Origin: Fimbriimonadaceae bacterium
GTDB taxonomy: Bacteria > Armatimonadota > Fimbriimonadia > Fimbriimonadales > Fimbriimonadaceae
Length of the DNA stretch: 64,000 bases
Reading direction: 5' to 3'
Assembly: GCA_019638675.1 (NCBI GenBank)
Contig: JAHBTE010000001.1
Location: 1,644,605 to 1,708,604 of the forward strand
In this document: positions 1 to 64,000 of the stretch, in pieces
Numbering within the stretch: the stretch's first letter is position 1
How the letters are laid out: each line of letters begins with the position of its first letter
The notes under the pieces: model-generated
What the model was told of the DNA's origin: nothing
The model's input: the letters and a program-made list of their open reading frames with translations, nothing else
Databases searched by the model: none
Position numbers and translations under genes: made by a program

Positions 1-8
1 GCCGGTAG

Positions 9-236
9 TTGGTTTCAATCGTGAAATATCGCTTCCACGAGCTATGGGAAATTGTTTGGGAGTCGCTCTGTGATATCTGGGATTGGGTGCGGCAATTCGC
101 CCAATCAGTGGGCGGTTGGTTTTGGGCGATTTATGCAAGTTGCGAGTGTCTGGGATGTTTGATATGGCTGGTTTCGAGTTTGGCAGCAGGAGTGGCTGCG
201 TTTTGGAAGTTGATCGGCCAGGGTGCCCCACAGTAG
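9..236 (+). CDS. Small Trp-rich membrane protein, unknown
   Basis: The frame opens with TTG directly after a TAG (6-8) and runs 75 codons to TAG; a GTG at 21 is an alternative start. The product has 8 Trp and a hydrophobic second half (about residues 36-68) that could form one or two membrane helices, with three Cys in the middle. I do not recognise a family. The gene upstream is outside the window, so operon context is unknown. A second, even more Trp-rich mini-ORF follows at 378, which makes chance reading less likely, but no ribosome binding site is visible. It may not be expressed. Confidence 0.35.
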   Translation: MVSIVKYRFHELWEIVWESLCDIWDWVRQFAQSVGGWFWAIYASCECLGCLIWLVSSLAAGVAAFWKLIGQGAPQ

Positions 237-377
237 TTTTTAGCAAGTGTTTTCTATCAACCCTCCCCAAGCCTGGGGGGGAATTGGAAAAAGCGCTTTG
301 TACTGGGAACTGAGCTGCCAGCTGACTTTCATTAGATGCCACCATCTGAATCGACATACCGTATAAATAGCGTGGGC

Positions 378-482
378 GTGACGAGAAGAAAGAGAGAATA
401 TTGGCGAGAGCGCGACACCGACTACTGGTGGGATTGGTGGATTCTTGGTGATCTGATTTACTGGTTGTGGTGGTGGCGATAG
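378..482 (+). CDS. Trp-rich mini-protein (34 aa), unknown
   Basis: The frame starts at GTG 378 (another in-frame GTG lies at 372) and ends with TAG 480-482. It encodes a basic N-terminus (RRKR) followed by an aromatic segment with 9 Trp and 3 Tyr in 34 residues, ending in four Trp and Leu residues and Arg. Such a composition would sit at a membrane interface. No family is recognised and there is no clear Shine-Dalgarno sequence. It lies 45 bp before the exported-peptidase gene at 528 on the same strand. The G/T-rich DNA could by itself create TGG codons, so this is only a candidate. Confidence 0.25.
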   Translation: MTRRKREYWRERDTDYWWDWWILGDLIYWLWWWR

Positions 483-527
483 GCCGTCTTAAAAAACAAT
501 ACTTGTCCAAGCGTATGAAGACTATCA

Positions 528-1475
528 ATGAGTGATCTTCAGCCCATAGATAGCGGAATGATGACCGGCGTGGCGGGGCGCTACGGGGGCGCGGGGGCGA
601 GCGTAGGATGGAAAATCGTACTTGATCTATATTACGAAGATCGTATTCAAGAAGCGTTTAATGAAGCGGTTGCTTTAGGAGTTGGGGAAGCCGCTTACGG
701 AACGCGGATGTACCGGATGGTCGAAGCAGAGTATCGATCGTTTGAGGTGAGCGAGGTTCACGACGTAACCGAAATCTTGAGCGTTGAGCTTCCCAAAGAA
801 CTTGAACAAACAGATAAGGAGTTTGTTTTACGTGCGGCTCGCGAAGAACTGGAATCGGTGTTTTCGAGCATGGGATATGAGCCTATCGAGAAGGTGCGCT
901 TGAGCCTGCTCATGCCCGAGAGCCAGGCGATGTGGAATCCATATCGGTCGGGTTATTGTGTTGATAAGATTCCGTTCGACAAGGTGTGCCTGCCGGTGAA
1001 CATGATCGGCAACGAGCCGGCATTTAGAGGTGCGTTAAGACATGAGTATTCGCACGTGGTCAACTTAAATTTGGCGCAGGGCCACATGCCAACTTGGATG
1101 GAAGAGGCGATTGCCATGATCATGGAAGGGAACTTGAGTGGTCAGTATCTGTCGGCGTTGCGAACCGGTGCTGCAACTTGGCGCAACCCTCGAGATTTAG
1201 ATGCCCTCTTCGCGGGCGATAGGCGAGTTGCTACGACCCAGAATGGCATCTGGGAGGCTTATCAACAATCGGGCATGATTGGTCGGTATTTGGTTGCCCT
1301 CAAGGGTAAATCTGGCTTGGGAGAACTGGGCCGGGCGTTTTCAGATAACTCAGTTTTGCAAGAGATCAAAATGCGGGTAACGGGTCAGGCCCCAGCCGAC
1401 GAAGCTCTGCGCGAGACGTTCGACCTGGGGCTGGATGAAGTGTTCGACTCGGCTTATCAAGCGGCCATTGCTTGA
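528..1475 (+). CDS. Peptidase MA-like gluzincin metalloprotease
   Basis: The 315-residue product carries a zinc-peptidase motif HEYSH at residues 172-176, followed by PTWMEEA (about 187-193), which matches the PxWxxEG-type third-ligand helix of the peptidase MA (gluzincin) group. The likely zinc ligands are His172, His176 and Glu191 or Glu192, with Glu173 as base. No convincing signal peptide is present; the N-terminus is Gly-rich. The start at ATG 528 was taken as the first in frame; a second ATG pair lies about ten codons downstream. The gene overlaps by 19 bp the convergent broken DUF2726 gene. Substrate is unknown. Confidence 0.75.
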   Translation: MSDLQPIDSGMMTGVAGRYGGAGASVGWKIVLDLYYEDRIQEAFNEAVALGVGEAAYGTRMYRMVEAEYRSFEVSEVHDVTEILSVELPKELEQTDKEFVLRAAREELESVFSSMGYEPIEKVRLSLLMPESQAMWNPYRSGYCVDKIPFDKVCLPVNMIGNEPAFRGALRHEYSHVVNLNLAQGHMPTWMEEAIAMIMEGNLSGQYLSALRTGAATWRNPRDLDALFAGDRRVATTQNGIWEAYQQSGMIGRYLVALKGKSGLGELGRAFSDNSVLQEIKMRVTGQAPADEALRETFDLGLDEVFDSAYQAAIA

Positions 1476-1900
1476 AGAATTTCTTCAATTGTGATGGATT
1501 GCCAAGGTGCTAATCTTAAGATTGGAATCCCTGCCTCGGCCAATGCTTGATTTTTCACTTGGTCGCTTTTTTGGCGGTCAGCGCGTTGGTGACTCCGGTC
1601 GTCGATTTCAATAGCTAGGCGAATGCGCCCAGTATCTGATTCGATGATGACAAAGTCGAGGTGCTTTTGGGAAATTCGTCCAAAGTTTCCGTTCTTAAAG
1701 CCGTTCGATCCGTGATCTACGACGTCTTTGAATGAAACTTTGGGGCAAAGGTGAAACTCATTTGGGAGATATGGGTTGGTTCTGCGAGCAAAATCAAGTT
1801 CAGGAGCGGTTAAGAGGCTTTCTTTCGCCGAATAGTCAGAAATTGATACAGATGGAGATATTTTTTTTTAGGGGTCAGTAGACGCTTTAAATATATGCAT
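1457..1900 (-). pseudogene. DUF2726-domain protein, interrupted near the 5' end
   Basis: Reading the minus strand from 1867 down to the TGA at 1459-1457 gives about 135 residues with no stop that match the DUF2726 pattern: a leader LLTAPELDF, then HLCPKVSFKDVV, KHLDFVIIES, LAIEIDDRSHQ and AGIPILRL. The IE-I-DD-SH core is the restriction-endonuclease-like region of this family. There is no ATG, GTG or TTG before the domain. An in-frame ATG exists at 1900, but a TAA (1870-1868) follows ten codons later, right at a run of nine A. The gene is therefore either broken by a stop or indel at the A-run, or uses a rare start such as ATT. It overlaps the end of the peptidase gene tail to tail. Confidence 0.6.
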
Positions 1901-2068
1901 AGAATTTGAACAGCAGTCACTGCAAGAAGAAACGTAGCTATCATCTTTATGAAGGGCATCAGTATTGGTGTGTAGTCCATGTACTTAAGTCTTATTCCAT
2001 AAATTTAGTTGCAATCCAAACTATCTTCGCGGAACTTCTGGGACGTCAGAAAGTGGTATGGGTGAGAG

Positions 2069-3052
2069 ATGTTGAGTTTTGTGGCGGCCGGATTGATTCT
2101 TGGGCAGGATGCACCTCAGGTGAGCGCCTTGGATTTGCTCAAAAAAGAATCCGCGACCGTATCGGGAATGGTGAAAAGCGGATTGGCGAAGGAATTTCTA
2201 GCGCAGACCGAAAAACTTAAGCCGGTCGGAACGCGTGTCCTTTATCGAAATCCCGACACACAGGCGACCTTAACTGAATCGGAATACGAAAAGTTATCGG
2301 AAGATAAGCGAAAGGGCTTTGAGCGAAGAGAGTTTGGTGAGCGGTTTTATTACAACACTGCTTACGGATCGCCAACCCTATACGCTTTGCCGCTAGATGT
2401 TGCGGCAAAACGAGGCATGACGACCCTGAAAGGCAAAAAGGTTTTGGACTTTGGCTACGGAATGATCGGGCAGGTTCAGATGATGGCCCACGCCGGCGCA
2501 AATGCTCACGGTGTGGACGTGGAATCTCTGTTCGACAAACTTTATTCGTGGCCGGGTGACACGGGATCAGTGCCGGGGGGAGGTTCAGTGACCGTTCACC
2601 ATGGTCAATGGCCCAAGGATAAGGCGGTGAAGGATGCAATCGGACGGGACTACGATTTGTTCGTAACCAAAAATGTTTTGAAACTGGGATATATCCATCC
2701 CAAGCGCAAAGCAGATCCTCGAAACTTGGTGGACTTAGGCGTGAGCGACGGTGACTTTTTGAAGTCGGTCATGGGGATTCTCAAACCGGGTGGTTTGTTC
2801 GTGATCTACAACCTCTCTCCGGCCCAGAATCCGGTGGATCAGCCTTACTTGCCTCATGCGGACGGAACCTTCCCGTTTGATCGCAAACTCACCGAACGAG
2901 TTGGGTTTGAAGTTTTGGATTGGGATGTGAAAGATGACGAACAGGGCCGTGGGATGTTCTTAGCTTTGGGTTATGACTTCGGCGAGGGCATGGAAGAGTT
3001 GAAGAAATCGCTTTTCACGCATTACACAGTATTGCGTAAGCCGTTAAAGTGA
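2069..3052 (+). CDS. Exported SAM-methyltransferase-like protein
   Basis: The 327-residue product begins with a short hydrophobic leader (MLSFVAAGLILGQ) that looks like a signal peptide without basic residues. From about residue 120 it shows a Rossmann methyltransferase pattern: a motif I-like KVLDFGYGMIGQ, an acidic end of the second strand (GVDVESL), and motif IV/V-like LKPGGLFVIYNLSP. The start is fixed by a TGA two codons upstream in frame. Bacterial SAM methyltransferases are normally cytoplasmic, so an exported version is odd; either the leader is not cleaved or the fold is used for something else. It precedes an exported esterase gene by 54 bp. Confidence 0.6.
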   Translation: MLSFVAAGLILGQDAPQVSALDLLKKESATVSGMVKSGLAKEFLAQTEKLKPVGTRVLYRNPDTQATLTESEYEKLSEDKRKGFERREFGERFYYNTAYGSPTLYALPLDVAAKRGMTTLKGKKVLDFGYGMIGQVQMMAHAGANAHGVDVESLFDKLYSWPGDTGSVPGGGSVTVHHGQWPKDKAVKDAIGRDYDLFVTKNVLKLGYIHPKRKADPRNLVDLGVSDGDFLKSVMGILKPGGLFVIYNLSPAQNPVDQPYLPHADGTFPFDRKLTERVGFEVLDWDVKDDEQGRGMFLALGYDFGEGMEELKKSLFTHYTVLRKPLK

Positions 3053-3106
3053 TTTGGATTTTTTATAAATGAATCTAAACTCTCTCAACGGAGATAGACT
3101 TGCATC

Positions 3107-3955
3107 ATGTTGGTTTCGCTTGCCACTCTCGTTCTGAACTCCGCCAATATTCCTCAGGAACGAGTGAAATCAGTGACTGGCGATGTGCGGCGTCACGAGG
3201 ACTTTGAAAGCAAAATCCTAGGAAACAAACGCACGGTTCAAGTTTTCCTTCCAGAAGGCTACGATGCCAAACGCGAAAAGCCGTACCCCGTGATCTACTT
3301 TTGCGATGGTCAAAACGTGTTCGATGGAGCGACGAGTTTTATCCCGAATCAAGAATGGCGCGCCGATGAAACCGCCACGGCTTTAATCAAGGGGAAGATG
3401 ATTCCGCCCGTGATTTTGGTCGCAGTTGATAACGGGGGAATGAAGCGGAGCGATGAATACCTTCCGACCAAGGCAAAATTCCAAGGCACCGAAATCGGTG
3501 GCGATGCCGATAAATTTGGTGACTTCTTGGTTAAGGAAGTCAAGCCTTTTATTGCTGGCAAATACCACGTGAGCGCTAAGGCGTCGGAAACTGGTTTGAT
3601 TGGTTCGAGCTTTGGCGGGATTATCAGTTTTTATTTGGGGACAACGCGACCAGAGGAATTTGGCTTGCTCGGCGTGATGTCTCCCAGTTTTTGGTGGGAT
3701 GGGGAGACCCTAACCAAGCAAATTCCTAAATGGGTTAAGAAGCCAGATGTAAAGATATGGATGGATATGGGCTTGGAAGAAGGGCCGAGCATGGTCGGGC
3801 CAGGGCGGGCAATGGAGACTGCATTGCTCAAGCGCGGATTTACGGCGGGGAAGGATTTTCAGTTCTACGAAGAAGCCAAGGCGGGGCACAATGAGCAGGC
3901 TTGGGCTGGTCGCCTGGATTTGTGTTTGGTGTTCTTACTAAAAGATTTAAGATAG
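3107..3955 (+). CDS. Exported esterase, enterochelin-esterase/Esterase-D type
   Basis: The product is a 282-residue alpha/beta hydrolase with a short hydrophobic leader. Visible parts are the first strand and oxyanion region (PYPVIYFCDGQNVFD, about 62-76), the nucleophile elbow GSSFGG (Ser about residue 167) and a C-terminal AGHNEQAW supplying the catalytic His. This matches the putative esterase family that includes ferric-enterobactin esterases and mycolyltransferase-like enzymes; the actual ester substrate cannot be read from sequence. It follows the methyltransferase-like gene on the same strand and is convergent with the DUF2202 gene, with a hairpin in between. Confidence 0.8.
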   Translation: MLVSLATLVLNSANIPQERVKSVTGDVRRHEDFESKILGNKRTVQVFLPEGYDAKREKPYPVIYFCDGQNVFDGATSFIPNQEWRADETATALIKGKMIPPVILVAVDNGGMKRSDEYLPTKAKFQGTEIGGDADKFGDFLVKEVKPFIAGKYHVSAKASETGLIGSSFGGIISFYLGTTRPEEFGLLGVMSPSFWWDGETLTKQIPKWVKKPDVKIWMDMGLEEGPSMVGPGRAMETALLKRGFTAGKDFQFYEEAKAGHNEQAWAGRLDLCLVFLLKDLR

Positions 3956-3982
3956 CTGCACCCGATTTTCTGGATGCAGCAT
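3953..3982. terminator. Hairpin between convergent genes
   Basis: An inverted repeat with GCTGCA and TGCAGC arms lies just past the esterase stop and before the convergent DUF2202 stop, so it can end transcription from both sides. There is no strong T-run. Confidence 0.4.
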
Positions 3983-3989
3983 TCTTCGC

Positions 3990-4529
3990 TTAGTTGGATG
4001 TTACAATCTTGCTCAGTTCTTCTTCAGTAATGAACTTTGGTTTGTATGTTACGTTCCGATTCTTAAGTTGCTTGTAAAACGCTCGCATATGATTTTCAGA
4101 TCCTTGCAATAATGTTTTATAAGTCATCCTGATTTTTTCATTTTTTGTTTCAAGACTTGCTTTTCGTATATCGAAGATATCTTTATCTTCAATATATGCA
4201 CCAACTTTAAGTGCTTCAATTTCGGAAACTCTGCCTTGCTTGATCAAACTTTTGTACATTTTCTGTAGCTCGATATCGTTAAACTCGCCAGCCTTGGGAT
4301 TGGTAATTGGATCCGGGATTTTGAACTCAATGAGAAGCTGCTGGACGGAACTCATGTGTTTAGCCTCTGCCCGAGCAATATTCTTAAAAATACGCAGATT
4401 CCAGAAGGTTCCCAACTCTGTGTAGACATCAAATGCCAATTTTTCCTCTTCTCGTAAGTAACTGAGCGCATTAGCTTCGCTACTGCTCAGAGACTGCGCG
4501 ATTGCGAGGGCAATAACCGTTGTCATCAT
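3990..4529 (-). CDS. Exported DUF2202 ferritin-like protein
   Basis: The 179-residue product has a signal peptide (MMTTVIALAIAQS) and then the DUF2202 four-helix pattern: YLREEEKLAFDVY (about 25-37), ARAEAKHMSSV (about 54-64), AYIEDKDI and GSENHMRAF. The repeated Glu and His residues (EE, ExxxH, ED, ENH) are spaced as in ferritin-like di-metal sites. The family is exported and its role is unknown; metal or oxidative-stress handling is an inference from the fold. Start is ATG 4529 (a second ATG follows immediately). The gene is monocistronic and convergent with the esterase gene. Confidence 0.8.
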   Translation of the reverse strand: MMTTVIALAIAQSLSSSEANALSYLREEEKLAFDVYTELGTFWNLRIFKNIARAEAKHMSSVQQLLIEFKIPDPITNPKAGEFNDIELQKMYKSLIKQGRVSEIEALKVGAYIEDKDIFDIRKASLETKNEKIRMTYKTLLQGSENHMRAFYKQLKNRNVTYKPKFITEEELSKIVTSN

Positions 4530-4642
4530 ATTAAGGGAGAGCTATTTAAGTGATAAATGGATTCTTGGGGCTAGGACTTAGTATACGAACCCAATGATTA
4601 TCGCTTCCAATTTGAATTAAGAAGCTGCAACGCTGGTGCCAG

Positions 4643-4666
4643 TTCCCTCCTCAAAAGAGGAGGGAA
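4643..4666. terminator. Perfect 10-bp hairpin
   Basis: A perfect inverted repeat (TTCCCTCCTC / GAGGAGGGAA, 4-nt loop) sits 12 bp beyond the stop of the minus-strand monooxygenase gene. It probably ends that transcript, although the T-run is weak. Confidence 0.5.
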
Positions 4667-4677
4667 TTGTATAAATA

Positions 4678-5091
4678 TCAATCTGTGAGAATCGCGTAGG
4701 TTTTGAAGCTGCTACTCATGGGAGGTTCTTCACCACGGCGCTTGGCTTCGGCGAGATCTTCGAACCCTCGCTTGTGGCCTTCAATGAATTCGGGCGAGCC
4801 GACCCAAGCCTCGAATGATTCCTTATCTGTCCAGTAGCTCATGATGAGATACGGCTGGCCTTCTTCGTGGCATTTGAGAACGTTCATACCGATGAATCCG
4901 GGCAAGCGATCAATGGCACGTGCGCGGGTGCAGAACAGGCACTCGAACCGTTCTTGATAGTGCGGTTTGCAATCAATGTAGTTAATTGCAACAAAACCCG
5001 CGGCGGCTTGCTGCTCAGGAGTTGGCCCGTTACTCAGGCCAGAAAAGGGGCACGACTGCTTTGAAGGAGCAGGTTGCGTATCTCGTTCCAT
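4678..5091 (-). CDS. HmoA/IsdG-type antibiotic-biosynthesis-monooxygenase protein
   Basis: The product is about 137 residues. After a non-conserved N-terminus of roughly 35 residues it shows the ferredoxin-like ABM fold: FVAINYIDCKPHYQERFE, the RLPGFIGMNVL segment and YLIMSYWTDKESFEAWVGSPEF, with GHKR after it. This is the arrangement of HmoA/HmoB heme monooxygenases. The Trp pair (YWTD, AW) and the SPEF-x-xGH block are typical. I chose ATG 5091; a GTG at 5103 would add four residues. Heme degradation is the family function, not shown here. The gene lies downstream of the translin-family gene on the same strand. Confidence 0.7.
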   Translation of the reverse strand: MERDTQPAPSKQSCPFSGLSNGPTPEQQAAAGFVAINYIDCKPHYQERFECLFCTRARAIDRLPGFIGMNVLKCHEEGQPYLIMSYWTDKESFEAWVGSPEFIEGHKRGFEDLAEAKRRGEEPPMSSSFKTYAILTD

Positions 5092-5135
5092 TTCGAGAAA
5101 CACCTTACCGAACTAACTGTACTTTTTTGTATAGA

Positions 5136-5756
5136 TTAAGACTTTTTCGCTGATTTTAGTTCGGTTATCAGATCGTATTGGATTTTTGTGAGGGTGAGGT
5201 CAGACCGAGTCCGTTCAATTACGGCGCGGAGGGCATCGCAAGTCCGGCGCAACCCACCTGTCAGTCCATCTGGGAAGTCGAAAGTGGTCAAATCGTCGTA
5301 AATTTCATCCATTTGCTGGAGGATGTTTTGCGCGGTTTCGAGGTCGCCGTTTCGCATTTTATCGAGCACGAACCGCCTCATTTCGCTGGCACATTCACCC
5401 ATGCCATTGAGGTAGCTGGTTGCATTTACCGCGAGTTCAGAATATGTTGGCAAAGGCTGGCCCTGAGCTAAAGCGAGGCAACCAGCGGCCTCGACGAGTT
5501 CCTTTTCCGCGTCTTGCAGGTAGCCCGCGTATTCGATTTCCGGGTGCTGGGTGACCTGCGATCTCGCTTGTTGTGCCTGGGCTTTGGCTTGGTCAAGCAG
5601 TTGGGCGGCTTCATCGAAATTGTGGCGGTGGATGTTTTTAATGCACTTGCTGCAGGTTTGAATCAGCGCACGCGAGGCTTTGAGAGCATCTTCGCGGGCG
5701 GCATGCTTGCCTTCCATTTCTGCTTTGAGTTCCGCGACGGTTTGTTCCCAGCTCAT
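5136..5756 (-). CDS. Translin-family protein
   Basis: The 206-residue all-helical product shows the translin fold in its usual order: REDALKASRALIQTCSKCIKNIHR near the N-terminus, a middle Q/A-rich helix, then QDAEKELVEAAGCLAL and a C-terminal helix pair including DFPDGLTGGLRRTCDALRAVIERTRSDLT. The conserved Arg/Glu patches and the ...TRSDLT...L end match prokaryotic translin relatives. Eukaryotic translin is a nucleic-acid-binding octamer and, with TRAX, a nuclease (C3PO); the prokaryotic role is not known. Start is ATG 5756. It is on the minus strand with the monooxygenase gene 45 bp downstream, possibly co-transcribed. Confidence 0.75.
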   Translation of the reverse strand: MSWEQTVAELKAEMEGKHAAREDALKASRALIQTCSKCIKNIHRHNFDEAAQLLDQAKAQAQQARSQVTQHPEIEYAGYLQDAEKELVEAAGCLALAQGQPLPTYSELAVNATSYLNGMGECASEMRRFVLDKMRNGDLETAQNILQQMDEIYDDLTTFDFPDGLTGGLRRTCDALRAVIERTRSDLTLTKIQYDLITELKSAKKS

Positions 5757-5808
5757 GTTGTGGAGTTTAGCTGACTTGTGAGCGTAGTTCTTCGACTAGG
5801 GCCCCGTG

Positions 5809-6327
5809 CTAACGTAGATCGTAAATGAAGGCGAATTCTGTCCAGTCATCGGGGGGAGGGCAGTACCGCTCGCCGATGTTTTTTGCGCCGAGCTTTTCAT
5901 AAAAAACGTGCGCCCGTTTGAGTTCTACATCCGACCAGATTTCCATGAGGGTTCGACCTTGGGATTTGGCGTATTCGATACACGTTTGGCAAAGCTGCAA
6001 GCCGACTTGCTTGCCTCGCGCTTCTGGCAACGTATAAAGCCGAACAAGCTCACAGTCTGTTCCTGCGATGCGCTTTTTCTTTTTGCCATCCACAATGGTG
6101 CCTGGTTCGCCCGCGATAGTTGGGAAGAGCTCAATGCCAATACATCCTACGATTTGGCCATCGAGTTCTGCCACCCAAAATGCATTAGGAGCGGCGAAGT
6201 AGCTTTCGATGTCGTACAAGTCGCGAACGTAGCCATCTGGCTCCCAGCCGAACCCGTATTCGTCGTACACCGTGTGTACCACGTGTTGGATTTGGGGCTC
6301 ATCTTGCTTGGTGGCGAGTCGGATCAC
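5809..6327 (-). CDS. GNAT-family N-acetyltransferase
   Basis: The 172-residue product has the GNAT order of motifs: the first strand FWVAELDGQIVGCIGIE (about 51-67), motif A with ELVRLYTLPEARGKQVGLQL (about 91-110, the R-G-K-Q-V-G segment is the acetyl-CoA pyrophosphate loop), and motif B SDVELKRAHVFYEKLGAK. Acceptor substrate is unknown. Start is GTG 6327. The gene is divergent from the tRNA-Lys gene and forms the last chromosomal gene before the integrated element. Confidence 0.8.
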   Translation of the reverse strand: MIRLATKQDEPQIQHVVHTVYDEYGFGWEPDGYVRDLYDIESYFAAPNAFWVAELDGQIVGCIGIELFPTIAGEPGTIVDGKKKKRIAGTDCELVRLYTLPEARGKQVGLQLCQTCIEYAKSQGRTLMEIWSDVELKRAHVFYEKLGAKNIGERYCPPPDDWTEFAFIYDLR

Positions 6328-6390
6328 AGATTTGATTATGGTGCGGTCCTTGAATTCAACTGGGATTGCTGGTATCTTTTTCTTACGCGT

Positions 6391-6469
<79 letters not shown>

Positions 6470-6480
6470 ATTTGAACTAA

Positions 6481-6508
6481 AAACCGTCCAGTTGGGCGGT
6501 TTTTTTGT
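6481..6508 (+). terminator. Rho-independent terminator after tRNA-Lys
   Basis: A hairpin (ACCGTCC with GGGCGGT, 4-nt loop AGTT) is followed by a run of T. It ends tRNA-Lys transcription and is supplied by the element rather than by the original locus. Confidence 0.75.
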
Positions 6509-6534
6509 TAGTTGAACGAATAAAATCAGTGTTC

Positions 6535-6555
6535 GTGTACCCACTTGTGTACCCA
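6535..6555 (+). repeat. Paired direct repeat GTGTACCCA, period 12 (putative arm sites)
   Basis: GTGTACCCA occurs at 6535-6543 and 6547-6555. The same pair with the same 12-bp period recurs at 34801-34821 just inside the other end, and a degenerate pair lies at 31035-style spacing beyond the right repeat, at 35031. Position and duplication suggest arm-type binding sites of the element's integrase. Confidence 0.55.
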
Positions 6556-6601
6556 GATTGAATTTTAATGACTCTTAAGCGGTAGAAAAGAGGCGCAATC
6601 A

Positions 6602-7189
6602 ATGTGTAACTTCATTTGGACAGAGCGAAAAATTCAAGAGGCCGTCGCTCGACGGTTAAACCTCACTCTCGATATTCGTGAGTTTGTGGATTGCTTTGGG
6701 GACAAGAATCCTACCGACACTATTGCCGCAATTTTTCCCGATGGCATGAAAAAGGCGAGGTTCGGTCTAATACCGCGTTGGTCGAAAGAGGTTCCGGGTG
6801 TATTAATGACTCAGGCAAGGTCAGAGACTCTGGAAGAAAAGCCAGCTTACAGAGGCTTAATGAAATCAAATCGGTGCCTGGTTCCGGTGGCGGGTTTTTA
6901 CGAGTGGTATGCAAAACAAAAGACTGCTCTTTCTCGGGCTGATGGTGAACCGATGTACTTTGCCGCTCTTTGGGATGAGTGGGAAGGTAAAAAATCAGTG
7001 ACGTTGATTACGACTGAGGCGAGCGACTTTGTACGCGGCTATCAAGACCGAATGCCTCTTATTCTTGAGTCCAGCGAACTTGAAACTTGGCTCTATGGTT
7101 CCCGTGAGGAAGCTCAAGCACTTATAACTGAGAGAGACCCTGTTCTTTCAGCAAGGACGGTAAGTGGTCAAGGCAATTTATTTGATTAG
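6602..7189 (+). CDS. SRAP (HMCES/YedK)-family abasic-site protein, variant active site
   Basis: The 195-residue product has the SRAP layout: catalytic Cys2 (MCNF), ARFGLIPRWSK (about 52-62), QARSET (71-76), RCLVPVAGFYEW (91-102) and QDRMPLIL (148-155). SRAP proteins form a covalent bond between Cys2 and abasic sites in single-stranded DNA, protecting them during replication. Cys2 and Glu101 of the GFYEW motif are present, but the usual Asn of NARSET is Gln71 and the usual His of HxRMP is Gln148. It is the first gene inside the element and lies near the ImuB-DnaE2 genes, consistent with a DNA-damage module. Start ATG 6602 is fixed because Cys must be residue 2. Confidence 0.85.
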   Translation: MCNFIWTERKIQEAVARRLNLTLDIREFVDCFGDKNPTDTIAAIFPDGMKKARFGLIPRWSKEVPGVLMTQARSETLEEKPAYRGLMKSNRCLVPVAGFYEWYAKQKTALSRADGEPMYFAALWDEWEGKKSVTLITTEASDFVRGYQDRMPLILESSELETWLYGSREEAQALITERDPVLSARTVSGQGNLFD

Positions 7190-7320
7190 TTAGGTTTTTG
7201 GGTATTTTTTAATTGTGTCGTCTACCGAAGGTTCTAACTCTGAACGATTGCAGATACGAAAGAGAAAAGCTGAGTCGTTTTTTTCGTATTTGTTGGTGCT
7301 GGGTGGTGTGGGTTGGGTTG

Positions 7321-7521
7321 TTAGCGAAGCGTTTCTAAAAGCTCCGTCAGTTTGTTGGAGTCCGCCAACGGCATTATGTCGAGACGGAAGTTATAGCTCG
7401 AGTCGTTCAAGAGGCGGTACTTGTAGTTGGCATGGAGGGGTAAGTGTTTGGCGTCCGTCTGTTCCAGTCGATTGCAAGGCCTGGTTTTGGCACCCCGATT
7501 AGATGTGACTGCTCTAGCCAA
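7321..7521 (-). CDS. Small ORF after dnaE2, unknown
   Basis: A 66-codon frame starts at TTG 7521, overlapping the last codons of the DnaE2 gene by 8 bp, and ends at 7321. The product is basic at the N-terminus and has a hydrophilic C-terminus ending in KLTELLETLR. I do not recognise it. The overlap and matching strand suggest translational coupling with dnaE2, but the TTG start and short length leave real doubt. An opposing frame (7215-7502) looks like a shadow. Otherwise 7190-7513 holds nothing I can name. Confidence 0.3.
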   Translation of the reverse strand: MARAVTSNRGAKTRPCNRLEQTDAKHLPLHANYKYRLLNDSSYNFRLDIMPLADSNKLTELLETLR

Positions 7522-10500
7522 CTAAGAAGTCTGCGGTCTTGAGGTTTCCACGTCTTGTCACACTCTCCGCTAATAGCAGAGGACAGTACGGCACGACGGA
7601 CGTAGCAATAAATGCAGGGAAATCGTTTCTACGCTGAACATATCCCTTGACCGTCACATACTGAGATAAGACAATGGCGTGTCCAAATGTTTGATAAACA
7701 TCGTCAAAGCAGGTCATGTTCATTAGTCCGGTTTCGTCTTCGAGGTCGAAGAAAACAACCCTCTTTCCAGTAGGGGTGGGAGGAAACCTTAGCCGTATAG
7801 GATTGCCAACAATAAACGCTTTGGATTCGTGAGGGAGTGCCCTTGCTTCCACGGCTGTAATTCCGCCCCTAGCTCTTATTCGTTCTCGCTCATAGGCTAG
7901 AAGATGCTGGTCTATATCAAGCCCCAAAACTCCGCGCTCGGCAAGTCGCTTCTCAGCAAAGCTAAAGTCTTCTATGTCACTGGGTAAGGACGGTTCGGGT
8001 TGAAGCATTGGCAAAGCCTGAGGGTCGAATATCTCACCTCTGACATATTGGAAAGCAGATTCCATTCCCCAGAGCATCGCTCTCCTATTCGCATACAAAC
8101 TATCCAAAGCTCCACATAGAATCAAATTCTCTAGTTCATCGCTTTTCGGCCTAATTTGCTTTACGAAATCGAAATAGGAACTGAAAGGGCGGTTAGCGGT
8201 AACTATCCTTTCTCGGACGGTTCGGGATAAGCCATGTATCAAACCAAGGTCTAGGCGAATCCCTCCTTTGGGAATAGAAAGAGTAGGGTCTTGGCTCAGA
8301 ATACTTTCAACTTGAACCCGGTTTTCGCTGATATTTACATCTACCGGGAGAACTTTTAGCCCGCGAATTCGAGCCTCGTTTGCTAAGGTTGCGGGGCCGT
8401 AATATCCCGCAGGTTGCGCGTCGAGCAGAGCCGCGAAATAGTCAGCGGGATAGTTTTGCTGACAATACACAGAGCGAGCCGAAATTTCAGCAAATGCAAG
8501 GGCATGGCCTTGAGCAAAGCCGTACCCTTTGAAACTCACAATGAGGTCTAAAACTTCGTTGGCAACCGATAGCGAATAGCCTTTTGCAACCGTTCTCTCG
8601 AGTAATCCTGAGCGGACGCTTTCGCCGTATTCTTGATGACGTTTCTCATGGATTTTTTCCCGTGTCTCTTCGGCTTCACCTCCGCTCAATCCGCAAAACT
8701 TTTCTAGGAGTTGGTCTATCTGTTCCTGAAACACAACGATTCCGTATGTATGCCCGATAATCTCCTCAAGGTCAGGATGGCTAAACGAATAAGGCTCTCC
8801 GTGCCTTCGCGCTATGAGCGTGTTAAGCTTGACCGCTCCACCAACTCCGGGGCGGATTCCAGCTTGAACTAGACTTGCATCATAAATATCATTAGTCTTG
8901 ATTCTCGCATGGGCTTGAGTCATTGCGGGGGATGCAGATTGAGGAATCCCTACGGTCTGATGAGAGCGCATTGCTGCATAGATTGCAGGGTCATCGGTCG
9001 AGAGCTTTGACACCTTAAAAAATGGGTCACTCTGGCGAAGTCTTTCTTCAGTTCCAGATAGAACATCTTGACCTCGTAAACAAAGAATATCGAACTTGAC
9101 GTAACAATGCTTCGCGCTTCGCTTATCCCATTGAATGATTCTCAAAAACCCGTCTTGGTCGTCACCTGAGCCTGACCACATCACCGGAACAGTATCGGCG
9201 ATAGGCGTCTCACTAATAACCACTCCCGACGAATGGGCTTTCATGTTCATAGGAACATCACGGAGATTTTCGGCCAATTTGAAAACCCACAAAAAGCGTT
9301 CTCTAGTAATGCCTGAATCTCTAAGTTCGGGTCGCTTTTGGATAGCATCATAAAGAGTTTCCGGGGAGACTCCGCCATGAATCTTCTTTGCGACGTATCC
9401 GATAACTGGCTCAGGAATTGAGAGAGCTTTGCCGACGGCTCGAAGTATTCCGCGAGAGCGAAATGTTCCGACAGCGGCAACTGTTGCAACGTGCTCCTTG
9501 CCATATTTGTCAATCAAGTAGTTGCGAATATCGTCGCGTCTCTTCGCCTCAAAATCTATGTCTATATCGGGCTGTTTAGTGCCATCTGCGGGTAGGAACC
9601 TATCGAAGTGCAGATTGTGTTCAAAGGCGTCAATACGGCTGAATCCGAGGCAATACGCTACGGCTGCATCTACTACCGAGCCACGTCCGCTAAATTGGAT
9701 ATTTTGCGATTCCGCCCATTTGCACATATCCCAAGCAACGAGAAAATGATTCGAGTAGCCGTGCCGGATTATCCGCTCTAATTCCTTATCTATTCTCTTT
9801 TGGAGCCGGGGCGTAATATGGCGATGCCATTCACGCATACCGTCATAAGTTGCCTCCCGCAAAGCCTGGTCTGGGTTATCAGTAATGAGCGGCAGATTGG
9901 TCGGGCCAGGGAGTACATCTGGGTCGCAAAGGTCAGCGACTAGGAGAGTATTTGCAAGTAAATCCTGAGCATCGGCAAAGAGTTTATTCATCTCTTCCCC
10001 AGTCTTAAAAAATCCCTCTGCGTTCATCGAGCGAACCGGAGAAAACACCGTGGAAAACTGCGTGGAATGGCGTCGAGGCTTCCGCCCAACAACCTCCTCC
10101 ACCAGAGCTAAGGTGTCGGAACAAACAAGCACATCCTGGGCCGGAAAGTGCGAGGGCCTTCTATGGGTGACAGCCCCTCCCGCAACGAGCCTTAAAGAAT
10201 GTCTTTCAGCAAGTTCTCTTAATCGTTTTTCAACTTCAAGACTCCAGGGCAAAAACGCTCTCTCAACTTCAAGAAAAACCTTTCCAACTCCAAAGATTTT
10301 TTTGAGTCGCAAGAGCAGTTCATCCGCTCCTGAGTAGTCTTTTTTGCAGAGTAATTTGTCCAATGGCCCGACGTTGCCTCCAGTAAGGCAAATAAGGCCT
10401 TCTGAGTGCCTTTCTAACCGCTCCCAAGTACATAGAGGGAATAGACGAGGTTCCTCAAGATGGCAAGCGGTAAGGAGCCTTGAGAGCGATGTATAGCCGT

Positions 10501-11041
10501 CTTTATTTTGAGCGATTAGAACAAGCTCTCCGCCTTGCTCAAGCTCTACTGATGCACCAATAAGAGCTTTGATTCCTTGCTTCTTGCATTCTCTGTAAAG
10601 TTCGACTACTCCGGTCATTGAGAAGCGGTCTACAAGAGCTACAGCGGGCAGACCAGCAACAGCCGCAAGACGTGGTATTTCATTGGCTAGGAGGATGCTC
10701 CGACCGATGCTATAGCCAGAAAGAAGATGGAGCGGAACGTAAGTGCTCTTTGGAGATAATTTATTCGTTATAAACGAAGTTTCCTTGACGTATCCGCAAG
10801 CCTTGCCAACTGTTTCGTCTCTTCGCTTGTTTGGTCGTAATGAATAGTCTTCGTTATAGGTTTGAACATACTTTTTCGGCTTGAGCTTTGTCGGGTCGCT
10901 GAGGATTGGCAGTTGCTTTTGCACTTCGCGCCTAATCCCCTTTGAGTCGAGATAGCGAACGAACTCAATGGGATTTTCACCTTCCCACCATTTACCAACT
11001 TGCCTCCAACGGGCCAGAGTTTCACCGCCAGCCCGTGACAC
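7514..11041 (-). CDS. dnaE2: Error-prone DNA polymerase III alpha subunit DnaE2, with N-terminal extension
   Basis: The 1175-residue product is a C-family polymerase. A PHP domain begins near residue 101 (YVPLHLLSGYSIG, then AVALVDRFSMTGVVELY and ALIGASVE). The palm contains SGRGSVVDAAVAYCLG, the catalytic PDIDIDF (about residues 485-493) and KFDILCLR with its upstream Asp. MKAHSSGVVIS and an OB-fold near the C-terminus (VVFFDLEDETG) follow. Such polymerases act with ImuB in mutagenic lesion bypass. The roughly 100 residues before the PHP domain include RWRQVGKWWEGENP-type residues resembling DUF6504, normally linked to ImuB. The start (GTG/ATG region at 11041) overlaps the ImuB gene by 20 bp, so the two are probably translationally coupled. 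Confidence 0.9.
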   Translation of the reverse strand: MSRAGGETLARWRQVGKWWEGENPIEFVRYLDSKGIRREVQKQLPILSDPTKLKPKKYVQTYNEDYSLRPNKRRDETVGKACGYVKETSFITNKLSPKSTYVPLHLLSGYSIGRSILLANEIPRLAAVAGLPAVALVDRFSMTGVVELYRECKKQGIKALIGASVELEQGGELVLIAQNKDGYTSLSRLLTACHLEEPRLFPLCTWERLERHSEGLICLTGGNVGPLDKLLCKKDYSGADELLLRLKKIFGVGKVFLEVERAFLPWSLEVEKRLRELAERHSLRLVAGGAVTHRRPSHFPAQDVLVCSDTLALVEEVVGRKPRRHSTQFSTVFSPVRSMNAEGFFKTGEEMNKLFADAQDLLANTLLVADLCDPDVLPGPTNLPLITDNPDQALREATYDGMREWHRHITPRLQKRIDKELERIIRHGYSNHFLVAWDMCKWAESQNIQFSGRGSVVDAAVAYCLGFSRIDAFEHNLHFDRFLPADGTKQPDIDIDFEAKRRDDIRNYLIDKYGKEHVATVAAVGTFRSRGILRAVGKALSIPEPVIGYVAKKIHGGVSPETLYDAIQKRPELRDSGITRERFLWVFKLAENLRDVPMNMKAHSSGVVISETPIADTVPVMWSGSGDDQDGFLRIIQWDKRSAKHCYVKFDILCLRGQDVLSGTEERLRQSDPFFKVSKLSTDDPAIYAAMRSHQTVGIPQSASPAMTQAHARIKTNDIYDASLVQAGIRPGVGGAVKLNTLIARRHGEPYSFSHPDLEEIIGHTYGIVVFQEQIDQLLEKFCGLSGGEAEETREKIHEKRHQEYGESVRSGLLERTVAKGYSLSVANEVLDLIVSFKGYGFAQGHALAFAEISARSVYCQQNYPADYFAALLDAQPAGYYGPATLANEARIRGLKVLPVDVNISENRVQVESILSQDPTLSIPKGGIRLDLGLIHGLSRTVRERIVTANRPFSSYFDFVKQIRPKSDELENLILCGALDSLYANRRAMLWGMESAFQYVRGEIFDPQALPMLQPEPSLPSDIEDFSFAEKRLAERGVLGLDIDQHLLAYERERIRARGGITAVEARALPHESKAFIVGNPIRLRFPPTPTGKRVVFFDLEDETGLMNMTCFDDVYQTFGHAIVLSQYVTVKGYVQRRNDFPAFIATSVVPYCPLLLAESVTRRGNLKTADFLVG

Positions 11042-12224
11042 GCTTCCACTCCCTTAAAACTTCTTGATTGAAAGAGAGAGATAGAGAACTAGCAACCCGG
11101 ACAGCATCTGTCCCGTGTAGGGCGGTTATTTGATTCAAGGTAGAGCTGATTTGATTCTTCGCATCTGCATCTTGACCGCCTAAAGCTAAAGGCAATTGGC
11201 GACGCTTTGAAGGAGATAAGTCAAGTAGCTGAACCCTGAGCGATTCGATAGGCTCAAGGGTTTCAAATAAGTTGAATAACTGACCCAAAGCGACATAGAG
11301 AGGAGTTGCGGAAATAACAGGTTTTGTTAGGTTCTTAAAATGGCTCTGACGGTTCTCACTTTCAAAAACAACGGTTAAAACAACGGTCTTCGCCTGTTCA
11401 TCTGCATTGCAAAGGCGTTCAGCTAGTGTTTGAGAAATGGTCAGCAAAGCACGGTCAATCTCTATCCGGTCGTCTACGGCTCCAAAGCTGATTTCCTCAG
11501 CTATCATCTTTGCCGGATAGTTCGGCTTGATTGGATCAGATAACTTTCCGAGAGCCGTTTGCATAATCAAGGCTCCACGCTTTGGAAACTGCAACTCTAA
11601 ACTTTCGAGCGATAATCCTTGAACTTGGGAGACACGATCAAACCCCAGCCGACGAAGTTTATTACGATCTTTTACGTCTAGGGGCGAGAGAATAGAAACC
11701 GGATGAGGCGCAAGCCAAGCGGCGGAGTCTGTGACTGGTTCAATGGGCAGAATTCCAAGTGCGAGGGCGAGCGGATCACAGGTACTTGCAGACTTTCTTG
11801 CAAGCCAACTAGAAGGGCCAATACCTGCAATAAGCGGCAATTGAACCTCCCGATAAACTTCGTTTAGAAGTGTTGCGGCTATCTCAAGAGGCCGGAGAGG
11901 GATTGAAAGGTCTATCAATCCCTCTCCGGCACGTCCGGCCTGGATACTATCGCTGAATAGCAAGCATGGCCTAAGTAACAGCTCACGAGCAGACTCAAAA
12001 AGCTCTGGTTTGTATTCCACGAATGCCGCGCCTGATTGCAGGATTACCTTTGCTTCTTTGAGTGGAATTCCTATCTCAACATGACGAGATTGAGCAGCCT
12101 TGTTGGCGTCATAAACTATCCCGCTATGGTGAACGATACAGGGGTACTCATCCTCCCGATCTTGCGATTGGAGGGCAACCCGGGCACATAGCCCGATAGC
12201 TCTCAGATAGAGAAAATACTGCAC
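11022..12224 (-). CDS. imuB: ImuB-like catalytically inactive Y-family polymerase
   Basis: The 400-residue product follows the Y-family layout but lacks catalytic acidic residues: the first strand reads QYFLYLRAIGLCARVAL where active enzymes have a DxD, and the second acidic site is IDLSIPLRP. It retains GIGPSSWLARKSA (about 136-148, like the G-I-A/G-x-N/S-x-x-L-A-K region) and the helix-hairpin segment KLRRLGFDRVSQVQGL. This is the signature of ImuB, the scaffold linking DnaE2 to the clamp. Start is GTG 12224. It lies upstream of and overlaps dnaE2, as in imuA-imuB-dnaE2 cassettes, but no ImuA-like gene is visible. Confidence 0.85.
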   Translation of the reverse strand: MQYFLYLRAIGLCARVALQSQDREDEYPCIVHHSGIVYDANKAAQSRHVEIGIPLKEAKVILQSGAAFVEYKPELFESARELLLRPCLLFSDSIQAGRAGEGLIDLSIPLRPLEIAATLLNEVYREVQLPLIAGIGPSSWLARKSASTCDPLALALGILPIEPVTDSAAWLAPHPVSILSPLDVKDRNKLRRLGFDRVSQVQGLSLESLELQFPKRGALIMQTALGKLSDPIKPNYPAKMIAEEISFGAVDDRIEIDRALLTISQTLAERLCNADEQAKTVVLTVVFESENRQSHFKNLTKPVISATPLYVALGQLFNLFETLEPIESLRVQLLDLSPSKRRQLPLALGGQDADAKNQISSTLNQITALHGTDAVRVASSLSLSFNQEVLREWKRVTGWR

Positions 12225-12236
12225 GTATGTCTACAT

Positions 12237-12434
12237 TTACCATATTTGACCCCATTCGCAAAATTCCCGAGAAACCTTCAGGAACTTGGTCGGGTTTCTG
12301 GGATCAGGAGAAGAGCGAAAAGTCGGCACACGAGTGAGCCAACTGAATGGTGGCACAGTATCAAAATCCCATGTCTTTAATATTGGAGGCCGATTAGGTT
12401 GAACAAAGGTTTTATGTCTCTCGCAAAGTGGCAC
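12237..12434 (-). CDS. Small ORF upstream of imuB, unknown
   Basis: A 65-codon frame starts at GTG 12434 and stops 12 bp before the ImuB start, on the same strand. The product is Pro- and Trp-rich and ends REFCEWGQIW. It is too short to be ImuA/SulA and I do not recognise it; it could be the first gene of the mutasome operon, a remnant of one, or a leader frame. Codon choice looks protein-like, but the support is positional only. The 250 bp upstream (12440-12688) hold no other gene I can support. Confidence 0.35.
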   Translation of the reverse strand: MPLCERHKTFVQPNRPPILKTWDFDTVPPFSWLTRVPTFRSSPDPRNPTKFLKVSREFCEWGQIW

Positions 12435-12688
12435 TAAAACTGTTCAAGCCCCCTGATCCAAAGTTTGTCAGAAATGCGGTTAGTTGTCAACAAAGCCTTT
12501 GACGAGTACTTACTTTTTCGATGGTGCTCCAGATTCTGGTTTAATCCTATTCCTTTGAACCCAACAGTCATATTCTGGGATTAAACTTGTCACACTTACC
12601 TCGCAAAACGGTTTTTCAAGGGACTTTCTTGCGGGTAAACCTTGGTGTCTTCGTTCGTTGACGCATCACGACTACTAAACTAAACTGC

Positions 12689-13108
12689 TCAACGCTGATG
12701 ATCTTTCAGATTTACTGAAAGCTGTTTTTTTATACCTCGGAGCGTAAGAGAAAATAGCGCATTTTCGGGAGTAGACTTGACCAAAACCAAGCTCATCTCA
12801 TCCTCGCGGATATGTCCAAGGGGAGAAGAGCCCCGATTACCGTTTGGGAAATAGGGCAACTCACCATGAACCAAATCGGAAATATTTTTTGGCCAACTTT
12901 GGTTTAAGTAACGATACTCAACGATTCTCTTCTCTAGCTCTGACAAAGTTGGTGCATACCATTTCATTTCATAAAGCTCATTAAATGTTTGCTCTACGTT
13001 TTCTAAACCTTGCTGTTTTTGATTCTTCTGATAACACCCTACAAGAAGTAACCAAGACAGCAAGCCGCCGACCAAAATGCTGGTGTACCAGAATGTCCGA
13101 TTCTTCAT
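12689..13108 (-). CDS. Lipoprotein, possible immunity/partner of the RHS protein
   Basis: The 139-residue product has a basic start (MKNR), a hydrophobic stretch and a lipobox LLVGC (Cys about residue 25), so it should be lipidated and face the periplasm or outer surface. The rest is hydrophilic, with no domain I recognise. It starts 10 bp after the RHS gene on the same strand. In RHS and other polymorphic-toxin loci the gene directly downstream commonly encodes immunity; a lipoprotein immunity factor would suggest an envelope target. That role is inference. Confidence 0.65.
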   Translation of the reverse strand: MKNRTFWYTSILVGGLLSWLLLVGCYQKNQKQQGLENVEQTFNELYEMKWYAPTLSELEKRIVEYRYLNQSWPKNISDLVHGELPYFPNGNRGSSPLGHIREDEMSLVLVKSTPENALFSLTLRGIKKQLSVNLKDHQR

Positions 13109-13118
13109 CTTGTTCTCA

Positions 13119-16100
13119 CTAAAAAGTGATCATGTTTGCGGGTTCGGATCTGCTTGCTCCTCCTCCCCATTTTTTTACGTTATCAATATAACCTGGCTTT
13201 GAGTCATTGTACCATTTTCCTCCAGAAAATAGTCCTCGTCGAGCTTTACCTCCCCTAGGAAAAAAGCAAGTGTCTTCCGTTCCCCAAAGTCTCTCAGTAA
13301 TTCTAAACCAAAGCTCTCTGTCTTCTTTATTTGCTCCATCGCAAACCCACAATATAAGTCTCTTCATCCGGCCTTTACCAGCTCGAATTCTATTATTCAT
13401 TACTCTTCTCGTAGTGCGCTCAATGTTACAGACTCCTCCATTGCCCGCATAAACGAATGGAGAGCCGTGACCAAATAATACAACTTCATCGTATTCTGAC
13501 AGTGCTTCAACTAGTTCGTCTTCATTCCTGACTGACTTTACGATTACTTCGTATCCAGCATCCTCATATGCTGTAACAAGAGCTTCCAGAGAAGTACCCG
13601 CATCTTTTTTGACTGGACCTGAAAGATCTCCAATTAATATGATTACCTGTTTTTTTAAACCTTCTGCATCGAAATAGCTGATCGGGTTATTAGAACAGTA
13701 GGAGTACCAGTTCCCCCCGTCTTTAGCTACATCTCGCGTCAAAAAACGTCCAGTATCTCTATCATAATAACGATGACCTAACAGATTCAATCCGGTATCA
13801 GAATCCTGCTGGTAGCCAAACCCGCCTGCATAACCGAACTGGCTCTTCCAAAATCCTGAAGATGAGATATTGTTCCCAAAAGCGTCATATTGCTTGGAAG
13901 CTGAAATCGCACCAGAACTATTTGTTTGGATATCGCTATTCTTCAATGCGGAATGGAATGTGGTCTTGGTCGAACCGCGTTTCTCGCCGCTTGGAGTAAA
14001 GTTTGCAGTTCCATCGCTCAGAACTGGGGCGGTGACGCCAACGCCCGAACGTTTAAACGTTTTGCTACCGCCAGAGTCAGTCATCCCGACCCGTGTATCC
14101 AAGCCATTATATGTAAACGTGTTCGTCGTCATCCCTGGCTTCGTGATAGAAGTAACTCGGGATTCATAGTCATAAGAAAACGCGGTCGTGCCAGAACCCC
14201 GTACGATGCCGGTCGTCCTCCCAGCGGCATCGTAAGTAAATGTCCTCGCATCGCTTCCACCAGTGATCGCAGTTAGTTTGTCAGCATTATCGTATGTGTA
14301 ACTTTCGGTAACGGAGTTCACTGTCCGCGTCAAGCGGTTGCCGTTCGCATCGTACGTATATGCTGCAGCATAGCCCGTGGATTTGGTCTCTTCTATCAAC
14401 TGACCGATATCGTCGTAATCGTAATCGGTCGTGACCCCGCCCTCCACTACTTGCGTTACCTGTGAAGCAAGGTCGAAAGTGTAAACCCGGCTCTGCAAAG
14501 TTGCGTTGCTAGAATCTTTAGTGACAATGCTGGTCACTCGGTTGCGCGAATCATAGGAATACAGTTCGTATGTTCCGTTTGGATTGTCTTTGCGAGACAG
14601 CCTTCCTGCACCATCGTAGGTGTAACTTGAAACATCACTGAACGCATCAGTTGTGGTTGATGGACGACCAGCAGAATCGTAGGTCGTGGTAGTCGTTCCG
14701 ACTCCAACATCAACCATAGTGAGTATCTGCCCTGCGAGGTTATAGGTGTAGTCAATATCTCCTTGAGGAGTATCGAGGTCAGTAATCTCGTTAGCGGCGT
14801 TATATGTCCACGAACTCGTGCCGCTCACGTCCACCATGCTCGTGACGCGACCGCCGTTATCGTAGCTAAATGCTGTGTCGGTCAGCCCAGACGGATAGTC
14901 CACTCCCGTTTGCTGACCTGCGTCATCGTAAGTGTAGAGAATGGTTTGGCTAAGTGGATTAGTATAAGCAGTTGTGTTGCCTTCACCATCGTATGCCCAA
15001 GTTTCGACCGAGCTATCCGGCAAGGTAAGGGTCGCTACCTGTCCACGGTCAGTATATGTGTAAGTTCGGGTGTAACCACGACCATTGGTTATACTGGTCA
15101 GTTCACCAACCGAGTTGTATGAGTAGTTCGTGGTTTCACTGTTCGCGTTGGTTGCGCTGGTGACCAGACCAGTATCATTAATTACTCGGCTTCCCGAGCG
15201 ACCAAGCGGATCTTCTGCGCCAATGATATTGTTTTCCAGATCATAGAAAATTTGAGACACAGCATTGCCTGGCTCCTCAATCTCAATAACCCGACCCCAG
15301 CCATCATAAGTGATGTCGGTCGTGTTAGCGGCGGCATCGGTGGAACTGGTGACACGACCGAGAATATCAAATGTGGCATATGAGTTGATGCTCCCAGGAG
15401 CAACGGTTTGAGTGACATCCCCCTGGCTATTGTAGTAAAGGTAAGAAACCCGACTCAGAGCGTCAGTGACCGTGATTGGATCTCCATCGCCGTTATAAGT
15501 GATCGTTGCAACTGTGCGGCTCAGTCCATCAACCGTTGTTAGTAAGTTACCATTTGAATCGTAGGTGTTTGTCGTGACATTGCTATTCGGATCAGTAGCA
15601 GTCAAGACTTTATTGAATGAATTGTAAGTATATGTCCAGGTTTTGCTCAGCGGGTTTGTAAGTGTCAGGGTATTGCCACTCGAATCGTATGTTGCTGTCC
15701 AAACCTTTCCTCGCCGGTCTGTGTACTGGGTGACATTTTTGTTTGAATCGTACACGTAAGCATCGCTGTAACTCGCTTCATCCACGACACTGGCGACAAG
15801 TCCTGAAGAGTAGTTGTAAACAACAGTTTTGCTGTTTGGCTTGGTCAGGGTAACGCTAGCAGAGCCGTAGGTGTACGTGTACGTTTGGCTAAGCGGATTA
15901 GTAAAGCTTGTTAGATTTTCGCTTGAGTTATATGTGAAAGTCCAAACTTTGCCTCTGCGGTCAGTTTCGGTGAGGATGTTGCTGGCAGAGTCATATGTGA
16001 AGTAGCGGTAGTAAACGATTTCTTGCTCGTTCAGTTGGGGATACCCAATGCTGAGCATATCGTTGTTGGAATCGTAGTCGAAGTACCAATGCCGACCAGC

Positions 16101-17078
16101 GGGGTCTTCAACTTCGCTGATTAAGCCGTTGGTTCCGTATGTAAAGTCGAGGGCGCGACCATAACTATCCTCTATGCTAGTGATCTTCGCACTGCCATTT
16201 CGGTAAATCGTAGTTGTGTTTCCATTGCGGTCGGTGACAGTTGAAAGCCGCCCACCTGGAATAAACGTCATCACCCACTTGGATTTAGTCGTAAGCGTCC
16301 AGACTCCAGTCGTTGCGTTCCGGGTGAGGGTTTCGTAATGACCCGCCGGAGCAACAAACGTGTTTGTCGTGGGTTCGGTAAACGGAACTTCTAAGCCGTC
16401 GCCGTAGCGAACAATTGCCGAGCCTGAGGTGTGAGCAATCTTGACGTCGTAACTATGGCTCCAGCCTTTGCCAAGGTCGTAGCTATAAGCCCCTCGACTA
16501 TTGTGATGAAGATTAAAGGAAACGCCGTTTTGTCCAGGCGCATTCCAACTCACAATTGGGTACATCACATGGCGATTACCCGTGTTGGTGTTTAGGTGTC
16601 CACCGCCCGTTCCACTTCCCGGTTCTTCACCTCCACCCGGCTCGCCGCCTCCGCCCGGTCCACCGCCTTCACCGGGTAAGTCACCACCACCGCCTTCACC
16701 ACCCTCTTGCAGCATCGAAGTACCTAGTAAGGCCGGGATAGGAGTCATAGAAAGAAGGAGATCGCGTTCAGACCAAGGCGCGTCTAGCTTTTCTTGCTGA
16801 CGGGCTTTTTTGAGATCGTTTAGGAGTTTTGGAGTCCATACTCCGCCGCGACCAACCGGGTCTCTTCCTGGGTTCGCGCCTTTGAAAACTTTAGTTGGAC
16901 GATCTGTATGATGTCCAACTGGCTTGCGCCCCATATCCTGGATATGCTGGACGGCTTCGACCATAAGCGGATTGATGCCGGGCGCAGTTGCGCTATAAGC
17001 AAGACTCAAACAGAGTGCAACAGAAAGTGCCCGGAAAAGTGGTCGAGTAGACGAAGCGTGAATAAACGCAATATTCAT
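13119..17078 (-). CDS. RHS/YD-repeat protein with caspase-like C-terminal domain
   Basis: I chose ATG 17078, because it gives a signal peptide (ALSVALCLSLAYS) in a product of about 1319 residues; an upstream ATG at 17165 would add 29. A Gly-rich linker (about residues 120-165) precedes a DUF6531-like entry (WSHSYDVKI) and about 30 YD repeats of the type TxTYDxxGxL. The RHS core ends in LLGHRYYDRDTGRFLTRD and DAEGL. The following 190 residues are non-RHS: VIILIGDLSG, FGHGSP (about 1203) and LILWVCDGA (about 1244). A His in hxGHG and a Cys in hhxxCxGA are the dyad arrangement of caspase-like clan CD peptidases. A small lipoprotein gene follows at 10 bp. Confidence 0.85.
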   Translation of the reverse strand: MNIAFIHASSTRPLFRALSVALCLSLAYSATAPGINPLMVEAVQHIQDMGRKPVGHHTDRPTKVFKGANPGRDPVGRGGVWTPKLLNDLKKARQQEKLDAPWSERDLLLSMTPIPALLGTSMLQEGGEGGGGDLPGEGGGPGGGGEPGGGEEPGSGTGGGHLNTNTGNRHVMYPIVSWNAPGQNGVSFNLHHNSRGAYSYDLGKGWSHSYDVKIAHTSGSAIVRYGDGLEVPFTEPTTNTFVAPAGHYETLTRNATTGVWTLTTKSKWVMTFIPGGRLSTVTDRNGNTTTIYRNGSAKITSIEDSYGRALDFTYGTNGLISEVEDPAGRHWYFDYDSNNDMLSIGYPQLNEQEIVYYRYFTYDSASNILTETDRRGKVWTFTYNSSENLTSFTNPLSQTYTYTYGSASVTLTKPNSKTVVYNYSSGLVASVVDEASYSDAYVYDSNKNVTQYTDRRGKVWTATYDSSGNTLTLTNPLSKTWTYTYNSFNKVLTATDPNSNVTTNTYDSNGNLLTTVDGLSRTVATITYNGDGDPITVTDALSRVSYLYYNSQGDVTQTVAPGSINSYATFDILGRVTSSTDAAANTTDITYDGWGRVIEIEEPGNAVSQIFYDLENNIIGAEDPLGRSGSRVINDTGLVTSATNANSETTNYSYNSVGELTSITNGRGYTRTYTYTDRGQVATLTLPDSSVETWAYDGEGNTTAYTNPLSQTILYTYDDAGQQTGVDYPSGLTDTAFSYDNGGRVTSMVDVSGTSSWTYNAANEITDLDTPQGDIDYTYNLAGQILTMVDVGVGTTTTTYDSAGRPSTTTDAFSDVSSYTYDGAGRLSRKDNPNGTYELYSYDSRNRVTSIVTKDSSNATLQSRVYTFDLASQVTQVVEGGVTTDYDYDDIGQLIEETKSTGYAAAYTYDANGNRLTRTVNSVTESYTYDNADKLTAITGGSDARTFTYDAAGRTTGIVRGSGTTAFSYDYESRVTSITKPGMTTNTFTYNGLDTRVGMTDSGGSKTFKRSGVGVTAPVLSDGTANFTPSGEKRGSTKTTFHSALKNSDIQTNSSGAISASKQYDAFGNNISSSGFWKSQFGYAGGFGYQQDSDTGLNLLGHRYYDRDTGRFLTRDVAKDGGNWYSYCSNNPISYFDAEGLKKQVIILIGDLSGPVKKDAGTSLEALVTAYEDAGYEVIVKSVRNEDELVEALSEYDEVVLFGHGSPFVYAGNGGVCNIERTTRRVMNNRIRAGKGRMKRLILWVCDGANKEDRELWFRITERLWGTEDTCFFPRGGKARRGLFSGGKWYNDSKPGYIDNVKKWGGGASRSEPANMITF

Positions 17079-17302
17079 AGAATCCCAAAACCCTGGAGAA
17101 ACTCCGATATATCGTTGACGTGAATATGGATATTGCAAGTTGCACAAATCCGAATACTTTTCCACATTACAATACTTTTACTTCTTGTCAAGCCGTAGAC
17201 TTTCAGTCGCCCAAAAATCGACTACTGTCACTTTCGTCTACAAAACTGAAACTTTTCCAATCTTCAGACGGTCCAATGGAATGAAGATTTAGGTAACTAC
17301 AG

Positions 17303-17890
17303 ATGAGCAGATTTGGAAGCAGAGGAGGAAGATCGACGGCCGAAGACTCGTTTCGGCTCGACGTTGGCATGATCCTGAGAAAGGCAAGTCGTCTTGACCG
17401 TTACGGCCTATCGTACTCTTGGAACTGGAGCGGAAGGGAGATCGGCTCTATAGGATGTAAAGTGGACTGGTCGTTTGAGATACCAACCACATTGAACCTA
17501 ACATGCACAATTGATGGCGTTCCCTTCAAGCAATCTATCCTACTTGTCCAGAGTCCCATGCCTAAGGGTGGTTATCGAACCCTTGGAATTTGCCCTTGTT
17601 GTGGCAAACGGGTTTTCAAATTATATAGACCAAGCTGGTCGTTTCGTTGGGAATGCCGAACCTGTCAAAACCTGACATACGAGTCATGCCTTGAAAGCAG
17701 CCAGAGTCGTGGTCAGAATATGTTTGCTCAGTTTAGTCGGGCTGTGAAACTGTGGGATGCCGTCGAGCGGCCATATGAGGCAAGAGATCGTTACAACCAG
17801 AAACGAAAAGAGTGGCGAGCCAAGCGCAAGCGCGAAGCGGGTAAAATCTTGTCATCGTCGGGTTGTAAGAGTGACCAGCTTCCTTTCTAA
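17303..17890 (+). CDS. Zinc-ribbon protein of unknown function
   Basis: The 195-residue product carries two Cys pairs, CPCCGKRVFKLY and ECRTCQNLTYES, about 20 residues apart, which fits a zinc ribbon. The pattern CGRRV-x-KLY ... C-R-x-C-x-x-L-x-Y is familiar from small uncharacterised proteins found on plasmids and genomic islands of many bacteria. The C-terminus is strongly basic (KRKEWRAKRKREAGK), so nucleic-acid binding is plausible. It is divergent from the RHS gene. Start is ATG 17303. Function is unknown. Confidence 0.65.
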   Translation: MSRFGSRGGRSTAEDSFRLDVGMILRKASRLDRYGLSYSWNWSGREIGSIGCKVDWSFEIPTTLNLTCTIDGVPFKQSILLVQSPMPKGGYRTLGICPCCGKRVFKLYRPSWSFRWECRTCQNLTYESCLESSQSRGQNMFAQFSRAVKLWDAVERPYEARDRYNQKRKEWRAKRKREAGKILSSSGCKSDQLPF

Positions 17891-18491
17891 TAATAGATTA
17901 TCTGTTCTTTACTCCTGTTGGGGAACGTACAGTATCAATCAACTTGAGATGCGAAAAAGGCGAAATTTGCGTTTGGCAACGCTCGGTGGCGACTTTTCTC
18001 TTGCCTGAGGACTACCACTCTACGCAGAAATTCTAGAGAAGGCTACTTATTAATTCGCGAACGACTAGATCCCAAGCTATCGCAGTTAACTTCGCAAATA
18101 ATTCGTTGCACCTACTTTTTTAGCTTCAAAAATCTGAATTAATCGGACGAGATTCGAATATTAAACTTCCGAACAAATGCTTTTAGATTCCGTCATCATA
18201 CTGTTCAAACACTGTAACGACTTTCTGGGAATCAACCAGCTGGATTGCCCGGTCGCGCTGTCCCATTTTGTAAAGCTTAGTAGCTAATTTCGGTGTTCTG
18301 ACGCCAACCGTACCTTTTTCCGAGGAGCCCAAAGATTGAAAGGTAAATCCCTTTCTAACCGCCCTTTCTCAAGTTAACCCCGCTCCGTTGCCGCGTTTCT
18401 GAAAAGGGCTGACTCAAGGCACTTGCTGAGGATAGCGCATAGTTCTATTACAATAGAATCATGCCTCATTTGGCTACGTAGGAATTCCTCT
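17891..18491. other. 600 bp with no supported gene
   Basis: No coding frame, RNA gene or repeat that I can support lies here. It presumably holds the promoter of the large NTPase gene that starts at 18492; frames on the minus strand across 18374-18643 look like shadows of that gene. Confidence 0.5.
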
Positions 18492-21400
18492 ATGACAATT
18501 CGCACAGAATTTGACGCGGTATCGCTAAAGACCTTGTTTGAGTCGAGCGGCCAGGACTTTACTGTCCTCGTGAAGAGGTGGGCACGGGCATATGTTCCTC
18601 TTGTTGGGGGCACTGAGAGCATCAACGGACAGACCAACCTCAAAGATGGAGGTACCGATGGCTACTTCACGTTCCCTGACACATGGCAATGTCCTTTTGG
18701 CTTCAAGCTTGCCGAGAGTTGCGTCGTGCAGCTTAAGGCCGGTGAATTTATTAGGTCGGTCGTAGAAGCAGAGCTTACTGAAGAGGCAGCCGAGGGCAAG
18801 TATCGCATCAGGAATGACATCGAGGACGGCAAGCAAGTGCTTTGGTTCGTCGGCAAGGCATTGGCCGATGGAGACCTCAAACAAGCGGATGCTGAACTCA
18901 ATGCTATTATCGACAAGATAAATCCTGATGCACCCAGAGGGCTTGTTATCGACCTTAACCGGTTGGCCGAGCTCTTATCTGTTACACCTGTCGTAGCCAT
19001 CGAGTATTTTCGCTACCTGCCCGGGTGCGTCACAAGCGAAGTGGAATTAAACAGCAATCGCCACCGGGACTTACCTAATTTTGCGCCTCCACCAGGCCAG
19101 GATGACTTTGAAAAAGAGCTTGTATTAATTGCGCAGAGCGCGGAAGTTGGCAGAAGATTAACATATCGATATGGAGCACCTGGCACAGGAAAAACTAGAA
19201 GGGTTTTGGAAGCAGTTGTCAATACGGATCAACTAAGGGGAACCACGCTGTATTTCCAAAATTCTAAAGAGGCAAAAGTCTTCTTGAATCTCGCCGAGCA
19301 ACATGGGATGAGCGCTTTTATCATCGTGGACGATTATCTAGACGACTCTAACGATGAATCCAGAATTGGGCCGGAAGATGTGCCAGACAACGTTCGTTGC
19401 CTGCTCATAGGGCATGGGCAAACGATTCGAGCTACATATCTCAAAGATCTGGCATTCGAACCACTTGAGGAAGAGGGGCTATTCCGGTTACTAAAGGATC
19501 GGTATCCTACCTTGACTGATGGCGCAATCCTGCATCACATTAAAGAAGCTGGGCAGAACATAAGATTGGCAAACATATTCTGTTCTCGGCTTGGCAATAA
19601 TCTTGAAATCCTTGATATTTTCGACTTACTGATAAGCATTCAGAAAGATAAGCGTAACGTTCGTGACATGGATGTATTTATATGTTTATCGCTAGTGAAG
19701 TTCTTGAAGGCCGATGAAATGCCAGCATTCTGTGAGCTTTCCGGAATAGATGAAGCTCGGTTCAAGGAAGAGTGTAGGTTGTCTTCAACTTCAAATATGC
19801 TCATCCAGGATAATGAGCATGTCAGTTACATAAGTTGCAACAAACTGGCATACCTCACGCTAGTTGATGCGTGGACAAAAAGTCGAAAAACCATTGAGCA
19901 TGTCCTTCGCAATCCTGGCCAATTCCGAGGTCAAATCCTCGAACGATTGAAGGAGCTTCCCGAGTGCGAACAGAAGTCGGAAATGCTCGCTTTTTTTAAA
20001 CCAGCCATAGTAGACCTCACCCTGTCTTCTATGGCCAACGGGATGGGTCATGAATTTGTTCAGCTAATGCTGGCAACGCCTGAAGAATACTTGCCCATCC
20101 TTGTCAAATGCGTCCTCAATGCTGGAGAAGGCATTAAAGAGTGGCTTTATGAAGGTGAAAGATTTGGACGACGTGAGCTGATCGATCCTTTGAAAGACTT
20201 GGCGCAATTCACGCAGTACTTCGAGCAATGCGAAGCTGTGCTGTTTCAATTAGTCAAGTATGAGATTGAAACGCCCTACGTAAACGACTCTACGGCTGCC
20301 TGGTGCGATTGGTTCAGGCCCTACTTCGACTATACGATCTACCCTTATCAGGAGCGGTTGAGCCTGCTCGAGAAACGAATTCAAGATGATCCGCGCACGA
20401 CGATCCTATTGCTTGCGAAGATCATTTCAAACCTTTTCCCGCACACCGGGCTAGGAATTCCTTCCAGGGTTGTAGGGGGAAAGGAAGCTCCGCAAAGGCT
20501 CCACGACCAAAAGCTCTATTTCGCGCCATGCCGTCTGGCCGTCGAAAAGTATCCAAATATCATAATCACGGCATTGAGGGATGCAACTGTTGAAGAAAGA
20601 GAAATTCTCAGCAACGCTGTCGCAGATGGAGCTCTACGTTGGATTTCGTTTTCTGGTGATACGTCTGGGCTGCTTACCATCATGCAGAGCCCGAATTTCT
20701 CAAATGTAGCTCGCCAAAATGTTGAATTCACATTGAAGAGGGTTGCATCGCTGAAAGATTTTCGTGAGAAAGCTCGCGAAGAGCAAGGACGAGACCCGGG
20801 GGAGTCGCCTGCTTACTACGAAAAAATCGACGTCATTCTCAATGCTATCGGCAGACCAGATGATCTGAAGGATTTGGCATTCATGCTCCAGGACGATTTC
20901 ATTTTTCATAAGAATGAAGGGCTATCTCAAGCAGCGGTTGAACTAGGCAAAAGGATAATTGGAAGGGACGACCTGTTTAGGCAGGCGCTTGATACTTTTG
21001 CGGACAAAACTAGCCAAGGCGGGCGCGAACTCGCAAAGCTGTATTGCCCGCTATTTTCGAAGGAACAAAGGGTCGAAGTGCTTCGGGTTTTGGCTCGCAG
21101 CGAAGGTAGTCAGTTTCTATATGCCTTTGTTTATGAGTGCGCTTCCAACGACGAGGAATTCAAGGATGCGGCCCTCAAGACGGCAGATTCTATCAGAGAT
21201 GAGAATTGGGTCGTCGCCCTGAACCTCTTCGACATGCTTGATCCAGCGGCAAGTTTTAAACTCCAAGCGAGCTTGGTTGGCTCGGAGATTTTGCCGGTTT
21301 CGGTTTTGGGGAGAACCTATTTGCGGGATTCGAACGATGTGCCAGAGGAATTATGGGAACTGATTGATATCGCTCATTCGAGAATGCTAGGCGGCGATCT

Positions 21401-22151
21401 TGATGCCGCTAACGCATGCCTTCACATTTCGGGCGAACTCATAAGGGTTGGCATGATTGACCACAAGGTCGTTGGACTCGCCTTGACGGCGTTAGAGTCA
21501 GCAAGTGCGGGTAGAGACACTATGACCGACTACGTTTGGAAGGAAGTTGCGGAGCAATTAGTCGAATCGGCTCCCGAAAAGGTCATCGAGATTGCATCCC
21601 GGGGCGAACTCCGCGAATACTCGAAGTCGGTCGAACTGTTGGCTTCTTTGGCTCCCCAATACGGCGAGTTGGTGCTTGCAAGGTTAGAAAACCGCTTCGC
21701 TAACGCCTACAATGCGCCCTATCTGCTCCACGGATCTTTGGAATCAGTCGTGAATAGGATCGATCCAGCAGTATTTCAAAAGTGGATTGCGCGTCAACCT
21801 GATTCCGTTCTGGTGCATGTAGCAGGACACTTGCCAAACCCTGAGTTAGCTGACGGTATGCCGGTAATCCATTCAAACACCTTCACATACTGGAGCCAGG
21901 TTCTAAAGAATTCGCCAATTTTCAAGGAAGCTCTCGACGAATTCGTCGCGCATACATGTAGCTTCGGATGGACAGGCTATGGGGTGGAGCTGTTCTCTCA
22001 GCATATAGAGCTAGCAAATAAGCTAATCAGTCACGAACTCGATGGATTAAGAGAGTGGGCAGTGAAATTTAAGGCGTCTGCTGAGGAGCATCTCCTTCAA
22101 GCTGAAAAGAGTAGAACGTTGGATCAGGCTAGGGAGGATACTCGCGAATAG
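18492..22151 (+). CDS. Mrr-like nuclease + P-loop (STAND-type) NTPase, Avs-like defence candidate
   Basis: I chose ATG 18492, giving 1219 residues; an earlier ATG at 18423 adds 23 unconserved ones. Residues 40-85 read like a PD-(D/E)XK nuclease of the Mrr kind: GGTDG (Asp56), then VVQLKAG with the Q-x-K site (80-82). A Walker A motif GAPGTGKT lies at 228-235 and an acidic Walker B strand FIIVDDYLDD at about 276-285. From about 450 to the end the protein is helical and repeat-like. An N-terminal nuclease, central NTPase and long repeat sensor is the plan of Avs antiviral STAND proteins. It is tail to tail with a second such gene inside the tRNA-Lys element. Family identity is inference. Confidence 0.7.
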   Translation: MTIRTEFDAVSLKTLFESSGQDFTVLVKRWARAYVPLVGGTESINGQTNLKDGGTDGYFTFPDTWQCPFGFKLAESCVVQLKAGEFIRSVVEAELTEEAAEGKYRIRNDIEDGKQVLWFVGKALADGDLKQADAELNAIIDKINPDAPRGLVIDLNRLAELLSVTPVVAIEYFRYLPGCVTSEVELNSNRHRDLPNFAPPPGQDDFEKELVLIAQSAEVGRRLTYRYGAPGTGKTRRVLEAVVNTDQLRGTTLYFQNSKEAKVFLNLAEQHGMSAFIIVDDYLDDSNDESRIGPEDVPDNVRCLLIGHGQTIRATYLKDLAFEPLEEEGLFRLLKDRYPTLTDGAILHHIKEAGQNIRLANIFCSRLGNNLEILDIFDLLISIQKDKRNVRDMDVFICLSLVKFLKADEMPAFCELSGIDEARFKEECRLSSTSNMLIQDNEHVSYISCNKLAYLTLVDAWTKSRKTIEHVLRNPGQFRGQILERLKELPECEQKSEMLAFFKPAIVDLTLSSMANGMGHEFVQLMLATPEEYLPILVKCVLNAGEGIKEWLYEGERFGRRELIDPLKDLAQFTQYFEQCEAVLFQLVKYEIETPYVNDSTAAWCDWFRPYFDYTIYPYQERLSLLEKRIQDDPRTTILLLAKIISNLFPHTGLGIPSRVVGGKEAPQRLHDQKLYFAPCRLAVEKYPNIIITALRDATVEEREILSNAVADGALRWISFSGDTSGLLTIMQSPNFSNVARQNVEFTLKRVASLKDFREKAREEQGRDPGESPAYYEKIDVILNAIGRPDDLKDLAFMLQDDFIFHKNEGLSQAAVELGKRIIGRDDLFRQALDTFADKTSQGGRELAKLYCPLFSKEQRVEVLRVLARSEGSQFLYAFVYECASNDEEFKDAALKTADSIRDENWVVALNLFDMLDPAASFKLQASLVGSEILPVSVLGRTYLRDSNDVPEELWELIDIAHSRMLGGDLDAANACLHISGELIRVGMIDHKVVGLALTALESASAGRDTMTDYVWKEVAEQLVESAPEKVIEIASRGELREYSKSVELLASLAPQYGELVLARLENRFANAYNAPYLLHGSLESVVNRIDPAVFQKWIARQPDSVLVHVAGHLPNPELADGMPVIHSNTFTYWSQVLKNSPIFKEALDEFVAHTCSFGWTGYGVELFSQHIELANKLISHELDGLREWAVKFKASAEEHLLQAEKSRTLDQAREDTRE

Positions 22152-22461
22152 GCAAGAAACATTGCAAACGTTTGACAATGAATCCACCCACTAAGAGGAG
22201 TGATTACGAGCGCAATTCGATGAATGCTTACGAGCGTATAAGGCATTTTAGAATTGGAATAGCGTGAAGATGAAAAGTCGTTTAAATTTTCCACTTGTAA
22301 CTGACTTTTTGTTATCGCGTCCAGTTCGGTGTACTAGCATCTTTTAGGGCGAAACTGGGATTTTGTATGAGCTCAAATTATGACCCAATCGAACGGGATT
22401 CGAACTCACCGAGCGTGGTAATCGTTAGGTAGCCGAAGCTAAGTTTTTGCCTAACAGCGGC
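22152..22461. other. Spacer between convergent NTPase genes
   Basis: About 310 bp separate the two stops. I see no gene and no clear terminator hairpin with a T-run. A short stretch near 22393-22410 resembles the T-loop side of a tRNA but does not fold. Confidence 0.5.
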
Positions 22462-25400
22462 CTACATTTCTTCAGCCAGCTTAGCAGCGAGGTATCTGTC
22501 CAGGGGTTTCACTAGAAGATTGTTCTTCATAAGGAACTGGTCTGGGTAATTTTCAAGTACAGCAACATTCTCTTTAACTGCAACGAGGACGTCGTTCCAA
22601 GGGGTTTCCAGGCGTTGTGTCGGTACAAATTCCTTCAAGGCGCTAAGAGCCTCGTAGAACGACTCGGCGAGCAGCTCAGAACTTGACCATTCTGTGAAAA
22701 AGGTTGAAGCGCCAGGGGTTCTCGCCTCCACGAGAGAAGCCGCCTTGGCGTAGGCGAGCTTCTCTCCAGCTTCAAGAAATGGTTGCACCAAGTCCAACTC
22801 GGGTCGACTGGGATAAGACTGCAAGTTGAACAGAGCATTCGGCAGTTCACCTGGATCATCCATTGGCCAAATGATTAGCGATTCTGGTTCCTTGCCCGCG
22901 ATAAAATCGCGTATCACGGGGGCAAGCGCCCGATACACCTGCGGGGAGACACGTCTTCCATTACGAACTGGTATTGTGATGAAGTTGCCCTGAAACGAAT
23001 CAAAAGCTTCGGCGAGTACCATGCAAACACGCAGAGCCTCGGTTACGAGATTCTCAATCTCTTCAACCTCAAGAGTGAACAGCCAACTCGGCGTATCAAA
23101 TCTCTTGGCTGTACCTCCGGGTGTGAAAAGTAACGCTTTCTTAGCAAGCGTAACCCGTCGAGCAAGCTCTGAATTCGCTTCTTCTAATTTTCGGTGAAGA
23201 AATTGCGCCGTATTAGAGGACAGGGAGTTTAAAGGCATTTGACTTTGCTTTACCTGTTCTCTGCGCTCCACAGATCCGTAAAGTCTTTCAGTTGCAGTCT
23301 GCAGCCATGTGGCAAAAGCTTTACCATTATCGAGACCAGCCTTTTGCCGGACAGTGTCAAGCGATTCCTGAGCGGATTGTGAGAGATTATGCACATCTCG
23401 AAGACCAAATAGAATAACCTGTTTCCGGTTGACTTGTCCTTCGTCCTTGCTTAGCAGTTCGTCAAGAAGATTTCTAACGACATGATAAACGGCATCAAAG
23501 AGATCGTCGACTATTCTGAGATCTGTTCGCTGTTCATCAGACAAGGTAGAGGGTAATTGGAGACGTGCTTCTTTGCGTAGTTCAAACTCATCTATGAGGT
23601 TTGCACACGCATCTTTTTCGATACGCACGATATTACGTCCTTCATCCTGCAGTTTGAGAAAGCGCGTGAAGTAGTCTAGTATTTCTGCTGCTGATTCGAT
23701 TGCCGAACGTTGGGTCAGCTCCCAGCCAACAATGCCATCCGTTGCGGTGACGACCTCTATTGCGGCTGTCCATGGCTTGTTGAGTGTACTGATTTCCTCC
23801 GAGTACCAATTCTCGCTTGGGCCGTCCTTATGGGCGTCATCAAACGCCAAAGGGATTGGCAACTTTAGAGGACGAACTGGTTTCGTTGCGTAGCTACCGT
23901 ATCCAGGCAGCAAGCCTTTTGCTGCCTGCAACCGAGAGACGGCTTGCTCGTTGTCTCTAACCTCATTGTAAGGGTCGACAATGAAGGATAAGACCAGCTT
24001 ATCGTCGTCCTCTTCAATGGACAGGGATCGGGTTTCCTGCACGAGGTATGTCACCACTTCGTCGCGCCTTTCAAGAACAAAGGCTTCGTACAGTCCACCC
24101 TGAGTCTCCTGCACGAGAAATGATAAACGAAGCGCTAATGGCAGTGGCAAAGTAGACAATATTTCGCGCCAATTGAGAGCGTCTAGCAGAGCCTTTACTT
24201 TGTCGTTCTGACCACTTAGCCAGAGCGCTTTTGCTAACCCAAGGGTGTCGCCCACGCTCCTATTCATGTCTGAAACCCGCGCGTACTCCATTGCCAGTAC
24301 TGCCTCGAAGCGCGACGCATAGTCGCGCCCGGGCACGGACTCAACCGTCTTTCGAAGAATTTCGAATCGTTCTCCATCCATATTATCGCGCATGAGTTCC
24401 AGGATCCCGCCTTGACCTTGAAAGGGAGGCGTGAAAAATGGGAATAGGTTGACGGCTGCCTGACCAACTCTTTCCTCCAGCGTTTTAAGCAGAGGCAAAC
24501 ACGTTTGCGCTTGACGCACCTCTGAGCCTGAATAGGCTGCTTCCCAGATAGGATTAAAGCCTGTGTAGTTGATACGTTTGACTAGCGTACTTACAACCTG
24601 ATCGGACTTGGCATTTGTCCGTGCAAGAAGCGAGTAGGTGAACTCAGGCAAGTCTCCGTCCTCGATAAGCTGCAAGAGCTTCGCCACACTAGAATCGACC
24701 CCATATGGGTGCAAAAGCTTTACTAAGTGCTGACTTCTAACTGGATGGAGTCCGGAGCAAAGGCCATCATGTACAACTAGATATTCATCTTCAATTCCTT
24801 TGAGTGCAAGCTGGGCGTCGCCTTGGAATTCAATAATCTTAAGCAACCCGGTGGCTTCGACACGTAAATTCATTTGGTCTGCCAGACTGACGAGACGAAC
24901 ACATTCCACAGCTCCAGGATCACGGCTATTGAGGTTTTCGATTTGCCTGCTTAGTCTCTCTTCTAGCAACTCACCTTGCGTGAGCAAGTACACGTACTCG
25001 ATCAGAAGTTTGGCTTCACTCACTCTCGCATAAGCTTCGTCAGCTGTTTGGACTGAATGATGCAGTGCATTTGATCTCTGGAGATTGACGAAGATTTCAC
25101 GCGCTTCCTCTAACTCTAAAGTCGGAGTGACGCGTTTCCAATTGACTCGACTCAGATCACCGGCAAAAAGCTTCCAATCTTCCTCTCTTGATGTAACAAT
25201 GATTTCGACCGGCTCGCTTGCCAGAGCAGTAGCAAGCTCGTTCCACGCGCCTTGTGCACGGGACAGATTGTCGATAAACAGCGATACGCCCAGTCCCAAC
25301 TGCAGTCTAAATCGAACGAACAAGGCGATAGCCGCGGCGTCCTCTGCCGTTCGGCATACCTTAACCTCGTAGACAAAATTCTCTGTTGTGTAGTCCGAAA

Positions 25401-26355
25401 GATGGCGTAGGGCTAAGGCTGACTTACCTTGACCGCTCGATGAGATGATTGCGGTGACATTCGAATCCTTTAGGGAGTGCTCTAAGTCCTGGTGTGCCTT
25501 CGCTCGACGAACGTCCTTTTGTGCGGCGATGTGTCCCGCACGTGACGCCCTACCTTTGTAAAAATCGTCCGCATCAGGGTCATCCACATTGAAGGACACG
25601 GGAATGACGTATCCCTGAGCTACTGCTGGATTCGTGAGTCCCGCCTCAAACTGAGACTTGACGTCCGCAAAGACCTTCGCGATCATTGCCTGTGATATTG
25701 TCTCTCTCGTTCCACTCCACTTATACATCTGGAAAGCGAGCGCGTGCAAGAACGATTCGTGGGCAGCCTGCGTTAAACCAACTAGCTCGGTAATCATGCG
25801 AACTACCTGGAGACAGAGGTCGGTAGTCTGCACCGTGACGCAAGTCAAATGAGCGGTGAGGACTCTCCGCATGTGCGCATCTCCCTTTGCCACCTTGTTG
25901 ATACGATCTCTGAGTTTTGCGGGCATGGATCGTCGCTGAGGATCGACAAGCCAGTTTTCGACCTCGGGCGGGTAGCCAGTCGCCGTTACGATGCAACAGG
26001 ACGTGACGTTCTTTTCACGGATCACGTCTGCGAACGATCGAAATATCTTCTCTAGCTCACCGTAATCTAGTTTACTGGTCTCACATTTGAGTTGGTATAG
26101 TGCGAGACTTCCGTCGTCTGCCTCCACTTCCAGATCCTCATAGCGTTCCGTGCCCAACTTTGACCTTAGATAACCGTCTAGACTCAGACCTAGAAGACAA
26201 CCGTAAAGTGAGTGGTAGAGAGCACCTCTGTGATTGCCTGCTCCATGGAAGCGCTTCTTGAATAGAGCATCAATCTTTTTTTGTTCCGGTGAAAACATAC
26301 CAAGAACATTATCCCTCCCAGATTGACTGGTCAGCCGATCAAATTCACCTGCCAA
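22462..26355 (-). CDS. DUF4297-like nuclease + STAND NTPase, Avs-like defence candidate
   Basis: The product is up to 1297 residues, starting at TTG 26355; ATG 26298 is an alternative (residue 20). The N-terminus has GAGNHRGALYHSLYGCLL followed by EDLEVEADDGSLALYQLK (73-90). This G...G-x-x-Y-Q/H plus D-x(n)-Q-x-K arrangement resembles DUF4297/Cap4-type PD-(D/E)XK effector domains. A Walker A motif SSSGQGKS lies at 305-312, a Walker B strand VSLFIDNL at about 356-363, and a sensor EIIVTSREEDW at 384-394, which is typical of STAND NTPases. The remaining 850 residues are mostly helical, suiting a ligand-sensing repeat region. It is convergent with another nuclease-NTPase gene of similar size. 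Antiphage role is inferred. Confidence 0.7.
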   Translation of the reverse strand: MAGEFDRLTSQSGRDNVLGMFSPEQKKIDALFKKRFHGAGNHRGALYHSLYGCLLGLSLDGYLRSKLGTERYEDLEVEADDGSLALYQLKCETSKLDYGELEKIFRSFADVIREKNVTSCCIVTATGYPPEVENWLVDPQRRSMPAKLRDRINKVAKGDAHMRRVLTAHLTCVTVQTTDLCLQVVRMITELVGLTQAAHESFLHALAFQMYKWSGTRETISQAMIAKVFADVKSQFEAGLTNPAVAQGYVIPVSFNVDDPDADDFYKGRASRAGHIAAQKDVRRAKAHQDLEHSLKDSNVTAIISSSGQGKSALALRHLSDYTTENFVYEVKVCRTAEDAAAIALFVRFRLQLGLGVSLFIDNLSRAQGAWNELATALASEPVEIIVTSREEDWKLFAGDLSRVNWKRVTPTLELEEAREIFVNLQRSNALHHSVQTADEAYARVSEAKLLIEYVYLLTQGELLEERLSRQIENLNSRDPGAVECVRLVSLADQMNLRVEATGLLKIIEFQGDAQLALKGIEDEYLVVHDGLCSGLHPVRSQHLVKLLHPYGVDSSVAKLLQLIEDGDLPEFTYSLLARTNAKSDQVVSTLVKRINYTGFNPIWEAAYSGSEVRQAQTCLPLLKTLEERVGQAAVNLFPFFTPPFQGQGGILELMRDNMDGERFEILRKTVESVPGRDYASRFEAVLAMEYARVSDMNRSVGDTLGLAKALWLSGQNDKVKALLDALNWREILSTLPLPLALRLSFLVQETQGGLYEAFVLERRDEVVTYLVQETRSLSIEEDDDKLVLSFIVDPYNEVRDNEQAVSRLQAAKGLLPGYGSYATKPVRPLKLPIPLAFDDAHKDGPSENWYSEEISTLNKPWTAAIEVVTATDGIVGWELTQRSAIESAAEILDYFTRFLKLQDEGRNIVRIEKDACANLIDEFELRKEARLQLPSTLSDEQRTDLRIVDDLFDAVYHVVRNLLDELLSKDEGQVNRKQVILFGLRDVHNLSQSAQESLDTVRQKAGLDNGKAFATWLQTATERLYGSVERREQVKQSQMPLNSLSSNTAQFLHRKLEEANSELARRVTLAKKALLFTPGGTAKRFDTPSWLFTLEVEEIENLVTEALRVCMVLAEAFDSFQGNFITIPVRNGRRVSPQVYRALAPVIRDFIAGKEPESLIIWPMDDPGELPNALFNLQSYPSRPELDLVQPFLEAGEKLAYAKAASLVEARTPGASTFFTEWSSSELLAESFYEALSALKEFVPTQRLETPWNDVLVAVKENVAVLENYPDQFLMKNNLLVKPLDRYLAAKLAEEM

Positions 26356-26776
26356 TCTTTGAATTCAAACTTGTCCGGACTTTCCCTTTTCCACACCTCT
26401 GAAGTCCTCTCTTCGACTGCCCAAGCGCAATCACGTTTGCTGAGACTACTACTTTAGTTCTAAGTGCGTCCACTTCGGTACACCGTTTGCAGATGAAGTT
26501 TGAACTATTTCTAAACGGATTTCAAAGGCGGAATTAATGCGTATTTAGGGTGCGCTTAAAGCCGAACTCGCCGAATGAAACTCGGCTTCAGCCAGTTCCC
26601 TCGCCTCTGTTGCCGCAAGTGCGCTAATTATGCATGTCAGTCTTGCCAAGAGAGTAAAAAGCACTTCAGGATATGCAGAGGGGTCGTTGCAGTACTTGAT
26701 GAAAAAGCCAGATGCTTGCGGAAAATTGAAGCACGCGCCACCAGAATCGAACGGTGTCAAACATGGCGCAAACGAA
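26356..26776. other. 420 bp intergenic, no supported gene
   Basis: This stretch lies between the NTPase start and the integrase stop. Small frames exist on both strands (26545-26799) but none resembles a known protein and their codon use is unconvincing. A weak inverted repeat (AAGCCGA / TCGGCTT) spans 26559-26588. Confidence 0.4.
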
Positions 26777-27928
26777 CTAAGAACCAACCGTCTTGCTAGC
26801 GGTTCCTAAGACAGCATCCATCCGATCCGCCGCGTCTCTTTGGAGAGTTGGCATAACGTGAGCATACGTATTGAGCGTGAGGCCAATCTGAGAGTGCCCG
26901 AGGATCTCCATAATAGTTCTCGCATCTGTACCTTGTGCTAAGAGCAACGTTGCGCAAGTATGGCGTAAATCGTGGAACCTGAGCTTTGGAAGATCGTTCT
27001 CCTTAAGGATTTTTGCTAGTGTTCGTCTCACGTTACGAATCTCAGCGGGAGTGCCAACGCTTGACGTAAAAACGAAGTCGCCTTCCTGCCAAAGATCAGA
27101 ATTGAAGATTCTCATTTCGAGTTGCTTAACACGGTGACGGCGGAGAGAATCTATTGCGAAGGCAGGGAGAGGGATTGTTCGCCTGGCCCTGGCTGTTTTT
27201 GGCTCAACGAGCTTGATTCCTCCACCAATTCGGCTGAGTTGGTACTTCACTCTCAAAGTTCCGGCTTCCAGGTCAATGTCTGACCACCTGAGACCGAGAG
27301 CTTCGCTGATCCGCAAACCTACGGCAATCGCAACCGTGAAAAGAGCTTCGTGTTTCGTATTGCTTACGGCTGTTATGAGTTTTCTAGCTTGTTCAGGTGT
27401 CAGGTATTCAAATTCAAATGTTTGCTTATTGGGAGTCGTTACCAGGGTAGCCGGATTGCGAACGATAAGTTCCCACTTCATAGCTTGATTGAGAGCGGCT
27501 CTTAGAACTCTCCGCAGGTGTTCCACTGAGATTCCTGTTTCTGCTTTGGCATTGAGAAAACTTTGAATCACTTGTGGGGTGAGTTTTTCGAGAGTGTACG
27601 TTCCGAGCCCTGGGATCAGATGGTTTCGGATGATCTGCTCATAACTTCGGTAGGTTGTATCTCGGACCTTTTGCTTGGCTACGTCGTTTAGCCAGTGATT
27701 GAGGAACTGAGCAACCGATTGCGAGCGAGTATTGACCGTAACTCCTTGGTCGTGCTTTCGCTGGAGTTCTGTTAGCTTCTTTCTGACCTCTGCTTTCGTT
27801 GTACCGTAGACAACCTTTCGCAATCTTCTGTGGTTGACCGTATCGTAGCCGAGGCTGATTTTAGCTACCCACCTGCCGTCTGCTCGCTGGAAAATCGAGC
27901 CTTCGCCGTTGCTTCTCTTATCTGCCAT
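26777..27928 (-). CDS. int: Tyrosine recombinase/integrase of the element
   Basis: The 383-residue product has an AP2-like arm-binding N-terminus (GEGSIFQRADGRWVAKISLGYD), a SAM-like core-binding domain (about 65-160, WLNDVAKQKVRDTTYRSYEQII) and a catalytic domain with all key residues: Arg in VGLRISEALGL, Lys in the beta-hairpin region, HDLRHT (His and Arg), LGH and Tyr in NTYAHV. It catalyses site-specific integration and excision, here presumably at the tRNA-Lys 3' end. It overlaps the upstream zinc-finger gene by 11 bp, so both are probably expressed together. It lies about 7 kb from the right end, not adjacent to att. Confidence 0.93.
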   Translation of the reverse strand: MADKRSNGEGSIFQRADGRWVAKISLGYDTVNHRRLRKVVYGTTKAEVRKKLTELQRKHDQGVTVNTRSQSVAQFLNHWLNDVAKQKVRDTTYRSYEQIIRNHLIPGLGTYTLEKLTPQVIQSFLNAKAETGISVEHLRRVLRAALNQAMKWELIVRNPATLVTTPNKQTFEFEYLTPEQARKLITAVSNTKHEALFTVAIAVGLRISEALGLRWSDIDLEAGTLRVKYQLSRIGGGIKLVEPKTARARRTIPLPAFAIDSLRRHRVKQLEMRIFNSDLWQEGDFVFTSSVGTPAEIRNVRRTLAKILKENDLPKLRFHDLRHTCATLLLAQGTDARTIMEILGHSQIGLTLNTYAHVMPTLQRDAADRMDAVLGTASKTVGS

Positions 27929-29012
27929 TCTCTTTTTCCTTTTTTGATCGCCTGAAAGCTTTCATCTTGCACTTGTCGGAGCAAAACTTCTTTGCCGAAT
28001 TTTCTGCTTTGAAGTGAGTTCCACAGACCGGGCACCGATTGATCGGATCTGGCATGCCGATCACTTCGTTCAGGAATTGCAAATACATTGCACCTAGCAA
28101 ACTTTCGGGTGTTAGTCTAATGTGAGCACCCTTCTTAAACTCAAAATCTGGATAACAAACTGTCCTAATTGTTTCAATAAGATGATAATGCAGAGTGTTT
28201 TGAGAGACGACTTGCATATGCTCCTTGAAACTCTGATCTTGATCCTTTGCCTCTTCACGGGCACGCGTTTGATCATCCATTTTGCCAATGTCTTTGCGAG
28301 GATAGTCAAATTCGTCTGAGAGGAAATTTGATCTGGCTATCTCCTTAATATAGTTATCACCATGTATAAACGAGATTCCAGTATCATAGTATGCAATTGG
28401 TGGCACAGTCGATTCCAGAGAAAAGGAATTGGATTGTATTTGATCCCAAAGTCTTAGCAATAAATCCATTTTGTGAGCCTCTGCAATCCAATCAGCAATG
28501 TACTCGCCTGCAAAACCTTCTCTATTAGAAACGAAGCCGAGCGTGTTTACTCCTAAAAATCCGAAGCGGGAAGCAAACTGCAACACCCCCTTTTGAGTAC
28601 GTGGCATGGCAGCAAAGTCTCTGTAAAGGCCCGGAAAATCCTCGATGTGTAAATCAAAGCAACCGGTCGGTTTTCCATCGCCTTCAATAACGTCATCAAA
28701 GAAATCAAAATTGACTGCTTTGATTGCAGCAGTATAAGGATAGTCCTCCTCTGATCCGCTTTCAAACACATCGTCTTCTTCTGAAATATCCGCCAAATAA
28801 CTTGTATTGAGATCATCACCAGGGAATGATTCTACGTATAACCTCCAGCCAAATTTGCCCAATTGTTTTCTACGTATTGAGTAGTAGTACTCACCCGGAT
28901 CGGTGACCAATTCATAGCCGTCCCTATTGATCCACCACTGAAAACGACCCACCTTGGGCCAAATCGGGTTCAGATCAATCGTTACGATATCGTTACGCTT
29001 ATTATGTTTCAA
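27918..29012 (-). CDS. Zinc-finger protein co-encoded with integrase
   Basis: The 364-residue product ends in a zinc ribbon, CPVCGTHFKAENSAKKFCSDKCKMKAFRRSKK, the type seen at the C-terminus of CGNR-like and other small DNA-binding proteins. The first 320 residues are mixed and acidic, with no domain I recognise. The gene overlaps the integrase start by 11 bp and is divergent from the excisionase-like gene at 29060. That placement suggests a role in control or execution of recombination, but nothing in the sequence proves it. Start is ATG 29012. Confidence 0.6.
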   Translation of the reverse strand: MKHNKRNDIVTIDLNPIWPKVGRFQWWINRDGYELVTDPGEYYYSIRRKQLGKFGWRLYVESFPGDDLNTSYLADISEEDDVFESGSEEDYPYTAAIKAVNFDFFDDVIEGDGKPTGCFDLHIEDFPGLYRDFAAMPRTQKGVLQFASRFGFLGVNTLGFVSNREGFAGEYIADWIAEAHKMDLLLRLWDQIQSNSFSLESTVPPIAYYDTGISFIHGDNYIKEIARSNFLSDEFDYPRKDIGKMDDQTRAREEAKDQDQSFKEHMQVVSQNTLHYHLIETIRTVCYPDFEFKKGAHIRLTPESLLGAMYLQFLNEVIGMPDPINRCPVCGTHFKAENSAKKFCSDKCKMKAFRRSKKEKENGR

Positions 29013-29059
29013 GTTTCTCTACCGTCACGTATAATACCGTAAGGAGTCATCCGCAATCT

Positions 29060-29263
29060 ATGGAAAAGGCATTTTACAGAATTAACGAAGTTGCAGAGAT
29101 CATTGGGCTCGGCAAGTCACTCACATATAAGCTCGTCTCTGAAGGACATATTCCCAGTGTGTACCTCGCAGGTAGTCGGGCTCGGCGAATCCATAAAACT
29201 GCGTTGGAGAACTGGATCAAGTCGCAATCGAACTTAACCGGCGAAGGGGACGGTAATTCTTAA
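29060..29263 (+). CDS. Excisionase-like MerR/HTH_17 DNA-binding protein
   Basis: The 67-residue product is a helix-turn-helix domain of the excisionase/HTH_17 kind: YRINEVAEIIGLGKSLTYKLVSEGHIPSVYLAGSRARRI, with the usual final helix (ALENWI). These proteins bend att DNA during excision or act as regulators. It is divergent from the zinc-finger-integrase pair with only 47 bp between starts, so it could also repress them. The next gene starts 6 bp after its stop. Confidence 0.8.
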   Translation: MEKAFYRINEVAEIIGLGKSLTYKLVSEGHIPSVYLAGSRARRIHKTALENWIKSQSNLTGEGDGNS

Positions 29264-29269
29264 CTGCCT

Positions 29270-30043
29270 TTGGAAGAGCAACTTCGCCGAGCTTGGCTTG
29301 AAGCACAGATCAGTAACGATCCGAATTCATTAAGCCAGAGATACAAGGCAGTTCCTCAGGCGTTGATCGAGCCTGTACTCACATATCTTTGCTTTGACAT
29401 GCCGCCAGTTGGGGAAGACGACTCTTATCTTGATTTTAAGTGGCTATTTGGACTTGGCAGAAAGCTGCAGTCGAGAGTTTCCAGCCCAAAGTCACTGGCA
29501 GTCTATAACCCTCAGACCTTCTCTTTAGTCGAATTCATTCGAGACGGACTAGAAGCTCTTGGCTACATTGATCTCCTTTGTAATTCAGAGAGTCGAATCG
29601 ATTGGTATGAGCCCTGCGATGTTTGGGATTACTGGATCACAACCCTTAGTAAGATTAAGTTTAACGACGCAGACGACTACTTTTCGGCGGCAGAAAGGCG
29701 AGCAAGGGAAGATAAAGGCAACCTAGAGATCAACGTGGATCATCAACGCATTGACAACCCTGAAATGCGAGAAAAAATGCAGCTCCTGTTGAAGGTGGCT
29801 ATTTACTTAAGCCAACTCACGGGAAGCACAACTTTTGCTTTTCCTACAGAGCGCATCGGCAGAATGTTTGACAGCAACCTGAGCCCCGTAGCCCAGCGCA
29901 AACGAGGTTCTCGCTATATTGATATCCTCAAAGAGATCGGGGCACTCGAATGTACGGACTCTCGTTATAGCAAAGACTCGGGGAAAGCTAAGGAGTACCA
30001 GCTTTGCGGTGAAGGAACGATTTGGTATCTCTACCATCCCTAG
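29270..30043 (+). CDS. Winged-helix protein, possible element replication/primase accessory
   Basis: The 257-residue product starts at TTG 29270, 6 bp after the excisionase stop, so the two form an operon. Its C-terminal 90 residues look like a winged helix: LKVAIYLSQLTGSTTFAFPTERIGRMF, then RGSRYIDILKEIGALECTD and a wing with GKAKEY. This kind of wHTH occurs at the end of primase and replication-initiation proteins of phages and plasmids. No polymerase or helicase motif is visible, so a replication role is only suggested. Confidence 0.5.
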   Translation: MEEQLRRAWLEAQISNDPNSLSQRYKAVPQALIEPVLTYLCFDMPPVGEDDSYLDFKWLFGLGRKLQSRVSSPKSLAVYNPQTFSLVEFIRDGLEALGYIDLLCNSESRIDWYEPCDVWDYWITTLSKIKFNDADDYFSAAERRAREDKGNLEINVDHQRIDNPEMREKMQLLLKVAIYLSQLTGSTTFAFPTERIGRMFDSNLSPVAQRKRGSRYIDILKEIGALECTDSRYSKDSGKAKEYQLCGEGTIWYLYHP

Positions 30044-30130
30044 AATCCAGGCAAATCAGTTTTTAGAATATTCTGCGATCTGTCTGTAAGTTTTCCTGTG
30101 AAGTCTTTTGATGTCAATGCGTATTCCTGC

Positions 30131-30187
30131 GATATCATGCGGTGACTGGGATGTCACAGATATCTAGGTTGTCTATGTGACATGTCA
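30131..30187. promoter_or_regulatory. Cluster of palindromes upstream of mazG-like gene
   Basis: GATATC occurs at 30131-30136 and 30159-30164, enclosing the inverted repeat GTGAC (30142-30146) / GTCAC (30153-30157). A perfect palindrome TGACATGTCA lies at 30178-30187. The four GTGAC/GTCA half-sites within 46 bp suggest an operator or, less likely, an origin. It precedes the MazG-like start by 55 bp. Confidence 0.4.
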
Positions 30188-30241
30188 ATGTACAGCACAG
30201 TATTGCTTCCTTAAAGAAAAATATTCTGTCAAACTTGAGGC

Positions 30242-30598
30242 ATGGAAACGGCAAATAGTTTGGAGGTGCTAACTCGGCGGATTTCTGAGTTTGTCGAAGC
30301 TCGCGATTGGAGCAAGTTCCACAACCCAAAAGATCTGGCTATTTCTCTGTCGCTTGAAGCAAACGAAGTATTAGAGCTCATGCAGTGGAAAAATGGTGAT
30401 GAGTTATTGATCCATTTAGAATCAGAAAACGTTGAGTTAGGAAAGGAACTTTCTGATGTCCTTTACTGGACGTTACTTCTAGCTCATTCACAAGGGATTG
30501 ACCTAGCAACCGCTTTTGAGTTGAAAATGCAGGAAAATGAGGAGAAATATCCTGTATCGCTGTCCAAAGGCTCCAGCAAGAAATACGATCAACTTTGA
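30242..30598 (+). CDS. MazG-like nucleotide pyrophosphohydrolase
   Basis: The 118-residue product has the MazG-like helical core: LAISLSLEANEVLELMQW with the E-x-x-E metal site (about residues 38-47) and ELGKELSDVLYWTLLLAH with the second E-x-x-D site (about 64-80). These enzymes cleave (d)NTPs to NMP and pyrophosphate. Its 3' end overlaps the convergent DUF2075 gene by 10 bp. The pairing of a nucleotide hydrolase with a nuclease-helicase inside a defence-rich element suggests stress or defence work, though housekeeping of the nucleotide pool is equally possible. Confidence 0.8.
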   Translation: METANSLEVLTRRISEFVEARDWSKFHNPKDLAISLSLEANEVLELMQWKNGDELLIHLESENVELGKELSDVLYWTLLLAHSQGIDLATAFELKMQENEEKYPVSLSKGSSKKYDQL

Positions 30599-32469
30599 AT
30601 ATCCGAGACGAATTTGCGAGAGGAATGCTTTAAATACTCATTTGTTTCTGGGTCAACCGACCAAATGAAGCATCCCTTTTGACCCCTTGTCATTAGTGTC
30701 CGGTATGTGTTTTTAATTACCAAGTCAGCTTTGAAGTTTGCCTCATCTGGCGAGGATCTTAGCAAAGACTTGAAGCCCTTAACTGAGGAGTCAGTTTTGG
30801 CTCGCTTGCTCGCATCGGTGATTATCTTCCCATCCCTAACAATTAAATCGGGTCCGATTAGAACGCCAACAAAATCCAACTCCAGTCCCTGGCAAGTATG
30901 AATACAACCTATTTCGTGAACAGAATTAGGCTTGATCAGCCAAAGGCTTCCGTCATCCTGAAGATTCCATCTCGCAAAGAAGTTGTACTCCGGAAGTACT
31001 ATATCGACAAGTTGCGGTGACTGCTTACTGGGCCACTCCCAGCAATATCCCGCAACCATACGTGACCGATTGTTGAATTCATTTAGAGAAATTATTTTAT
31101 CGCGAAGTTGATTTGGTGTTTCGCATACTAAGAACTCATAGTCGATGCCTTCCAGAGTCGGATTTGCGGTTTCCCGAATCTGCAACGTGTTGTCTATCCA
31201 CGCCATATAGCCGTCAGAGCCATTGCATCTAAACTGCGACTCCAACTGAAGACTTGTTACTGAAGCTCCACACGATTCCGCCCATTTTTGAATCTCAGCT
31301 TTGCTTCCAATATCCTTGAACGTTACACGTTGATCTTCGTCAATGAAAAATACCGAAAACCTCGAAGCTTCGATGATTTCGAGAACCTGATTTATCCCAA
31401 GGTTTTGGAATAGTCCAGACTTTTCGTTGAGCCGGTGAGCTTCGTCGATGATCAAAGAGTCATAAAGGTTTTTCTCAACCTCTCTAAACGCACCGCTACC
31501 AACAAAAAGTTGGCTAATTCTGGACTTCGAAAATGTTCCTGATAACTTGCTTTCGTAGACAGCACGGGGAGCAGCGTTCCTAGTTACGTACTGTGCTATT
31601 TGTCCTCGCTTTGTAAGTTCGACGAGAAGATTGATAGCGACAACGGACTTTCCTGTTCCAGGGCCACCTTCAATAATAAGTACTTGTTTCTTGCCTGTCT
31701 TTGCGATGCTCGCCAAATGTAAAGCCGTTTCATAAACAACCTTCTGATCGTCTATTAGTGTGAACTCAGGGTTCCCGGTCAACATCGCTGCGATTGCTTC
31801 CGAGAGCCCTTTAGATGGCCTGATTCTTCCATTATCAAGTAACTCAAGCGTCCTTCCCGAGTCTCCGTGTTCAACGTGGCTCTTTACGAAGTGTTGGAGC
31901 CTTAATCCATCTGACTTCAAAAATGCTGGTGCACGGTTAGTATATGAAGTATAGAAAGGGTCGTGGATTACATGGCTAGATGTACAGTTATGAAGATATG
32001 CACAAGCTTGCACTTTTATGTTTTCAGTTTGTACTGCCTCATTGAAGTCTTGCAGGACTTGAGCATATGTCCATGCTTGATACGATGGATGACTAGTTTC
32101 ACGCACTGCTCCCCCAACAAAAGTCCGGACTATGCCATCCATAGAAGTAACTTCTGCGTCGGACCATTGTTTCAATTCGATGATTAGCGCATTCAACTGG
32201 TTCTGTTTGTCGACACCCGATAGCAGGATGTCAATCCGGCGACCAGTAGGGGCAAGGCAAAATTCAATTGCTACGCCAGCATCCCCAGGAATGTCTCTGT
32301 CAGCTAGAACGTTGCTCATAGCTTGAAGAGAATTCTTCCAAGAGGCTAGTTCGGATGCTCCGACTGACTTGTTCAGTCTTCGACGGAATTCGGAGTGAAC
32401 AATTTCTTCAATCTGATTGGAAAGAATATCAGAGAGAAATCCCTTTACATTTGACCTATAGACGACCAC
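30589..32469 (-). CDS. DUF2075 helicase-like ATPase with N-terminal nuclease-like region
   Basis: The 626-residue product has a P-loop GGPGTGKS (about residues 265-272), the DUF2075 helicase signs LIIDEAHRL (Walker B), FFIDEDQRVTF, LESQFRCNGSDGYMAW, GCIHTCQGLELDFVGV and NTYRTLMTRGQKG. Before it, GRRIDILLSG followed by LIIELKQWS (about 75-102) has the D-x(n)-E-x-K spacing of a PD-(D/E)XK nuclease. Start is GTG 32469. The gene is tail to tail with, and overlaps, the MazG-like gene. DUF2075 proteins are superfamily 1-like ATPases often found in defence islands. A nucleic-acid target is inferred. Confidence 0.8.
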   Translation of the reverse strand: MVVYRSNVKGFLSDILSNQIEEIVHSEFRRRLNKSVGASELASWKNSLQAMSNVLADRDIPGDAGVAIEFCLAPTGRRIDILLSGVDKQNQLNALIIELKQWSDAEVTSMDGIVRTFVGGAVRETSHPSYQAWTYAQVLQDFNEAVQTENIKVQACAYLHNCTSSHVIHDPFYTSYTNRAPAFLKSDGLRLQHFVKSHVEHGDSGRTLELLDNGRIRPSKGLSEAIAAMLTGNPEFTLIDDQKVVYETALHLASIAKTGKKQVLIIEGGPGTGKSVVAINLLVELTKRGQIAQYVTRNAAPRAVYESKLSGTFSKSRISQLFVGSGAFREVEKNLYDSLIIDEAHRLNEKSGLFQNLGINQVLEIIEASRFSVFFIDEDQRVTFKDIGSKAEIQKWAESCGASVTSLQLESQFRCNGSDGYMAWIDNTLQIRETANPTLEGIDYEFLVCETPNQLRDKIISLNEFNNRSRMVAGYCWEWPSKQSPQLVDIVLPEYNFFARWNLQDDGSLWLIKPNSVHEIGCIHTCQGLELDFVGVLIGPDLIVRDGKIITDASKRAKTDSSVKGFKSLLRSSPDEANFKADLVIKNTYRTLMTRGQKGCFIWSVDPETNEYLKHSSRKFVSDIQS

Positions 32470-33009
32470 TTCTATGCGATTATAGCTTCAGACCAAAGAA
32501 GTCTTCCGAAAATAAGATATGACATCTCCTGGAAGGGTACTTTCACATTAGTTGGTTCTCCCGCTCGCATATCCAGATTTGTGATACTTCGGGGTTAGGG
32601 CAAAAACTCGGTTGAACTCATAGATCGTTTGCTTTCAAAATGGCAAACTTGCCAAGATACAGGATTCTCAAAGTGGATCTGGCAATCATCAGAAAGTGAT
32701 TCCAAAAACGGTTAGATTAGAGATCTCTGACTGCAGTATCAAAATGGTAACGCCAAGCCAAAGTTGGAACTAACTTAGCCGAGCAGACAAAATAGACAAG
32801 TACCACATGCAATACCAGATTTGCCTGATTTAGATAGCTTCAAATGTTAATCTTGATAGATCAATTAACCCCACTTACGCAGCGGGGTTTTAACGGTTAG
32901 AGCAACTTAAAGGGCTTTGCTCACCCTAATAGTAATGGTACTGCAAAAAACAATTTTTTATCTTGTCAAAACTTACACTCCGGTTATAATTGCTTGGGGA
33001 ATTCATGAT
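32470..33009. other. 540 bp intergenic with one terminator-like hairpin
   Basis: Between the divergent DUF2075 and exported-protein genes I see no gene. An inverted repeat AACCCC / GGGGTT followed by TTTT at about 32868-32894 looks like a terminator on the plus strand, for an upstream transcript that I cannot identify. Confidence 0.4.
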
Positions 33010-33687
33010 ATGAATATAAAACCTTCATTAATCGCACTATCGTTACTTACTGCTTGCTCTGTGTTAGCAGAGTCTGGCCAAGACATTTCACTCAGGTCTC
33101 AAATACGAGGGGAGTTAGCTGGCGGCGGCTTTCAGGTACTTTCCAGTGTAGAAAATCGATGGATCGGTGCAGGATTTGGCACTAATAACGGGCCGAACTC
33201 GTTCTTTGCCAATTATGCCGAAAGTCGTGGAAAGCTCTTCTGGCTAATTAATGGCTCGTCTCAATTTAAGGGAGATACATCAGGATTAAACCTATACGTC
33301 GAAAACGAAGTTTTTAGCAATGAGTCAATCGGCATTGCAATGATCTTTGGCTTCGACCATTTTGAGCCTTCGGCAAACGACGCCTACTTGGGAGTAGCAT
33401 TTGCGACGCCTCGAGAGAACGGGGTGTCACTGGGAGCCACGGTTCAATACATTAAAGTTTGGGACTCAGGGTTTGAGGATGGTGATATTGCAACTGACGT
33501 ATCCCTATCTTGGAAGACAATAGATCAGCCAAAACTAATGTTCGATGCTGGTTTGGCATTCAAGTCAGATGTAACTGGCGATGAAAGTTATTTTGTTCGT
33601 GCGTCGTGGACGGCTGACAAGACTAAGTATCGAGTCAAATACAGTCAGGGTGGGAGAATAACTTTTGATGTCTCTCTTAACTTCTAG
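33010..33687 (+). CDS. Exported beta-strand-rich protein, unknown
   Basis: I chose ATG 33010, which gives a signal peptide (MNIKPSLIALSLLTACSVLAES) in a 225-residue product. The rest alternates short strands with many Gly, Ser and aromatic residues (for example WIGAGFGTNNG, GVSLGATVQYIKVWD, YFVRASWTADKTKYRVKYSQGG) and ends FDVSLNF, where a final Phe resembles an outer-membrane beta-barrel signal. It may be a small outer-membrane protein. It overlaps the start of the downstream lipoprotein gene by 20 bp, suggesting translational coupling and a shared function. Confidence 0.6.
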   Translation: MNIKPSLIALSLLTACSVLAESGQDISLRSQIRGELAGGGFQVLSSVENRWIGAGFGTNNGPNSFFANYAESRGKLFWLINGSSQFKGDTSGLNLYVENEVFSNESIGIAMIFGFDHFEPSANDAYLGVAFATPRENGVSLGATVQYIKVWDSGFEDGDIATDVSLSWKTIDQPKLMFDAGLAFKSDVTGDESYFVRASWTADKTKYRVKYSQGGRITFDVSLNF

Positions 33688-34639
33688 AACCGTATTAGGT
33701 TCAGTTGTACTTTGGACAGTGCTGTTGGCAGGTGGATGTTCACCTAGCCAGCAGCCTGGCACTGGAACAACTGTAGCTAGCTCAGATGATGACAAACTCC
33801 CCGGATGTGTGATCACTCAGGAAGCGCAAGACGAGAATCTTGACTACTTAGCTACATTAATGAATGATTACAAAATTAATGTACCGAAACTTCAGTCAGA
33901 GGGAATCGATGGCAAAAACGAGACTATTCAAGTTCATTGGCGAGATCGTGCTGTTAACAATCCAGTATCACTCGAACGAGCACAAGACTGCATCAGTGCA
34001 CTAAATAATTACTTCGAACAATCCAAGATTCTCGTCAAGTTTGAGCTAGCAGATTCAAATTATTTGCCTGACCCGATAAACAAGCGAGAAATCCAAAGTC
34101 TGAAAGATGCTAACAATGTTCGAAAAATGTATGGTAAGAAGCTTGCCCACGAACTTTGGATAATTACAACTGACTTAAGCGCATGGACTGATAACGGTGT
34201 TGCTGGACACTCGATCATGCCTTTCGAACGATCCAATGAAATCGACGGGATTCTCATTGACTCGCGCTATTTAGATACAAAAGGTGAAGCACCTTTTCAT
34301 GAAGGCGAAACTCTCATACATGAGGTTGGACATTGGCTTGGGCTAAACCATCCATGTGGCTCCAGTTGTGACCCCAAGAAGGACAATGACGGAATTTCTG
34401 ATACTCCGATTTGCAAAACGGGCTGCACTAAGGGTCAGCTCTGCGAAGCGCGTGATTCATGCCAGAATCAACCGGGCATTGATCCATGTGAGAACATCGT
34501 CGAGAATGGAGGTGACTGGTGTCGCTCGTCGATGACGGAGGGGCAGAAACTAGTAATTTACGCCACCTTAGCTGGTGGCGGAAAGAGATGCAAAATTAGC
34601 CTTGAAAAAGTTAAGAATTTATTGAATAGCGTTCGGTAA
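33668..34639 (+). CDS. M43 (pappalysin/cytophagalysin)-like lipoprotein metalloprotease
   Basis: The 323-residue product starts at ATG 33668 and has a lipobox LLAGGC. The metzincin motif HEVGHWLGLNH (about 217-227) provides three zinc-binding His and the catalytic Glu. The following Cys-rich stretch (HPCGSSCD, DTPICKTGC, CEARDSC) and WCRSSMTEGQKLVIYATL resemble the M43 pattern NYMxY ... CxxMFTxGQ. The usual Met-turn position reads NIV instead of NYM, so the active-site floor may differ. Prey or substrate is unknown. It is the last gene inside the tRNA-Lys element. Confidence 0.75.
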   Translation: MSLLTSRTVLGSVVLWTVLLAGGCSPSQQPGTGTTVASSDDDKLPGCVITQEAQDENLDYLATLMNDYKINVPKLQSEGIDGKNETIQVHWRDRAVNNPVSLERAQDCISALNNYFEQSKILVKFELADSNYLPDPINKREIQSLKDANNVRKMYGKKLAHELWIITTDLSAWTDNGVAGHSIMPFERSNEIDGILIDSRYLDTKGEAPFHEGETLIHEVGHWLGLNHPCGSSCDPKKDNDGISDTPICKTGCTKGQLCEARDSCQNQPGIDPCENIVENGGDWCRSSMTEGQKLVIYATLAGGGKRCKISLEKVKNLLNSVR

Positions 34640-34800
34640 TCAGGGTCGGTTCTGTATGGGTAAAGTCGAGCGGCAAAGGTTTTCTCGACAGCGGCATTAA
34701 CCCCTACCCAAAAACCTGTAGGGTGATATGGGCGTTCACCAAGTTGCTCGTATACGAACCCTATAGGCATGTGGCAATGGCCCTCTCGAATGTTGAAATT

Positions 34801-34821
34801 ATGTACCCACCCGTGTACCCA
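34801..34821 (+). repeat. Paired direct repeat TGTACCCA, period 12 (putative arm sites, right end)
   Basis: TGTACCCA occurs at 34802-34809 and 34814-34821, with the same unit, period and orientation as at 6535-6555. It lies about 105 bp inside the right attachment repeat. Confidence 0.55.
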
Positions 34822-34926
34822 GATGGGCGATATTTGAGAGTTTAAAGAAATACTCAGTGGAAAAATGGCCAAGGAGTTAGGTTCAAAATGGCACAATATG
34901 TCATGCTGCGGAACATCCCAATTGCA

Positions 34927-34975
34927 ACTCTTAATCAGCGGGTCACAGGTTCGAGCCCTGTACGGCCTACCACGA
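34927..34975 (+). repeat. Right attachment repeat: tRNA-Lys 3' half (attR)
   Basis: This is identical over 49 bp to the tRNA-Lys gene from the anticodon loop through CCA plus CGA. It lacks the 5' half, so it is not a functional tRNA. Confidence 0.9.
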
Positions 34976-34990
34976 TTTTGAACCGAAAAT

Positions 34991-35025
34991 GCCCGGTCAC
35001 CTGAGTTGGTTGACCGGGTATTTTC
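34991..35025 (+). terminator. Rho-independent terminator after attR
   Basis: Perfect 8-bp arms CCCGGTCA / TGACCGGG with a T-rich tail. It is probably the original tRNA-Lys terminator, or that of a second element, displaced by insertion. Confidence 0.75.
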
Positions 35026-35030
35026 TATTT

Positions 35031-35054
35031 AGTACCCTCGCTGGTACCCTTTCG
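35031..35054 (+). repeat. Third GTACCC pair, period 12, outside attR
   Basis: GTACCC occurs at 35032-35037 and 35044-35049, again 12 bp apart. The order repeat, terminator, GTACCC pair is the same as at the left end of the element. Confidence 0.45.
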
Positions 35055-35235
35055 CTTATCTGACCAAGTGAATCAGGTGCGCATTGCCGGACGTATTCTT
35101 TAACAAAAAGATTTTTTGAACTGTCGTGTATTAAACAACTGGGAGATATTTTGGTTGCGAAACCAAGTTTTATTTTTAGGAAATGGTACTGCGATCTGTT
35201 GCTGGTGTGGTGGGTGTCCCTTGGAGTGAACATCT

Positions 35236-35328
35236 ATGAGAGTTGCGATGAGCACAAGAGCCAACGTTGATCTTAATCCGGAGCATATAGAAGCAATCGA
35301 CTTAATTGTAAGTAGCGAAAGTACTTGA
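35236..35328 (+). pseudogene. Ribbon-helix-helix N-terminal fragment
   Basis: A 30-codon frame (ATG 35236 to TGA) encodes TRANVDLNPEHIEAIDLIVSS, which resembles the strand and first helix of CopG/ParD-type antitoxins but stops before the second helix. It is probably a truncated antitoxin-like gene. The rest of 34976-35370 has no gene I can support. Confidence 0.35.
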
Positions 35329-35370
35329 ACTCATCGCGTTTTAGCTCAATGAATAATATATACTGGCAAT

Positions 35371-38031
35371 GTGAGTCGGATAAACAATATTAGTAGGCTG
35401 GCTTGTAAGTGGTTTGCGTGCCGCACGATTGTTACTTGCAGTGCTTTAATTGCATCCGCTATCGGATATGCAACAGATGCCGCAGGAAAGGTGACGATCT
35501 CAGGCCCGAACGGAGTTGCCACCTATGATGTGTGGGCAAGTAGCCGTTTTAATTACAGTGGCTCATTCCTAAACGATTACGAAATTATCATTGATTTTGG
35601 AACTCATCGGCGGTTTGAACACAAATTGTACCTTTACACAGCTCGCAAAGGAGCGAAAGGAGAAGCAATTGCGAGCTACTACCGCGATAAGATTTACAGC
35701 AAGGCGACACTCACGTTAGGCAACCCCGAAAGCCGAGTCGGATTTAATTCTTTTCATACTTGGGATGCTCCAGGGATTAAATCCATCATGGATGGCGCAA
35801 AGGCAGGTACCGGAACAATTAGTTGGAGTATGGGGGAAACCGTTGGCCAAGCTAGTTTTGATGTTCAGGTTTACAGCGACACAGGCTATTACAAAATTGC
35901 AGGTCATATTGATAACGTGGGTGTTTCGGGCACACAAGGAAAACGCCCAAAACTTATTGACCCAAGCGTGGGGGGCGTGCCTAGTTCAAATCCCGGGGTG
36001 ACTGAGATTTCGTTTCCCGGTAAGACAAGTGGAACGAATACATCAGGAGGCGGTGCGAAAACTGAAGAAGAAAAGAAAGCCGAAGAGGCACGAAAAGCGG
36101 AGGAAGCCCGAAAATCTGAAGAATCAAAGAAACTTGAAGTAACTCGTAAGCAAGAATCGGAGAAGGCGAAAATAGATGATGAAAAAGCTCGAAAACAAGC
36201 AGAGTTGGTAAAGAACGCATTAGATAATGCGCTGAAAGTCACCAAGGAAGTGTTTGAACATCAGCGAAAACAGTCTGAGATGTTTGAATCATCAACTGCG
36301 GAACTGGAATCACTTCAAGAAGTGACTCGTCAAGCAATCGAAGAGATGGATGAGCGTTATAGCGCGATTTTGCAGAATGAGCTGCCTGACGAGGCTGAAA
36401 ACGCAATTCAGAATCTATGGGAAGCAGAAAGAGAAGTGTTGGAAGCTATGGGAGACAAGGCCTACAATTCGAGTCAAGTCAAGACTTATTCCGCACTCTT
36501 TGCCGCCGCCGCCAACGAAATTGAAGGGGCAGCTATACTGCTGGTACTAATTAATTACCAGTCCAAGCTATCTGATTCCGAAACTCGCCTTAAACGGGCT
36601 GATACTGCGTTTAAAAATGCCATTAAGACACTAGAAAATACACGCCGTGATGTTGGCAAACGCATCTCAGGGGCTCAAGCAGAGAGCGATGATCTGTTAA
36701 GTTCAGAATACTCATCCTCTGACTTCACGGAACTTTCGAAGGAAGAAAGGAGGCGAAATCATGATTTATTAGCGATCGCTTACCCGCAGTTTAAGGAAGG
36801 AAAATTTACAGAGTTGCTAACGACTGCTAAAGATCTTATTACTTTGAATCCATCTAATCCCCAGGCTTATGAGTATTACGCTAAAGCACACGAGATGCTT
36901 GGCGACTGGGATATTGCCGAACAAGCTTTTTTGAAAGCGGTCGAAATGGATGAGGCGAAAAGAAGAGAATCTGGCTACTACTCACAATCACCATATCATC
37001 ATTATGAGTTAGCAAAATTCTATCATCGGCGAGGAAGGCTGATGGATGAACTGGAAGCCATTCTCCAGGCATCAAAAAGCGCACCAAGCGACTGGTATGC
37101 TCATCTGTTCTACTCTATGTTCCTAGAAGAAAGAGGAGAATTTGTACCTGCAGAAATGGTATTGAAAAACTCAATTCACTTAGATGAATATGGTTCATTT
37201 CCTACTTTTGAAGGCTTTTTTTATGAACGCAGGGGCAATATCAGCAAAGCGGAAGGGGCATTTCTTCAAATGGTAGCCAAGGGTTCACTCAATCGTTCGG
37301 ATCTCGCATATTTTTATATTCGCCAAGGCAACGCTGCAAAAGCAGAAGAAGCGATACGTCAGGGAGGCAAGAAGGATATTTCCGCAATGCTTGCTCTTGC
37401 CGACGCTCTGGAAGTTCAGGGGAAAATCGAAGAAGCTGTTGAAGTTCTCCGCGTTCCACTTTCTGCAGATAAGTCATACGCTCACGCCCACTTTATTTAC
37501 TCAACATTCTTAGAAAGAAAAGGCGATACGACGGCTGCAGAAGCAGTGTTAAAAAACCTGATCACATTTGCAAACTGGGAAAGGTACGGCAAAACAAGGT
37601 ATGCAGAATATCTTATACGTCAAGGACGGCTTGAAGAAGCGGAGAAGGATCTTGTCGCAATTGCCGAATCCGACAATTACGAAGGAACTGGAAGAATCGC
37701 ATTGGCAACATTGAGGTTGAAACAAGGTCGGTTAGACGATGCAGAGGCTCTGTTTAGAAAGTGCATAGAACTCAACTGGGGGAATTCGAAGGCTTATGTT
37801 TTACTCGCTGAGTTACTTGCATCGAACTCGCGCTTAGAAGAAGCAGAAAGTATGTTTCGTCAGGGAATGAGTGCACAGCCTTTGCAGTCCCTTGCATACG
37901 CTGCTTTCATCGACTATCTTACTAAAGCAGATCGGACAGAAGAAGCGGTGCTTATACTTGATCAGGCACGTAAATTCGGAGTTACGGTCGATCAATTGGC
38001 AAACTCAAGAAGATTGCGGAATTACTACTAA
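35371..38031 (+). CDS. Exported coiled-coil and TPR protein
   Basis: The 886-residue product has a signal peptide (CSALIASAIGYA), a beta-rich N-terminal region (residues about 35-190), a Gly/Thr linker, then a long charged coiled coil (EEEKKAEEARKAEEARK, about 230-300, and further helices to about 440). From about 470 to the end at least eight TPR-like units follow (for example NPQAYEYYAKAHEMLGDWDIAEQAF). It probably scaffolds protein contacts in the periplasm or on the surface. Start is GTG 35371. It is convergent with prfC, overlapping by 4 bp, which places it on the chromosomal side of the junction or at the edge of an older insert. Confidence 0.75.
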   Translation: MSRINNISRLACKWFACRTIVTCSALIASAIGYATDAAGKVTISGPNGVATYDVWASSRFNYSGSFLNDYEIIIDFGTHRRFEHKLYLYTARKGAKGEAIASYYRDKIYSKATLTLGNPESRVGFNSFHTWDAPGIKSIMDGAKAGTGTISWSMGETVGQASFDVQVYSDTGYYKIAGHIDNVGVSGTQGKRPKLIDPSVGGVPSSNPGVTEISFPGKTSGTNTSGGGAKTEEEKKAEEARKAEEARKSEESKKLEVTRKQESEKAKIDDEKARKQAELVKNALDNALKVTKEVFEHQRKQSEMFESSTAELESLQEVTRQAIEEMDERYSAILQNELPDEAENAIQNLWEAEREVLEAMGDKAYNSSQVKTYSALFAAAANEIEGAAILLVLINYQSKLSDSETRLKRADTAFKNAIKTLENTRRDVGKRISGAQAESDDLLSSEYSSSDFTELSKEERRRNHDLLAIAYPQFKEGKFTELLTTAKDLITLNPSNPQAYEYYAKAHEMLGDWDIAEQAFLKAVEMDEAKRRESGYYSQSPYHHYELAKFYHRRGRLMDELEAILQASKSAPSDWYAHLFYSMFLEERGEFVPAEMVLKNSIHLDEYGSFPTFEGFFYERRGNISKAEGAFLQMVAKGSLNRSDLAYFYIRQGNAAKAEEAIRQGGKKDISAMLALADALEVQGKIEEAVEVLRVPLSADKSYAHAHFIYSTFLERKGDTTAAEAVLKNLITFANWERYGKTRYAEYLIRQGRLEEAEKDLVAIAESDNYEGTGRIALATLRLKQGRLDDAEALFRKCIELNWGNSKAYVLLAELLASNSRLEEAESMFRQGMSAQPLQSLAYAAFIDYLTKADRTEEAVLILDQARKFGVTVDQLANSRRLRNYY

Positions 38032-39608
38032 GGCGGGGACTCTGAGAATTGTAGGGACTCGTTCCTCAACTTAATGAAATCGAGTTGCCGCTCGCTGATC
38101 GAAAGGATCGCGTAGTTCCCGGAATTATCTTTGACTAGCTTGTTTTCGCTGCCGAAAAAGATGTTCATGATGTCCTTTTCCGGGCCGGTGACCCATGCGA
38201 TTTCGGTGTAAGGAACAGGGTAGATCGTCGTTTTGACTCCGTATTCCGACAGCAACCGGAACTGCACAACATCGAACTGCAGTTTTCCGATAACTCCTAA
38301 AATGGGTGTGCGGGTTTGGGCGCGATGATCCCAGAACAGATCGACTAGCCCTTCTTCTGAGAGTTGGTTCACACCTTTTTCAAAGTGCTTGTATCGAGCA
38401 ACGTCTTCGCTTTGGATAGAAGCAAAAGCCTCGGGCTTGAACGCAGGAACTTCTTCGTACTTGAGAACTCCATCCAGCGAAAGGGTGTCTCCCAATCGGA
38501 ATGCGCCAGGGTTAGTGAGCCCAATAATGTCGCCGGCGAACGCCGTCTCGACGGTTTCTCGGTCGCGTGCAAATAACTTTTGCGGACGGTTGAGTTTGAG
38601 CGTTTTGCCCGTTCGGGAATGGATGACTTCCATATCCTTTTCAAACTCGCCGCTCACGATTCTAAGGAAAGCAATTCGGTCGCGGTGGGCGGGATCCATG
38701 TTTGCTTGGATTTTGAAAACGAACCCGCTGAACGCGTTGTCAGGCGAGATTGCCGCATCTTGACTCAGTCGCTCGGTAGGGGCGGGCGCGATTTTGATAA
38801 ATTGGTCGAGGAACTGTTGGACGCCGAAATTCGTGAGGGCCGAACCAAAGAAAACCGGAGTCAGTTGCCCGGCAAGGATTTGGTTGAGATCGATTTCTTC
38901 GCCCGCAACATTGAGTAGCTCGATTTCATCAAGTAACTGCTGGTAGAGCCGGTCTCCAACTGTCTTCTTAACTTCGGGGTCTTCAAGTTGGTATTCCTTA
39001 TGCCCGGCGGTGGTGGCTCCGCGGGCCGTGCGCTCGTACAAGTGAACCGCGTGGGTCTGCCTATCATAGATGCCTTGGAAATCTGCTCCTTGCCCGATTG
39101 GCCAATTCATCGGCACACTGCGGATACCAAGAGTTTCTTCGACTTCGCTGAGGAGATCAAGCGGGCCGATGCCTTCATGATCCATTTTGTTTACGAAAGT
39201 GAAGATGGGGATTCCTCGTTGCCGGCAGACTTTGAATAGCTTCTTCGTTTGCGCCTCGACGCCCTTAGCGTTGTCGATCAACATAACCGCGCTGTCGGCG
39301 GCGGTAAGGGTGCGATAAGTGTCGGCGCTGAAGTCATTGTGGCCCGGAGTATCGAGCAGATTTAGCATGAGGCCGCTGTATTCAAATTGAAGAACGGTGG
39401 ATGTGACAGAAATTCCGCGCTGTTTTTCAAGTTCCATCCAGTCGGATGTAGCGCGGCGTTGATTGCCTTTGGCCTTAACCGATCCGGCAAGTTGGAGCGC
39501 GCCACCGTAGAGCAGGAGCTTTTCGGTAAGCGTCGTTTTCCCGGCGTCAGGGTGAGAGATGATCGCAAAGGTTCGGCGTCGCGCGATTTCGGTTTGGAGT
39601 GAATTCAT
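38028..39608 (-). CDS. prfC: Peptide chain release factor 3
   Basis: I chose ATG 39608 (product about 526 residues, the usual RF3 length) rather than the upstream start at 39686, because RF3 proteins begin just before EIARRRTFAIISHPDAGKTTLTEKLL. G-motifs are complete: G1 SHPDAGKTT, G3 DTPGHNDFS, G4 NKMD. RF3-specific blocks KGNQRRATSDWMELEKQRGISVTS and FFGSALTNFGVQ are present. RF3 is a GTPase that recycles RF1/RF2 from the ribosome after termination. It is divergent from the kinase-like gene, with about 145 bp between the two starts. Confidence 0.95.
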   Translation of the reverse strand: MNSLQTEIARRRTFAIISHPDAGKTTLTEKLLLYGGALQLAGSVKAKGNQRRATSDWMELEKQRGISVTSTVLQFEYSGLMLNLLDTPGHNDFSADTYRTLTAADSAVMLIDNAKGVEAQTKKLFKVCRQRGIPIFTFVNKMDHEGIGPLDLLSEVEETLGIRSVPMNWPIGQGADFQGIYDRQTHAVHLYERTARGATTAGHKEYQLEDPEVKKTVGDRLYQQLLDEIELLNVAGEEIDLNQILAGQLTPVFFGSALTNFGVQQFLDQFIKIAPAPTERLSQDAAISPDNAFSGFVFKIQANMDPAHRDRIAFLRIVSGEFEKDMEVIHSRTGKTLKLNRPQKLFARDRETVETAFAGDIIGLTNPGAFRLGDTLSLDGVLKYEEVPAFKPEAFASIQSEDVARYKHFEKGVNQLSEEGLVDLFWDHRAQTRTPILGVIGKLQFDVVQFRLLSEYGVKTTIYPVPYTEIAWVTGPEKDIMNIFFGSENKLVKDNSGNYAILSISERQLDFIKLRNESLQFSESPP

Positions 39609-39752
39609 GGATGTTTGCTTGGTTTTTGGGCAGGCGCATTGGGGCGCAGTAAGTAAAAAGTTCTTAGGCGAGGGGCCACCAAGCAAGGGTCACATTGTCA
39701 TAATTATGTCGCTCGGGCTGGTAACGGCACGAGACTTTTGATAGGTTGACCC

Positions 39753-40640
39753 ATGGAAGCACAGATCACAGAGGCAATTCAAGAGTTTGCGCCAGGGTCG
39801 GAACTCGTTAGTAGTTGGCCGCTCAAAGGCGGAATCTCGGCGACTACCACGGCGTTCGAAATCAAACGACCTAATGGCGGCCTGGAAACATATGTCGCCC
39901 GCATTCCTGCTGATTACAACTTTGAACAGTTCGGCGATGCCGTGGCGCACGAAGTAAAAATTTTGCGAACACTCCGCGAGAACGGATCACCCGTCGCCCA
40001 GACATTTTTTAGTAATTCGGAGTTTTATGTTTTGGAATTCTTACCGGGAGAACCCGACTTAAATCCGACCGATCTTGGCAGCCACATCAAGCAGTACGCG
40101 GAGCGGCTAGCGGAGATTCACCAGTTACCGCTAGAAGGTTCGGGGCTGGATTTCTTGCCAAGCTATGGTTCAAGGATTTGGGAGCCGGAACAAGAATTAG
40201 TAACCGAACTGTGCGAGCCTGAGATCAGAAATGCTCTTAAAGCACTTGGAGAACCAGAATTCAATCCGGTTGCGTTTCGGCATGGCGATTACTGGCCAGG
40301 GAATCTGCTTTGGCAAGATGGACAGTTGACCGGGGTCATTGATTGGGAGAACGCGAATCTCGGCGATCCGGCATTTGATCTTGCCTGCACACGGCTTGAT
40401 GTGATGTGGGCCTATGGTGAATATGCGATGAAAGAGATGACCCAGATATATCTGGCGAAGAATCCGATTAATACAGATTGGCTTCCGTTTTGGGATTTGC
40501 GGGCGGCACTCAGGATGGTTTCGGTGTTCGAAAAACTTGCCGAGCCGTATCCTGGTTTTGGTCGACCCGACGTGACGCAAGATAAAATGCGGCGTGATTT
40601 CGTTAAATTTGTAGAGATAGTCTTGATGTCAACTTTTTAG
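39753..40640 (+). CDS. Aminoglycoside-phosphotransferase-fold (APH) kinase-like protein
   Basis: The 295-residue product has the APH fold marks: a Gly-rich N-lobe (PLKGGISATTTAFEI), the catalytic loop FRHGDYWPGNLLW (about 173-185, HxD-type with His, Asp and Asn) and the metal-binding VIDWENANLGDPAFDLA (about 192-208). Members phosphorylate aminoglycosides, choline, homoserine or other small alcohols; nothing here decides the substrate. No resistance function should be assumed. It is monocistronic, divergent from prfC. Confidence 0.8.
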   Translation: MEAQITEAIQEFAPGSELVSSWPLKGGISATTTAFEIKRPNGGLETYVARIPADYNFEQFGDAVAHEVKILRTLRENGSPVAQTFFSNSEFYVLEFLPGEPDLNPTDLGSHIKQYAERLAEIHQLPLEGSGLDFLPSYGSRIWEPEQELVTELCEPEIRNALKALGEPEFNPVAFRHGDYWPGNLLWQDGQLTGVIDWENANLGDPAFDLACTRLDVMWAYGEYAMKEMTQIYLAKNPINTDWLPFWDLRAALRMVSVFEKLAEPYPGFGRPDVTQDKMRRDFVKFVEIVLMSTF

Positions 40641-40696
40641 TATGAAACGCTATTAGAACAAGAAAATTTGCAATTATTTCAAATATACGCTAACAA

Positions 40697-40718
40697 ACAT
40701 ACCAACTGGTTGGTATGT
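40697..40718. promoter_or_regulatory. TetR operator: perfect 10-bp palindrome covering the start codon
   Basis: ACATACCAAC - TG - GTTGGTATGT is a perfect inverted repeat. It overlaps the start codon of the TetR gene (40715). This is the ACCAACTGGTTGGT-type operator common for autoregulating TetR repressors and would control both this gene and the DUF899 gene. Confidence 0.8.
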
Positions 40719-41344
40719 TATCTCAGCAAGAAGCTCGTAAAGAAGAAACACGCACTAAAATCTTGGGTGCGGCGATGTGGGCGATTAGAACAAAAGGGTT
40801 TGTCGCTACAACGGTTGACGATATCTGCAGGCATGCAGGTGTAACCAAGGGAGCTTTCTTCCACCACTTTCCGAGCAAGGATTCAATGGCAGAAGCAGCC
40901 GCAGGGTTTTTTGGTGATTTTGCGAACAAAGTATTTGCCTCGGCGCCATTCCAATCAGAACAAGATCCTTTTGATCGCTTGATGGGTTACCTAGAATTTC
41001 GCCGCGAAATACTACAAGGGTCAACGGCTGAATTCACCTGTCTACTCGGAACTATGGTGCAGGAAGTACATCTCTCTCATCCGGAAATCCGAGATGCTTG
41101 TCAACAAAGCATTTGGAGCCACGTACAGGCAATTACACCAATGGTCGCCGAAGCAAAAGCTATGTATGCGCCGACTGCGGTCTGGACTCCCGAAAGCCTG
41201 GCGCTTCACGTTCAGGCAGTGCTCCAAGGAGCATTTATTATGGCCAAAGCCAGTCAAAAACCCGAAACCGCGATTGAGAGCATGGATCACCTCATTCGCT
41301 ATGTCGAATTCCTATTTTCAGAGAACCAGGAAAACAGATCATGA
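40715..41344 (+). CDS. TetR-family transcriptional repressor
   Basis: The 209-residue product has a classic TetR N-terminal helix-turn-helix: TRTKILGAAMWAIRTKGFVATTVDDICRHAGVTKGAFFHHFPSKDSM (about 12-58). The C-terminal domain is of the YcdC-like kind, with FTCLLGTMVQEV in the ligand region. A perfect palindrome spans the start codon, so the ATG may belong to a leaderless or very short-leader mRNA, and the protein probably represses itself. It overlaps the DUF899 gene by 4 bp (ATGA), so that gene is the likely regulated target. Confidence 0.88.
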   Translation: MLSQQEARKEETRTKILGAAMWAIRTKGFVATTVDDICRHAGVTKGAFFHHFPSKDSMAEAAAGFFGDFANKVFASAPFQSEQDPFDRLMGYLEFRREILQGSTAEFTCLLGTMVQEVHLSHPEIRDACQQSIWSHVQAITPMVAEAKAMYAPTAVWTPESLALHVQAVLQGAFIMAKASQKPETAIESMDHLIRYVEFLFSENQENRS

Positions 41345-41958
41345 ATAAATTAGAACACAAAATTGTCGGTCGCGAAGAATGGCTAGAACGTCGTCGCGAA
41401 TTCTTAGTGAAAGAAAAAGCTCACACTCGGGCAAATGACGCGTTAGCCAAGGAACGAATGGAACTGCCTTGGGTCAAGGTAGATAAGGACTACACTTTTG
41501 AGGGGCCAAACGGAAATCTTTCATTGGCAGATCTTTTTGATGGTCGTAGTCAACTGATTGTGTATCACTTTATGTATGCGCCGGGATGGGAGCAGGGTTG
41601 CGAAGGCTGTTCATTTTTATGCGATCACATTGACGGAGCCAACCAGCACATTAAACATCATGATGTGAGTTTGGTGGCAGTCTCACGCGCTCCTTATGAA
41701 GAACTCGCTCCATACAAAAAGCGGATGGGCTGGGATTTCAATTGGTATTCCAGTGCTCCGAGCGAATTCAATTACGATTTTTGGGTGTCGTTCAAGGCGG
41801 GCGTGCCTTCTATGTATAACTTCGTTCCGAATACGGAAGAGAACGACGAAGATTGGCCCGGGATCAGTGTGTTTTACAAAGATGAAAACGGCGACATCTA
41901 TCACACGTATTCATCGTATTCACGAGGCGGGGATATCCATATTGGTGCTCACAATTAG
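41341..41958 (+). CDS. DUF899-family thioredoxin-like protein
   Basis: The 205-residue product matches DUF899: EWLERRREFLVKEKAHTRANDAL at the start, ELPWVKVDKDYTFEGPNGNLSLADLFDGRSQLIVYHFMYAPGWEQGCEGCSF in the middle (CxGC in a thioredoxin-like position, about residues 83-86) and the VAVSRAPYEELAPYKKRMGWDF block. Members are thioredoxin-fold proteins of unknown function, often controlled by a linked TetR. The 4-bp overlap with the TetR gene indicates an operon. Confidence 0.85.
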   Translation: MNKLEHKIVGREEWLERRREFLVKEKAHTRANDALAKERMELPWVKVDKDYTFEGPNGNLSLADLFDGRSQLIVYHFMYAPGWEQGCEGCSFLCDHIDGANQHIKHHDVSLVAVSRAPYEELAPYKKRMGWDFNWYSSAPSEFNYDFWVSFKAGVPSMYNFVPNTEENDEDWPGISVFYKDENGDIYHTYSSYSRGGDIHIGAHN

Positions 41959-42038
41959 CTCGATATCGCTCCCCTTGGTCGGAATGAATCGAGCACGATG
42001 AACTGGATGAAACGGCATGACGAATACGAGGGAGCAAT

Positions 42039-42509
42039 ATGAAGGGTCTTAACACTTGCTTGTGGCTCGAAAGTAATGCCGAAGAGGCAATGAACACATA
42101 TCTGGAAATATTCCCTGACGCGAACTTCGTTGACAAGACTCTGGGTTCGGTAAATATGCATTTGCCGGAGGGCGCATTCCTGGCCGGAGTGATAGAAATC
42201 GCAGGACATGAAATCATGTTGCTCAATGGTGGGCCGCACTACAAGCTTACGCCAGCTGCTTCGATCACGATTAAATGCGAAAACCAAGAAGAAATTGACT
42301 ACTATTGGTCGAAGTTAGGTGAAGGCGGGCAAGAAATGGCTTGCGGCTGGTTGGAAGATCGGTTTGGGGTCTCTTGGCAGATTGTTCCGGCCAATGTGAG
42401 CGAGTATCTGAAAGATTCAGACCAAGAGCGGTTGGGTCGTTACTGGGCGGCTCTGATGGATATGGTTAAGATCGACATGGCAGCGCTTGAGAAAGCTCGG
42501 AAGGGGTAG
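42039..42509 (+). CDS. PhnB-like VOC-fold protein
   Basis: The 156-residue product is of the PhnB / 3-demethylubiquinone-methyltransferase-like VOC group: TCLWLESNAEEAMNTYLEIFPDA near the start, EIAGHEIMLLNGGPHYKLTPAASITIKC, and EMACGWLEDRFGVSWQIVP. These are metal-dependent-fold proteins without a settled reaction. It follows the DUF899 gene by 80 bp on the same strand and may share its transcript. Confidence 0.8.
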   Translation: MKGLNTCLWLESNAEEAMNTYLEIFPDANFVDKTLGSVNMHLPEGAFLAGVIEIAGHEIMLLNGGPHYKLTPAASITIKCENQEEIDYYWSKLGEGGQEMACGWLEDRFGVSWQIVPANVSEYLKDSDQERLGRYWAALMDMVKIDMAALEKARKG

Positions 42510-42523
42510 GAGTCATTAAATTG

Positions 42524-42563
42524 GCATTTAGCTGTTGCTATTCCTAAGGCAACAGCTAAATGC
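42524..42563. promoter_or_regulatory. Perfect 15-bp inverted repeat between VOC and KAP genes
   Basis: Arms GCATTTAGCTGTTGC and GCAACAGCTAAATGC are perfectly complementary around a 10-nt loop. No T-run follows, so it could be a terminator of the VOC transcript needing Rho, or an operator for the KAP-LRR pair starting 22 bp later. Confidence 0.6.
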
Positions 42564-42585
42564 TATCTCGTGCTAATATTTCCAA

Positions 42586-43752
42586 ATGAAACCGATCTAT
42601 CTTTTGCAGGATAATGCCAGAGAACTGCTAGATGAAGATCATTTGGGAGTTAAACCGTGGGCCGATGTTATTGCGGGGTCGGCAATTGGTAATGATGGTC
42701 CTTTCACTATCGGAGTCTATAAAGAGTGGGGTTTTGGGAAAACAACGCTCCTCCGCCTGGCCAAGAAGACCGTAGAAGGGCACAGCAAGGCTACTAATAA
42801 ACCTATTGTTACTGTTTGGTTCAATGCTTGGCAATATGAAAGAGAACAAAATCCGTTATTCTCGCTCATCGCTGCAATTACGGATGCTATCGAACAAAAA
42901 ACAAAAGGCGATAGCCTTAAGAGAACTGGGAAATTGAGGAAAATTGGCCTCAGCTTAAGGGCTCTAACTAGGGGTATGAAATTTAAAGGTGAGGTTGGAT
43001 TACCATTAGTTGGAAAAGTCGGAGTCGAGTTTGATGCGGAAAAAGCTCTTACCGCTGAAGCACTCATTGGGCAAGAGAATAATCCTCTACAGTCGGAGTT
43101 ACTTTACCACAGCGCATTTGGAATGTTGGAAGAGGCGACACGCGACGATGAAAAAGTAAAAATTGTAGTATTTGTTGATGACCTTGATCGATGTAATCCC
43201 AAAAAGGCTGTGCGCCTGTTAGAGTGCATTAAGTTAGTTTTAGCTCAGCCTGGCTTTATCTTCGTACTTGCCGTTGATAATCAGGTAATAGAAACGTATT
43301 TAGATAAAATATATGTTGAAAGATATGGCTTTGCTGACAAAGGCAGAGGAAAGATGTACCTCGAGAAAATTGTTCAACTGCCGCTAGAAGTTCCAGCACA
43401 TGAAAAGAGATTTGATTTATATGTCGCAAGAATAATCGCTGAGCTTTCCAGAAAATATCGTGCCAATGACGGCAAAATTAAGGCACTGCAGACCGTTCAA
43501 AAGGTTCTAGCTGCACACGTACAGCATAATCCCAGGCGACTCATACGATTGATTGACAACTTCATTATTGATACGTTCTTGTGGGAAGGAACTTCCGAAC
43601 AAAGAAATAATTACAAAAAGCTAAATGATGAAATTGCTCTCGGGCTAGCTGTTCACAGAGTAATCATTAATGCGCTTGGAGACGAATTGACGCTAGCTCT
43701 GATTGAGGATGAGAAATTAAGAACTAGCATAGCTGACGGAACATTTGGGTAA
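42586..43752 (+). CDS. KAP-family P-loop NTPase
   Basis: The 388-residue product has the KAP NTPase layout: GVYKEWGFGKTTLL (Walker A, about 43-56), PIVTVWFNAWQYEREQNPLFSLI (the W-F-N-A-W-Q block specific to KAP), VVFVDDLDRCNPKKAVRLLECIK (Walker B, about 193-215), FVLAVDNQVI (sensor) and HNPRRLIRLIDNF. The usual first Gly of GEWGSGKT is Lys, which may weaken nucleotide binding. There are no clear membrane helices, unlike many KAP proteins. The LRR gene starts 3 bp after its stop, so the two are an operon. Confidence 0.85.
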   Translation: MKPIYLLQDNARELLDEDHLGVKPWADVIAGSAIGNDGPFTIGVYKEWGFGKTTLLRLAKKTVEGHSKATNKPIVTVWFNAWQYEREQNPLFSLIAAITDAIEQKTKGDSLKRTGKLRKIGLSLRALTRGMKFKGEVGLPLVGKVGVEFDAEKALTAEALIGQENNPLQSELLYHSAFGMLEEATRDDEKVKIVVFVDDLDRCNPKKAVRLLECIKLVLAQPGFIFVLAVDNQVIETYLDKIYVERYGFADKGRGKMYLEKIVQLPLEVPAHEKRFDLYVARIIAELSRKYRANDGKIKALQTVQKVLAAHVQHNPRRLIRLIDNFIIDTFLWEGTSEQRNNYKKLNDEIALGLAVHRVIINALGDELTLALIEDEKLRTSIADGTFG

Positions 43753-43755
43753 ATA

Positions 43756-44679
43756 ATGGCAAGTGACAAAGGAACTGTAAGATCTGTTGGTGATCCAGGT
43801 ATTGAAGAATATCCGAGAGGAGGAGATGATTCCGTTCGCGACAGATTACTTGCGCGCCTAAGAGCGGACTCCGAACTCGTATCGTTATTGCGCGAATCCG
43901 CCCAGAGTCTCCTGATACCTGATCCCCAGAAAGGAGATTTGTGGGAGGCGGTTAGGCATTTCATGGTCACTTCACGTGCTGAAGACGAAGGAGTTGTACT
44001 TCCACCTAGAATGGAGGAGATGTTGAGAATAGAGAACTCTTGGGATAAAGGCATGCCGATCCGCAGAAGCGATCTTGCGGCAGTTGAATACCTTAATTGT
44101 TCGGAACTTGCAACTGATACGTGGCTATCCTATCTCAAGTATTTCCCTCGATTATTAGATCTGGATGTTAGTTGGTCGAAAGTATCTGGAAAAGCACTAA
44201 AATATCTTGCGTACGTACCGAATTTAAGAAGTTTAGAACTTTCTGGTCTCGCTATCTCGGATGAGCAATTAATAAACTTAAAATACTGTCAGTTTCTAGA
44301 ACATCTTGGTTTACATAATTGTAATGTAAGTGATTCGGGCATGAAGTACGTTGGCAACTTGTCGAAATTGCAAAATTTAAATTTATCGTATACAAGCATC
44401 ACAGATAATGGCGTATTTGCTCTGCCCGACTTGAAAGCGTTGGAGGGTTTATTTTTGGAAAATACCAAAATCACGGATAATGCTTTGAGATTTATCTCAG
44501 GCTTTGCGTCGTTGAGAATATTAGATTTGGACAGAACTGTTATATCCGATGAATGTTTGAAGGAAATGATTAAATTAAAGAATCTCGTTCTTGTGTGGAT
44601 TAAAGAAACAAGAATTACGGAGGGAGGTGTAACTTTTATCCAGAATGCGCTACCTCAGTGTGAAGTTAAGTTTTCATAA
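43756..44679 (+). CDS. Leucine-rich-repeat protein coupled to KAP NTPase
   Basis: The 307-residue product has about 105 non-repeat residues, helical and charged, followed by at least seven leucine-rich repeats of about 24 residues (LRSLELSGLAISDEQLINLK, LEHLGLHNCNVSDSGMKYVG, LQNLNLSYTSITDNGVFALP and so on). It ends LPQCEVKFS, a typical end cap. LRRs bind protein partners. With its start 3 bp after the KAP NTPase stop, the pair resembles a two-gene version of NLR-type sensors (NTPase plus LRR). A role in defence is inferred from that arrangement only. Confidence 0.8.
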   Translation: MASDKGTVRSVGDPGIEEYPRGGDDSVRDRLLARLRADSELVSLLRESAQSLLIPDPQKGDLWEAVRHFMVTSRAEDEGVVLPPRMEEMLRIENSWDKGMPIRRSDLAAVEYLNCSELATDTWLSYLKYFPRLLDLDVSWSKVSGKALKYLAYVPNLRSLELSGLAISDEQLINLKYCQFLEHLGLHNCNVSDSGMKYVGNLSKLQNLNLSYTSITDNGVFALPDLKALEGLFLENTKITDNALRFISGFASLRILDLDRTVISDECLKEMIKLKNLVLVWIKETRITEGGVTFIQNALPQCEVKFS

Positions 44680-45318
44680 ATATGATGGCTAAATTGATTA
44701 CGTAATTGAAATGGCGAAATATCATAGGGTATAGATGTACATGTGAATTATCCTGTAAGGAGCAAGGGTGATTTAAGTAGTATGCTTGATTAAGATGGGC
44801 GCCGGGGAATTGGTCAGGAATGTCCAATTCGACAATATTTTCGTAGTTGTGGATTGCGAGTTCTTTTCGCTTCGCCGTTGACTGAATGCAACGCTTCGAA
44901 GTCAGAGTCGTTGGCGGGACGGTTGAAACCCAGGTCAAAGACCCTTGGGCGGGACTGTGGGGAACCCCGCCGAAGCGATTACTAAGCTTCCGCTACATTC
45001 GTTCATCAATTCCAAGACCCTGTCCTTCACCATTTTGTTGAACCTATGATTGAACTTGCCGGGTGGGAAGTTCCGCATTGATCCGTTTCAGTATCGTAGT
45101 TATGGAACAGATGGTCGGAATTGGAGGCGATGCCGAATTTTCCGGTTCCAGGATTCGCTCGGTTAACGATATACGTGATGAGTTTATGATCCATATCGTA
45201 AACACCAACATCGGATTTACCTTTCACTCCGAGAATATGCGTGCTGACCATTGACTGGTATTGATAGCAAAAAATACCCACTAGAAATATCCAGAGGGTT
45301 ATTGGGCTTGCTTTAGAA
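44680..45318. other. 640 bp of unassigned or decayed sequence
   Basis: On the minus strand a 112-codon frame (45027-45365) runs into the PEP-CTERM gene. Its part from about 45240 down is protein-like (VGVYDMDHKLITYIVNRANPG) but matches no family I know. Another frame lies at 44666-44938. I read this as decayed or non-coding sequence. No RNA gene or terminator is recognised. Confidence 0.35.
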
Positions 45319-46629
45319 CTAAGCTTTGCGTCGTCGCTTGGCAATTGCCGCAACCGCCAGACCAAGCAAGCCCATAGTTGCTGGTTCAGGAACGGCTTCA
45401 GTTGAGATTGTCAGGCCGTAGAATTGCGTATCCAAACTGGAAGAGTCTGGATTGTCAATACCTGTAATGCGAGCGAGGTATGTACCGGCGTTGAGGGCTG
45501 ACGAAATGAATTCATCGCCGCCTAGGCCAGTTGAGTTGCTGAACCCGAGCATGTTTGTACCAGTTGCATCAAACAGGGCCAGACTCAGATCCGAGCGCAT
45601 GGACGTATCGTAAGCTACTTGAGTCCCGTTCTGTGGGCCAACGTTGTATGCGAATCCAAGCGCCTCAAGAGTTAAACTGACGATTCCCGCAGAACTGATC
45701 GAGAAACTGAAGAAGTCTGTATCGTTGTTATCATCAATACTGACAAAGTCGGTTTGCGTTCCAGCAACAACAAACGAGCGAGCCCCATTCCCAATTGAAA
45801 CAGGGTTTCCATCTGCTACCGAACCGAGTCCGATCGCATTGATTGCCGTATCGTTCCCAAGTTCATTGTTTGCTTTTTCATATTTGTCGCCATACCCGCG
45901 TTGCATCACCAAAATATCGTGATGTTGAGGTCCATCAAAAGATGTGTTGATGAATGGTTCCATCAGAAAGGCCGCATTGTTTGATTCGCAATGTGAACAG
46001 CCATATCCATGTCCGAGTTCGTGCATAAGAACGTTACGCAGGAATCTGAAATTATTGGTAGGTTGACCAAATAAAGCCATGTCGCTTGTATCAACAACCA
46101 TGTCTCCATTGTTGGGGAAGTTATTGAATGCCAGAACATTGCTCGGGCCATCGATATTTCGTCCGCCAACCCGCATGTCGCCACGGATTCCCAGAATTCC
46201 AGGATTTGCATTCGATTGGCTTGCACCATCATCAAATGATGAATATTCCATTGTAATTCCGCAAAGTTCGCCCCAGCGGTTGTACGAAGATTGGAAGTGA
46301 GTGAACCAAGGTCGCAATGTTAGGTCGTTACCACCAGGGCCAGATCCGAACGTGGCATCAAGCTGGGCAATAAAGTTGCTTGTGCCACCTCCACTGAGGC
46401 TGGTTCCATCTGGGACTATGCTCCAAGTGAGCCTGAGCGGAGCACCTTGCACGTAACCTTGAATTGGTGTGTAAGCGGTGTTTCCGCTCCAGCGGTTACC
46501 GATGCCGGGAGGGTTTTGCGCGAAAGCAAATTGAGCGGCTAAAATTGTGACCGCCATAGCGATCAAGCGAGAATTGGATGAGACGGCTCTCCTCCGTCCA
46601 GTCGTTGTTGACTTACTGAAATTCATCAT
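45319..46629 (-). CDS. PEP-CTERM-sorted metzincin-like protease
   Basis: The 436-residue product has a signal peptide (MAVTILAAQFAFA after a basic start), a metzincin zinc motif HELGHGYGCSHC (HExxHxxGxxH, about residues 203-214), with MEPFINTSFDGPQHHD after it as possible Met-turn region. A pre-peptidase-C-like beta domain (about 270-400: DTDFFSFSISSAGIVSLTLEA and LNAGTYLARITG) and a C-terminal PEP-CTERM signal follow: VPEPATMGLLGLAVAAIAKRRRKA, that is V-P-E-P, a helix and a basic tail. The tail is cut by exosortase, so the cell should have an exosortase system elsewhere. It is probably a matrix or surface protease. Confidence 0.88.
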   Translation of the reverse strand: MMNFSKSTTTGRRRAVSSNSRLIAMAVTILAAQFAFAQNPPGIGNRWSGNTAYTPIQGYVQGAPLRLTWSIVPDGTSLSGGGTSNFIAQLDATFGSGPGGNDLTLRPWFTHFQSSYNRWGELCGITMEYSSFDDGASQSNANPGILGIRGDMRVGGRNIDGPSNVLAFNNFPNNGDMVVDTSDMALFGQPTNNFRFLRNVLMHELGHGYGCSHCESNNAAFLMEPFINTSFDGPQHHDILVMQRGYGDKYEKANNELGNDTAINAIGLGSVADGNPVSIGNGARSFVVAGTQTDFVSIDDNNDTDFFSFSISSAGIVSLTLEALGFAYNVGPQNGTQVAYDTSMRSDLSLALFDATGTNMLGFSNSTGLGGDEFISSALNAGTYLARITGIDNPDSSSLDTQFYGLTISTEAVPEPATMGLLGLAVAAIAKRRRKA

Positions 46630-46780
46630 CTGTCTCCAAAAAAAACTTTCTACCGCTAAACTTTGATGAGAGTCAAAGAAATTATCCAGACCCGGTAATT
46701 GTATCAGGGGAGCCAGGATCGTCGAATAGTTTTGTAAATCTTTTTGTCAAATCATTAGATTAATAATTAGGAGAATGTCC

Positions 46781-46838
46781 TGCTTACATGACTCTTTCAT
46801 AAATGATATGAGCGTGATTTTCGATGGCCATGTAAGCA
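46781..46838. promoter_or_regulatory. Inverted repeat TGCTTACATG / CATGTAAGCA between divergent genes
   Basis: Ten-bp perfect arms at 46781-46790 and 46829-46838 lie between the PEP-CTERM gene and the HTH regulator gene. It may be an operator for that regulator. Confidence 0.4.
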
Positions 46839-46901
46839 TGTGATGTCACCTCCAAAAGAAAAATCAGGAATAATGATTAAGTTTGAAGAGATTTTCCGGT
46901 C

Positions 46902-47531
46902 ATGTCCATGCCACATCCAGATCAAATAGAGGTTTTGCAACTCGAAGAAAAGCATCTCGCTGTGCTGGCTTCGGCTCCTTGTGCAGAAGTTTATCAGGAG
47001 ATTCCTTTCAGCGATGGAATTTCTATCAGAGAAATCGCAGAAGAAGTCAACCGAAGCACCGCTTCAGTGGGTGAGCATATTGCAAAGTTGGTCGAAGTTG
47101 GGCTCATCACTGCAATTGGGACGCGGAAACGCCATGCCAGGGAAGAGATTCTATATGCATTGAAGGCTGGCCACTATTTGTTTGATCCGGTAGGCCAGTC
47201 TGAAGGAGCAACCGAAGAATGCATCCGCAAATTCCGGTGCGATTTACGGCAGACCGACCGCATGAGCGCGGCGGCATTCCGGGCGATCCGCGATGTTCCT
47301 GAACTGTACGATTCGGTGCTAATCCGCTCGTATGTTGGTTATTTTGATAAGGAATCAAGTTTGAAAGTAAAAAAAGCTCTAGCTGATTTAGCGCAGTTGT
47401 TTTCTGAACTCCACGAGGAGGATCGCGAAGCGCGTGAAAAGGGCGACTACACGCGCGTCAAGCTTTCAATGGTGATGCTGCCAACCGTTCGCGAGAGCGA
47501 AAGTCGGGCGAAAAAAGTCCACCAGAAGTAG
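46902..47531 (+). CDS. HTH (ArsR-like winged-helix) transcriptional regulator
   Basis: The 209-residue product has a winged helix at about residues 40-80 (ISIREIAEEVNRSTASVGEHIAKLVEVGLI), of the ArsR/HTH_20 type, and a helical C-terminal region of about 110 residues ending in a basic tail. No metal-binding Cys motif of the ArsR kind is visible. Start is ATG 46902, with an alternative ATG two codons later. A 10-bp inverted repeat upstream may be its site. Target genes are unknown; the AraC-type regulator gene follows by about 20 bp on the same strand. Confidence 0.7.
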   Translation: MSMPHPDQIEVLQLEEKHLAVLASAPCAEVYQEIPFSDGISIREIAEEVNRSTASVGEHIAKLVEVGLITAIGTRKRHAREEILYALKAGHYLFDPVGQSEGATEECIRKFRCDLRQTDRMSAAAFRAIRDVPELYDSVLIRSYVGYFDKESSLKVKKALADLAQLFSELHEEDREAREKGDYTRVKLSMVMLPTVRESESRAKKVHQK

Positions 47532-47552
47532 CGTATTCTAATAGAGAATAAG

Positions 47553-48008
47553 TTGATGAGAGCAAAAGAATCCCAAGAACCATTGATTGGTCATGGTGCT
47601 CCATGCTTGGCTTACTTGGCTGTGAATCGGTTGCCAGTAGTGAATTGGGCAACTAAGCAAGAACTTTATCAGGGATTAGTAAAGGGGCGCTCTTTCTTAG
47701 CGAAAAACTACCGAGATGGAGCCAGCTTTAAGTTAGCAGCCGAAGCCGCTTGTATGTCTCCCTATCATTTCAATCGTCTGTTTCGCGATTTGTTCAGAGA
47801 GTCTCCTCATCAATTTGTAATTGGACTCCGCTTATACAACGCTCGAAAATTACTCCGAACATCTCGTCTCCCCATGCGCGAAATCGCTCTAGTTGTTGGA
47901 TTTCAACAACTTAGTTCGTTTTCGCGGCAATTTCGGCAACGATATGCAATGAGCCCAAGTGAATATCGCCGAAGAGAAGCTAGCAAGCTTTTACTTTCGC
48001 AAGAATAG
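47553..48008 (+). CDS. AraC-family transcriptional regulator (short)
   Basis: The 151-residue product consists mainly of the AraC DNA-binding domain: FKLAAEAACMSPYHFNRLFRDLFRESPHQFVIGLRLYNARKLL (first HTH), then MREIALVVGFQQLSSFSRQFRQRYAMSPSEYRR (second HTH with the conserved G-F and SPxxYR end). There is hardly any ligand domain in the first 45 residues. Short AraC proteins of this kind are often next to the VOC gene they control, as here, with the VOC gene starting 40 bp downstream. Confidence 0.85.
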   Translation: MMRAKESQEPLIGHGAPCLAYLAVNRLPVVNWATKQELYQGLVKGRSFLAKNYRDGASFKLAAEAACMSPYHFNRLFRDLFRESPHQFVIGLRLYNARKLLRTSRLPMREIALVVGFQQLSSFSRQFRQRYAMSPSEYRRREASKLLLSQE

Positions 48009-48048
48009 GCAAACGAAATCAAATCGCCTTGCAGTATTGTTTCCAATC

Positions 48049-48426
48049 ATGGCGACACGAATGAGCGAGACGATTTACTATGTTCACGATCTTGATGAAG
48101 CGGTCGAATCGTATCAAAAACAGCTGGGATTTAACTTGATACTAAAGCAGGATTGGGGTTGGGCGTTGTTGGAACTTCATGGCGGGAAAATTGGCTTGCT
48201 AACCGAAGCAGTTTGGAAACAGTCGGGAGAGGATTACGACGGAATGCCTCGACCTAAAATGGCTTTTCAGACTGATGACATTGAAGGAGAAGTAACGAAA
48301 CTAAAGGAAGCCGGAGCGGATGTAGACGATCTTCACGGAGAACCAGGAAGTATGAGGGCGGTGACTTTCCGTGATTTGTGCGGAAATGAGTTCTTTTTGT
48401 GGGACGATGGGTGCCCCTTAACCTAG
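48049..48426 (+). CDS. VOC-family (glyoxalase/bleomycin-resistance-like) protein
   Basis: I chose ATG 48049 (126 residues); ATG 48061 is also possible, and an upstream frame from 47959 overlaps the AraC gene and is not needed. The product has the VOC repeats: TIYYVHDLDEAVESYQKQLGF, then WALLELHGGKIGLL and PKMAFQTDDIEGEVTKLKEAGADV, ending FRDLCGNEFFLWD. Substrate is unknown. The AraC gene directly upstream may control it. Confidence 0.8.
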   Translation: MATRMSETIYYVHDLDEAVESYQKQLGFNLILKQDWGWALLELHGGKIGLLTEAVWKQSGEDYDGMPRPKMAFQTDDIEGEVTKLKEAGADVDDLHGEPGSMRAVTFRDLCGNEFFLWDDGCPLT

Positions 48427-48475
48427 CTGCGCCCTCTCTGTTCTGTCCAGCCGTTTGGCTTCAATCATCTGACCT

Positions 48476-48958
48476 GTGAGCGGTGGTATTGTCGTGGATA
48501 TGCCGCCTTCAGATTCAAATTTCCTCCAGATGCACAACACAGGAATTGTTGTAGAGTCGCTGGACAACATGATTCCGTTTTTCCTAGAACTGGGGATGAT
48601 TTTGGAAGGTCGCGCGACCATTGAAGGCGATTGGTCGGGGCGCGTGACTGGACTCCGGTCGCAGAAAGTGGAAATGGCAATGCTCGCCACACCAGACGGT
48701 CACAGCCGGTTGGAACTTTCGCAATTTATTTCGCCTGAGGTAATTGCTGACCACCGAACGGCGCCAGTGAACGCGCTGGGTTATCTGCGCGTGATGTTTA
48801 CGGTTAAGAATCTCGACGAGATCTTGCAACGGCTCTATGCGCTGGGAGCTTCGCTTGTTGACGAAGTGGTGCAGTACGAAGATGTGTACCGGCTGTGTTA
48901 CATCCGCGGCCCGGAAGGGATTCTGATCGGACTGGCGGAAGAGTTGGGTGCCCTTTAG
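48476..48958 (+). CDS. VOC-family protein
   Basis: The product is 160 residues from GTG 48476; ATG 48500 would remove eight. VOC pattern: MHNTGIVVESLDNMIPFFLELGMI, SRLELSQF, VMFTVKNLDEILQRLYALGASLVDEVVQY and YIRGPEGILIGLAEELG, with His, Glu and Glu in the expected metal positions. It is a second VOC gene 50 bp after the first, on the same strand, and probably in the same transcript. Convergent with the LCAT-like gene. Confidence 0.82.
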   Translation: MSGGIVVDMPPSDSNFLQMHNTGIVVESLDNMIPFFLELGMILEGRATIEGDWSGRVTGLRSQKVEMAMLATPDGHSRLELSQFISPEVIADHRTAPVNALGYLRVMFTVKNLDEILQRLYALGASLVDEVVQYEDVYRLCYIRGPEGILIGLAEELGAL

Positions 48959-48998
48959 GGAACCGATCCCCGACGCACCCGATCCAGTCAACTAACTC

Positions 48999-51434
48999 TC
49001 AATCAATGACCCGGCAGAGGTCGTCCACGATCTTCTCCCAAACGAATGCAGAATTCGGTGCCGGCACGTGCAATGGTCGCGCGGGATTTTCGATCAATGA
49101 CGAAGCGGGCCAATCCGCCTTCTGACTAACCGAAGGGACAGTTCCATCTCCAAGAATCGGCGAAGTGCGGATCTTGCGTCCGACCTTGTCAACCAATAAA
49201 CGGCTTGCTGTGTTGGCGGCTGTTCCCTCCGACCAAAAGATGCGGCACCGATCCCAGCCGATTGCAGGTTCACCTGTAATGGATCGGTGGAAGTTGCGGG
49301 CAGAGATTTCTAGGTTAGAGTTCCAAGGGTCGAGAGTTGGATAGAGTCCGAGGGCTTGCGCGTCTTTCACCAACTGTTTCATGAATGTACCGACGTCTTG
49401 ACCTACCGATCGAGTGACCGCGGCTCCACCGAGCACTGCTACTTGCCCGGGGAACTGTTCACTCGGGGCCAGGTAGTAAACGATCGGCGCATTCGGTGAC
49501 ATCTGCCGCATTAGCTCATCGGCGACGATTGCTATTCCCATATCGCCGGTCATGAAAACGTAGTACGCTTTTGGTGCTCCCCAGAACGGAACGTTGACGA
49601 AATAGGCTCGTTCAATCCTGCTGGGTGCCGATGAGCTCTTGATCGCTCCTCGGATGATCAGGCCTCCAGTGCTGTGCCCGACCAAAACGACTTTTGAGTC
49701 AATTAACGGATTGCTTGTCCGCAGCGTATCCAGGCATTCTTGCATCCCCGGAGGGACGCGATAGGGCGGCATCGTGCTACCCCCTTCGGTTCTGGCGCCG
49801 GATTTATACAGTTCATTGACCGTGCCCTCGAGCCGCAGTCGCCAGTCATATGGCCACGGTTGGAGGATGTAATGTTGGAGTCGTTTGCCGTTAACTATGA
49901 TGTGCGGATGCTGGCTTGGGTTTAGGATTGCTGGCTGCTTTTCGATATCGTAAACAGTTTCCGTCGCGTACTTGCGGAAGAGGTCAAGTTTGCTTGCCTC
50001 GTTTCCAGGGAGTGGCAATCCGTTTTTGCCACAAAAGAGTCGCAAGAAGGGTTGCTCACCGAAAACGTTGAGGGACATCGCAGGAAAAGCTGCGGATTCC
50101 GTTGAATTCGTCTGAACGCTAATTTCGCTGCCAAAGACTCCCGGAATGAACAAGATTAGAGACTGGCGCAAAATATGGAGGCGATTTTCGGTTAGGGCGG
50201 GCAGCGATTTAGTACCCACTAACACGCGTGTTTGCGCTTCCAGCAAATTGCGATTTACTCCTGTACCAGTCATCGTGAGCAAGGTCTTAACTGGAACGGA
50301 GACTACTGCGACATGGGCTTCGTCGAACTTGAGTTCGATTGCCACTTGGTCGGCTCTGCCTAAGGGAGAGGATGCGGTTAGCCCGCTCGGCTGATCGGTG
50401 AGCTCACTAGGGCCAGCCCCATACGCAGATACGACGAGCCTCGCCGATCTGTCTGCCCGGTATCTAAGAGGAGCGACTTTGCGGGTTGGTTCCGATTCCA
50501 GCGTCCAGCCTTCCGTAGAAGGCCCTTCATCATGTGACCAGATCAATCGAATCGAAGCTGGGTCTGGGTTAAGCTTTTCGAGTGGTTCAAATGGAACGGT
50601 GTCTAATTTGAGCAGAGTAGGCGAACCTTTCACCTGCAAGTTGGGGAAGGGGCGAGCCTCCAGAAACGGATGGTTCGTCATTCCAAGGATCAAACGATCA
50701 GGGCTTCCCGGGAACCCGACGAAGTAATCCAGTGTGCTGTTCACGCCACGAACCTTTGAGCCAAGTTGTTGAACCATGGCTTTACTCATGATCGCCTTGC
50801 CGCCGTGATGTCCATCACCAGCAGTAACAATGCTTCCGTGGGCGAATCGAATCCAAGTCCAGTACAGGATTGCCAAAGAGTTCCGGCGTTGAATCATCAG
50901 CTGGCGGGTTGCCTCGTATCTTGGCACCACGATTTGCAGTGTCTGCCGGTCGTAGAGTTCGCGGTCTTCGGCGCGCGTTGGTGCGCGAAGGTTTCGCATT
51001 TTTAACTCCGCTCCCAGAAGATCAACCATCCCAAAAGCTTTATTTCCGCAGACGTCGAGAACCGCCTGCCAGTCTTCGGCGATACACGCGGCGACATAGG
51101 TGTAAATTGCTCTCCGCAGCGCTTCGCGATCAATCTGAGAGGATTGATAGTTTTGTTCGGCTTTTTTGAGGTTTGCTCTTGCTTGAACAAGCTGAGCCTC
51201 GTGTGCCTGGAACGGCGCAATCAGATCCGCCTCGCTCTTAACCACAGGGTTGTTGTTGACGTAAAACGTTTTGCCCGCTAACTGGGTTCGCACTGCTTCT
51301 CGGCACTGCTGAATAGAGTTCGTTGCCAATCCTGCGCTCTGTTCCGCCATCTGTATCAGTAGAGCCTCGGCGGCGGGTATCGGCCGAGTATCAGCGGAAT
51401 GGAGAATCAGGGCGGCTAGTAGCGTGGAGACCAT
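48999..51434 (-). CDS. Large exported LCAT-like acyltransferase/lipase
   Basis: The 811-residue product has a short hydrophobic start (MVSTLLAALILHSA), about 400 residues without a domain I recognise (helical, then beta-rich), and a C-terminal alpha/beta hydrolase of the lecithin:cholesterol acyltransferase group: LFIPGVFGSEI (oxyanion strand, about 437-447), LQPWPYDWRL, and the nucleophile VVLVGHSTGGLII (Ser about residue 586), with DGTVPS late in the chain as acid region. The LCAT signature PYDWR is clear. Substrate is unknown, probably lipid esters. Monocistronic on the minus strand. Confidence 0.8.
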   Translation of the reverse strand: MVSTLLAALILHSADTRPIPAAEALLIQMAEQSAGLATNSIQQCREAVRTQLAGKTFYVNNNPVVKSEADLIAPFQAHEAQLVQARANLKKAEQNYQSSQIDREALRRAIYTYVAACIAEDWQAVLDVCGNKAFGMVDLLGAELKMRNLRAPTRAEDRELYDRQTLQIVVPRYEATRQLMIQRRNSLAILYWTWIRFAHGSIVTAGDGHHGGKAIMSKAMVQQLGSKVRGVNSTLDYFVGFPGSPDRLILGMTNHPFLEARPFPNLQVKGSPTLLKLDTVPFEPLEKLNPDPASIRLIWSHDEGPSTEGWTLESEPTRKVAPLRYRADRSARLVVSAYGAGPSELTDQPSGLTASSPLGRADQVAIELKFDEAHVAVVSVPVKTLLTMTGTGVNRNLLEAQTRVLVGTKSLPALTENRLHILRQSLILFIPGVFGSEISVQTNSTESAAFPAMSLNVFGEQPFLRLFCGKNGLPLPGNEASKLDLFRKYATETVYDIEKQPAILNPSQHPHIIVNGKRLQHYILQPWPYDWRLRLEGTVNELYKSGARTEGGSTMPPYRVPPGMQECLDTLRTSNPLIDSKVVLVGHSTGGLIIRGAIKSSSAPSRIERAYFVNVPFWGAPKAYYVFMTGDMGIAIVADELMRQMSPNAPIVYYLAPSEQFPGQVAVLGGAAVTRSVGQDVGTFMKQLVKDAQALGLYPTLDPWNSNLEISARNFHRSITGEPAIGWDRCRIFWSEGTAANTASRLLVDKVGRKIRTSPILGDGTVPSVSQKADWPASSLIENPARPLHVPAPNSAFVWEKIVDDLCRVID

Positions 51435-51543
51435 GGCTAAACCTCGCTACCATTCTAACGGATTCCGCCGCTCCTGGGGTTTTGGTTTGAAATTAAGTGG
51501 TTTGAGAACCAACTTGATTAACACCGCTACAGACACATGCTTT

Positions 51544-51590
51544 GGATGCTCCGGAGGGAATCGAACCCTAACGCCTCCTAAAGTCTGAAG
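51544..51590 (-). repeat. Decayed tRNA 3' end
   Basis: The minus strand reads from a CTCCTAA-like stretch to a T-loop (TTCGATT), CCCTCCGG and a final TCCA. It matches the tRNA-Arg 3' end with several changes, and could be an old attachment remnant or another tRNA's 3' end. Confidence 0.45.
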
Positions 51591-51598
51591 AAATGTGA

Positions 51599-52276
51599 TT
51601 GTTGCTCTCCGATTTTTGGTCGCAGGTACGATGGCTTATTGTGGATTCCGAAGTTTCATTTGAAAAATGGCTCGATACCATCTCTTCGTTCGAGACTTCA
51701 GAAGATCAATGGAGCGCAGGTCAACGGATTACGTGCTTGCCTCCACGAGTTGTTTCGAATTATCTTCAGAGACTCCTAACTAACGCCCCGGCCCTACTTG
51801 CAGGAATCACCCCAGTTCGGCTGGGTCATCTCATTTGGTTCTTCAACGGTATTTGTAGCTCGTATTGGCACGACGTGCGAAGCGAAGAAGTGCCTCAAGA
51901 GGATCAGATTGCGACGGTTCGTGCCATAGGGAACTTTTACCGTGACTTCTTAGATAAGTATCCGCTAGGGGATACCGCCGACGAAACGATGGCGGAAACG
52001 GCAGTTTATATGATGTGGGACATGGACTGCCTTGAAGGGGCCGCGATGTTCCCCGGCGAGGAGCACCTTGTGGATCCGATATTTGAAGTCTTGGGCATCG
52101 CGTTGAGATGTAAATCGTTTGGTTGTCAACGGAGTGCCCTGCATGGGCTTGGTCACCTTCAGCGATACCATCAGGATAGAGTTTGCACTGAGATAGACTG
52201 GGCTCTCAGTAGTTCACATCTTCACACAAATCTGAAGGACTATGCTCTCGAAGCGAGAACTGGAATGATACAGTGA
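51599..52276 (+). CDS. Hypothetical helical protein between tRNA remnants
   Basis: The 225-residue product is soluble and helical, with many Trp and His (FWSQVRWLIVD, RLGHLIWFFNG, SALHGLGHLQRYHQDRV). The C-terminal part HGLGHLQRYH ... YALEARTG resembles one or two HEAT-like helices. I do not recognise a family. It is the only gene between the decayed tRNA end at 51544 and the tRNA-Arg copy at 52310, so it may be cargo of a small older insertion. Start is TTG 51599 and no Shine-Dalgarno sequence is evident. Confidence 0.55.
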   Translation: MLLSDFWSQVRWLIVDSEVSFEKWLDTISSFETSEDQWSAGQRITCLPPRVVSNYLQRLLTNAPALLAGITPVRLGHLIWFFNGICSSYWHDVRSEEVPQEDQIATVRAIGNFYRDFLDKYPLGDTADETMAETAVYMMWDMDCLEGAAMFPGEEHLVDPIFEVLGIALRCKSFGCQRSALHGLGHLQRYHQDRVCTEIDWALSSSHLHTNLKDYALEARTGMIQ

Positions 52277-52309
52277 GGGCTAGCAATTCTTGATTGAGAA
52301 TAAGAATAA

Positions 52310-52354
52310 TGGCGGCCCCGGAGGGAATCGAACCCCCGACGCCCTCCTTAGGAC
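52310..52354 (-). repeat. tRNA-Arg(CCT) 3'-half copy (distal att site)
   Basis: 45 bp match 61484-61528 with two mismatches, both in the variable-loop region; it covers the anticodon-to-CCA half. An 11-bp inverted repeat (TAGGTTCAACG at 52365-52375, CGTTGAACCTA at 52395-52405) follows inside the element. Confidence 0.85.
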
Positions 52355-52429
52355 TGACATTTTCTAGGTTCAACGAGGCTGAGTGTTCGTCCGCCGTTGA
52401 ACCTAATCGACCGCCGTTTTCCACCGCGT

Positions 52430-52451
52430 TGGAGAGACCTTGGAGAGACCA
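52430..52451 (+). repeat. Paired TGGAGAGACC repeat, period 11 (putative arm sites)
   Basis: TGGAGAGACC occurs at 52430-52439 and 52441-52450. Related units recur at 61405-61426 near the other end in the same orientation. Confidence 0.5.
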
Positions 52452-52536
52452 AAACTCACGCTTTTAACGTTGCAACCAGATCGTAGTCTCATGTGGGCAC
52501 CCTCCGATCCCATTCCAACGTCATACTGTATCAGTC

Positions 52537-52992
52537 GTGAAATTTTGGGACGCGTTGAGAGGATTTGCCGGGCGAGCTTTGCTAGCCTCGGTTCTCGTGC
52601 TGACCCAAATGCACTTCTGCGTGTCGGACTACGTCCGTCCGTCAGGTGAAACTTGCCTCGAATGCGCGATCATCACCGATCATCCCGAGCCAGTGGGATC
52701 ACTGTCGGACTCGCATGGCGATTGCCACGACTGCTGCGAAATCCGTGAGTGCGAGACTCCCAAGAGTTTCGATTCGCTGTCACCCGCTCCCCAGGTAACC
52801 CTAGAATTTGCGATCTTGCCACCGCCGACGGCTCTCCCTGAGCTCGGCTTCGTTGCAGTGGTACGGAACCAGTTTGTCTTTAGAGAAGGTGCTCCGCCGA
52901 CAGGCCCGCCCTCGATTCATACGTCACGAGGTCCTCCCGCTCTGCATCGTGTTCAGCTATCCGCTGGGTGCGAGGTCATGAGTTTGGCGTAG
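52537..52992 (+). CDS. Small exported Cys-rich protein, CzcI/DUF2946-like
   Basis: The 151-residue product has an N-terminal hydrophobic segment (ALLASVLVLTQMHFCV) and then Cys/His pairs: CLECAIITDH, SHGDCHDCCEIREC. The C-terminal part ends with APPTGPPSIHTSRGPP, a Pro-rich tail like that of CzcI-type small exported proteins found first in czc operons. Metal binding or sensing in the periplasm is likely from composition and position. It is the first gene of the efflux operon, 44 bp before the outer-membrane-factor gene. Family assignment is tentative. Confidence 0.55.
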   Translation: MKFWDALRGFAGRALLASVLVLTQMHFCVSDYVRPSGETCLECAIITDHPEPVGSLSDSHGDCHDCCEIRECETPKSFDSLSPAPQVTLEFAILPPPTALPELGFVAVVRNQFVFREGAPPTGPPSIHTSRGPPALHRVQLSAGCEVMSLA

Positions 52993-53005
52993 CCGCTCGA
53001 TCTTT

Positions 53006-53031
53006 GCTCCAGCCTTAACAAGCCCTGGAGC
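53006..53031 (+). promoter_or_regulatory. Hairpin covering the ribosome-binding site of the outer-membrane-factor gene
   Basis: GCTCCAG (53006-53012) pairs with CTGGAGC (53025-53031). The second arm contains GGAG, the probable Shine-Dalgarno sequence, six bases before TTG 53037. Folding would hide it. Confidence 0.45.
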
Positions 53032-53036
53032 AACCC

Positions 53037-54233
53037 TTGAACAAACAACTCACAATTCTTTTCCTCTTGGCAACCACAGTATGCCAAGCCCAATCCCAAA
53101 TATCCGCCCAAGACGCACTCAAGTTAGCGTCTCAAAACCGTCCTGCCCTCGCTGCCGCGAGACTTCGAGTAGAAGAGGCAAGAGCGACCGCCAAGTCCCT
53201 TGGTGCTCTCTCACCACTCGAACTTGCCGTTGGCGCGTCGAGCCGCAATGATGTTGGCGCAACCGACCAAGACCTAGCACTCACCCAAGGAATCGACCTA
53301 TTTGGTCGTCAACGCTCTGCCAAAGCCTTGGGTGCGGCAGGTGTCGAGCGTGCACTCGCGGCTTACCGCGCAGAGGCAAGCGAACTCCAGGCCGAGGTAC
53401 TGACGGCGTTTGCCGAGGCTGTATCGGCAAGACACCAAAGCGAAGTCTCGAATGAACTTCTGACTGTCGCTGAGGGCCTGTTCAACGCGACCAAACGAAG
53501 GTTTGACGAAGGCAAGGTCGCGGAGCTTCAGGTCACAAGGGCCAGCATCGAACTTGAACGCGCAAAGCAGGCGTCTGAGCTTCGCCGAGCCGACTTCGCC
53601 GCAGCGATCAAGCGGCTCTCGGGGTTGCTTGGGGCAAGAGCGGACACCCTAAACGTTGAGCCGGATGCTTCCATTGAGGTGCTCACCAGTCCGACCGTGG
53701 ATCAGCGGCCCGACCTGCTAGAACTCAAAGCTGAGGTCCTAATTGCGGAGGCGGAAGCCAAAGTTGCCAGTGTCTCCAACCGCCCTGAATTCAGCTTGCA
53801 GCTTGTAAGGTCTCCCTGGGGAAATGATCGCGGATACTTTGTCGGACGTGCCCAGATTACATGGGCGATTTTTGATCACGGCAGGGCACGAAATGAGAGT
53901 CGCGCCGCAAGCCTTAAGGCAGAAGCGGCTCGCAAGCAACTCCTCGATTCAACTACGAAAGCGAAACTCGAACTCGAAGCTACGAAGATCGAGATTGATG
54001 CTCGGCAAGCCCGGATTCAACGCTATGAAGCGATTCTCGGGTCAGCCCGCGAACTCGTTGCTAAGTCTCAGAAGGGTTTTTCTGAAGGCTTTGGAACGCA
54101 GATTGATGTGCTTGAAGCGACCCGCGCATTGAGAGAGGTCGAACAAGAACTCGTTGAGGCGAGACAACAACTCTCGCTTGCTGTAATTGACCAGTATAAA
54201 GCTTCTGGATTCCTTGCGGAGGTGCTGAAGTGA
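53037..54233 (+). CDS. CzcC/CusC-like TolC-family outer-membrane factor
   Basis: The 398-residue product starts at TTG 53037 with a signal peptide (LFLLATTVCQAQS). It has the two-fold repeated TolC helix pattern: ISAQDALKLASQNRPALAAARLRVEEARA, AELQVTRASIELERAKQAS, RPDLLELKAEVLIAEAEAKVA and GFSEGFGTQIDVLEATRALREVEQEL. It forms the outer-membrane channel of a tripartite RND efflux pump. It overlaps the adaptor gene by 4 bp. A hairpin may limit its translation. Confidence 0.9.
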   Translation: MNKQLTILFLLATTVCQAQSQISAQDALKLASQNRPALAAARLRVEEARATAKSLGALSPLELAVGASSRNDVGATDQDLALTQGIDLFGRQRSAKALGAAGVERALAAYRAEASELQAEVLTAFAEAVSARHQSEVSNELLTVAEGLFNATKRRFDEGKVAELQVTRASIELERAKQASELRRADFAAAIKRLSGLLGARADTLNVEPDASIEVLTSPTVDQRPDLLELKAEVLIAEAEAKVASVSNRPEFSLQLVRSPWGNDRGYFVGRAQITWAIFDHGRARNESRAASLKAEAARKQLLDSTTKAKLELEATKIEIDARQARIQRYEAILGSARELVAKSQKGFSEGFGTQIDVLEATRALREVEQELVEARQQLSLAVIDQYKASGFLAEVLK

Positions 54234-55771
54234 GAAAACTCGGATTATTCATTGTTGTACTGATGCTCATGGCTGGGTGCGGCAAATCCCCCGAAGCCCC
54301 TCATGCGGACGAACACGGCAAGGAAGAGGAGTCGGGCCATGTTGAGGGCCAGGTCAAGCTCACGGATGAAGCCCAGAAGATCGCGGGCATTGAGACAACC
54401 GTCGTTCGCAGAGAAGAAATTCAGGAGTCCCTCCAAGTTCCGGGCACGGTCACAAGTACGGATCGTGGCAAGGCAGTGGTTACTCCGCCAGTAGCAGGAA
54501 GGGTCCTCTCGATTTCGGTCCGGCTCGGCGACGCAGTTCGCCAGGGCCAAACCCTAGCGATCATCGAATCTCCGGAACTCTCGCAAGCCTGGTCAACAAT
54601 CGCGGAGGCCACCCGTGTGCGTGATGCAGCCAAATCGGATGTTCAACAGTCGCGTTCTGAGGTTGAACTAGCCATCGCGAAGCTGAACGCCGCAAGAACC
54701 AATCTCACCAGGCAGCGGGATCTCGCGAAAGCGGGTGCGTTCAGCCAAGCTCCGGTTCAGCAGGCGCAAAATGACTTGAACGAAGCTCAGAGTGAACTTC
54801 TAAGCGTTCAGAAAGAACAGGCAAGCCACGCGGAACAACTCCGCCGACTTGAGAACTTGTACCGAGACGGCATCGTCTCCAAGTCTGAACTTGAGGCGGC
54901 CCGACTAGAATTCCAGCAAGACCAGATTCGACTAGATCGCGCCAAAGCCAAGATCGAGAATGCCAAAGCCACCTACGACCGCGAGAGGAACATTGCTTCG
55001 CGGGGACTTTTGAACGCCAAAGAGCTTCAGATTGCTGAGGCGGACGTGAAGTCAAGTGAACTCGAACTTAACCGGGCGCGAATCAGAGTGCGAGCGGCAG
55101 AGTCGGCCTGGTCGAGTGCCAATCGCGGCGTCGCAAATGCCCAGGCGGTGTACCGATCCAACTCTGGTTCGGGTGGAGCATCGGTCGGTAGGGTTGCTCT
55201 GGTAGCTCCCATTGCTGGAACAGTCACTCACCTCGATGTCACCAAAGGTCAAGCAGTAGATCGAACCCAGGTGCTCATGGAAGTCGAGAACCTGAGGTCA
55301 GTATGGGTATCGGCAAACGTTCCCGAACAGGACTCGGCAAAAGTGCGCAAAGGTGCAAGGGTTCGGATCACGGTCGCCTCTTTGCCCGGACAAGAGTTTG
55401 AGGGCGTTGTGCAGGTAGTTGGGACACGTGTTGATCCCAAGACTCGTTCCATTCCGGCTCAATGTCTCATCGTTAGTTCTGCTGGGATGCTCAAGCCCGA
55501 CATGTTTGCTACGGTGCATCTTGGCATCGGTTCGGCTCGTGAGGAGCTTGTGATTCCGCTCTCAGCAGTCGTAACGGAGGACAAGAAGACTTTTGTGTTC
55601 GTGAAGCATGATGGAGCCTTTGAAAAGCACGAAGTCGTGATCGGTGAGCGCGATGGTGACCGCATTGCCGTTGAATCCGGGCTTGAAGTAGGCGAAATCA
55701 TCGCCTCTAAAGGTGCTTTTGTGCTTTCGAGCGAGCAAAAGAAGGACGAACTCAAGGGGCACGAACACTAA
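54230..55771 (+). CDS. CzcB/CusB-like RND periplasmic adaptor (lipoprotein)
   Basis: The 513-residue product starts at GTG 54230 and has a lipobox LMLMAGC. The membrane-fusion layout is clear: a lipoyl half (VVTPPVAGRVLSISVRLGDAVRQGQTLAIIESPEL), a long alpha-helical hairpin (about 115-300, longer than usual), the second lipoyl half (VALVAPIAGTVTHLDVTKGQAVD) and beta-barrel plus membrane-proximal domains (SVWVSANVPEQDSAKVRKGARVRITV and MLKPDMFATVHLGIG). It links the pump to the outer-membrane channel. His-rich leader (PHADEHGKEEESGHVEG) may bind metal. Its end overlaps the pump start by one base. Confidence 0.9.
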   Translation: MRKLGLFIVVLMLMAGCGKSPEAPHADEHGKEEESGHVEGQVKLTDEAQKIAGIETTVVRREEIQESLQVPGTVTSTDRGKAVVTPPVAGRVLSISVRLGDAVRQGQTLAIIESPELSQAWSTIAEATRVRDAAKSDVQQSRSEVELAIAKLNAARTNLTRQRDLAKAGAFSQAPVQQAQNDLNEAQSELLSVQKEQASHAEQLRRLENLYRDGIVSKSELEAARLEFQQDQIRLDRAKAKIENAKATYDRERNIASRGLLNAKELQIAEADVKSSELELNRARIRVRAAESAWSSANRGVANAQAVYRSNSGSGGASVGRVALVAPIAGTVTHLDVTKGQAVDRTQVLMEVENLRSVWVSANVPEQDSAKVRKGARVRITVASLPGQEFEGVVQVVGTRVDPKTRSIPAQCLIVSSAGMLKPDMFATVHLGIGSAREELVIPLSAVVTEDKKTFVFVKHDGAFEKHEVVIGERDGDRIAVESGLEVGEIIASKGAFVLSSEQKKDELKGHEH

Positions 55772-58700
55772 TGCTAGAACGTGTACTAGAGTTCAGCCTC
55801 AAACAGAGGTTTCTCGTTATCATCGCGACCGCTCTGGTGGTCGTCCTTGGGCTGGTCTCGTGGCAGCAACTTACGCTTGATGCCGTCCCTGACATCACCA
55901 CCAACCAAGTGGCGATCAACACCGAAACGGGCGGTATGAGCCCTGAAGAAGTCGAGAAGCTCGTGACCTTCCCCATTGAGACCTCGATGGGCGGAATTCC
56001 CGGCGTCGAGCAAGTTCGGAGCCTCAGTCAGTACGGTCTCTCGCAGGTGATCGTGACGTTCAGGGACGAAGTGGACACCTACTTCGCCCGGAACCTAGTC
56101 AACGAACGGCTCAACAGTGTTAAGGAGTCGCTTCCTTCGGGAATCGAAGCACCTCAGATGGGTCCAGTCTCTACTGGTCTGGGAGACATCTATATGTACG
56201 CACTTGAGAGCGAGAAGCGAAGCCCAATGGAGCTTCGTTCGCTCCAAGATTGGACCATTGCACCGCAGCTCCGGACAGTAGCGGGTGTCGCGGAGGTCAA
56301 CTCGGCAGACGGATCGGTCAAGCAGTATCAGGTTGTTGTCGAGCCGCGTGCTCTTCTAGCACGAGGAATAGCGGTGGATGAAGTAGTGACCGCCCTCCAA
56401 AAGAACAATCAGAACGCTGGTGGAGGCGTTTTGGAGCGAAACGGGGAGCGAGTCCTCATTCGAAGCGTGGGCCTTGCCACAACGATCAGCGACATCGAGA
56501 AGATCGTCGTCAAGACTGAAAGCGGAATCCCGGTTCTGGTTCGCGATGTAGCAAAGGTTCAACTCGGCATTCCTGTTCTCACCGGCATCAGCACCAAAGA
56601 CGGCAAGGAGGCCATGACGGTCACCGTCATGATGCTTAAAGGCGCAAACGGTCGCACCGTCGCCAACGCGGTGGATGCAAAGGTCAAAGAGATCAAGTCA
56701 CAACTCCCTGAAGATGTGACTCTGACAACGGTCTACAACCGATCCGACCTGGTCGGAGAATCAGTTCTCACGGTTGAAAAGAGCCTACTGGAAGGCGGAG
56801 TTTTGGTCATCGTCGTTTTGCTATTGCTGCTTGGCAACTTCCGTGGCGCATTGATTGTTGCCCTCGCGATTCCGCTCTCGATGCTCTTTGCGATCATCGG
56901 GATGAACCGATTTGGCATCTCCGGCAACCTCATGAGCCTTGGCGCGATTGACTTCGGATTGATCGTAGACGGCGCGGTCGTGATGATCGAAAATGCGGTC
57001 CGGCGACTAGCAGAAGCGCGAGAACACAAGGGCTCAAAGCTCGACCGCCATGAAGTTCGGCACTCGGTCTGGGAGTCCTGCCGAGAGGTCGCGAAACCGA
57101 CCGCTTTCGCCGTGACCATCATCACCGTGGTCTATCTCCCGATCCTTGCCCTCGAAGGAACGGAAGGCAAGATGTTCAAGCCGATGGCGTTCACGGTCGT
57201 GTTTGCCCTCATCGGTGCTCTGATCTTGACCATGACGCTGATTCCGGTCCTTGCCAGCATGTTCCTCTCTGGAGACACGAAGGAAGGGAGAAACCCAGTC
57301 ATGGAGTTCTTCAGCCGAGTGTACGCGCCAGTCCTGAGGTTCGCATTGAAGCGTCGTGCGGTTGTTGTCGGTGGCGCGGTGGCAATCCTGCTGCTAGCTG
57401 GGTTCTTGTTCTCTCGCCTTGGCTCGGAATTCATTCCGCAGCTTGATGAAGGCTCACTGGTAATCCAACCCGTGAGAGTGCGGACCGTTGACGCAGAGCA
57501 GACAGTTCGGCTTGTGACGGCCTTCGAGAAGAAGGTGCTGGAAGTCCCCGAAGTGACCACCGTGTTCTCCCGCAGTGGGACCCCCGAGGTCGCCACGGAC
57601 CCGATGCCATTGAGTCTCACTGACTCGTTCATCATGCTCAAACCCCGCGACAAGTGGCGGGCGGGAATGACAAAAGAGAAGCTGATCGAGGAACTCACCG
57701 AGAAAGTGAACCAAGTTCCCGGTCAGGGCTACAACTTCTCCCAGCCTATCCAAATGCGCTTCTCAGAGCTTGTTTCAGGTGTCAAAGCCGATATTGGAAT
57801 CAAGGTTTTTGGCGAAGACCTGAGCGAGCTCAAAGCCAAGGCCGACGAAATCGCGGCAGCGGTTCGGGATATTTCCGGAGCGCAAGACGTGGAAGTCGAG
57901 CAAGTCGATGAAGTGCCTGTTCTCCAGATCGACATTGACCGGGACGCGATTTCCAGAGTCGGCGTGAGCATTGACGACATTCAGGAGATGATCAAAGTCG
58001 CCTTGGGCGGAGAACCTGTTGGTCAGATCATCGAAGGTGACAAGCGGTTTGCTCTGACGGTGAAACTGCCAGATAGCATTCGCAACGACGTGGAAGCGAT
58101 CAAGTCGATCTTGATTGAAACTCCAGAAGGAGGTGGTGTGCCGCTGTCGTCTCTCGCGCACATCGATGACGCTCCTGCTCCCGCCCAAATCTCTCGGGAG
58201 ATGGGCAAACGCCGCGTGGTTGTCCAAATGAACGTGCGAGGCAGCGACATCGGCACATTCGTGGCGGCGGCGCAAAAGGCAATCAAGGAGAAAGTAAAGC
58301 TCAAGGAGGGCTACTACATCACTTGGGGTGGGCAGTTTGAGAACCTGCAGAAGGCATCGGCAAGGCTCATGCTCGTCGTGCCCCTCGCGCTGTCCCTCAT
58401 TTTCCTTTTACTGTTCTCGACGTTCGGCTCTTTGAAGCAAGCGATCCTCATTTTTACCGGTGTGCCGCTTGCGATCACGGGTGGGATAGTCGGTCTGTTT
58501 CTCCGTGGAATGCCGTTTAGCATCACCGCCGGAGTTGGGTTCATTGCTCTTTCCGGCGTTGCTGTGCTCAACGGAGTTGTGATGGTCTCGGCGATCAACC
58601 GACTTCGTGACGATGGAAAGCTTGGTGTGATAGACGCCGTACGCGAAGGTGCAACTCAGAGATTGCGGCCAGTCCTGATGACGGCACTTGTTGCCGCCCT

Positions 58701-58869
58701 TGGGTTTATTCCGATGGCCCTGAATACGGGAATCGGAGCGGAAGTCCAGCGACCCCTTGCGACCGTCGTAATCGGAGGAATTGCTTCGGCAACATTGCTT
58801 ACCCTAGTCGTCCTCCCCGCGCTCTACACCTGGTTTGAAAGTGATAAACCGACTCCAACGGAGCTCTAA
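55771..58869 (+). CDS. CzcA-type heavy-metal RND efflux pump
   Basis: The 1032-residue product is a full-length HME-RND transporter. It starts MLERVLEFSLKQRFLVI, with the first membrane helix, and has two large periplasmic loops. Helix IV carries DFGLIVDGAVVMIENAVRR (about residues 390-408), whose D...D...E pattern is that of CzcA-like Zn/Co/Cd pumps rather than Cu/Ag pumps (CusA). The family mark VEKLVTFPIETSMGGIPGVEQVRS near the start is also present. It exports divalent metal by proton exchange. Start is ATG 55771, overlapping the adaptor stop. Confidence 0.92.
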   Translation: MLERVLEFSLKQRFLVIIATALVVVLGLVSWQQLTLDAVPDITTNQVAINTETGGMSPEEVEKLVTFPIETSMGGIPGVEQVRSLSQYGLSQVIVTFRDEVDTYFARNLVNERLNSVKESLPSGIEAPQMGPVSTGLGDIYMYALESEKRSPMELRSLQDWTIAPQLRTVAGVAEVNSADGSVKQYQVVVEPRALLARGIAVDEVVTALQKNNQNAGGGVLERNGERVLIRSVGLATTISDIEKIVVKTESGIPVLVRDVAKVQLGIPVLTGISTKDGKEAMTVTVMMLKGANGRTVANAVDAKVKEIKSQLPEDVTLTTVYNRSDLVGESVLTVEKSLLEGGVLVIVVLLLLLGNFRGALIVALAIPLSMLFAIIGMNRFGISGNLMSLGAIDFGLIVDGAVVMIENAVRRLAEAREHKGSKLDRHEVRHSVWESCREVAKPTAFAVTIITVVYLPILALEGTEGKMFKPMAFTVVFALIGALILTMTLIPVLASMFLSGDTKEGRNPVMEFFSRVYAPVLRFALKRRAVVVGGAVAILLLAGFLFSRLGSEFIPQLDEGSLVIQPVRVRTVDAEQTVRLVTAFEKKVLEVPEVTTVFSRSGTPEVATDPMPLSLTDSFIMLKPRDKWRAGMTKEKLIEELTEKVNQVPGQGYNFSQPIQMRFSELVSGVKADIGIKVFGEDLSELKAKADEIAAAVRDISGAQDVEVEQVDEVPVLQIDIDRDAISRVGVSIDDIQEMIKVALGGEPVGQIIEGDKRFALTVKLPDSIRNDVEAIKSILIETPEGGGVPLSSLAHIDDAPAPAQISREMGKRRVVVQMNVRGSDIGTFVAAAQKAIKEKVKLKEGYYITWGGQFENLQKASARLMLVVPLALSLIFLLLFSTFGSLKQAILIFTGVPLAITGGIVGLFLRGMPFSITAGVGFIALSGVAVLNGVVMVSAINRLRDDGKLGVIDAVREGATQRLRPVLMTALVAALGFIPMALNTGIGAEVQRPLATVVIGGIASATLLTLVVLPALYTWFESDKPTPTEL

Positions 58870-58900
58870 GCGGCCGCTAGTTCCAAATGATAGAAACAAC

Positions 58901-59278
58901 ATGAAAAATCAAACAACTAAGCTCACTTCGGGGCTGCTCTTGCTCATGGTAGCAACAGTCGCAACCCCACAAACCAAGCCCAAATCACTTGGCGTCTTCG
59001 AACTCACAGCGTACGAGCGCAAGGAGACATTTGCTGGCAAACTCGGCAACCGTGTGAGAGAGAAGCTAACCCTCAGACAAAGTGGCAAGACCTATACACT
59101 ATCCTTCGGTGCGTTTCACACCCGGATTGCAGGGCAGACGGTGAAACCGTTCTGTCCCGGTTGTCCTGTGGAGGTGAAGAAGGGGAAGATCGTCAAAAAC
59201 ACCCTCGTCGCTGAGCGTAAAGACGTCATTCAGCTCCATGAGAAGGAATCGCCTGGCCATAAGCCTGGATCGAAATGA
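58901..59278 (+). CDS. Small exported protein of the metal operon, unknown
   Basis: I chose ATG 58901 (125 residues), which gives a signal peptide (LTSGLLLLMVATVATPQT); an earlier in-frame start at 58835 lies inside the pump gene. The mature part is basic, with a single CPGC motif (VKPFCPGCPVEVKKG) and few other marks, and no family I know. It ends 4 bp inside the P-type ATPase start (ATGA-like overlap), so it is part of the operon. A metal-binding periplasmic role is plausible. Confidence 0.6.
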   Translation: MKNQTTKLTSGLLLLMVATVATPQTKPKSLGVFELTAYERKETFAGKLGNRVREKLTLRQSGKTYTLSFGAFHTRIAGQTVKPFCPGCPVEVKKGKIVKNTLVAERKDVIQLHEKESPGHKPGSK

Positions 59279-61389
59279 CGTCTAAGTTCCTGATTCAGGG
59301 AATGGACTGCTCGGCTGAAGAACAGGTCATCAAGAACCGGTTTGGCAAGGTCGAGCAGGTTACGGAGTTGGAGTTTGATCTGGTCAACCGCATCCTCACG
59401 GTCACCCACGAATACGACTCTGACCTCCCCATTAGGACAGTCCTCAAAGAGATCGGTCTGCCACCTGAAGACGACTGTGACGTTGGATGCACTCCTGAAA
59501 AGCGCGGTATCGGCAGGGCCGATATCGCGCTCGGGGTTGCACTGGCACTCGCGATCCTAGCCGAAGTGGTCGCGTATTCGACTGGAAATGAACGCTCTTG
59601 GCCAGTGCTGGGGTTGTCCTTGACGGCTATTGGGCTAGGTGGAGTTACAACCTTCAAGAAGGGCTTGGTTGCGGTAAAGACACTTACGCTCAACATCAAT
59701 TTCCTGATGTGCATTGCGGTCGTTGGAGCGTTCGTCATCGGATCATATCCAGAGGCGGCGATGGTGACCGTTCTCTTCGCGATTGCGGAGAGAATCGAGT
59801 CGTTTGCTTTGGAGAGAGCCCGAAACGCTGTCAAGTCGCTCATGACGTTAGCTCCCGAGACAGCCTTTGTCTTTCGTGAAGGAGTTTGGTCGGAAGTAGA
59901 TGCTTCTACCGTTGCACTCGGAGAACGACTCCGGGTGCGCCCTGGTGACCGAATCCCCCTCGACGGGCTGGTTGTCTCTGGCGAGAGTTCCGTCGATCAG
60001 GCTCCGATCACGGGAGAAAGTGTCCCAGTTGAGAAAGCGTCTGGTGACCAGCTCTTTGCTGGGACCATTAACGGTGAGGGAATGCTTGAGTTCACGGTGA
60101 CCGGGTCTAAGGGCAACACAACGCTTGATCGGATCATAAGGACGGTACAAGAGGCGCAAGGATCACGTGCGCCAACCCAGCGGTTTATCGACACGTTTGC
60201 TCGGTACTACACACCCATCATCGTCTTGATCGCCGTTCTCGTAGCCGTTGTGCCGACCCTTTTCGGTCAGCCATTTCTGCCTTGGCTTTACAAAGCACTG
60301 GTTCTGCTCGTGATTGCGTGTCCATGCGCCTTAGTGATCTCGACTCCGGTGACCGTCGTAAGCGGACTAGCAGCCGCAGCACGTCGTGGAATCTTGATCA
60401 AAGGCGGGGCGCACCTGGAATCAGGAAAGAACCTCACGCTCATTGCCCTCGATAAGACAGGAACCCTTACGCACGGAGAACCCAAAGTCACTCAGGTGGT
60501 GACACTGCACGATTACGAAGAGAATCTAGTGCGGCAAGTGGCAGCCACGCTCGATTCGACGAGCGCACACCCTATTGCAAAGGCCATCGTTGGTGCGTGG
60601 GAAGGTGAACTGCTTGCCCTTGAAAAGTTCGAATCGCTCACGGGACGTGGAGTCGCAGGCGATGTCGGTGGCGCGAAGTATTACCTTGGGAATCACAGAC
60701 TCATTGAAGAAAAAGGCATTTGCTGTGACCACGTGCATGACGCTATCGGTCCGATAGAGCGCGACGGCAAATCGCTTGTGTTACTCGCCAATGAGAAGGA
60801 GGTTATGGCAGTCTTCGCGGTCGCCGATACGGTACGCCAAGAGAGCATTGAAGCTGTGCGGAAGCTACATGATTTGGGTCTCAAGGTGATGATGCTCACG
60901 GGCGACAATGAAGCAACTGCCCAGGCAATCGGAGCACAGGTAGGTATCGACCAGATTCAAGCCGAAATGCTTCCCGAACATAAGCTGGTGACAATTCAGG
61001 ACGCGCTTGGTCGAGGTGAGCGGGTCGGAATGGTTGGCGACGGAGTGAATGACGCGCCAGCACTGGCGGCTTCAACCGTAGGTTTCGCAATGGGAGCCGC
61101 TGGAACGGATACTGCCATAGAAACTGCCGACGTTGCCCTTATGGATGATGATCTTCGAAAACTACCTGAGTACATTCAGTTGAGCCGCCGTACCTCAGCT
61201 ATCCTGACCCAAAACATAGTGATTGCCCTGCTGATCAAGTTCGTTTTCTTTGCGCTTGCCATGACCGGGACGGCGACCCTCTGGATGGCCGTTTTTGCTG
61301 ATATGGGCGCGAGCCTGTTAGTTGTCGGAAACGGCCTGCGAATTCTTCGCACTTCTTCTCGAAAGGAACCTACACACCACAAAGAGTGA
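59275..61389 (+). CDS. Zn/Cd/Pb-type P1B ATPase
   Basis: The 704-residue product has an N-terminal HMA-like domain with GMDCSAEEQ (one Cys, Glu instead of the second Cys), six to eight membrane helices, the actuator TGES, the metal site CPCALVISTP (about 347-356), phosphorylation DKTGTLTHGEPKVT (about 394-407), the HP motif in SAHPIAKAI and the hinge GDGVNDAPALAAS. CPC together with the C-terminal helix pattern KFVFFALAMTG is that of ZntA/CadA pumps, which export Zn, Cd and Pb from the cytoplasm. Together with the RND pump it moves metal first to the periplasm, then out. Confidence 0.92.
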   Translation: MTSKFLIQGMDCSAEEQVIKNRFGKVEQVTELEFDLVNRILTVTHEYDSDLPIRTVLKEIGLPPEDDCDVGCTPEKRGIGRADIALGVALALAILAEVVAYSTGNERSWPVLGLSLTAIGLGGVTTFKKGLVAVKTLTLNINFLMCIAVVGAFVIGSYPEAAMVTVLFAIAERIESFALERARNAVKSLMTLAPETAFVFREGVWSEVDASTVALGERLRVRPGDRIPLDGLVVSGESSVDQAPITGESVPVEKASGDQLFAGTINGEGMLEFTVTGSKGNTTLDRIIRTVQEAQGSRAPTQRFIDTFARYYTPIIVLIAVLVAVVPTLFGQPFLPWLYKALVLLVIACPCALVISTPVTVVSGLAAAARRGILIKGGAHLESGKNLTLIALDKTGTLTHGEPKVTQVVTLHDYEENLVRQVAATLDSTSAHPIAKAIVGAWEGELLALEKFESLTGRGVAGDVGGAKYYLGNHRLIEEKGICCDHVHDAIGPIERDGKSLVLLANEKEVMAVFAVADTVRQESIEAVRKLHDLGLKVMMLTGDNEATAQAIGAQVGIDQIQAEMLPEHKLVTIQDALGRGERVGMVGDGVNDAPALAASTVGFAMGAAGTDTAIETADVALMDDDLRKLPEYIQLSRRTSAILTQNIVIALLIKFVFFALAMTGTATLWMAVFADMGASLLVVGNGLRILRTSSRKEPTHHKE

Positions 61390-61404
61390 CGCCCTCCGTT
61401 GTCG

Positions 61405-61426
61405 TGGAGAGACTTCTGAGAGACCG
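61405..61426 (+). repeat. Paired GAGAGAC repeat, period 11 (putative arm sites, right end)
   Basis: TGGAGAGACTT (61405-61415) and CTGAGAGACCG (61416-61426) form a degenerate pair like that at 52430. Confidence 0.45.
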
Positions 61427-61442
61427 AGTGACTCGGTCTCTC
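61418..61442. terminator. Perfect 12-bp inverted repeat after the ATPase gene
   Basis: GAGAGACCGAGT and ACTCGGTCTCTC flank a single G, giving a hairpin with about nine paired bases. It lies 29 bp after the ATPase stop and may end the metal operon. It partly overlaps the repeat pair. Confidence 0.45.
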
Positions 61443-61483
61443 GCTCTTCGCGACTCAATTGATGAAGTTTAGGTTCAATATAG

Positions 61484-61559
61484 TGGCGGCCCCGGAGGGA
61501 ATCGAACCCCCGACTCACTCCTTAGGACGGAGGCGCTCTATCCACTGAGCTACGAGGCC
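61484..61559 (-). tRNA. tRNA-Arg (anticodon CCT), CCA encoded
   Basis: The minus strand from 61559 to 61484 folds as a cloverleaf: acceptor GGCCTCG / CGGGGCC, D-arm GCTC...GAGC, anticodon loop GTCCTAA (CCT), T-loop TTCGATT and encoded CCA. Its 3' half is copied at 52310, so it is the integration target of the metal island, with the element on the 3' side. Confidence 0.95.
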
Positions 61560-61846
61560 GGAATAACCTTCACTATCCATCACCGAATACTTGCGGGTGA
61601 AACCGCACAATTCTAAAGCGACCGAAGCAAGCGAAGTCGCCAATAATTTACCCGGTACAAACAGTCGGACATCAAAGGCCGGTTTCCGCGAGAACCATAT
61701 CTGCCAATCTAAGGTGGTTGTGCCGCGAATAACATGAATTTGCGGGAACCTATTTGAACCTGAGACGTAAATTATTAACAAGGAGACAATTGAAGGGGAG
61801 ACTAGACCTGTCGGGCGGTGAGGTGCAGATAAACTCTGCACACTTT
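61560..61846. other. 287 bp before folC
   Basis: The stretch holds the upstream region of tRNA-Arg (minus strand) and of folC. AAGGAG at 61780-61785 is followed by TTG 61791 and marks a possible start of folC. I see no other gene. Confidence 0.4.
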
Positions 61847-63154
61847 TTGAACTACGCTAGCGCACTGCGTTGGGTGGTTCGCGAAACCAACGGAAAAAGC
61901 CGCATGGGTCTGGATAGAATCAACGCTCTCACCCAACAGTTAGGGGTTCCCAGGGGCGGTTCGGCAAAGTTTTTTCATGTCGCTGGCACCAACGGCAAAG
62001 GCAGTACCACCGCTACGATTCAAGCAATTCTCACCGCCTCGGGCAAAAAGTGTGGAGCGGCTTTCTCGCCTTATGTTTTCGATTTCCGCGAGCGGGTGCA
62101 GGTGGATGGCAAGCTCATCCCTGAAGAGCAATTCGCGGCGGGTAGTTCGGTTATTAAATCACTTTTTCCAACGTTGGTGGAAGAAGGGTACGGGGAACCT
62201 ACGATGTTCGAAACCATCACCGCGCTCGGTTTTTGGTTTTGGGAACAAGAAAAGTGCGATACCGTCGCGCTAGAAGTTGGCTTGGGCGGTCGGCTTGATG
62301 CAACCAATATTGTTGACCCAGCGGTGAGCGTAATTGTCTCGATTGGTTTTGACCACACGGAGATTCTTGGCGGAACTCTCATGGAAATCGCCGAAGAAAA
62401 GGCGGGGATCATTAAGCCCGGCAAGCCAGTGGTGTTGGGGCAGTTGCATCGCCATGCTTCCGAAGTAATTCGGCTGATTGCGCGGCAAAACGAATCTCCA
62501 ATTTACGAATTCGGAAAAGAATGGTTTGTCTCTGCGGATAAAGATGAATCGGAATTTGAGTTGACCTTTGATGGGCAGGTCTTGCGCTTGCCAAAACCGC
62601 TACGGCTCAAAGGGCCGATTCAAACTCACAACGCGGCTTTGGCGGCGGTCGCGTGCTTGGTGGGTGATCCAGAACTGCGTCACCGTCCCGATTGTGCCGA
62701 GGTACTCGGGAAGGGAATCAAAGCTGCATTTCAGCCAGGGCGATTCCAGATTTTCAACGCGCATGGCCGGACATGGATTTTGGATGGAGCGCACAACGAA
62801 CAGGCGTCGGCAGAGCTCATCCGCACGTTCCGTAGCCAATTCCCGGGAATAAAGGCAGAGTTGGTTCATGGCATGTTTGATAAACGCGACCCGATGGATA
62901 CCGTTCCCCAATTTGCAACGATCTGCAATCGCGCTCAGTTCGTCACCATCGGCTGGCAGGGGGCACGGAAAGCCGAAGAACTCAATGAACTCTGCGGCAA
63001 ATATTTCTCGGAATCGCGCGCGGCAACCTCAGCGGAAGATGTCGTAGCAAATGCTCAGGGCGACGTTGTGCTGGTCACCGGAAGTTATTATCTGCTGGCT
63101 GAAATCGCCAAAGCGGCAGGACTTAATGTTGGGGAATCTCAGCCCAAAAACTAG
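61847..63154 (+). CDS. folC: Dihydrofolate/folylpolyglutamate synthase
   Basis: The product matches FolC over its full length: GSAKFFHVAGTNGKGSTTATIQAIL (P-loop), FSPYVFDFRERVQVDGK, TMFETITALGFWFW, VALEVGLGGRLDATNIV, VSIGFDHTEILGGTLMEIAEEKAGI (carbamylated Lys in EEKAG) and LDGAHNEQA. The enzyme adds glutamate to dihydropteroate or folates. I place the start at TTG 61847, giving MNYASALRWV, which fits the family start nY-x-x-A-x-x-W/L; TTG 61791 behind an AAGGAG Shine-Dalgarno is the alternative and a frame extends back to 61754. Confidence 0.93.
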   Translation: MNYASALRWVVRETNGKSRMGLDRINALTQQLGVPRGGSAKFFHVAGTNGKGSTTATIQAILTASGKKCGAAFSPYVFDFRERVQVDGKLIPEEQFAAGSSVIKSLFPTLVEEGYGEPTMFETITALGFWFWEQEKCDTVALEVGLGGRLDATNIVDPAVSVIVSIGFDHTEILGGTLMEIAEEKAGIIKPGKPVVLGQLHRHASEVIRLIARQNESPIYEFGKEWFVSADKDESEFELTFDGQVLRLPKPLRLKGPIQTHNAALAAVACLVGDPELRHRPDCAEVLGKGIKAAFQPGRFQIFNAHGRTWILDGAHNEQASAELIRTFRSQFPGIKAELVHGMFDKRDPMDTVPQFATICNRAQFVTIGWQGARKAEELNELCGKYFSESRAATSAEDVVANAQGDVVLVTGSYYLLAEIAKAAGLNVGESQPKN

Positions 63155-63239
63155 CTGAAGGCCGAACTTTCTGGTTTTTGGTGCATTATTTGAATAGAGA
63201 GTCGTTGTGGTGTGCCGCCACAGACCCCAGGATTGAACA

Positions 63240-63788
63240 ATGAAGAAAGCACTCATCGGTATTGCTGCCATCGCCGCCCTTGCACTCCCTGTTTTTGCGA
63301 GTGCCCCAGATAGCGGCCTCAAAGTTGGCGAAATGACCAGCGCGTTTGAGCCTCATCACGTTTCGGGCCCAGATAAAGGCACCGACACCTGCCCAGTCTG
63401 CAAATACGGAAATCGTCCGGCAGTTCAAGTGTGGGTAAACGGTGACGCTCCGGAAAACGTGGTTGCCATCGCCAACGATTTGGATAAAAAAATGGCTTCC
63501 AGCAAAGCCGAATTCCGAGCATTTGTGGTTTATCTCACCCACTGCGAAAAGTGTGTCGAAATGTCGGGCACCATTGCAGGCAAAGTCAAAGGTGAAAAGG
63601 TCGCAGTGACCAACTTGCCAATCGATAGCCCTGCGGTCGGCGACTACAAAGTCAATACCGATACCGCGGTGAAGAACACAGTCTTCGTTTACAAGAACCG
63701 AAAGGTTGTGGCTAAGTTCGTGAACCTAAAAGGCGACGAAGCTGGCCTGAAAGCTCTGAACGCTGCGATTGCCAAAGTCGACAACTAA
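63240..63788 (+). CDS. Exported thioredoxin-like protein
   Basis: The 182-residue product has a clear signal peptide (MKKALIGIAAIAALALPVFA). It carries TDTCPVCKYGNRPAVQVWV (CPVC, about residues 50-53) and FVVYLTHCEKCVEMSG (CEKC, about 98-101), so it has two CxxC motifs; the order differs from classical thioredoxin. Similar proteins with CPVCKYGxRPxxxV are found in Planctomycetes and related groups and are uncharacterised. Redox or metal binding in the periplasm is likely. A strong terminator follows. Confidence 0.7.
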   Translation: MKKALIGIAAIAALALPVFASAPDSGLKVGEMTSAFEPHHVSGPDKGTDTCPVCKYGNRPAVQVWVNGDAPENVVAIANDLDKKMASSKAEFRAFVVYLTHCEKCVEMSGTIAGKVKGEKVAVTNLPIDSPAVGDYKVNTDTAVKNTVFVYKNRKVVAKFVNLKGDEAGLKALNAAIAKVDN

Positions 63789-63811
63789 GTTTTCTTGCTC
63801 GTAAAACAAAA

Positions 63812-63845
63812 CGCCGCTCCGGGTTTATCCCGGGGCGGTTTTTGC
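63812..63845 (+). terminator. Rho-independent terminator
   Basis: A GC-rich hairpin (CCGCTCCGGG / CCCGGGGCGG, 5-nt loop) is followed by TTTTT. It ends the thioredoxin-like transcript. Confidence 0.85.
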
Positions 63846-63867
63846 ACTCGCCCGATTTATCAGTACG

Positions 63868-63960
63868 ATGACTCCGCTGTTCTTGTTAGCAGTAAGTTCT
63901 GGAACCGTAGCACTGCTCGCGCTGAAATTGAGTTGGATTTTTACACGTAGCATCAGTTAG
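63868..63960 (+). CDS. Putative 30-residue membrane peptide
   Basis: ATG 63868 to TAG encodes a hydrophobic 30-mer (LFLLAVSSGTVALLALKLSWIF) with one probable membrane helix. No ribosome binding site is evident and no family is known. The gene could also be a chance frame at the window edge. Confidence 0.25.
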   Translation: MTPLFLLAVSSGTVALLALKLSWIFTRSIS

Positions 63961-64000
63961 CTTCGTCAGTATTAGTCACCTGGTTGCCTTGGCGATCCAT

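What the first reader, a model, noticed from the sequence alone, without database searches (positions are those of the whole stretch)
18492..26355. Two giant nuclease-NTPase-repeat proteins, tail to tail, on one mobile element
Both products (about 1219 and 1297 residues) start with a probable PD-(D/E)XK nuclease (GGTDG...QLK; EDLEVEADDG...QLK), have a central P-loop NTPase (GAPGTGKT; SSSGQGKS with VTSREEDW sensor) and a very long helical C-terminus. This is the design of Avs-type STAND antiviral sensors. The two belong to different nuclease groups (Mrr-like and DUF4297-like) and are not close copies, so the element seems to carry two independent sensors. I cannot match either to a named Avs type, so they may be new ones.
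Basis: partly seen in the sequence, partly recalled or inferred. Interest (0 to 1): 0.85.

Follow-up and report, generated by a model that had tools for sequence, protein, structure and literature searches.

The report
Two giant putative phage-sensor genes
Two very large bacterial genes, pointing at each other, most likely encode single-protein alarms that sense an invading virus and cut DNA; each seems to sit in its own swappable unit bounded by short repeats resembling the end of a transfer-RNA gene.

Summary
In detail: two intact genes, 18492-22151 (+, 1219 aa, 'P1') and 22462-26355 (-, 1297 aa, 'P2'), lie tail to tail. P2 is well supported as a nuclease-STAND protein: relatives match Cap4/DUF4297 and nSTAND5 profiles; its model matches LmuA, HerA-DUF4297, AbpA and Cap4 nucleases at the N-terminus, and Avs3, Avs5, SAMD9 and Avs4 overall. 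P1 has the same layout with invariant motif residues; its family is related by profile to the A protein of PD-lambda-4, but the B partner is absent and the nuclease is only inferred. Neither matched a named Avs type. 'One mobile element' is not supported: a same-genus genome shares only the 4.3-kb P1 block at its P1 locus, with a SIR2 giant in P2's place. Repeats derived from the tRNA-Glu 3' end bound the units, and the same 19-nt motif lies beside tRNA-Glu in four of eight genus genomes (not this one), partly with defence cargo. Best reading: two independent single-gene abortive-infection sensors in exchangeable units. Proteins: new variants of a known kind; the cassette array, if real, is the newer part. 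Neither phage activity nor mobility was tested.

The parts
18492..22151 (+). P1 gene, 1219 aa: putative nuclease - P-loop NTPase - long helical-repeat protein, PD-lambda-4_A-like
18492..18986 (+). P1 N-terminal domain, residues about 1-165; motif D52GGTD56G ... Q80LK82; model order H-E-E-E-H-E-H-E, as in PD-(D/E)XK cores (typical order recalled)
19173..19196 (+). P1 Walker A (GAPGTGKT, residues 228-235); Walker B-like D280
20004..22091 (+). P1 helical repeats, residues about 505-1200, HEAT/ARM-like in the model
22462..26355 (-). P2 gene, 1297 aa: Cap4/LmuA-type nuclease - STAND NTPase - long, mostly helical C-terminus
25633..26250 (-). P2 nuclease domain, residues about 36-241 (E70...D74...Q88xK90); matches LmuA Z 15.3, HerA-DUF4297 Z 14.6, AbpA Z 13.6, Cap4 Z 12.5
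25420..25443 (-). P2 Walker A (SSSGQGKS, residues 305-312)
24583..25755 (-). P2 STAND region, residues about 201-591; matches SAMD9 Z 16.7 and EfAvs5 Z 15.2
18120..22405 (+). P1 block shared with a same-genus genome (83% nucleotide identity, 4.29 kb) while the flanks differ there
18143..18158 (-). Left border of P1 block: degenerate inverted copy of the tRNA-Glu 3' end (2 mismatches in 16)
22317..22335 (+). 19-nt boundary motif between P1 and P2 (GCGTCCAGTTCGGTGTACT)
22389..22404 (-). Inverted tRNA-Glu 3'-end copy (2 mismatches in 16), right edge of P1 block
26466..26484 (+). 19-nt boundary motif upstream of P2 (GCGTCCACTTCGGTACACC), direct repeat of 22317-22335
26777..27928 (-). Tyrosine recombinase (Phage_integrase 5.4e-32), just outside the P2 unit; whether it moves either gene is unknown

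Best explanation
P1 and P2 are two independent single-protein antiviral sensors of the STAND (NLR-like) kind. In the resting cell each is inactive; the long C-terminal part binds an invader's protein; the STAND NTPase then exchanges nucleotide and oligomerises; the clustered N-terminal PD-(D/E)XK-type nuclease domains cut DNA and stop the infection, probably at the cost of the cell. Shown here: gene integrity, conserved active-site and Walker residues, nuclease and STAND folds for P2 (by model and profile), layout for P1, defence-type neighbours of several relatives. Inferred: trigger, oligomerisation, DNA cutting, altruistic outcome. Each gene seems to be carried as its own unit bounded by direct repeats derived from the 3' end of tRNA-Glu, and such units differ between loci of the genus (comparative evidence; the enzyme that would move them is not identified).
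For: P2: profile of 11 members hits AbpA 1.5e-6, LmuA 1.2e-5, Cap4 0.04 among PDB sequences; Cap4_nuclease in 6 of 11 (best 4.8e-6) and nSTAND_NTPase5 in 10 of 11 members (best 5.8e-10) at E<=0.1; model matches Avs3 5.4e-11, EfAvs5 2e-10, SAMD9 5.1e-9, Avs4 9.9e-8 by Foldseek and LmuA Z 15.3, SAMD9 Z 16.7, EfAvs5 Z 15.2. P1: PD-Lambda-4_A in 7 of 8 members, best 1.9e-25; conserved motif residues; Avs4 at Foldseek rank 3, 1.4e-5, 1576 columns; dN/dS 0.16. Context: of seven relatives' loci whose large neighbours I scanned, five have a defence-type neighbour (L022, L026, L032, L033, L036). Units.
Against: P1's own profile hit is weak (17.3 bits; E 0.029 in the whole-genome search); no nuclease profile hits P1 or its 7 aligned relatives at E<=0.1; its model is of low confidence (mean pLDDT 65, pTM 0.37, NTPase partly below 50), and its Avs4 match does not stand above unrelated eukaryotic helical-repeat proteins. 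P2 itself has no Cap4 or nSTAND5 hit, only nSTAND3 at 0.042, and no PADLOC hit; its model is poor over much of the part beyond residue 580. TM-scores to Avs chains are low (0.14-0.17 over the query). No sequence similarity to an Avs chain of the PDB at E<=10. Two scanned relatives' loci have no clear defence neighbour: L031 (histidine kinase) and L029 (ClpB-like AAA protein, which PADLOC calls PDC-M37B/DolB). No experiment; PADLOC candidate names are not tested functions.
Confidence: 0.7

Rival explanations
1. The proteins sense nucleic acid or DNA damage rather than a phage protein, working like Lamassu, Hachiman or HerA-DUF4297 (whose nuclease domain P2 shares), with the C-terminal part as a scaffold.
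For: P2's nuclease domain is closest to LmuA, HerA-DUF4297, AbpA and Cap4; 8 of 11 family members match an LmuA profile (P2 itself does not).
Against: No LmuB, HerA or Hachiman helicase hit among the ten window proteins scanned with PADLOC; the protein has its own STAND module, matched by Avs3, Avs5 and Avs4.
Confidence: 0.2
2. P1 is not a nuclease: its N-terminal domain is a different or non-catalytic effector, and only P2 is a nuclease-STAND protein.
For: No nuclease profile hit for P1 or 7 relatives; low-confidence model; K82 is Arg in one of 8 members.
Against: D52, D56, Q80 in 8 of 8; D56 and Q80/K82 on the second and third strands of an H-E-E-E-H-E order.
Confidence: 0.2
3. P1 and P2 are two parts of one system carried together on one integrated element with the adjacent tyrosine recombinase.
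For: Convergent neighbours with an integrase gene 422 bp beyond P2; tail-to-tail giants also occur elsewhere (P1 relative with a SIR2 giant in L025; a split P2 relative with a NACHT/HEAT giant in L033).
Against: Of 291 genomes, 8 match P1 and 4 match P2 (this genome counted in both), and only this one has both; G153 has P1 without P2; a boundary motif lies between them.
Confidence: 0.1
4. The boundary repeats are leftovers of ordinary island integrations at tRNA-Glu (att sites of past elements), not a cassette system.
For: Serine recombinase genes sit at tRNA-Glu in this genome (Pfam Resolvase 1.2e-18) and, by reading the ORFs, in G154 and G157; tRNA 3' ends are classical integration sites (established knowledge); the window's own borders are degenerate.
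Against: The units seen hold one to a few genes without a recombinase and follow one another, up to four boundary motifs at one locus, on the strand of the tRNA.
Confidence: 0.45

Closest known systems
Avs3 / Avs4 / Avs5 (AVAST STAND antiviral proteins)
   Same: Order effector - STAND - long C-terminus; the P2 model's two best Foldseek matches are Avs3 and EfAvs5, P1 has Avs4 at rank 3. Nuclease effectors of Avs1-Avs4 and their triggers (terminase, portal) as read in passages of PMC12931631.
   Different: No Avs chain at E<=10 with either family profile against PDB sequences; no Avs-named PADLOC hit; trigger unknown.
PD-lambda-4 (found by phage selection in E. coli, Vassallo et al. 2022)
   Same: 7 of 8 members of the P1 family match the PADLOC A-protein models, best 1.9e-25.
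   Different: No B component in this genome; P1 itself matches weakly, best stretch 79 residues. The passages read of PMC9519451 do not describe this system; a table in PMC10952713 lists it under P-loop NTPase.
Lamassu LmuA, HerA-DUF4297, AbpA, CBASS Cap4 nucleases
   Same: P2 N-terminal domain: Z 15.3, 14.6, 13.6, 12.5.
   Different: In P2 the nuclease is fused to its own STAND module; no partner of those systems among the ten window proteins scanned.
Human SAMD9
   Same: P2 STAND region, Z 16.7 over 313 residues.
   Different: Similarity spans P2 residues about 201-591 only; effector differs.
Integron cassettes, tycheposons, tRNA-attached genomic islands
   Same: Units bounded by direct repeats at a tRNA 3' end.
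   Different: Gene-sized units without their own recombinase in the cases seen; no search for attC or IntI was made. Comparison rests on recall; for tycheposons only a search listing was seen.

Membership tests
Avs (AVAST) | N-terminal effector domain, nuclease in types 1-4 | tested here: met
   For P2. For P1 inconclusive: motif and low-confidence model only.
Avs (AVAST) | Central STAND NTPase | tested here: met
   P2: nSTAND5 in 10 of 11 members, STAND matches. P1 weaker: Walker residues 8/8, nSTAND5 in 2 of 8 members.
Avs (AVAST) | Sequence kinship to a named Avs type | tested here: not met
   No Avs chain in the complete hit lists of profiles A1 and A2 against PDB sequences at E<=10; no Avs-named PADLOC hit among 8 and 11 members at E<=0.1 (that PADLOC holds Avs models is recalled). 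Distant kinship is not excluded.
Avs (AVAST) | Direct recognition of a conserved phage protein | not testable with these tools
   needs phage challenge
PD-lambda-4 | A protein related to the PADLOC models | tested here: met
   Family level: 7 of 8 members, best 1.9e-25. P1 itself 1.9e-4, best stretch residues 559-637, and 0.029 in the genome search.
PD-lambda-4 | B protein present (A and B models in PADLOC) | tested here: not met
   PDLC03992 (PD-Lambda-4_B): no match in the whole genome at E<=1; it rings in 3 of 14 control genomes.
Lamassu | LmuA-type Cap4/DUF4297 nuclease | tested here: met
   P2 domain by fold and family profile; P2 alone has no PADLOC hit.
Lamassu | SMC-like LmuB partner (recalled) | tested here: not met
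   No LmuB hit among the ten window proteins scanned, which include both neighbours of P2; farther and smaller ORFs were not scanned.
Mrr-like nuclease (P1) | Mrr catalytic-domain profile | tested here: not met
   No Mrr-named Pfam family for P1 at E<=1 or in 8 members at E<=0.1.
One mobile element holding both genes | Both genes shared as one block by relatives, with one pair of ends | tested here: not met
   The P1 locus of G153 shares only 18120-22405 and G153 has no P2 match; boundary motif between the genes.

The most novel reading that the evidence does not exclude
The 3' end of tRNA-Glu in this Armatimonadota genus is the anchor of serial, recombinase-free, gene-sized cassettes bounded by a tRNA-mimicking 19-nt element (GCGTSYACTTCGGTGTACC, in several copies followed by an inverted tRNA-3'-end copy), through which giant immune sensors are swapped as single exchangeable modules: an integron-like immune-gene exchange system built on a tRNA end rather than on attC sites. 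P1 keeps its place while its tail-to-tail partner differs (P2 here, a SIR2 giant in a congener).
Probability: 0.3. Interest if true: 0.8.

Novelty: new variant of a known kind. Interest (0 to 1): 0.55.

Why it matters
It extends the Avs/NLR-like design to two families in a little-studied phylum, gives the poorly described PD-lambda-4_A family a likely architecture, and offers a concrete, testable boundary sequence for how large single-gene immune sensors may be exchanged between neighbours.

Tried and rejected
Rejected: (1) both genes on one element with the adjacent tyrosine recombinase. (2) P1 as Mrr family. (3) The tRNA-like stretches at 22.4 and 26.7 kb as close copies of a place elsewhere in this genome: DNA searches gave themselves and otherwise hits of E 0.4 or more; the link to tRNA-Glu came from the congener.

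Led nowhere: the search for related loci with P1 in genome contigs and with A3, A5, A6 in viral contigs; A7 and A8 brought back contigs already seen; phage records for P1 and for its relative L028; PDB phmmer with P1, P2 and the P2 N-domain (only E 0.89 and 1.4 or worse). A degenerate DLAQFxxYFE pattern over genome contigs gave 11 stretches, of which 2 hold P1 relatives, both contigs already known from the phylum search. The structural re-alignment of the P1 model tested mainly residues 505-1200, so the absence of nuclease rows there says nothing. Papers: in 10 searches no listed title or abstract start names these proteins or this array; only passages of PMC9519451, PMC10952713, PMC12931631 and PMC12799240 were read (abstract and opening of PMC9519451).
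Full report
What is there. P1 (18492-22151, +) and P2 (22462-26355, -) are intact, convergent genes of 1219 and 1297 codons, each single copy in a 2.85-Mb genome. The phylum is Armatimonadota: two same-phylum contigs with P1 relatives (G044, G078) have the same lengths and give the same matches as named records of an uncultured Chthonomonas and an uncultured Armatimonadetes bacterium.

P2. The protein alone gives little (Pfam nSTAND3 at 0.042, PADLOC none), but its family does. Eleven aligned members keep E70, D74, Q88, K90, the P-loop and R390/E392 without exception; at E<=0.1, 6 of 11 match Cap4_nuclease, 10 of 11 nSTAND_NTPase5 and 8 of 11 an LmuA model. The family profile finds AbpA (1.5e-6), LmuA (1.2e-5) and Cap4 (0.04) among PDB sequences (the best row, 6c2u at 3e-8, is a short P-loop protein and uninformative). 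An AlphaFold2 model of residues 20-1219 from five sequences has block means mostly 60-90 for the nuclease and STAND parts and is poor beyond residue about 580, apart from a stretch near 710-830 (mean 59, pTM 0.43). Foldseek's first eleven rows are Avs3, EfAvs5, SAMD9 and Avs4 chains; Apaf-1, NOD2 and Cap4 follow among many AAA+ proteins. VIA-align gives LmuA Z 15.3 over 194 residues for the N-terminus, and SAMD9 Z 16.7 over 313 and EfAvs5 Z 15.2 over 210 for the STAND part; Hsp104/ClpB-type AAA+ proteins reach Z 14.2. TM-scores to Avs chains over the query are low (0.14-0.17), in a multi-domain chain with a poor C-terminus.

P1. No Pfam family is hit and no NCBIfam hit is convincing. PADLOC's PD-Lambda-4_A hits P1 weakly (1.9e-4; 0.029 in the whole-genome search) and 7 of 8 family members, best 1.9e-25. 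D52, D56, Q80, A83, G233, K234 and D280 are invariant in 8 of 8, K82 in 7 of 8. The model (four rows from three genomes, mean pLDDT 65, pTM 0.37) has H20-37, E41-44, E56-60, E76-82, H88-96, E115-120, H126-143, E151-153, with D56 and Q80/K82 on successive strands, as in REase-like nucleases (fold order recalled). Its last 700 residues are helical repeats; Foldseek's list is mostly eukaryotic helical-repeat proteins (importins, CRM1, CAND1, spliceosome parts) with Avs4 third at 1.4e-5, not above them. So P1 is probably the same kind of protein, but its nuclease is inferred, and 'Mrr-like' is not supported.

Two families, not copies. Of 291 genomes of the phylum searched with each protein, 8 match P1 and 4 match P2, this genome counted in both; it is the only one in both lists. 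Elsewhere, P1 itself finds one cyanobacterial plasmid, and its relative L028 finds 14 plasmid records of cyanobacteria, rhizobia, haloarchaea and Thalassobaculum; P2 finds 11 plasmid records of five phyla, one phage record and, through alignments, four IMG/VR contigs. I scanned large neighbours, chosen by size, at seven relatives' loci: five have a defence-type neighbour, namely type I restriction genes directly before the P1 relative (L026), PDC-M54A giants (tail to tail in L033, in tandem in L036), a giant with a Cap4-type effector, NACHT and HEAT matches (L022), and a TOTE-type primase-helicase (L032); L031 has a histidine kinase and L029 a ClpB-like AAA protein, which are not clear defence genes. 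The plasmid record L016 lists a type I R subunit and an N-6 DNA methylase near the P1 relative.

Not one element. In the 20 kb around the P1 relative of the same-genus genome G153 only 18120-22405 of the window is shared (83% identity over 4.29 kb); elsewhere in G153 the RHS region of the window has partial matches, and P2 has none. There the P1 relative (84% protein identity) is tail to tail with a 1457-aa protein carrying a SIR2 domain (7e-11) instead of P2. The G153 block is bounded by an 88-nt direct repeat (75% identity) that includes the last bases of an intact tRNA-Glu. A 19-nt part, GCGTSYASTTCGGTDYACC, recurs in the window at 22317 (between P1 and P2) and 26466 (111 bp before the P2 start), and in G153 on both sides of the SIR2 gene; at up to 3 mismatches 3 of 100 dinucleotide shuffles of the window reach two matches, and none of 200 of L025. 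With all specified bases matched, a related pattern occurs in this genome only at those two places; with one mismatch two more appear, against five for the reversed control.

tRNA-Glu as hotspot. Nine tRNA-Glu-like 3' ends were found in the eight genomes of the genus held, this one included (eight exact, one with a mismatch). In the 6-20 kb read around or beside each, the motif occurs at up to 3 mismatches at four of nine (G152 four times, G153 twice, G155 once, G156 once) and not at the other five (G000, G151, G154, G157, second site of G155); with the two in the window, all ten are on the strand of the tRNA or of P1, and the reversed motif occurs nowhere in the same ten sequences. Four sites (two in the window, two in G153) were used to write the motif, so the six in G152, G155 and G156 are the independent ones; one of the G152 sites has 3 mismatches. 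Cargo between tRNA and boundaries: in G156 a 580-aa HEC-07 protein (5.4e-45); in G152 trypsin-like, aspartyl-protease, acetyltransferase and Ig-domain genes and, before the weakest boundary, a PDC-M65A/B pair; in G155 a 687-aa protein without a match at E<=0.01. Cargo is thus not only defence. In this genome tRNA-Glu lies 91 kb from P1 and carries a serine recombinase gene without the motif in the 15 kb read, so P1 and P2 are displaced from the anchor; how is unknown. The left border of P1 in the window is degenerate, and the border at 26466 lacks a clear inverted half.

Verdict. P2: nuclease-STAND sensor, likelihood about 0.85; P1: the same kind, about 0.65. The mechanism is by analogy with Avs proteins (passages of PMC12931631). 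Membership in a named Avs type is not claimed. The bold reading is the cassette system (0.3); remnants of ordinary islands remain at least as likely. Within P1 the synonymous divergence from G153 runs from 0.32 (residues 481-800) to 1.18 (200-480), hinting at mosaic exchange inside the gene.

Noticed in passing
window 51558, 52325 and 61484-61559: Repeats of the tRNA-Arg(CCT) 3' part at 51558 (imperfect) and 52325 and the intact tRNA-Arg at 61484-61559, on the same strand: perhaps a second tRNA-associated island of about 9-10 kb with ORFs of 398, 513, 1032 and 704 aa.
   Followed up: no
window 30589-32469 (-): Schlafen group 3 helicase-domain protein (PF09848, 8.2e-95) that also matches PDC-S41 (1.9e-15) and Nhi/AbiO models: another possible defence gene near the integrase.
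   Followed up: no
L025 5097-9470: 1457-aa SIR2-domain giant bounded by the same motif, tail to tail with the P1 relative in G153.
   Followed up: partly
L101 98-1678 and 3934-4995: Serine recombinase at tRNA-Glu of the own genome; a nearby 353-aa ORF reads like a C5 cytosine methyltransferase (by eye).
   Followed up: partly
window 17974-18131: Stretch just left of the P1 block is matched at 71-74% on two contigs of G157, one of them running into a boundary-like site.
   Followed up: partly
window 18492-22151 versus L025: Synonymous divergence differs almost fourfold along the P1 gene (0.32 to 1.18), suggesting recombination around the NTPase region.
   Followed up: no
window 13119-17165 (-): RHS-repeat protein of 1348 aa left of the P1 block; related stretches occur in several congeners, several times in some.
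   Followed up: no
window 7514-12224 (-): DnaE-type polymerase and IMS-family (ImuB-like) genes beside an SRAP gene at 6602-7189: a likely mutagenesis/repair cluster.
   Followed up: no

What the first reader, a model, noticed from the sequence alone, without database searches (positions are those of the whole stretch)
42524..44679. KAP NTPase and leucine-rich-repeat protein as a split NLR-like pair
The genes are 3 bp apart. One supplies a KAP P-loop NTPase without membrane helices, the other seven LRRs behind a 105-residue charged helical part. NTPase plus LRR in one chain is the plan of NLR immune sensors; a two-gene version would be interesting. The Walker A has KEWGFGKT, without the usual first Gly. 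A perfect 15-bp inverted repeat lies 22 bp before the first start.
Basis: partly seen in the sequence, partly recalled or inferred. Interest (0 to 1): 0.65.

Follow-up and report, generated by a model that had tools for sequence, protein, structure and literature searches.

The report
Split bacterial NTPase–LRR receptor pair
Two adjacent bacterial genes together make what related bacteria make as one protein: an ATP-driven KAP switch followed by a leucine-rich-repeat sensor, a layout like that of the NLR immune receptors of animals and plants, and most likely used against phages.

Summary
Window 42586-43752 encodes a soluble KAP NTPase (388 aa); 43756-44679 encodes a 307-aa protein with a helical N-terminal part and about seven 24-residue LRRs. 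Homology searches show the pairing is real. Ten related KAP proteins carry LRRs in the same chain (Armatimonadota, Planctomycetota, Hydrogenedentota and others), and two other loci have the two-gene form with different stop/start junctions. In a 43-protein tree the split pairs lie inside the KAP-LRR clade, so the two-gene form is a derived split of a one-chain receptor. In the window the genes share a reading frame and are parted by one TAA. The helical N-terminus of the LRR protein corresponds to the linker of the fused chains; the break falls in a predicted disordered stretch. The pair lies on about 2.5 kb of low-GC DNA that the sister species lacks at this site. The NTPase is not NACHT or NB-ARC; its model is closest to RdrA, the ring ATPase of RADAR. 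So it is NLR-like by plan, not an NLR by descent. The defence role, LRR ligand, complex formation and effector are inferred. The 15-bp inverted repeat looks like the upstream operon's terminator hairpin.

The parts
42524..42563 (+). Perfect 15-bp inverted repeat, 10-nt loop; terminator-like hairpin just after the upstream 3-dmu-9_3-mt gene (stop at 42509), probably not part of the pair
   Evidence: sister species G003 has a different perfect 23-bp hairpin at the same place and no KAP gene there
42586..43752 (+). KAP-family P-loop NTPase, 388 aa, soluble
   Evidence: Pfam PF07693 E 2.4e-36; AF2 model pLDDT 81, pTM 0.79
42721..42744 (+). Walker A KEWGFGKT
42826..43158 (+). Insert between strand 2 and the Walker B strand (about residues 81-191; low-confidence core 135-167); same topological place as the RdrA crown insertion; no membrane helix
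43162..43194 (+). Walker B IVVFVDDLDRC
43528..43548 (+). NPRRLIR motif in the lid (P316, R317, R321 invariant in 11 aligned kin), possible sensor-2 site
   Evidence: role inferred
43750..43758 (+). Junction TAA ATA ATG: one in-frame stop between the two genes
43756..44070 (+). Helical N-terminal part of the LRR protein (about 105 aa), corresponding to the KAP-to-LRR linker of fused relatives
   Evidence: BLASTP to the N-terminus of the L025 LRR protein E 1e-11; linker HMM of fused chains hits the L025 and L010 LRR proteins at 2.8e-5 and 1.3e-5, but not the window protein directly
43756..44679 (+). LRR protein, 307 aa
44089..44676 (+). LRR solenoid, 24-residue repeats (seven canonical)
   Evidence: AF2 strands every 24 residues; Z 23.9 to internalin C2
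42510..44984 (.). DNA absent from the syntenic site of the sister species G003; pair GC 41.3% against window mean 48.8%; probably acquired (boundaries approximate)

Best explanation
This is a two-gene form of a bacterial KAP-LRR receptor. Shown here: relatives make KAP NTPase, helical linker and LRR solenoid as one chain; in this lineage the chain is split at the linker into an NTPase gene and a linker-LRR gene lying back to back on recently acquired DNA. Inferred: the two proteins are translated together and form a complex through the helical domain. The LRR solenoid binds a ligand, most likely a phage component or a sign of infection. Binding lets the KAP subunit exchange nucleotide and close into a heptamer-like ring, as reported for the KAP protein QatA and for RdrA. 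The ring then drives a growth-stopping or phage-blocking output. The least certain step is the output: neither gene has an effector domain, so the ring itself, perhaps through the insert that sits where RdrA has its effector-docking crown, must act directly or recruit a partner encoded elsewhere.
For: One-chain KAP-LRR homologues L011, L013, L020, L021/L069, L028, L029, L030/L070, L038 and L067, L068. Two further split pairs, L025 (ATGA overlap) and L010 (TAA-C-GTG), whose LRR gene is in another frame, so the split form is not an assembly error. Tree: window+L025 100/98, inside a 13-member clade (98/99) with 8 fused, 3 split, 2 other. Linker homology. The break lies in a predicted disordered stretch, residues 394-414 of the joined model. 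Selection: KAP codon-position identity to L025 0.74/0.84/0.28, LRR gene 0.43/0.58/0.28, so both are constrained and the sensor changes faster (70% against 33% amino-acid identity, different repeat number). Recent acquisition. Related KAPs carry other C-terminal modules in the same place: FGE, TPR, pentapeptide, HEAT; DGR-diversified CLec/FGE domains on STAND and KAP NTPases are proposed antigen sensors (PMC10907252). Best PADLOC profiles are PifA, PDC-S20 and QatA. A fused copy lies near phage terminase and endolysin genes (L106). KAP model: best solved matches are RdrA heptamers (Foldseek E 6e-7; VIA Z 17.5, rmsd 5.5, 340 aligned); QatA is hepta- or octameric (PMC13279940). Joined model: top PDB hits NLRP3, NOD2, NLRC4.
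Against: No phage assay, interaction or ATPase data. No effector domain. No defence gene was recognised beside the window pair. The Foldseek match to NLRs is one of domain order only (TM about 0.25), and NLRs are the main P-loop-plus-LRR proteins in the PDB. Grouping the L010 pair with the window pair has weak support (58/50). The linker HMM does not find the window LRR protein directly (E 0.73). Predicted relative placement of the domains is unsure (pTM 0.57).
Confidence: 0.6

Rival explanations
1. A decaying one-chain KAP-LRR gene: a nonsense mutation (or sequence error) put a TAA in frame, and the LRR part is now a leftover reading frame.
For: In the window the two parts are in one frame with a single TAA between them.
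Against: Two other loci are split with the LRR gene in another frame and with close stop/start junctions. Comparison with the nearest split relative shows constraint on both genes. An ATG stands two codons after the stop, and no other stop interrupts either part.
Confidence: 0.08
2. Stop-codon readthrough makes some fused KAP-LRR protein from the two frames.
For: Same frame, single TAA, and fused relatives exist.
Against: L025 and L010 cannot do this, because their genes are in different frames. No readthrough signal is known to me here, and none was searched for.
Confidence: 0.05
3. The pair is a signalling or stress switch not concerned with phages, for instance regulation of DNA or membrane processes.
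For: No defence neighbour recognised in the window; the KAP model is also close to ORC/Cdc6 and TnsC; the functions of most KAP proteins are untested.
Against: Patchy presence (8 of 291 phylum genomes have KAP-LRR), acquired DNA, a fused copy near prophage genes, fast change of the LRR gene, and kin among defence profiles.
Confidence: 0.2
4. The LRR protein is not a sensor but an inhibitor or cofactor that keeps the KAP ring off (toxin-antitoxin-like pair).
For: Adjacent, probably coupled genes; LRRs of eukaryotic NLRs can autoinhibit (general knowledge).
Against: In relatives the LRR is part of the same chain and is replaced by other binding modules, which fits a sensor better. A sensor can also inhibit, so this overlaps with the favoured reading.
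Confidence: 0.07

Closest known systems
Bacterial NACHT proteins with LRRs (bona fide bacterial NLRs, cited in PMC12169576)
   Same: P-loop NTPase and LRRs in one open reading frame; defence setting
   Different: NTPase here is KAP, not NACHT; no N-terminal effector; two genes
KAP or STAND NTPases with C-terminal CLec/FGE sensors diversified by DGRs (PMC10907252)
   Same: Related KAP domains here carry FGE at the place of the LRR
   Different: LRR in place of CLec; DGRs were not looked for; split into two genes
QatA of QatABCD (PMC13279940)
   Same: KAP NTPase of a phage defence system, purified as a hepta- or octamer
   Different: Window KAP scores 103 against the QatA cut-off of 600; C-terminus unrelated; no QatB, C or D here
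RdrA of RADAR (PMC9994260)
   Same: Closest solved fold to the KAP model, Z 17.5; insert at the same place as the effector-docking crown
   Different: About 13% identity, no sequence-profile hit, large helical C-terminus, partner RdrB; no LRR
PifA and PDC-S20 type KAP proteins (PADLOC)
   Same: KAP NTPase profiles match
   Different: Models covered only in their N-terminal half; no membrane segments here; LRR partner
MalT, a STAND regulator with NOD, arm and sensor (PMC4381067, abstract)
   Same: A domain (arm) between NTPase and sensor, as the linker here
   Different: Transcription factor, different NTPase family, one chain

Membership tests
KAP family P-loop NTPase | Pfam KAP_NTPase above cut-off, Walker A, Walker B with DDLDR | tested here: met
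   126 bits against 20; motifs invariant in 11 kin
Membrane-spanning KAP proteins | Transmembrane segments inserted in the NTPase domain | tested here: not met
   Highest 19-residue hydropathy in the insert 0.71
NLR (STAND NTPase plus LRR) | NACHT or NB-ARC (STAND) nucleotide-binding domain | tested here: not met
   Only KAP_NTPase hits at E up to 1; fold comparison gives RdrA and ORC/Cdc6 first, tomato NRC3 at Z 12.5
NLR (STAND NTPase plus LRR) | LRR solenoid C-terminal to the NTPase and a helical region | tested here: met
   LRR and helical part shown, but on a second gene in the window; in one chain in ten relatives
NLR (STAND NTPase plus LRR) | N-terminal effector or adaptor domain | tested here: not met
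   KAP fold begins by residue 23; no other Pfam domain in either protein
NLR (STAND NTPase plus LRR) | Ligand-triggered oligomerisation | not testable with these tools
   Inferred from QatA and RdrA rings
KAP-LRR group defined here | KAP in the 13-member clade, linker domain, LRR, fused or adjacent | tested here: met
QatABCD | QatA above the NCBIfam cut-off and QatB, C, D next to it | tested here: not met
   103 bits against 600; near neighbours are TetR, DUF899 and 3-dmu-9_3-mt
RADAR | RdrA sequence family with RdrB deaminase | tested here: not met
   No RdrA profile hit at E up to 1; next genes are the LRR gene and, upstream, 3-dmu-9_3-mt, not a deaminase
PDC-S20 candidate system | Full-length match to the 446-464-position model | tested here: inconclusive
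   Matches only the N-terminal half, positions 16-241 of 464

The most novel reading that the evidence does not exclude
A true two-subunit NLR analogue: the KAP ring ATPase and its LRR sensor are separate, coupled gene products, so the sensor gene can change or be exchanged on its own while the switch stays the same. It arose by splitting a bacterial KAP-LRR receptor that itself reached the NTPase-plus-LRR plan independently of NACHT and NB-ARC NLRs.
Probability: 0.35. Interest if true: 0.75.

Novelty: new variant of a known kind. Interest (0 to 1): 0.55.

Why it matters
Known NLR-like bacterial receptors use NACHT or other STAND ATPases. A KAP-LRR group shows the switch-plus-LRR plan on a different ATPase, and its split members are natural two-part versions in which sensor and switch can be tested, swapped and titrated apart. 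That makes it possible to ask directly whether NLR-type activation needs a covalent link between sensor and NTPase. In the open literature searched here no KAP-LRR protein was found described; subscription papers were not covered.

Tried and rejected
Viral contigs: no relative of the KAP protein. PDB sequence search with the KAP profile: none at E up to 0.01, so only fold comparison gives a neighbour. Reading the inverted repeat as an operator or attenuator of the pair: set aside, because the sister species has a different perfect hairpin at the same place after the same gene, without a KAP gene, and two kin KAP genes have none upstream. Missing first Gly of Walker A as a sign of a dead ATPase: rejected. 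Membrane KAP: rejected for the window protein; L020 has a hydrophobic insert (1.91) that could be one. Joined model in VIA-align 2: the list was filled by LRR-only chains, so it says nothing on the whole arrangement. A paper on the KAP family looked up by DOI is not held. The search with the linker HMM against the window LRR protein alone failed; homology goes through L025.

Full report
Check of the observation. The two ORFs, their 3-bp spacing, the KAP and LRR domains, the unusual Walker A and the perfect 15-bp inverted repeat are all in the sequence.

Host. L070, from a genome of the same phylum as the window, gives the same protein as L030, titled Armatimonadetes, so the window is from Armatimonadota; the genome has 2.85 Mb.

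Relatives. Searches with the KAP protein in its family (85 genomes), phylum (291 genomes) and the species-level genome collection gave KAP genes whose frames were read. Ten have KAP and LRR in one chain: L011, L013, L020, L069 (L021 is a shorter read of it), L028, L029, L030 (the same gene as L070), L038, L067 and L068; Pfam agrees for those scanned. Two more have KAP followed at once by an LRR gene: L025 (70% KAP identity, Planctomycetota; ATGA overlap) and L010 (TAA-C-GTG), both with the LRR gene in another frame. Related KAPs have other modules in that place: FGE-sulfatase fold, TPR, pentapeptide, HEAT-like (the last two read by eye from the sequence). In the phylum, 8 of 291 genomes carry KAP-LRR, so it is rare and patchy.

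History. In a tree of 43 KAP domains, window and L025 are sisters (100/98), grouped with fused L067/L068 and split L010 (90/95), inside a 13-member clade (98/99) with 8 fused, 3 split and 2 other. The outgroups are one-chain proteins too. The simplest reading is one or two splits of a one-chain receptor. The best two LRR hits in 60 relatives of the window genome are also parts of KAP-LRR chains.

Where it broke. An alignment of joined split pairs with fused chains puts the stop between the last KAP helix and a small helical domain before the LRRs. An HMM of that linker from eight fused chains finds the N-termini of the L010 and L025 LRR proteins (E 1.3e-5 and 2.8e-5; best of 381 controls 0.22) but not the window's (0.73); the window N-terminus matches that of L025 (E 1e-11). 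In the model of the read-through protein the residues after the break (394-414) have very low confidence, as for a disordered stretch, while KAP and LRR are confident. The split leaves both folded parts whole.

Selection. Against L025, KAP amino-acid identity is 70% with third codon positions near chance (0.74/0.84/0.28), and the LRR gene 33% (0.43/0.58/0.28), with fewer repeats in L025. Both are under constraint, the LRR gene less. That is what one expects of a fixed switch and a changing sensor, though repeat turnover alone also lowers identity.

Site. The sister species G003 (86% DNA identity over the upstream genes) has the same upstream genes, then 84 bp, then a convergent gene of which the window keeps a 271-bp remnant (44985-45255). 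The pair is absent there. Its GC is 41.3%, second lowest of 248 windows. G003 has its own fused KAP-LRR elsewhere (L011). The hairpin is at the same place in G003 with another sequence (23 bp, perfect), so it is read as a terminator of the upstream genes. If so, the pair needs its own promoter in or just after the hairpin; TAATAT at 42574 would fit a near-leaderless start, which is a guess.

Fold. Joined model: Foldseek's first hits are NLRP3, NOD2 and NLRC4, over both domains, with TM near 0.25. This confirms the order NTPase-helices-LRR and no more. KAP alone: RdrA of RADAR first, over the whole length (Z 17.5, rmsd 5.5, 340 aligned), then ORC/Cdc6, TnsC; tomato NRC3 at 12.5. RdrA is a heptameric ring whose insertion after strands 2 and 3 forms the crown that docks its effector RdrB (PMC9994260); the KAP insert, residues 81-191, lies at the matching place (by comparison of strand order). 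QatA, a KAP protein, is hepta- or octameric and binds DNA (PMC13279940).

Function. Shown: composition, conservation, the split, acquisition, fold class. From the literature: a KAP protein takes part in phage defence (QatA), and C-terminal CLec domains on related NTPases are proposed antigen sensors (PMC10907252). Inferred: complex, ligand sensing by the LRR, ring closure, defence. Unknown: the effector. Supporting context: one fused copy lies near terminase and endolysin genes (L106), another between SIR2, DUF4365, a HerA-like protein and Mre11/Rad50-like genes (L103). No defence gene was recognised by the window pair itself.

Against what is known. It works like an NLR in plan, but is not a member: the NTPase is not NACHT or NB-ARC and there is no effector domain. 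Bacterial NACHT-LRR proteins are known (PMC12169576), so the idea of bacterial NLRs is not new. New here, as far as the papers searched go, are the KAP-LRR group and its recurrent two-gene form.

Noticed in passing
L103:2810-14087: In G241 the fused KAP-LRR gene sits in one directional run with SIR2, DUF4365, a HerA-like ATPase, a Mre11-like phosphoesterase and a Rad50/SbcC-like ATPase: a possible defence or repair island.
   Followed up: partly
L106:1477-9713: In G067 a fused KAP-LRR gene with a hydrophobic KAP insert lies 3-6 kb from terminase large subunit and endolysin genes, so it may be prophage cargo.
   Followed up: partly
L100:7441-7490 and window 42524-42563: Perfect hairpins of unrelated sequence (23 bp and 15 bp, no T-run) stand at the same place after the same gene in two sister species: a terminator-like element kept in place while its sequence is replaced.
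   Followed up: partly
window 44985-45255: Remnant (71% identity) of the 3' end of a 492-aa gene that is intact in G003, just after the acquired DNA.
   Followed up: no
L046-L064: A large, mainly Chloroflexota group of KAP NTPases with a C-terminal FGE-sulfatase domain, the fold that DGRs diversify elsewhere; whether DGRs lie near was not checked.
   Followed up: no
L026:4968-6740: A KAP protein of the same clade with an MgtE_N-like domain in place of the LRRs.
   Followed up: no
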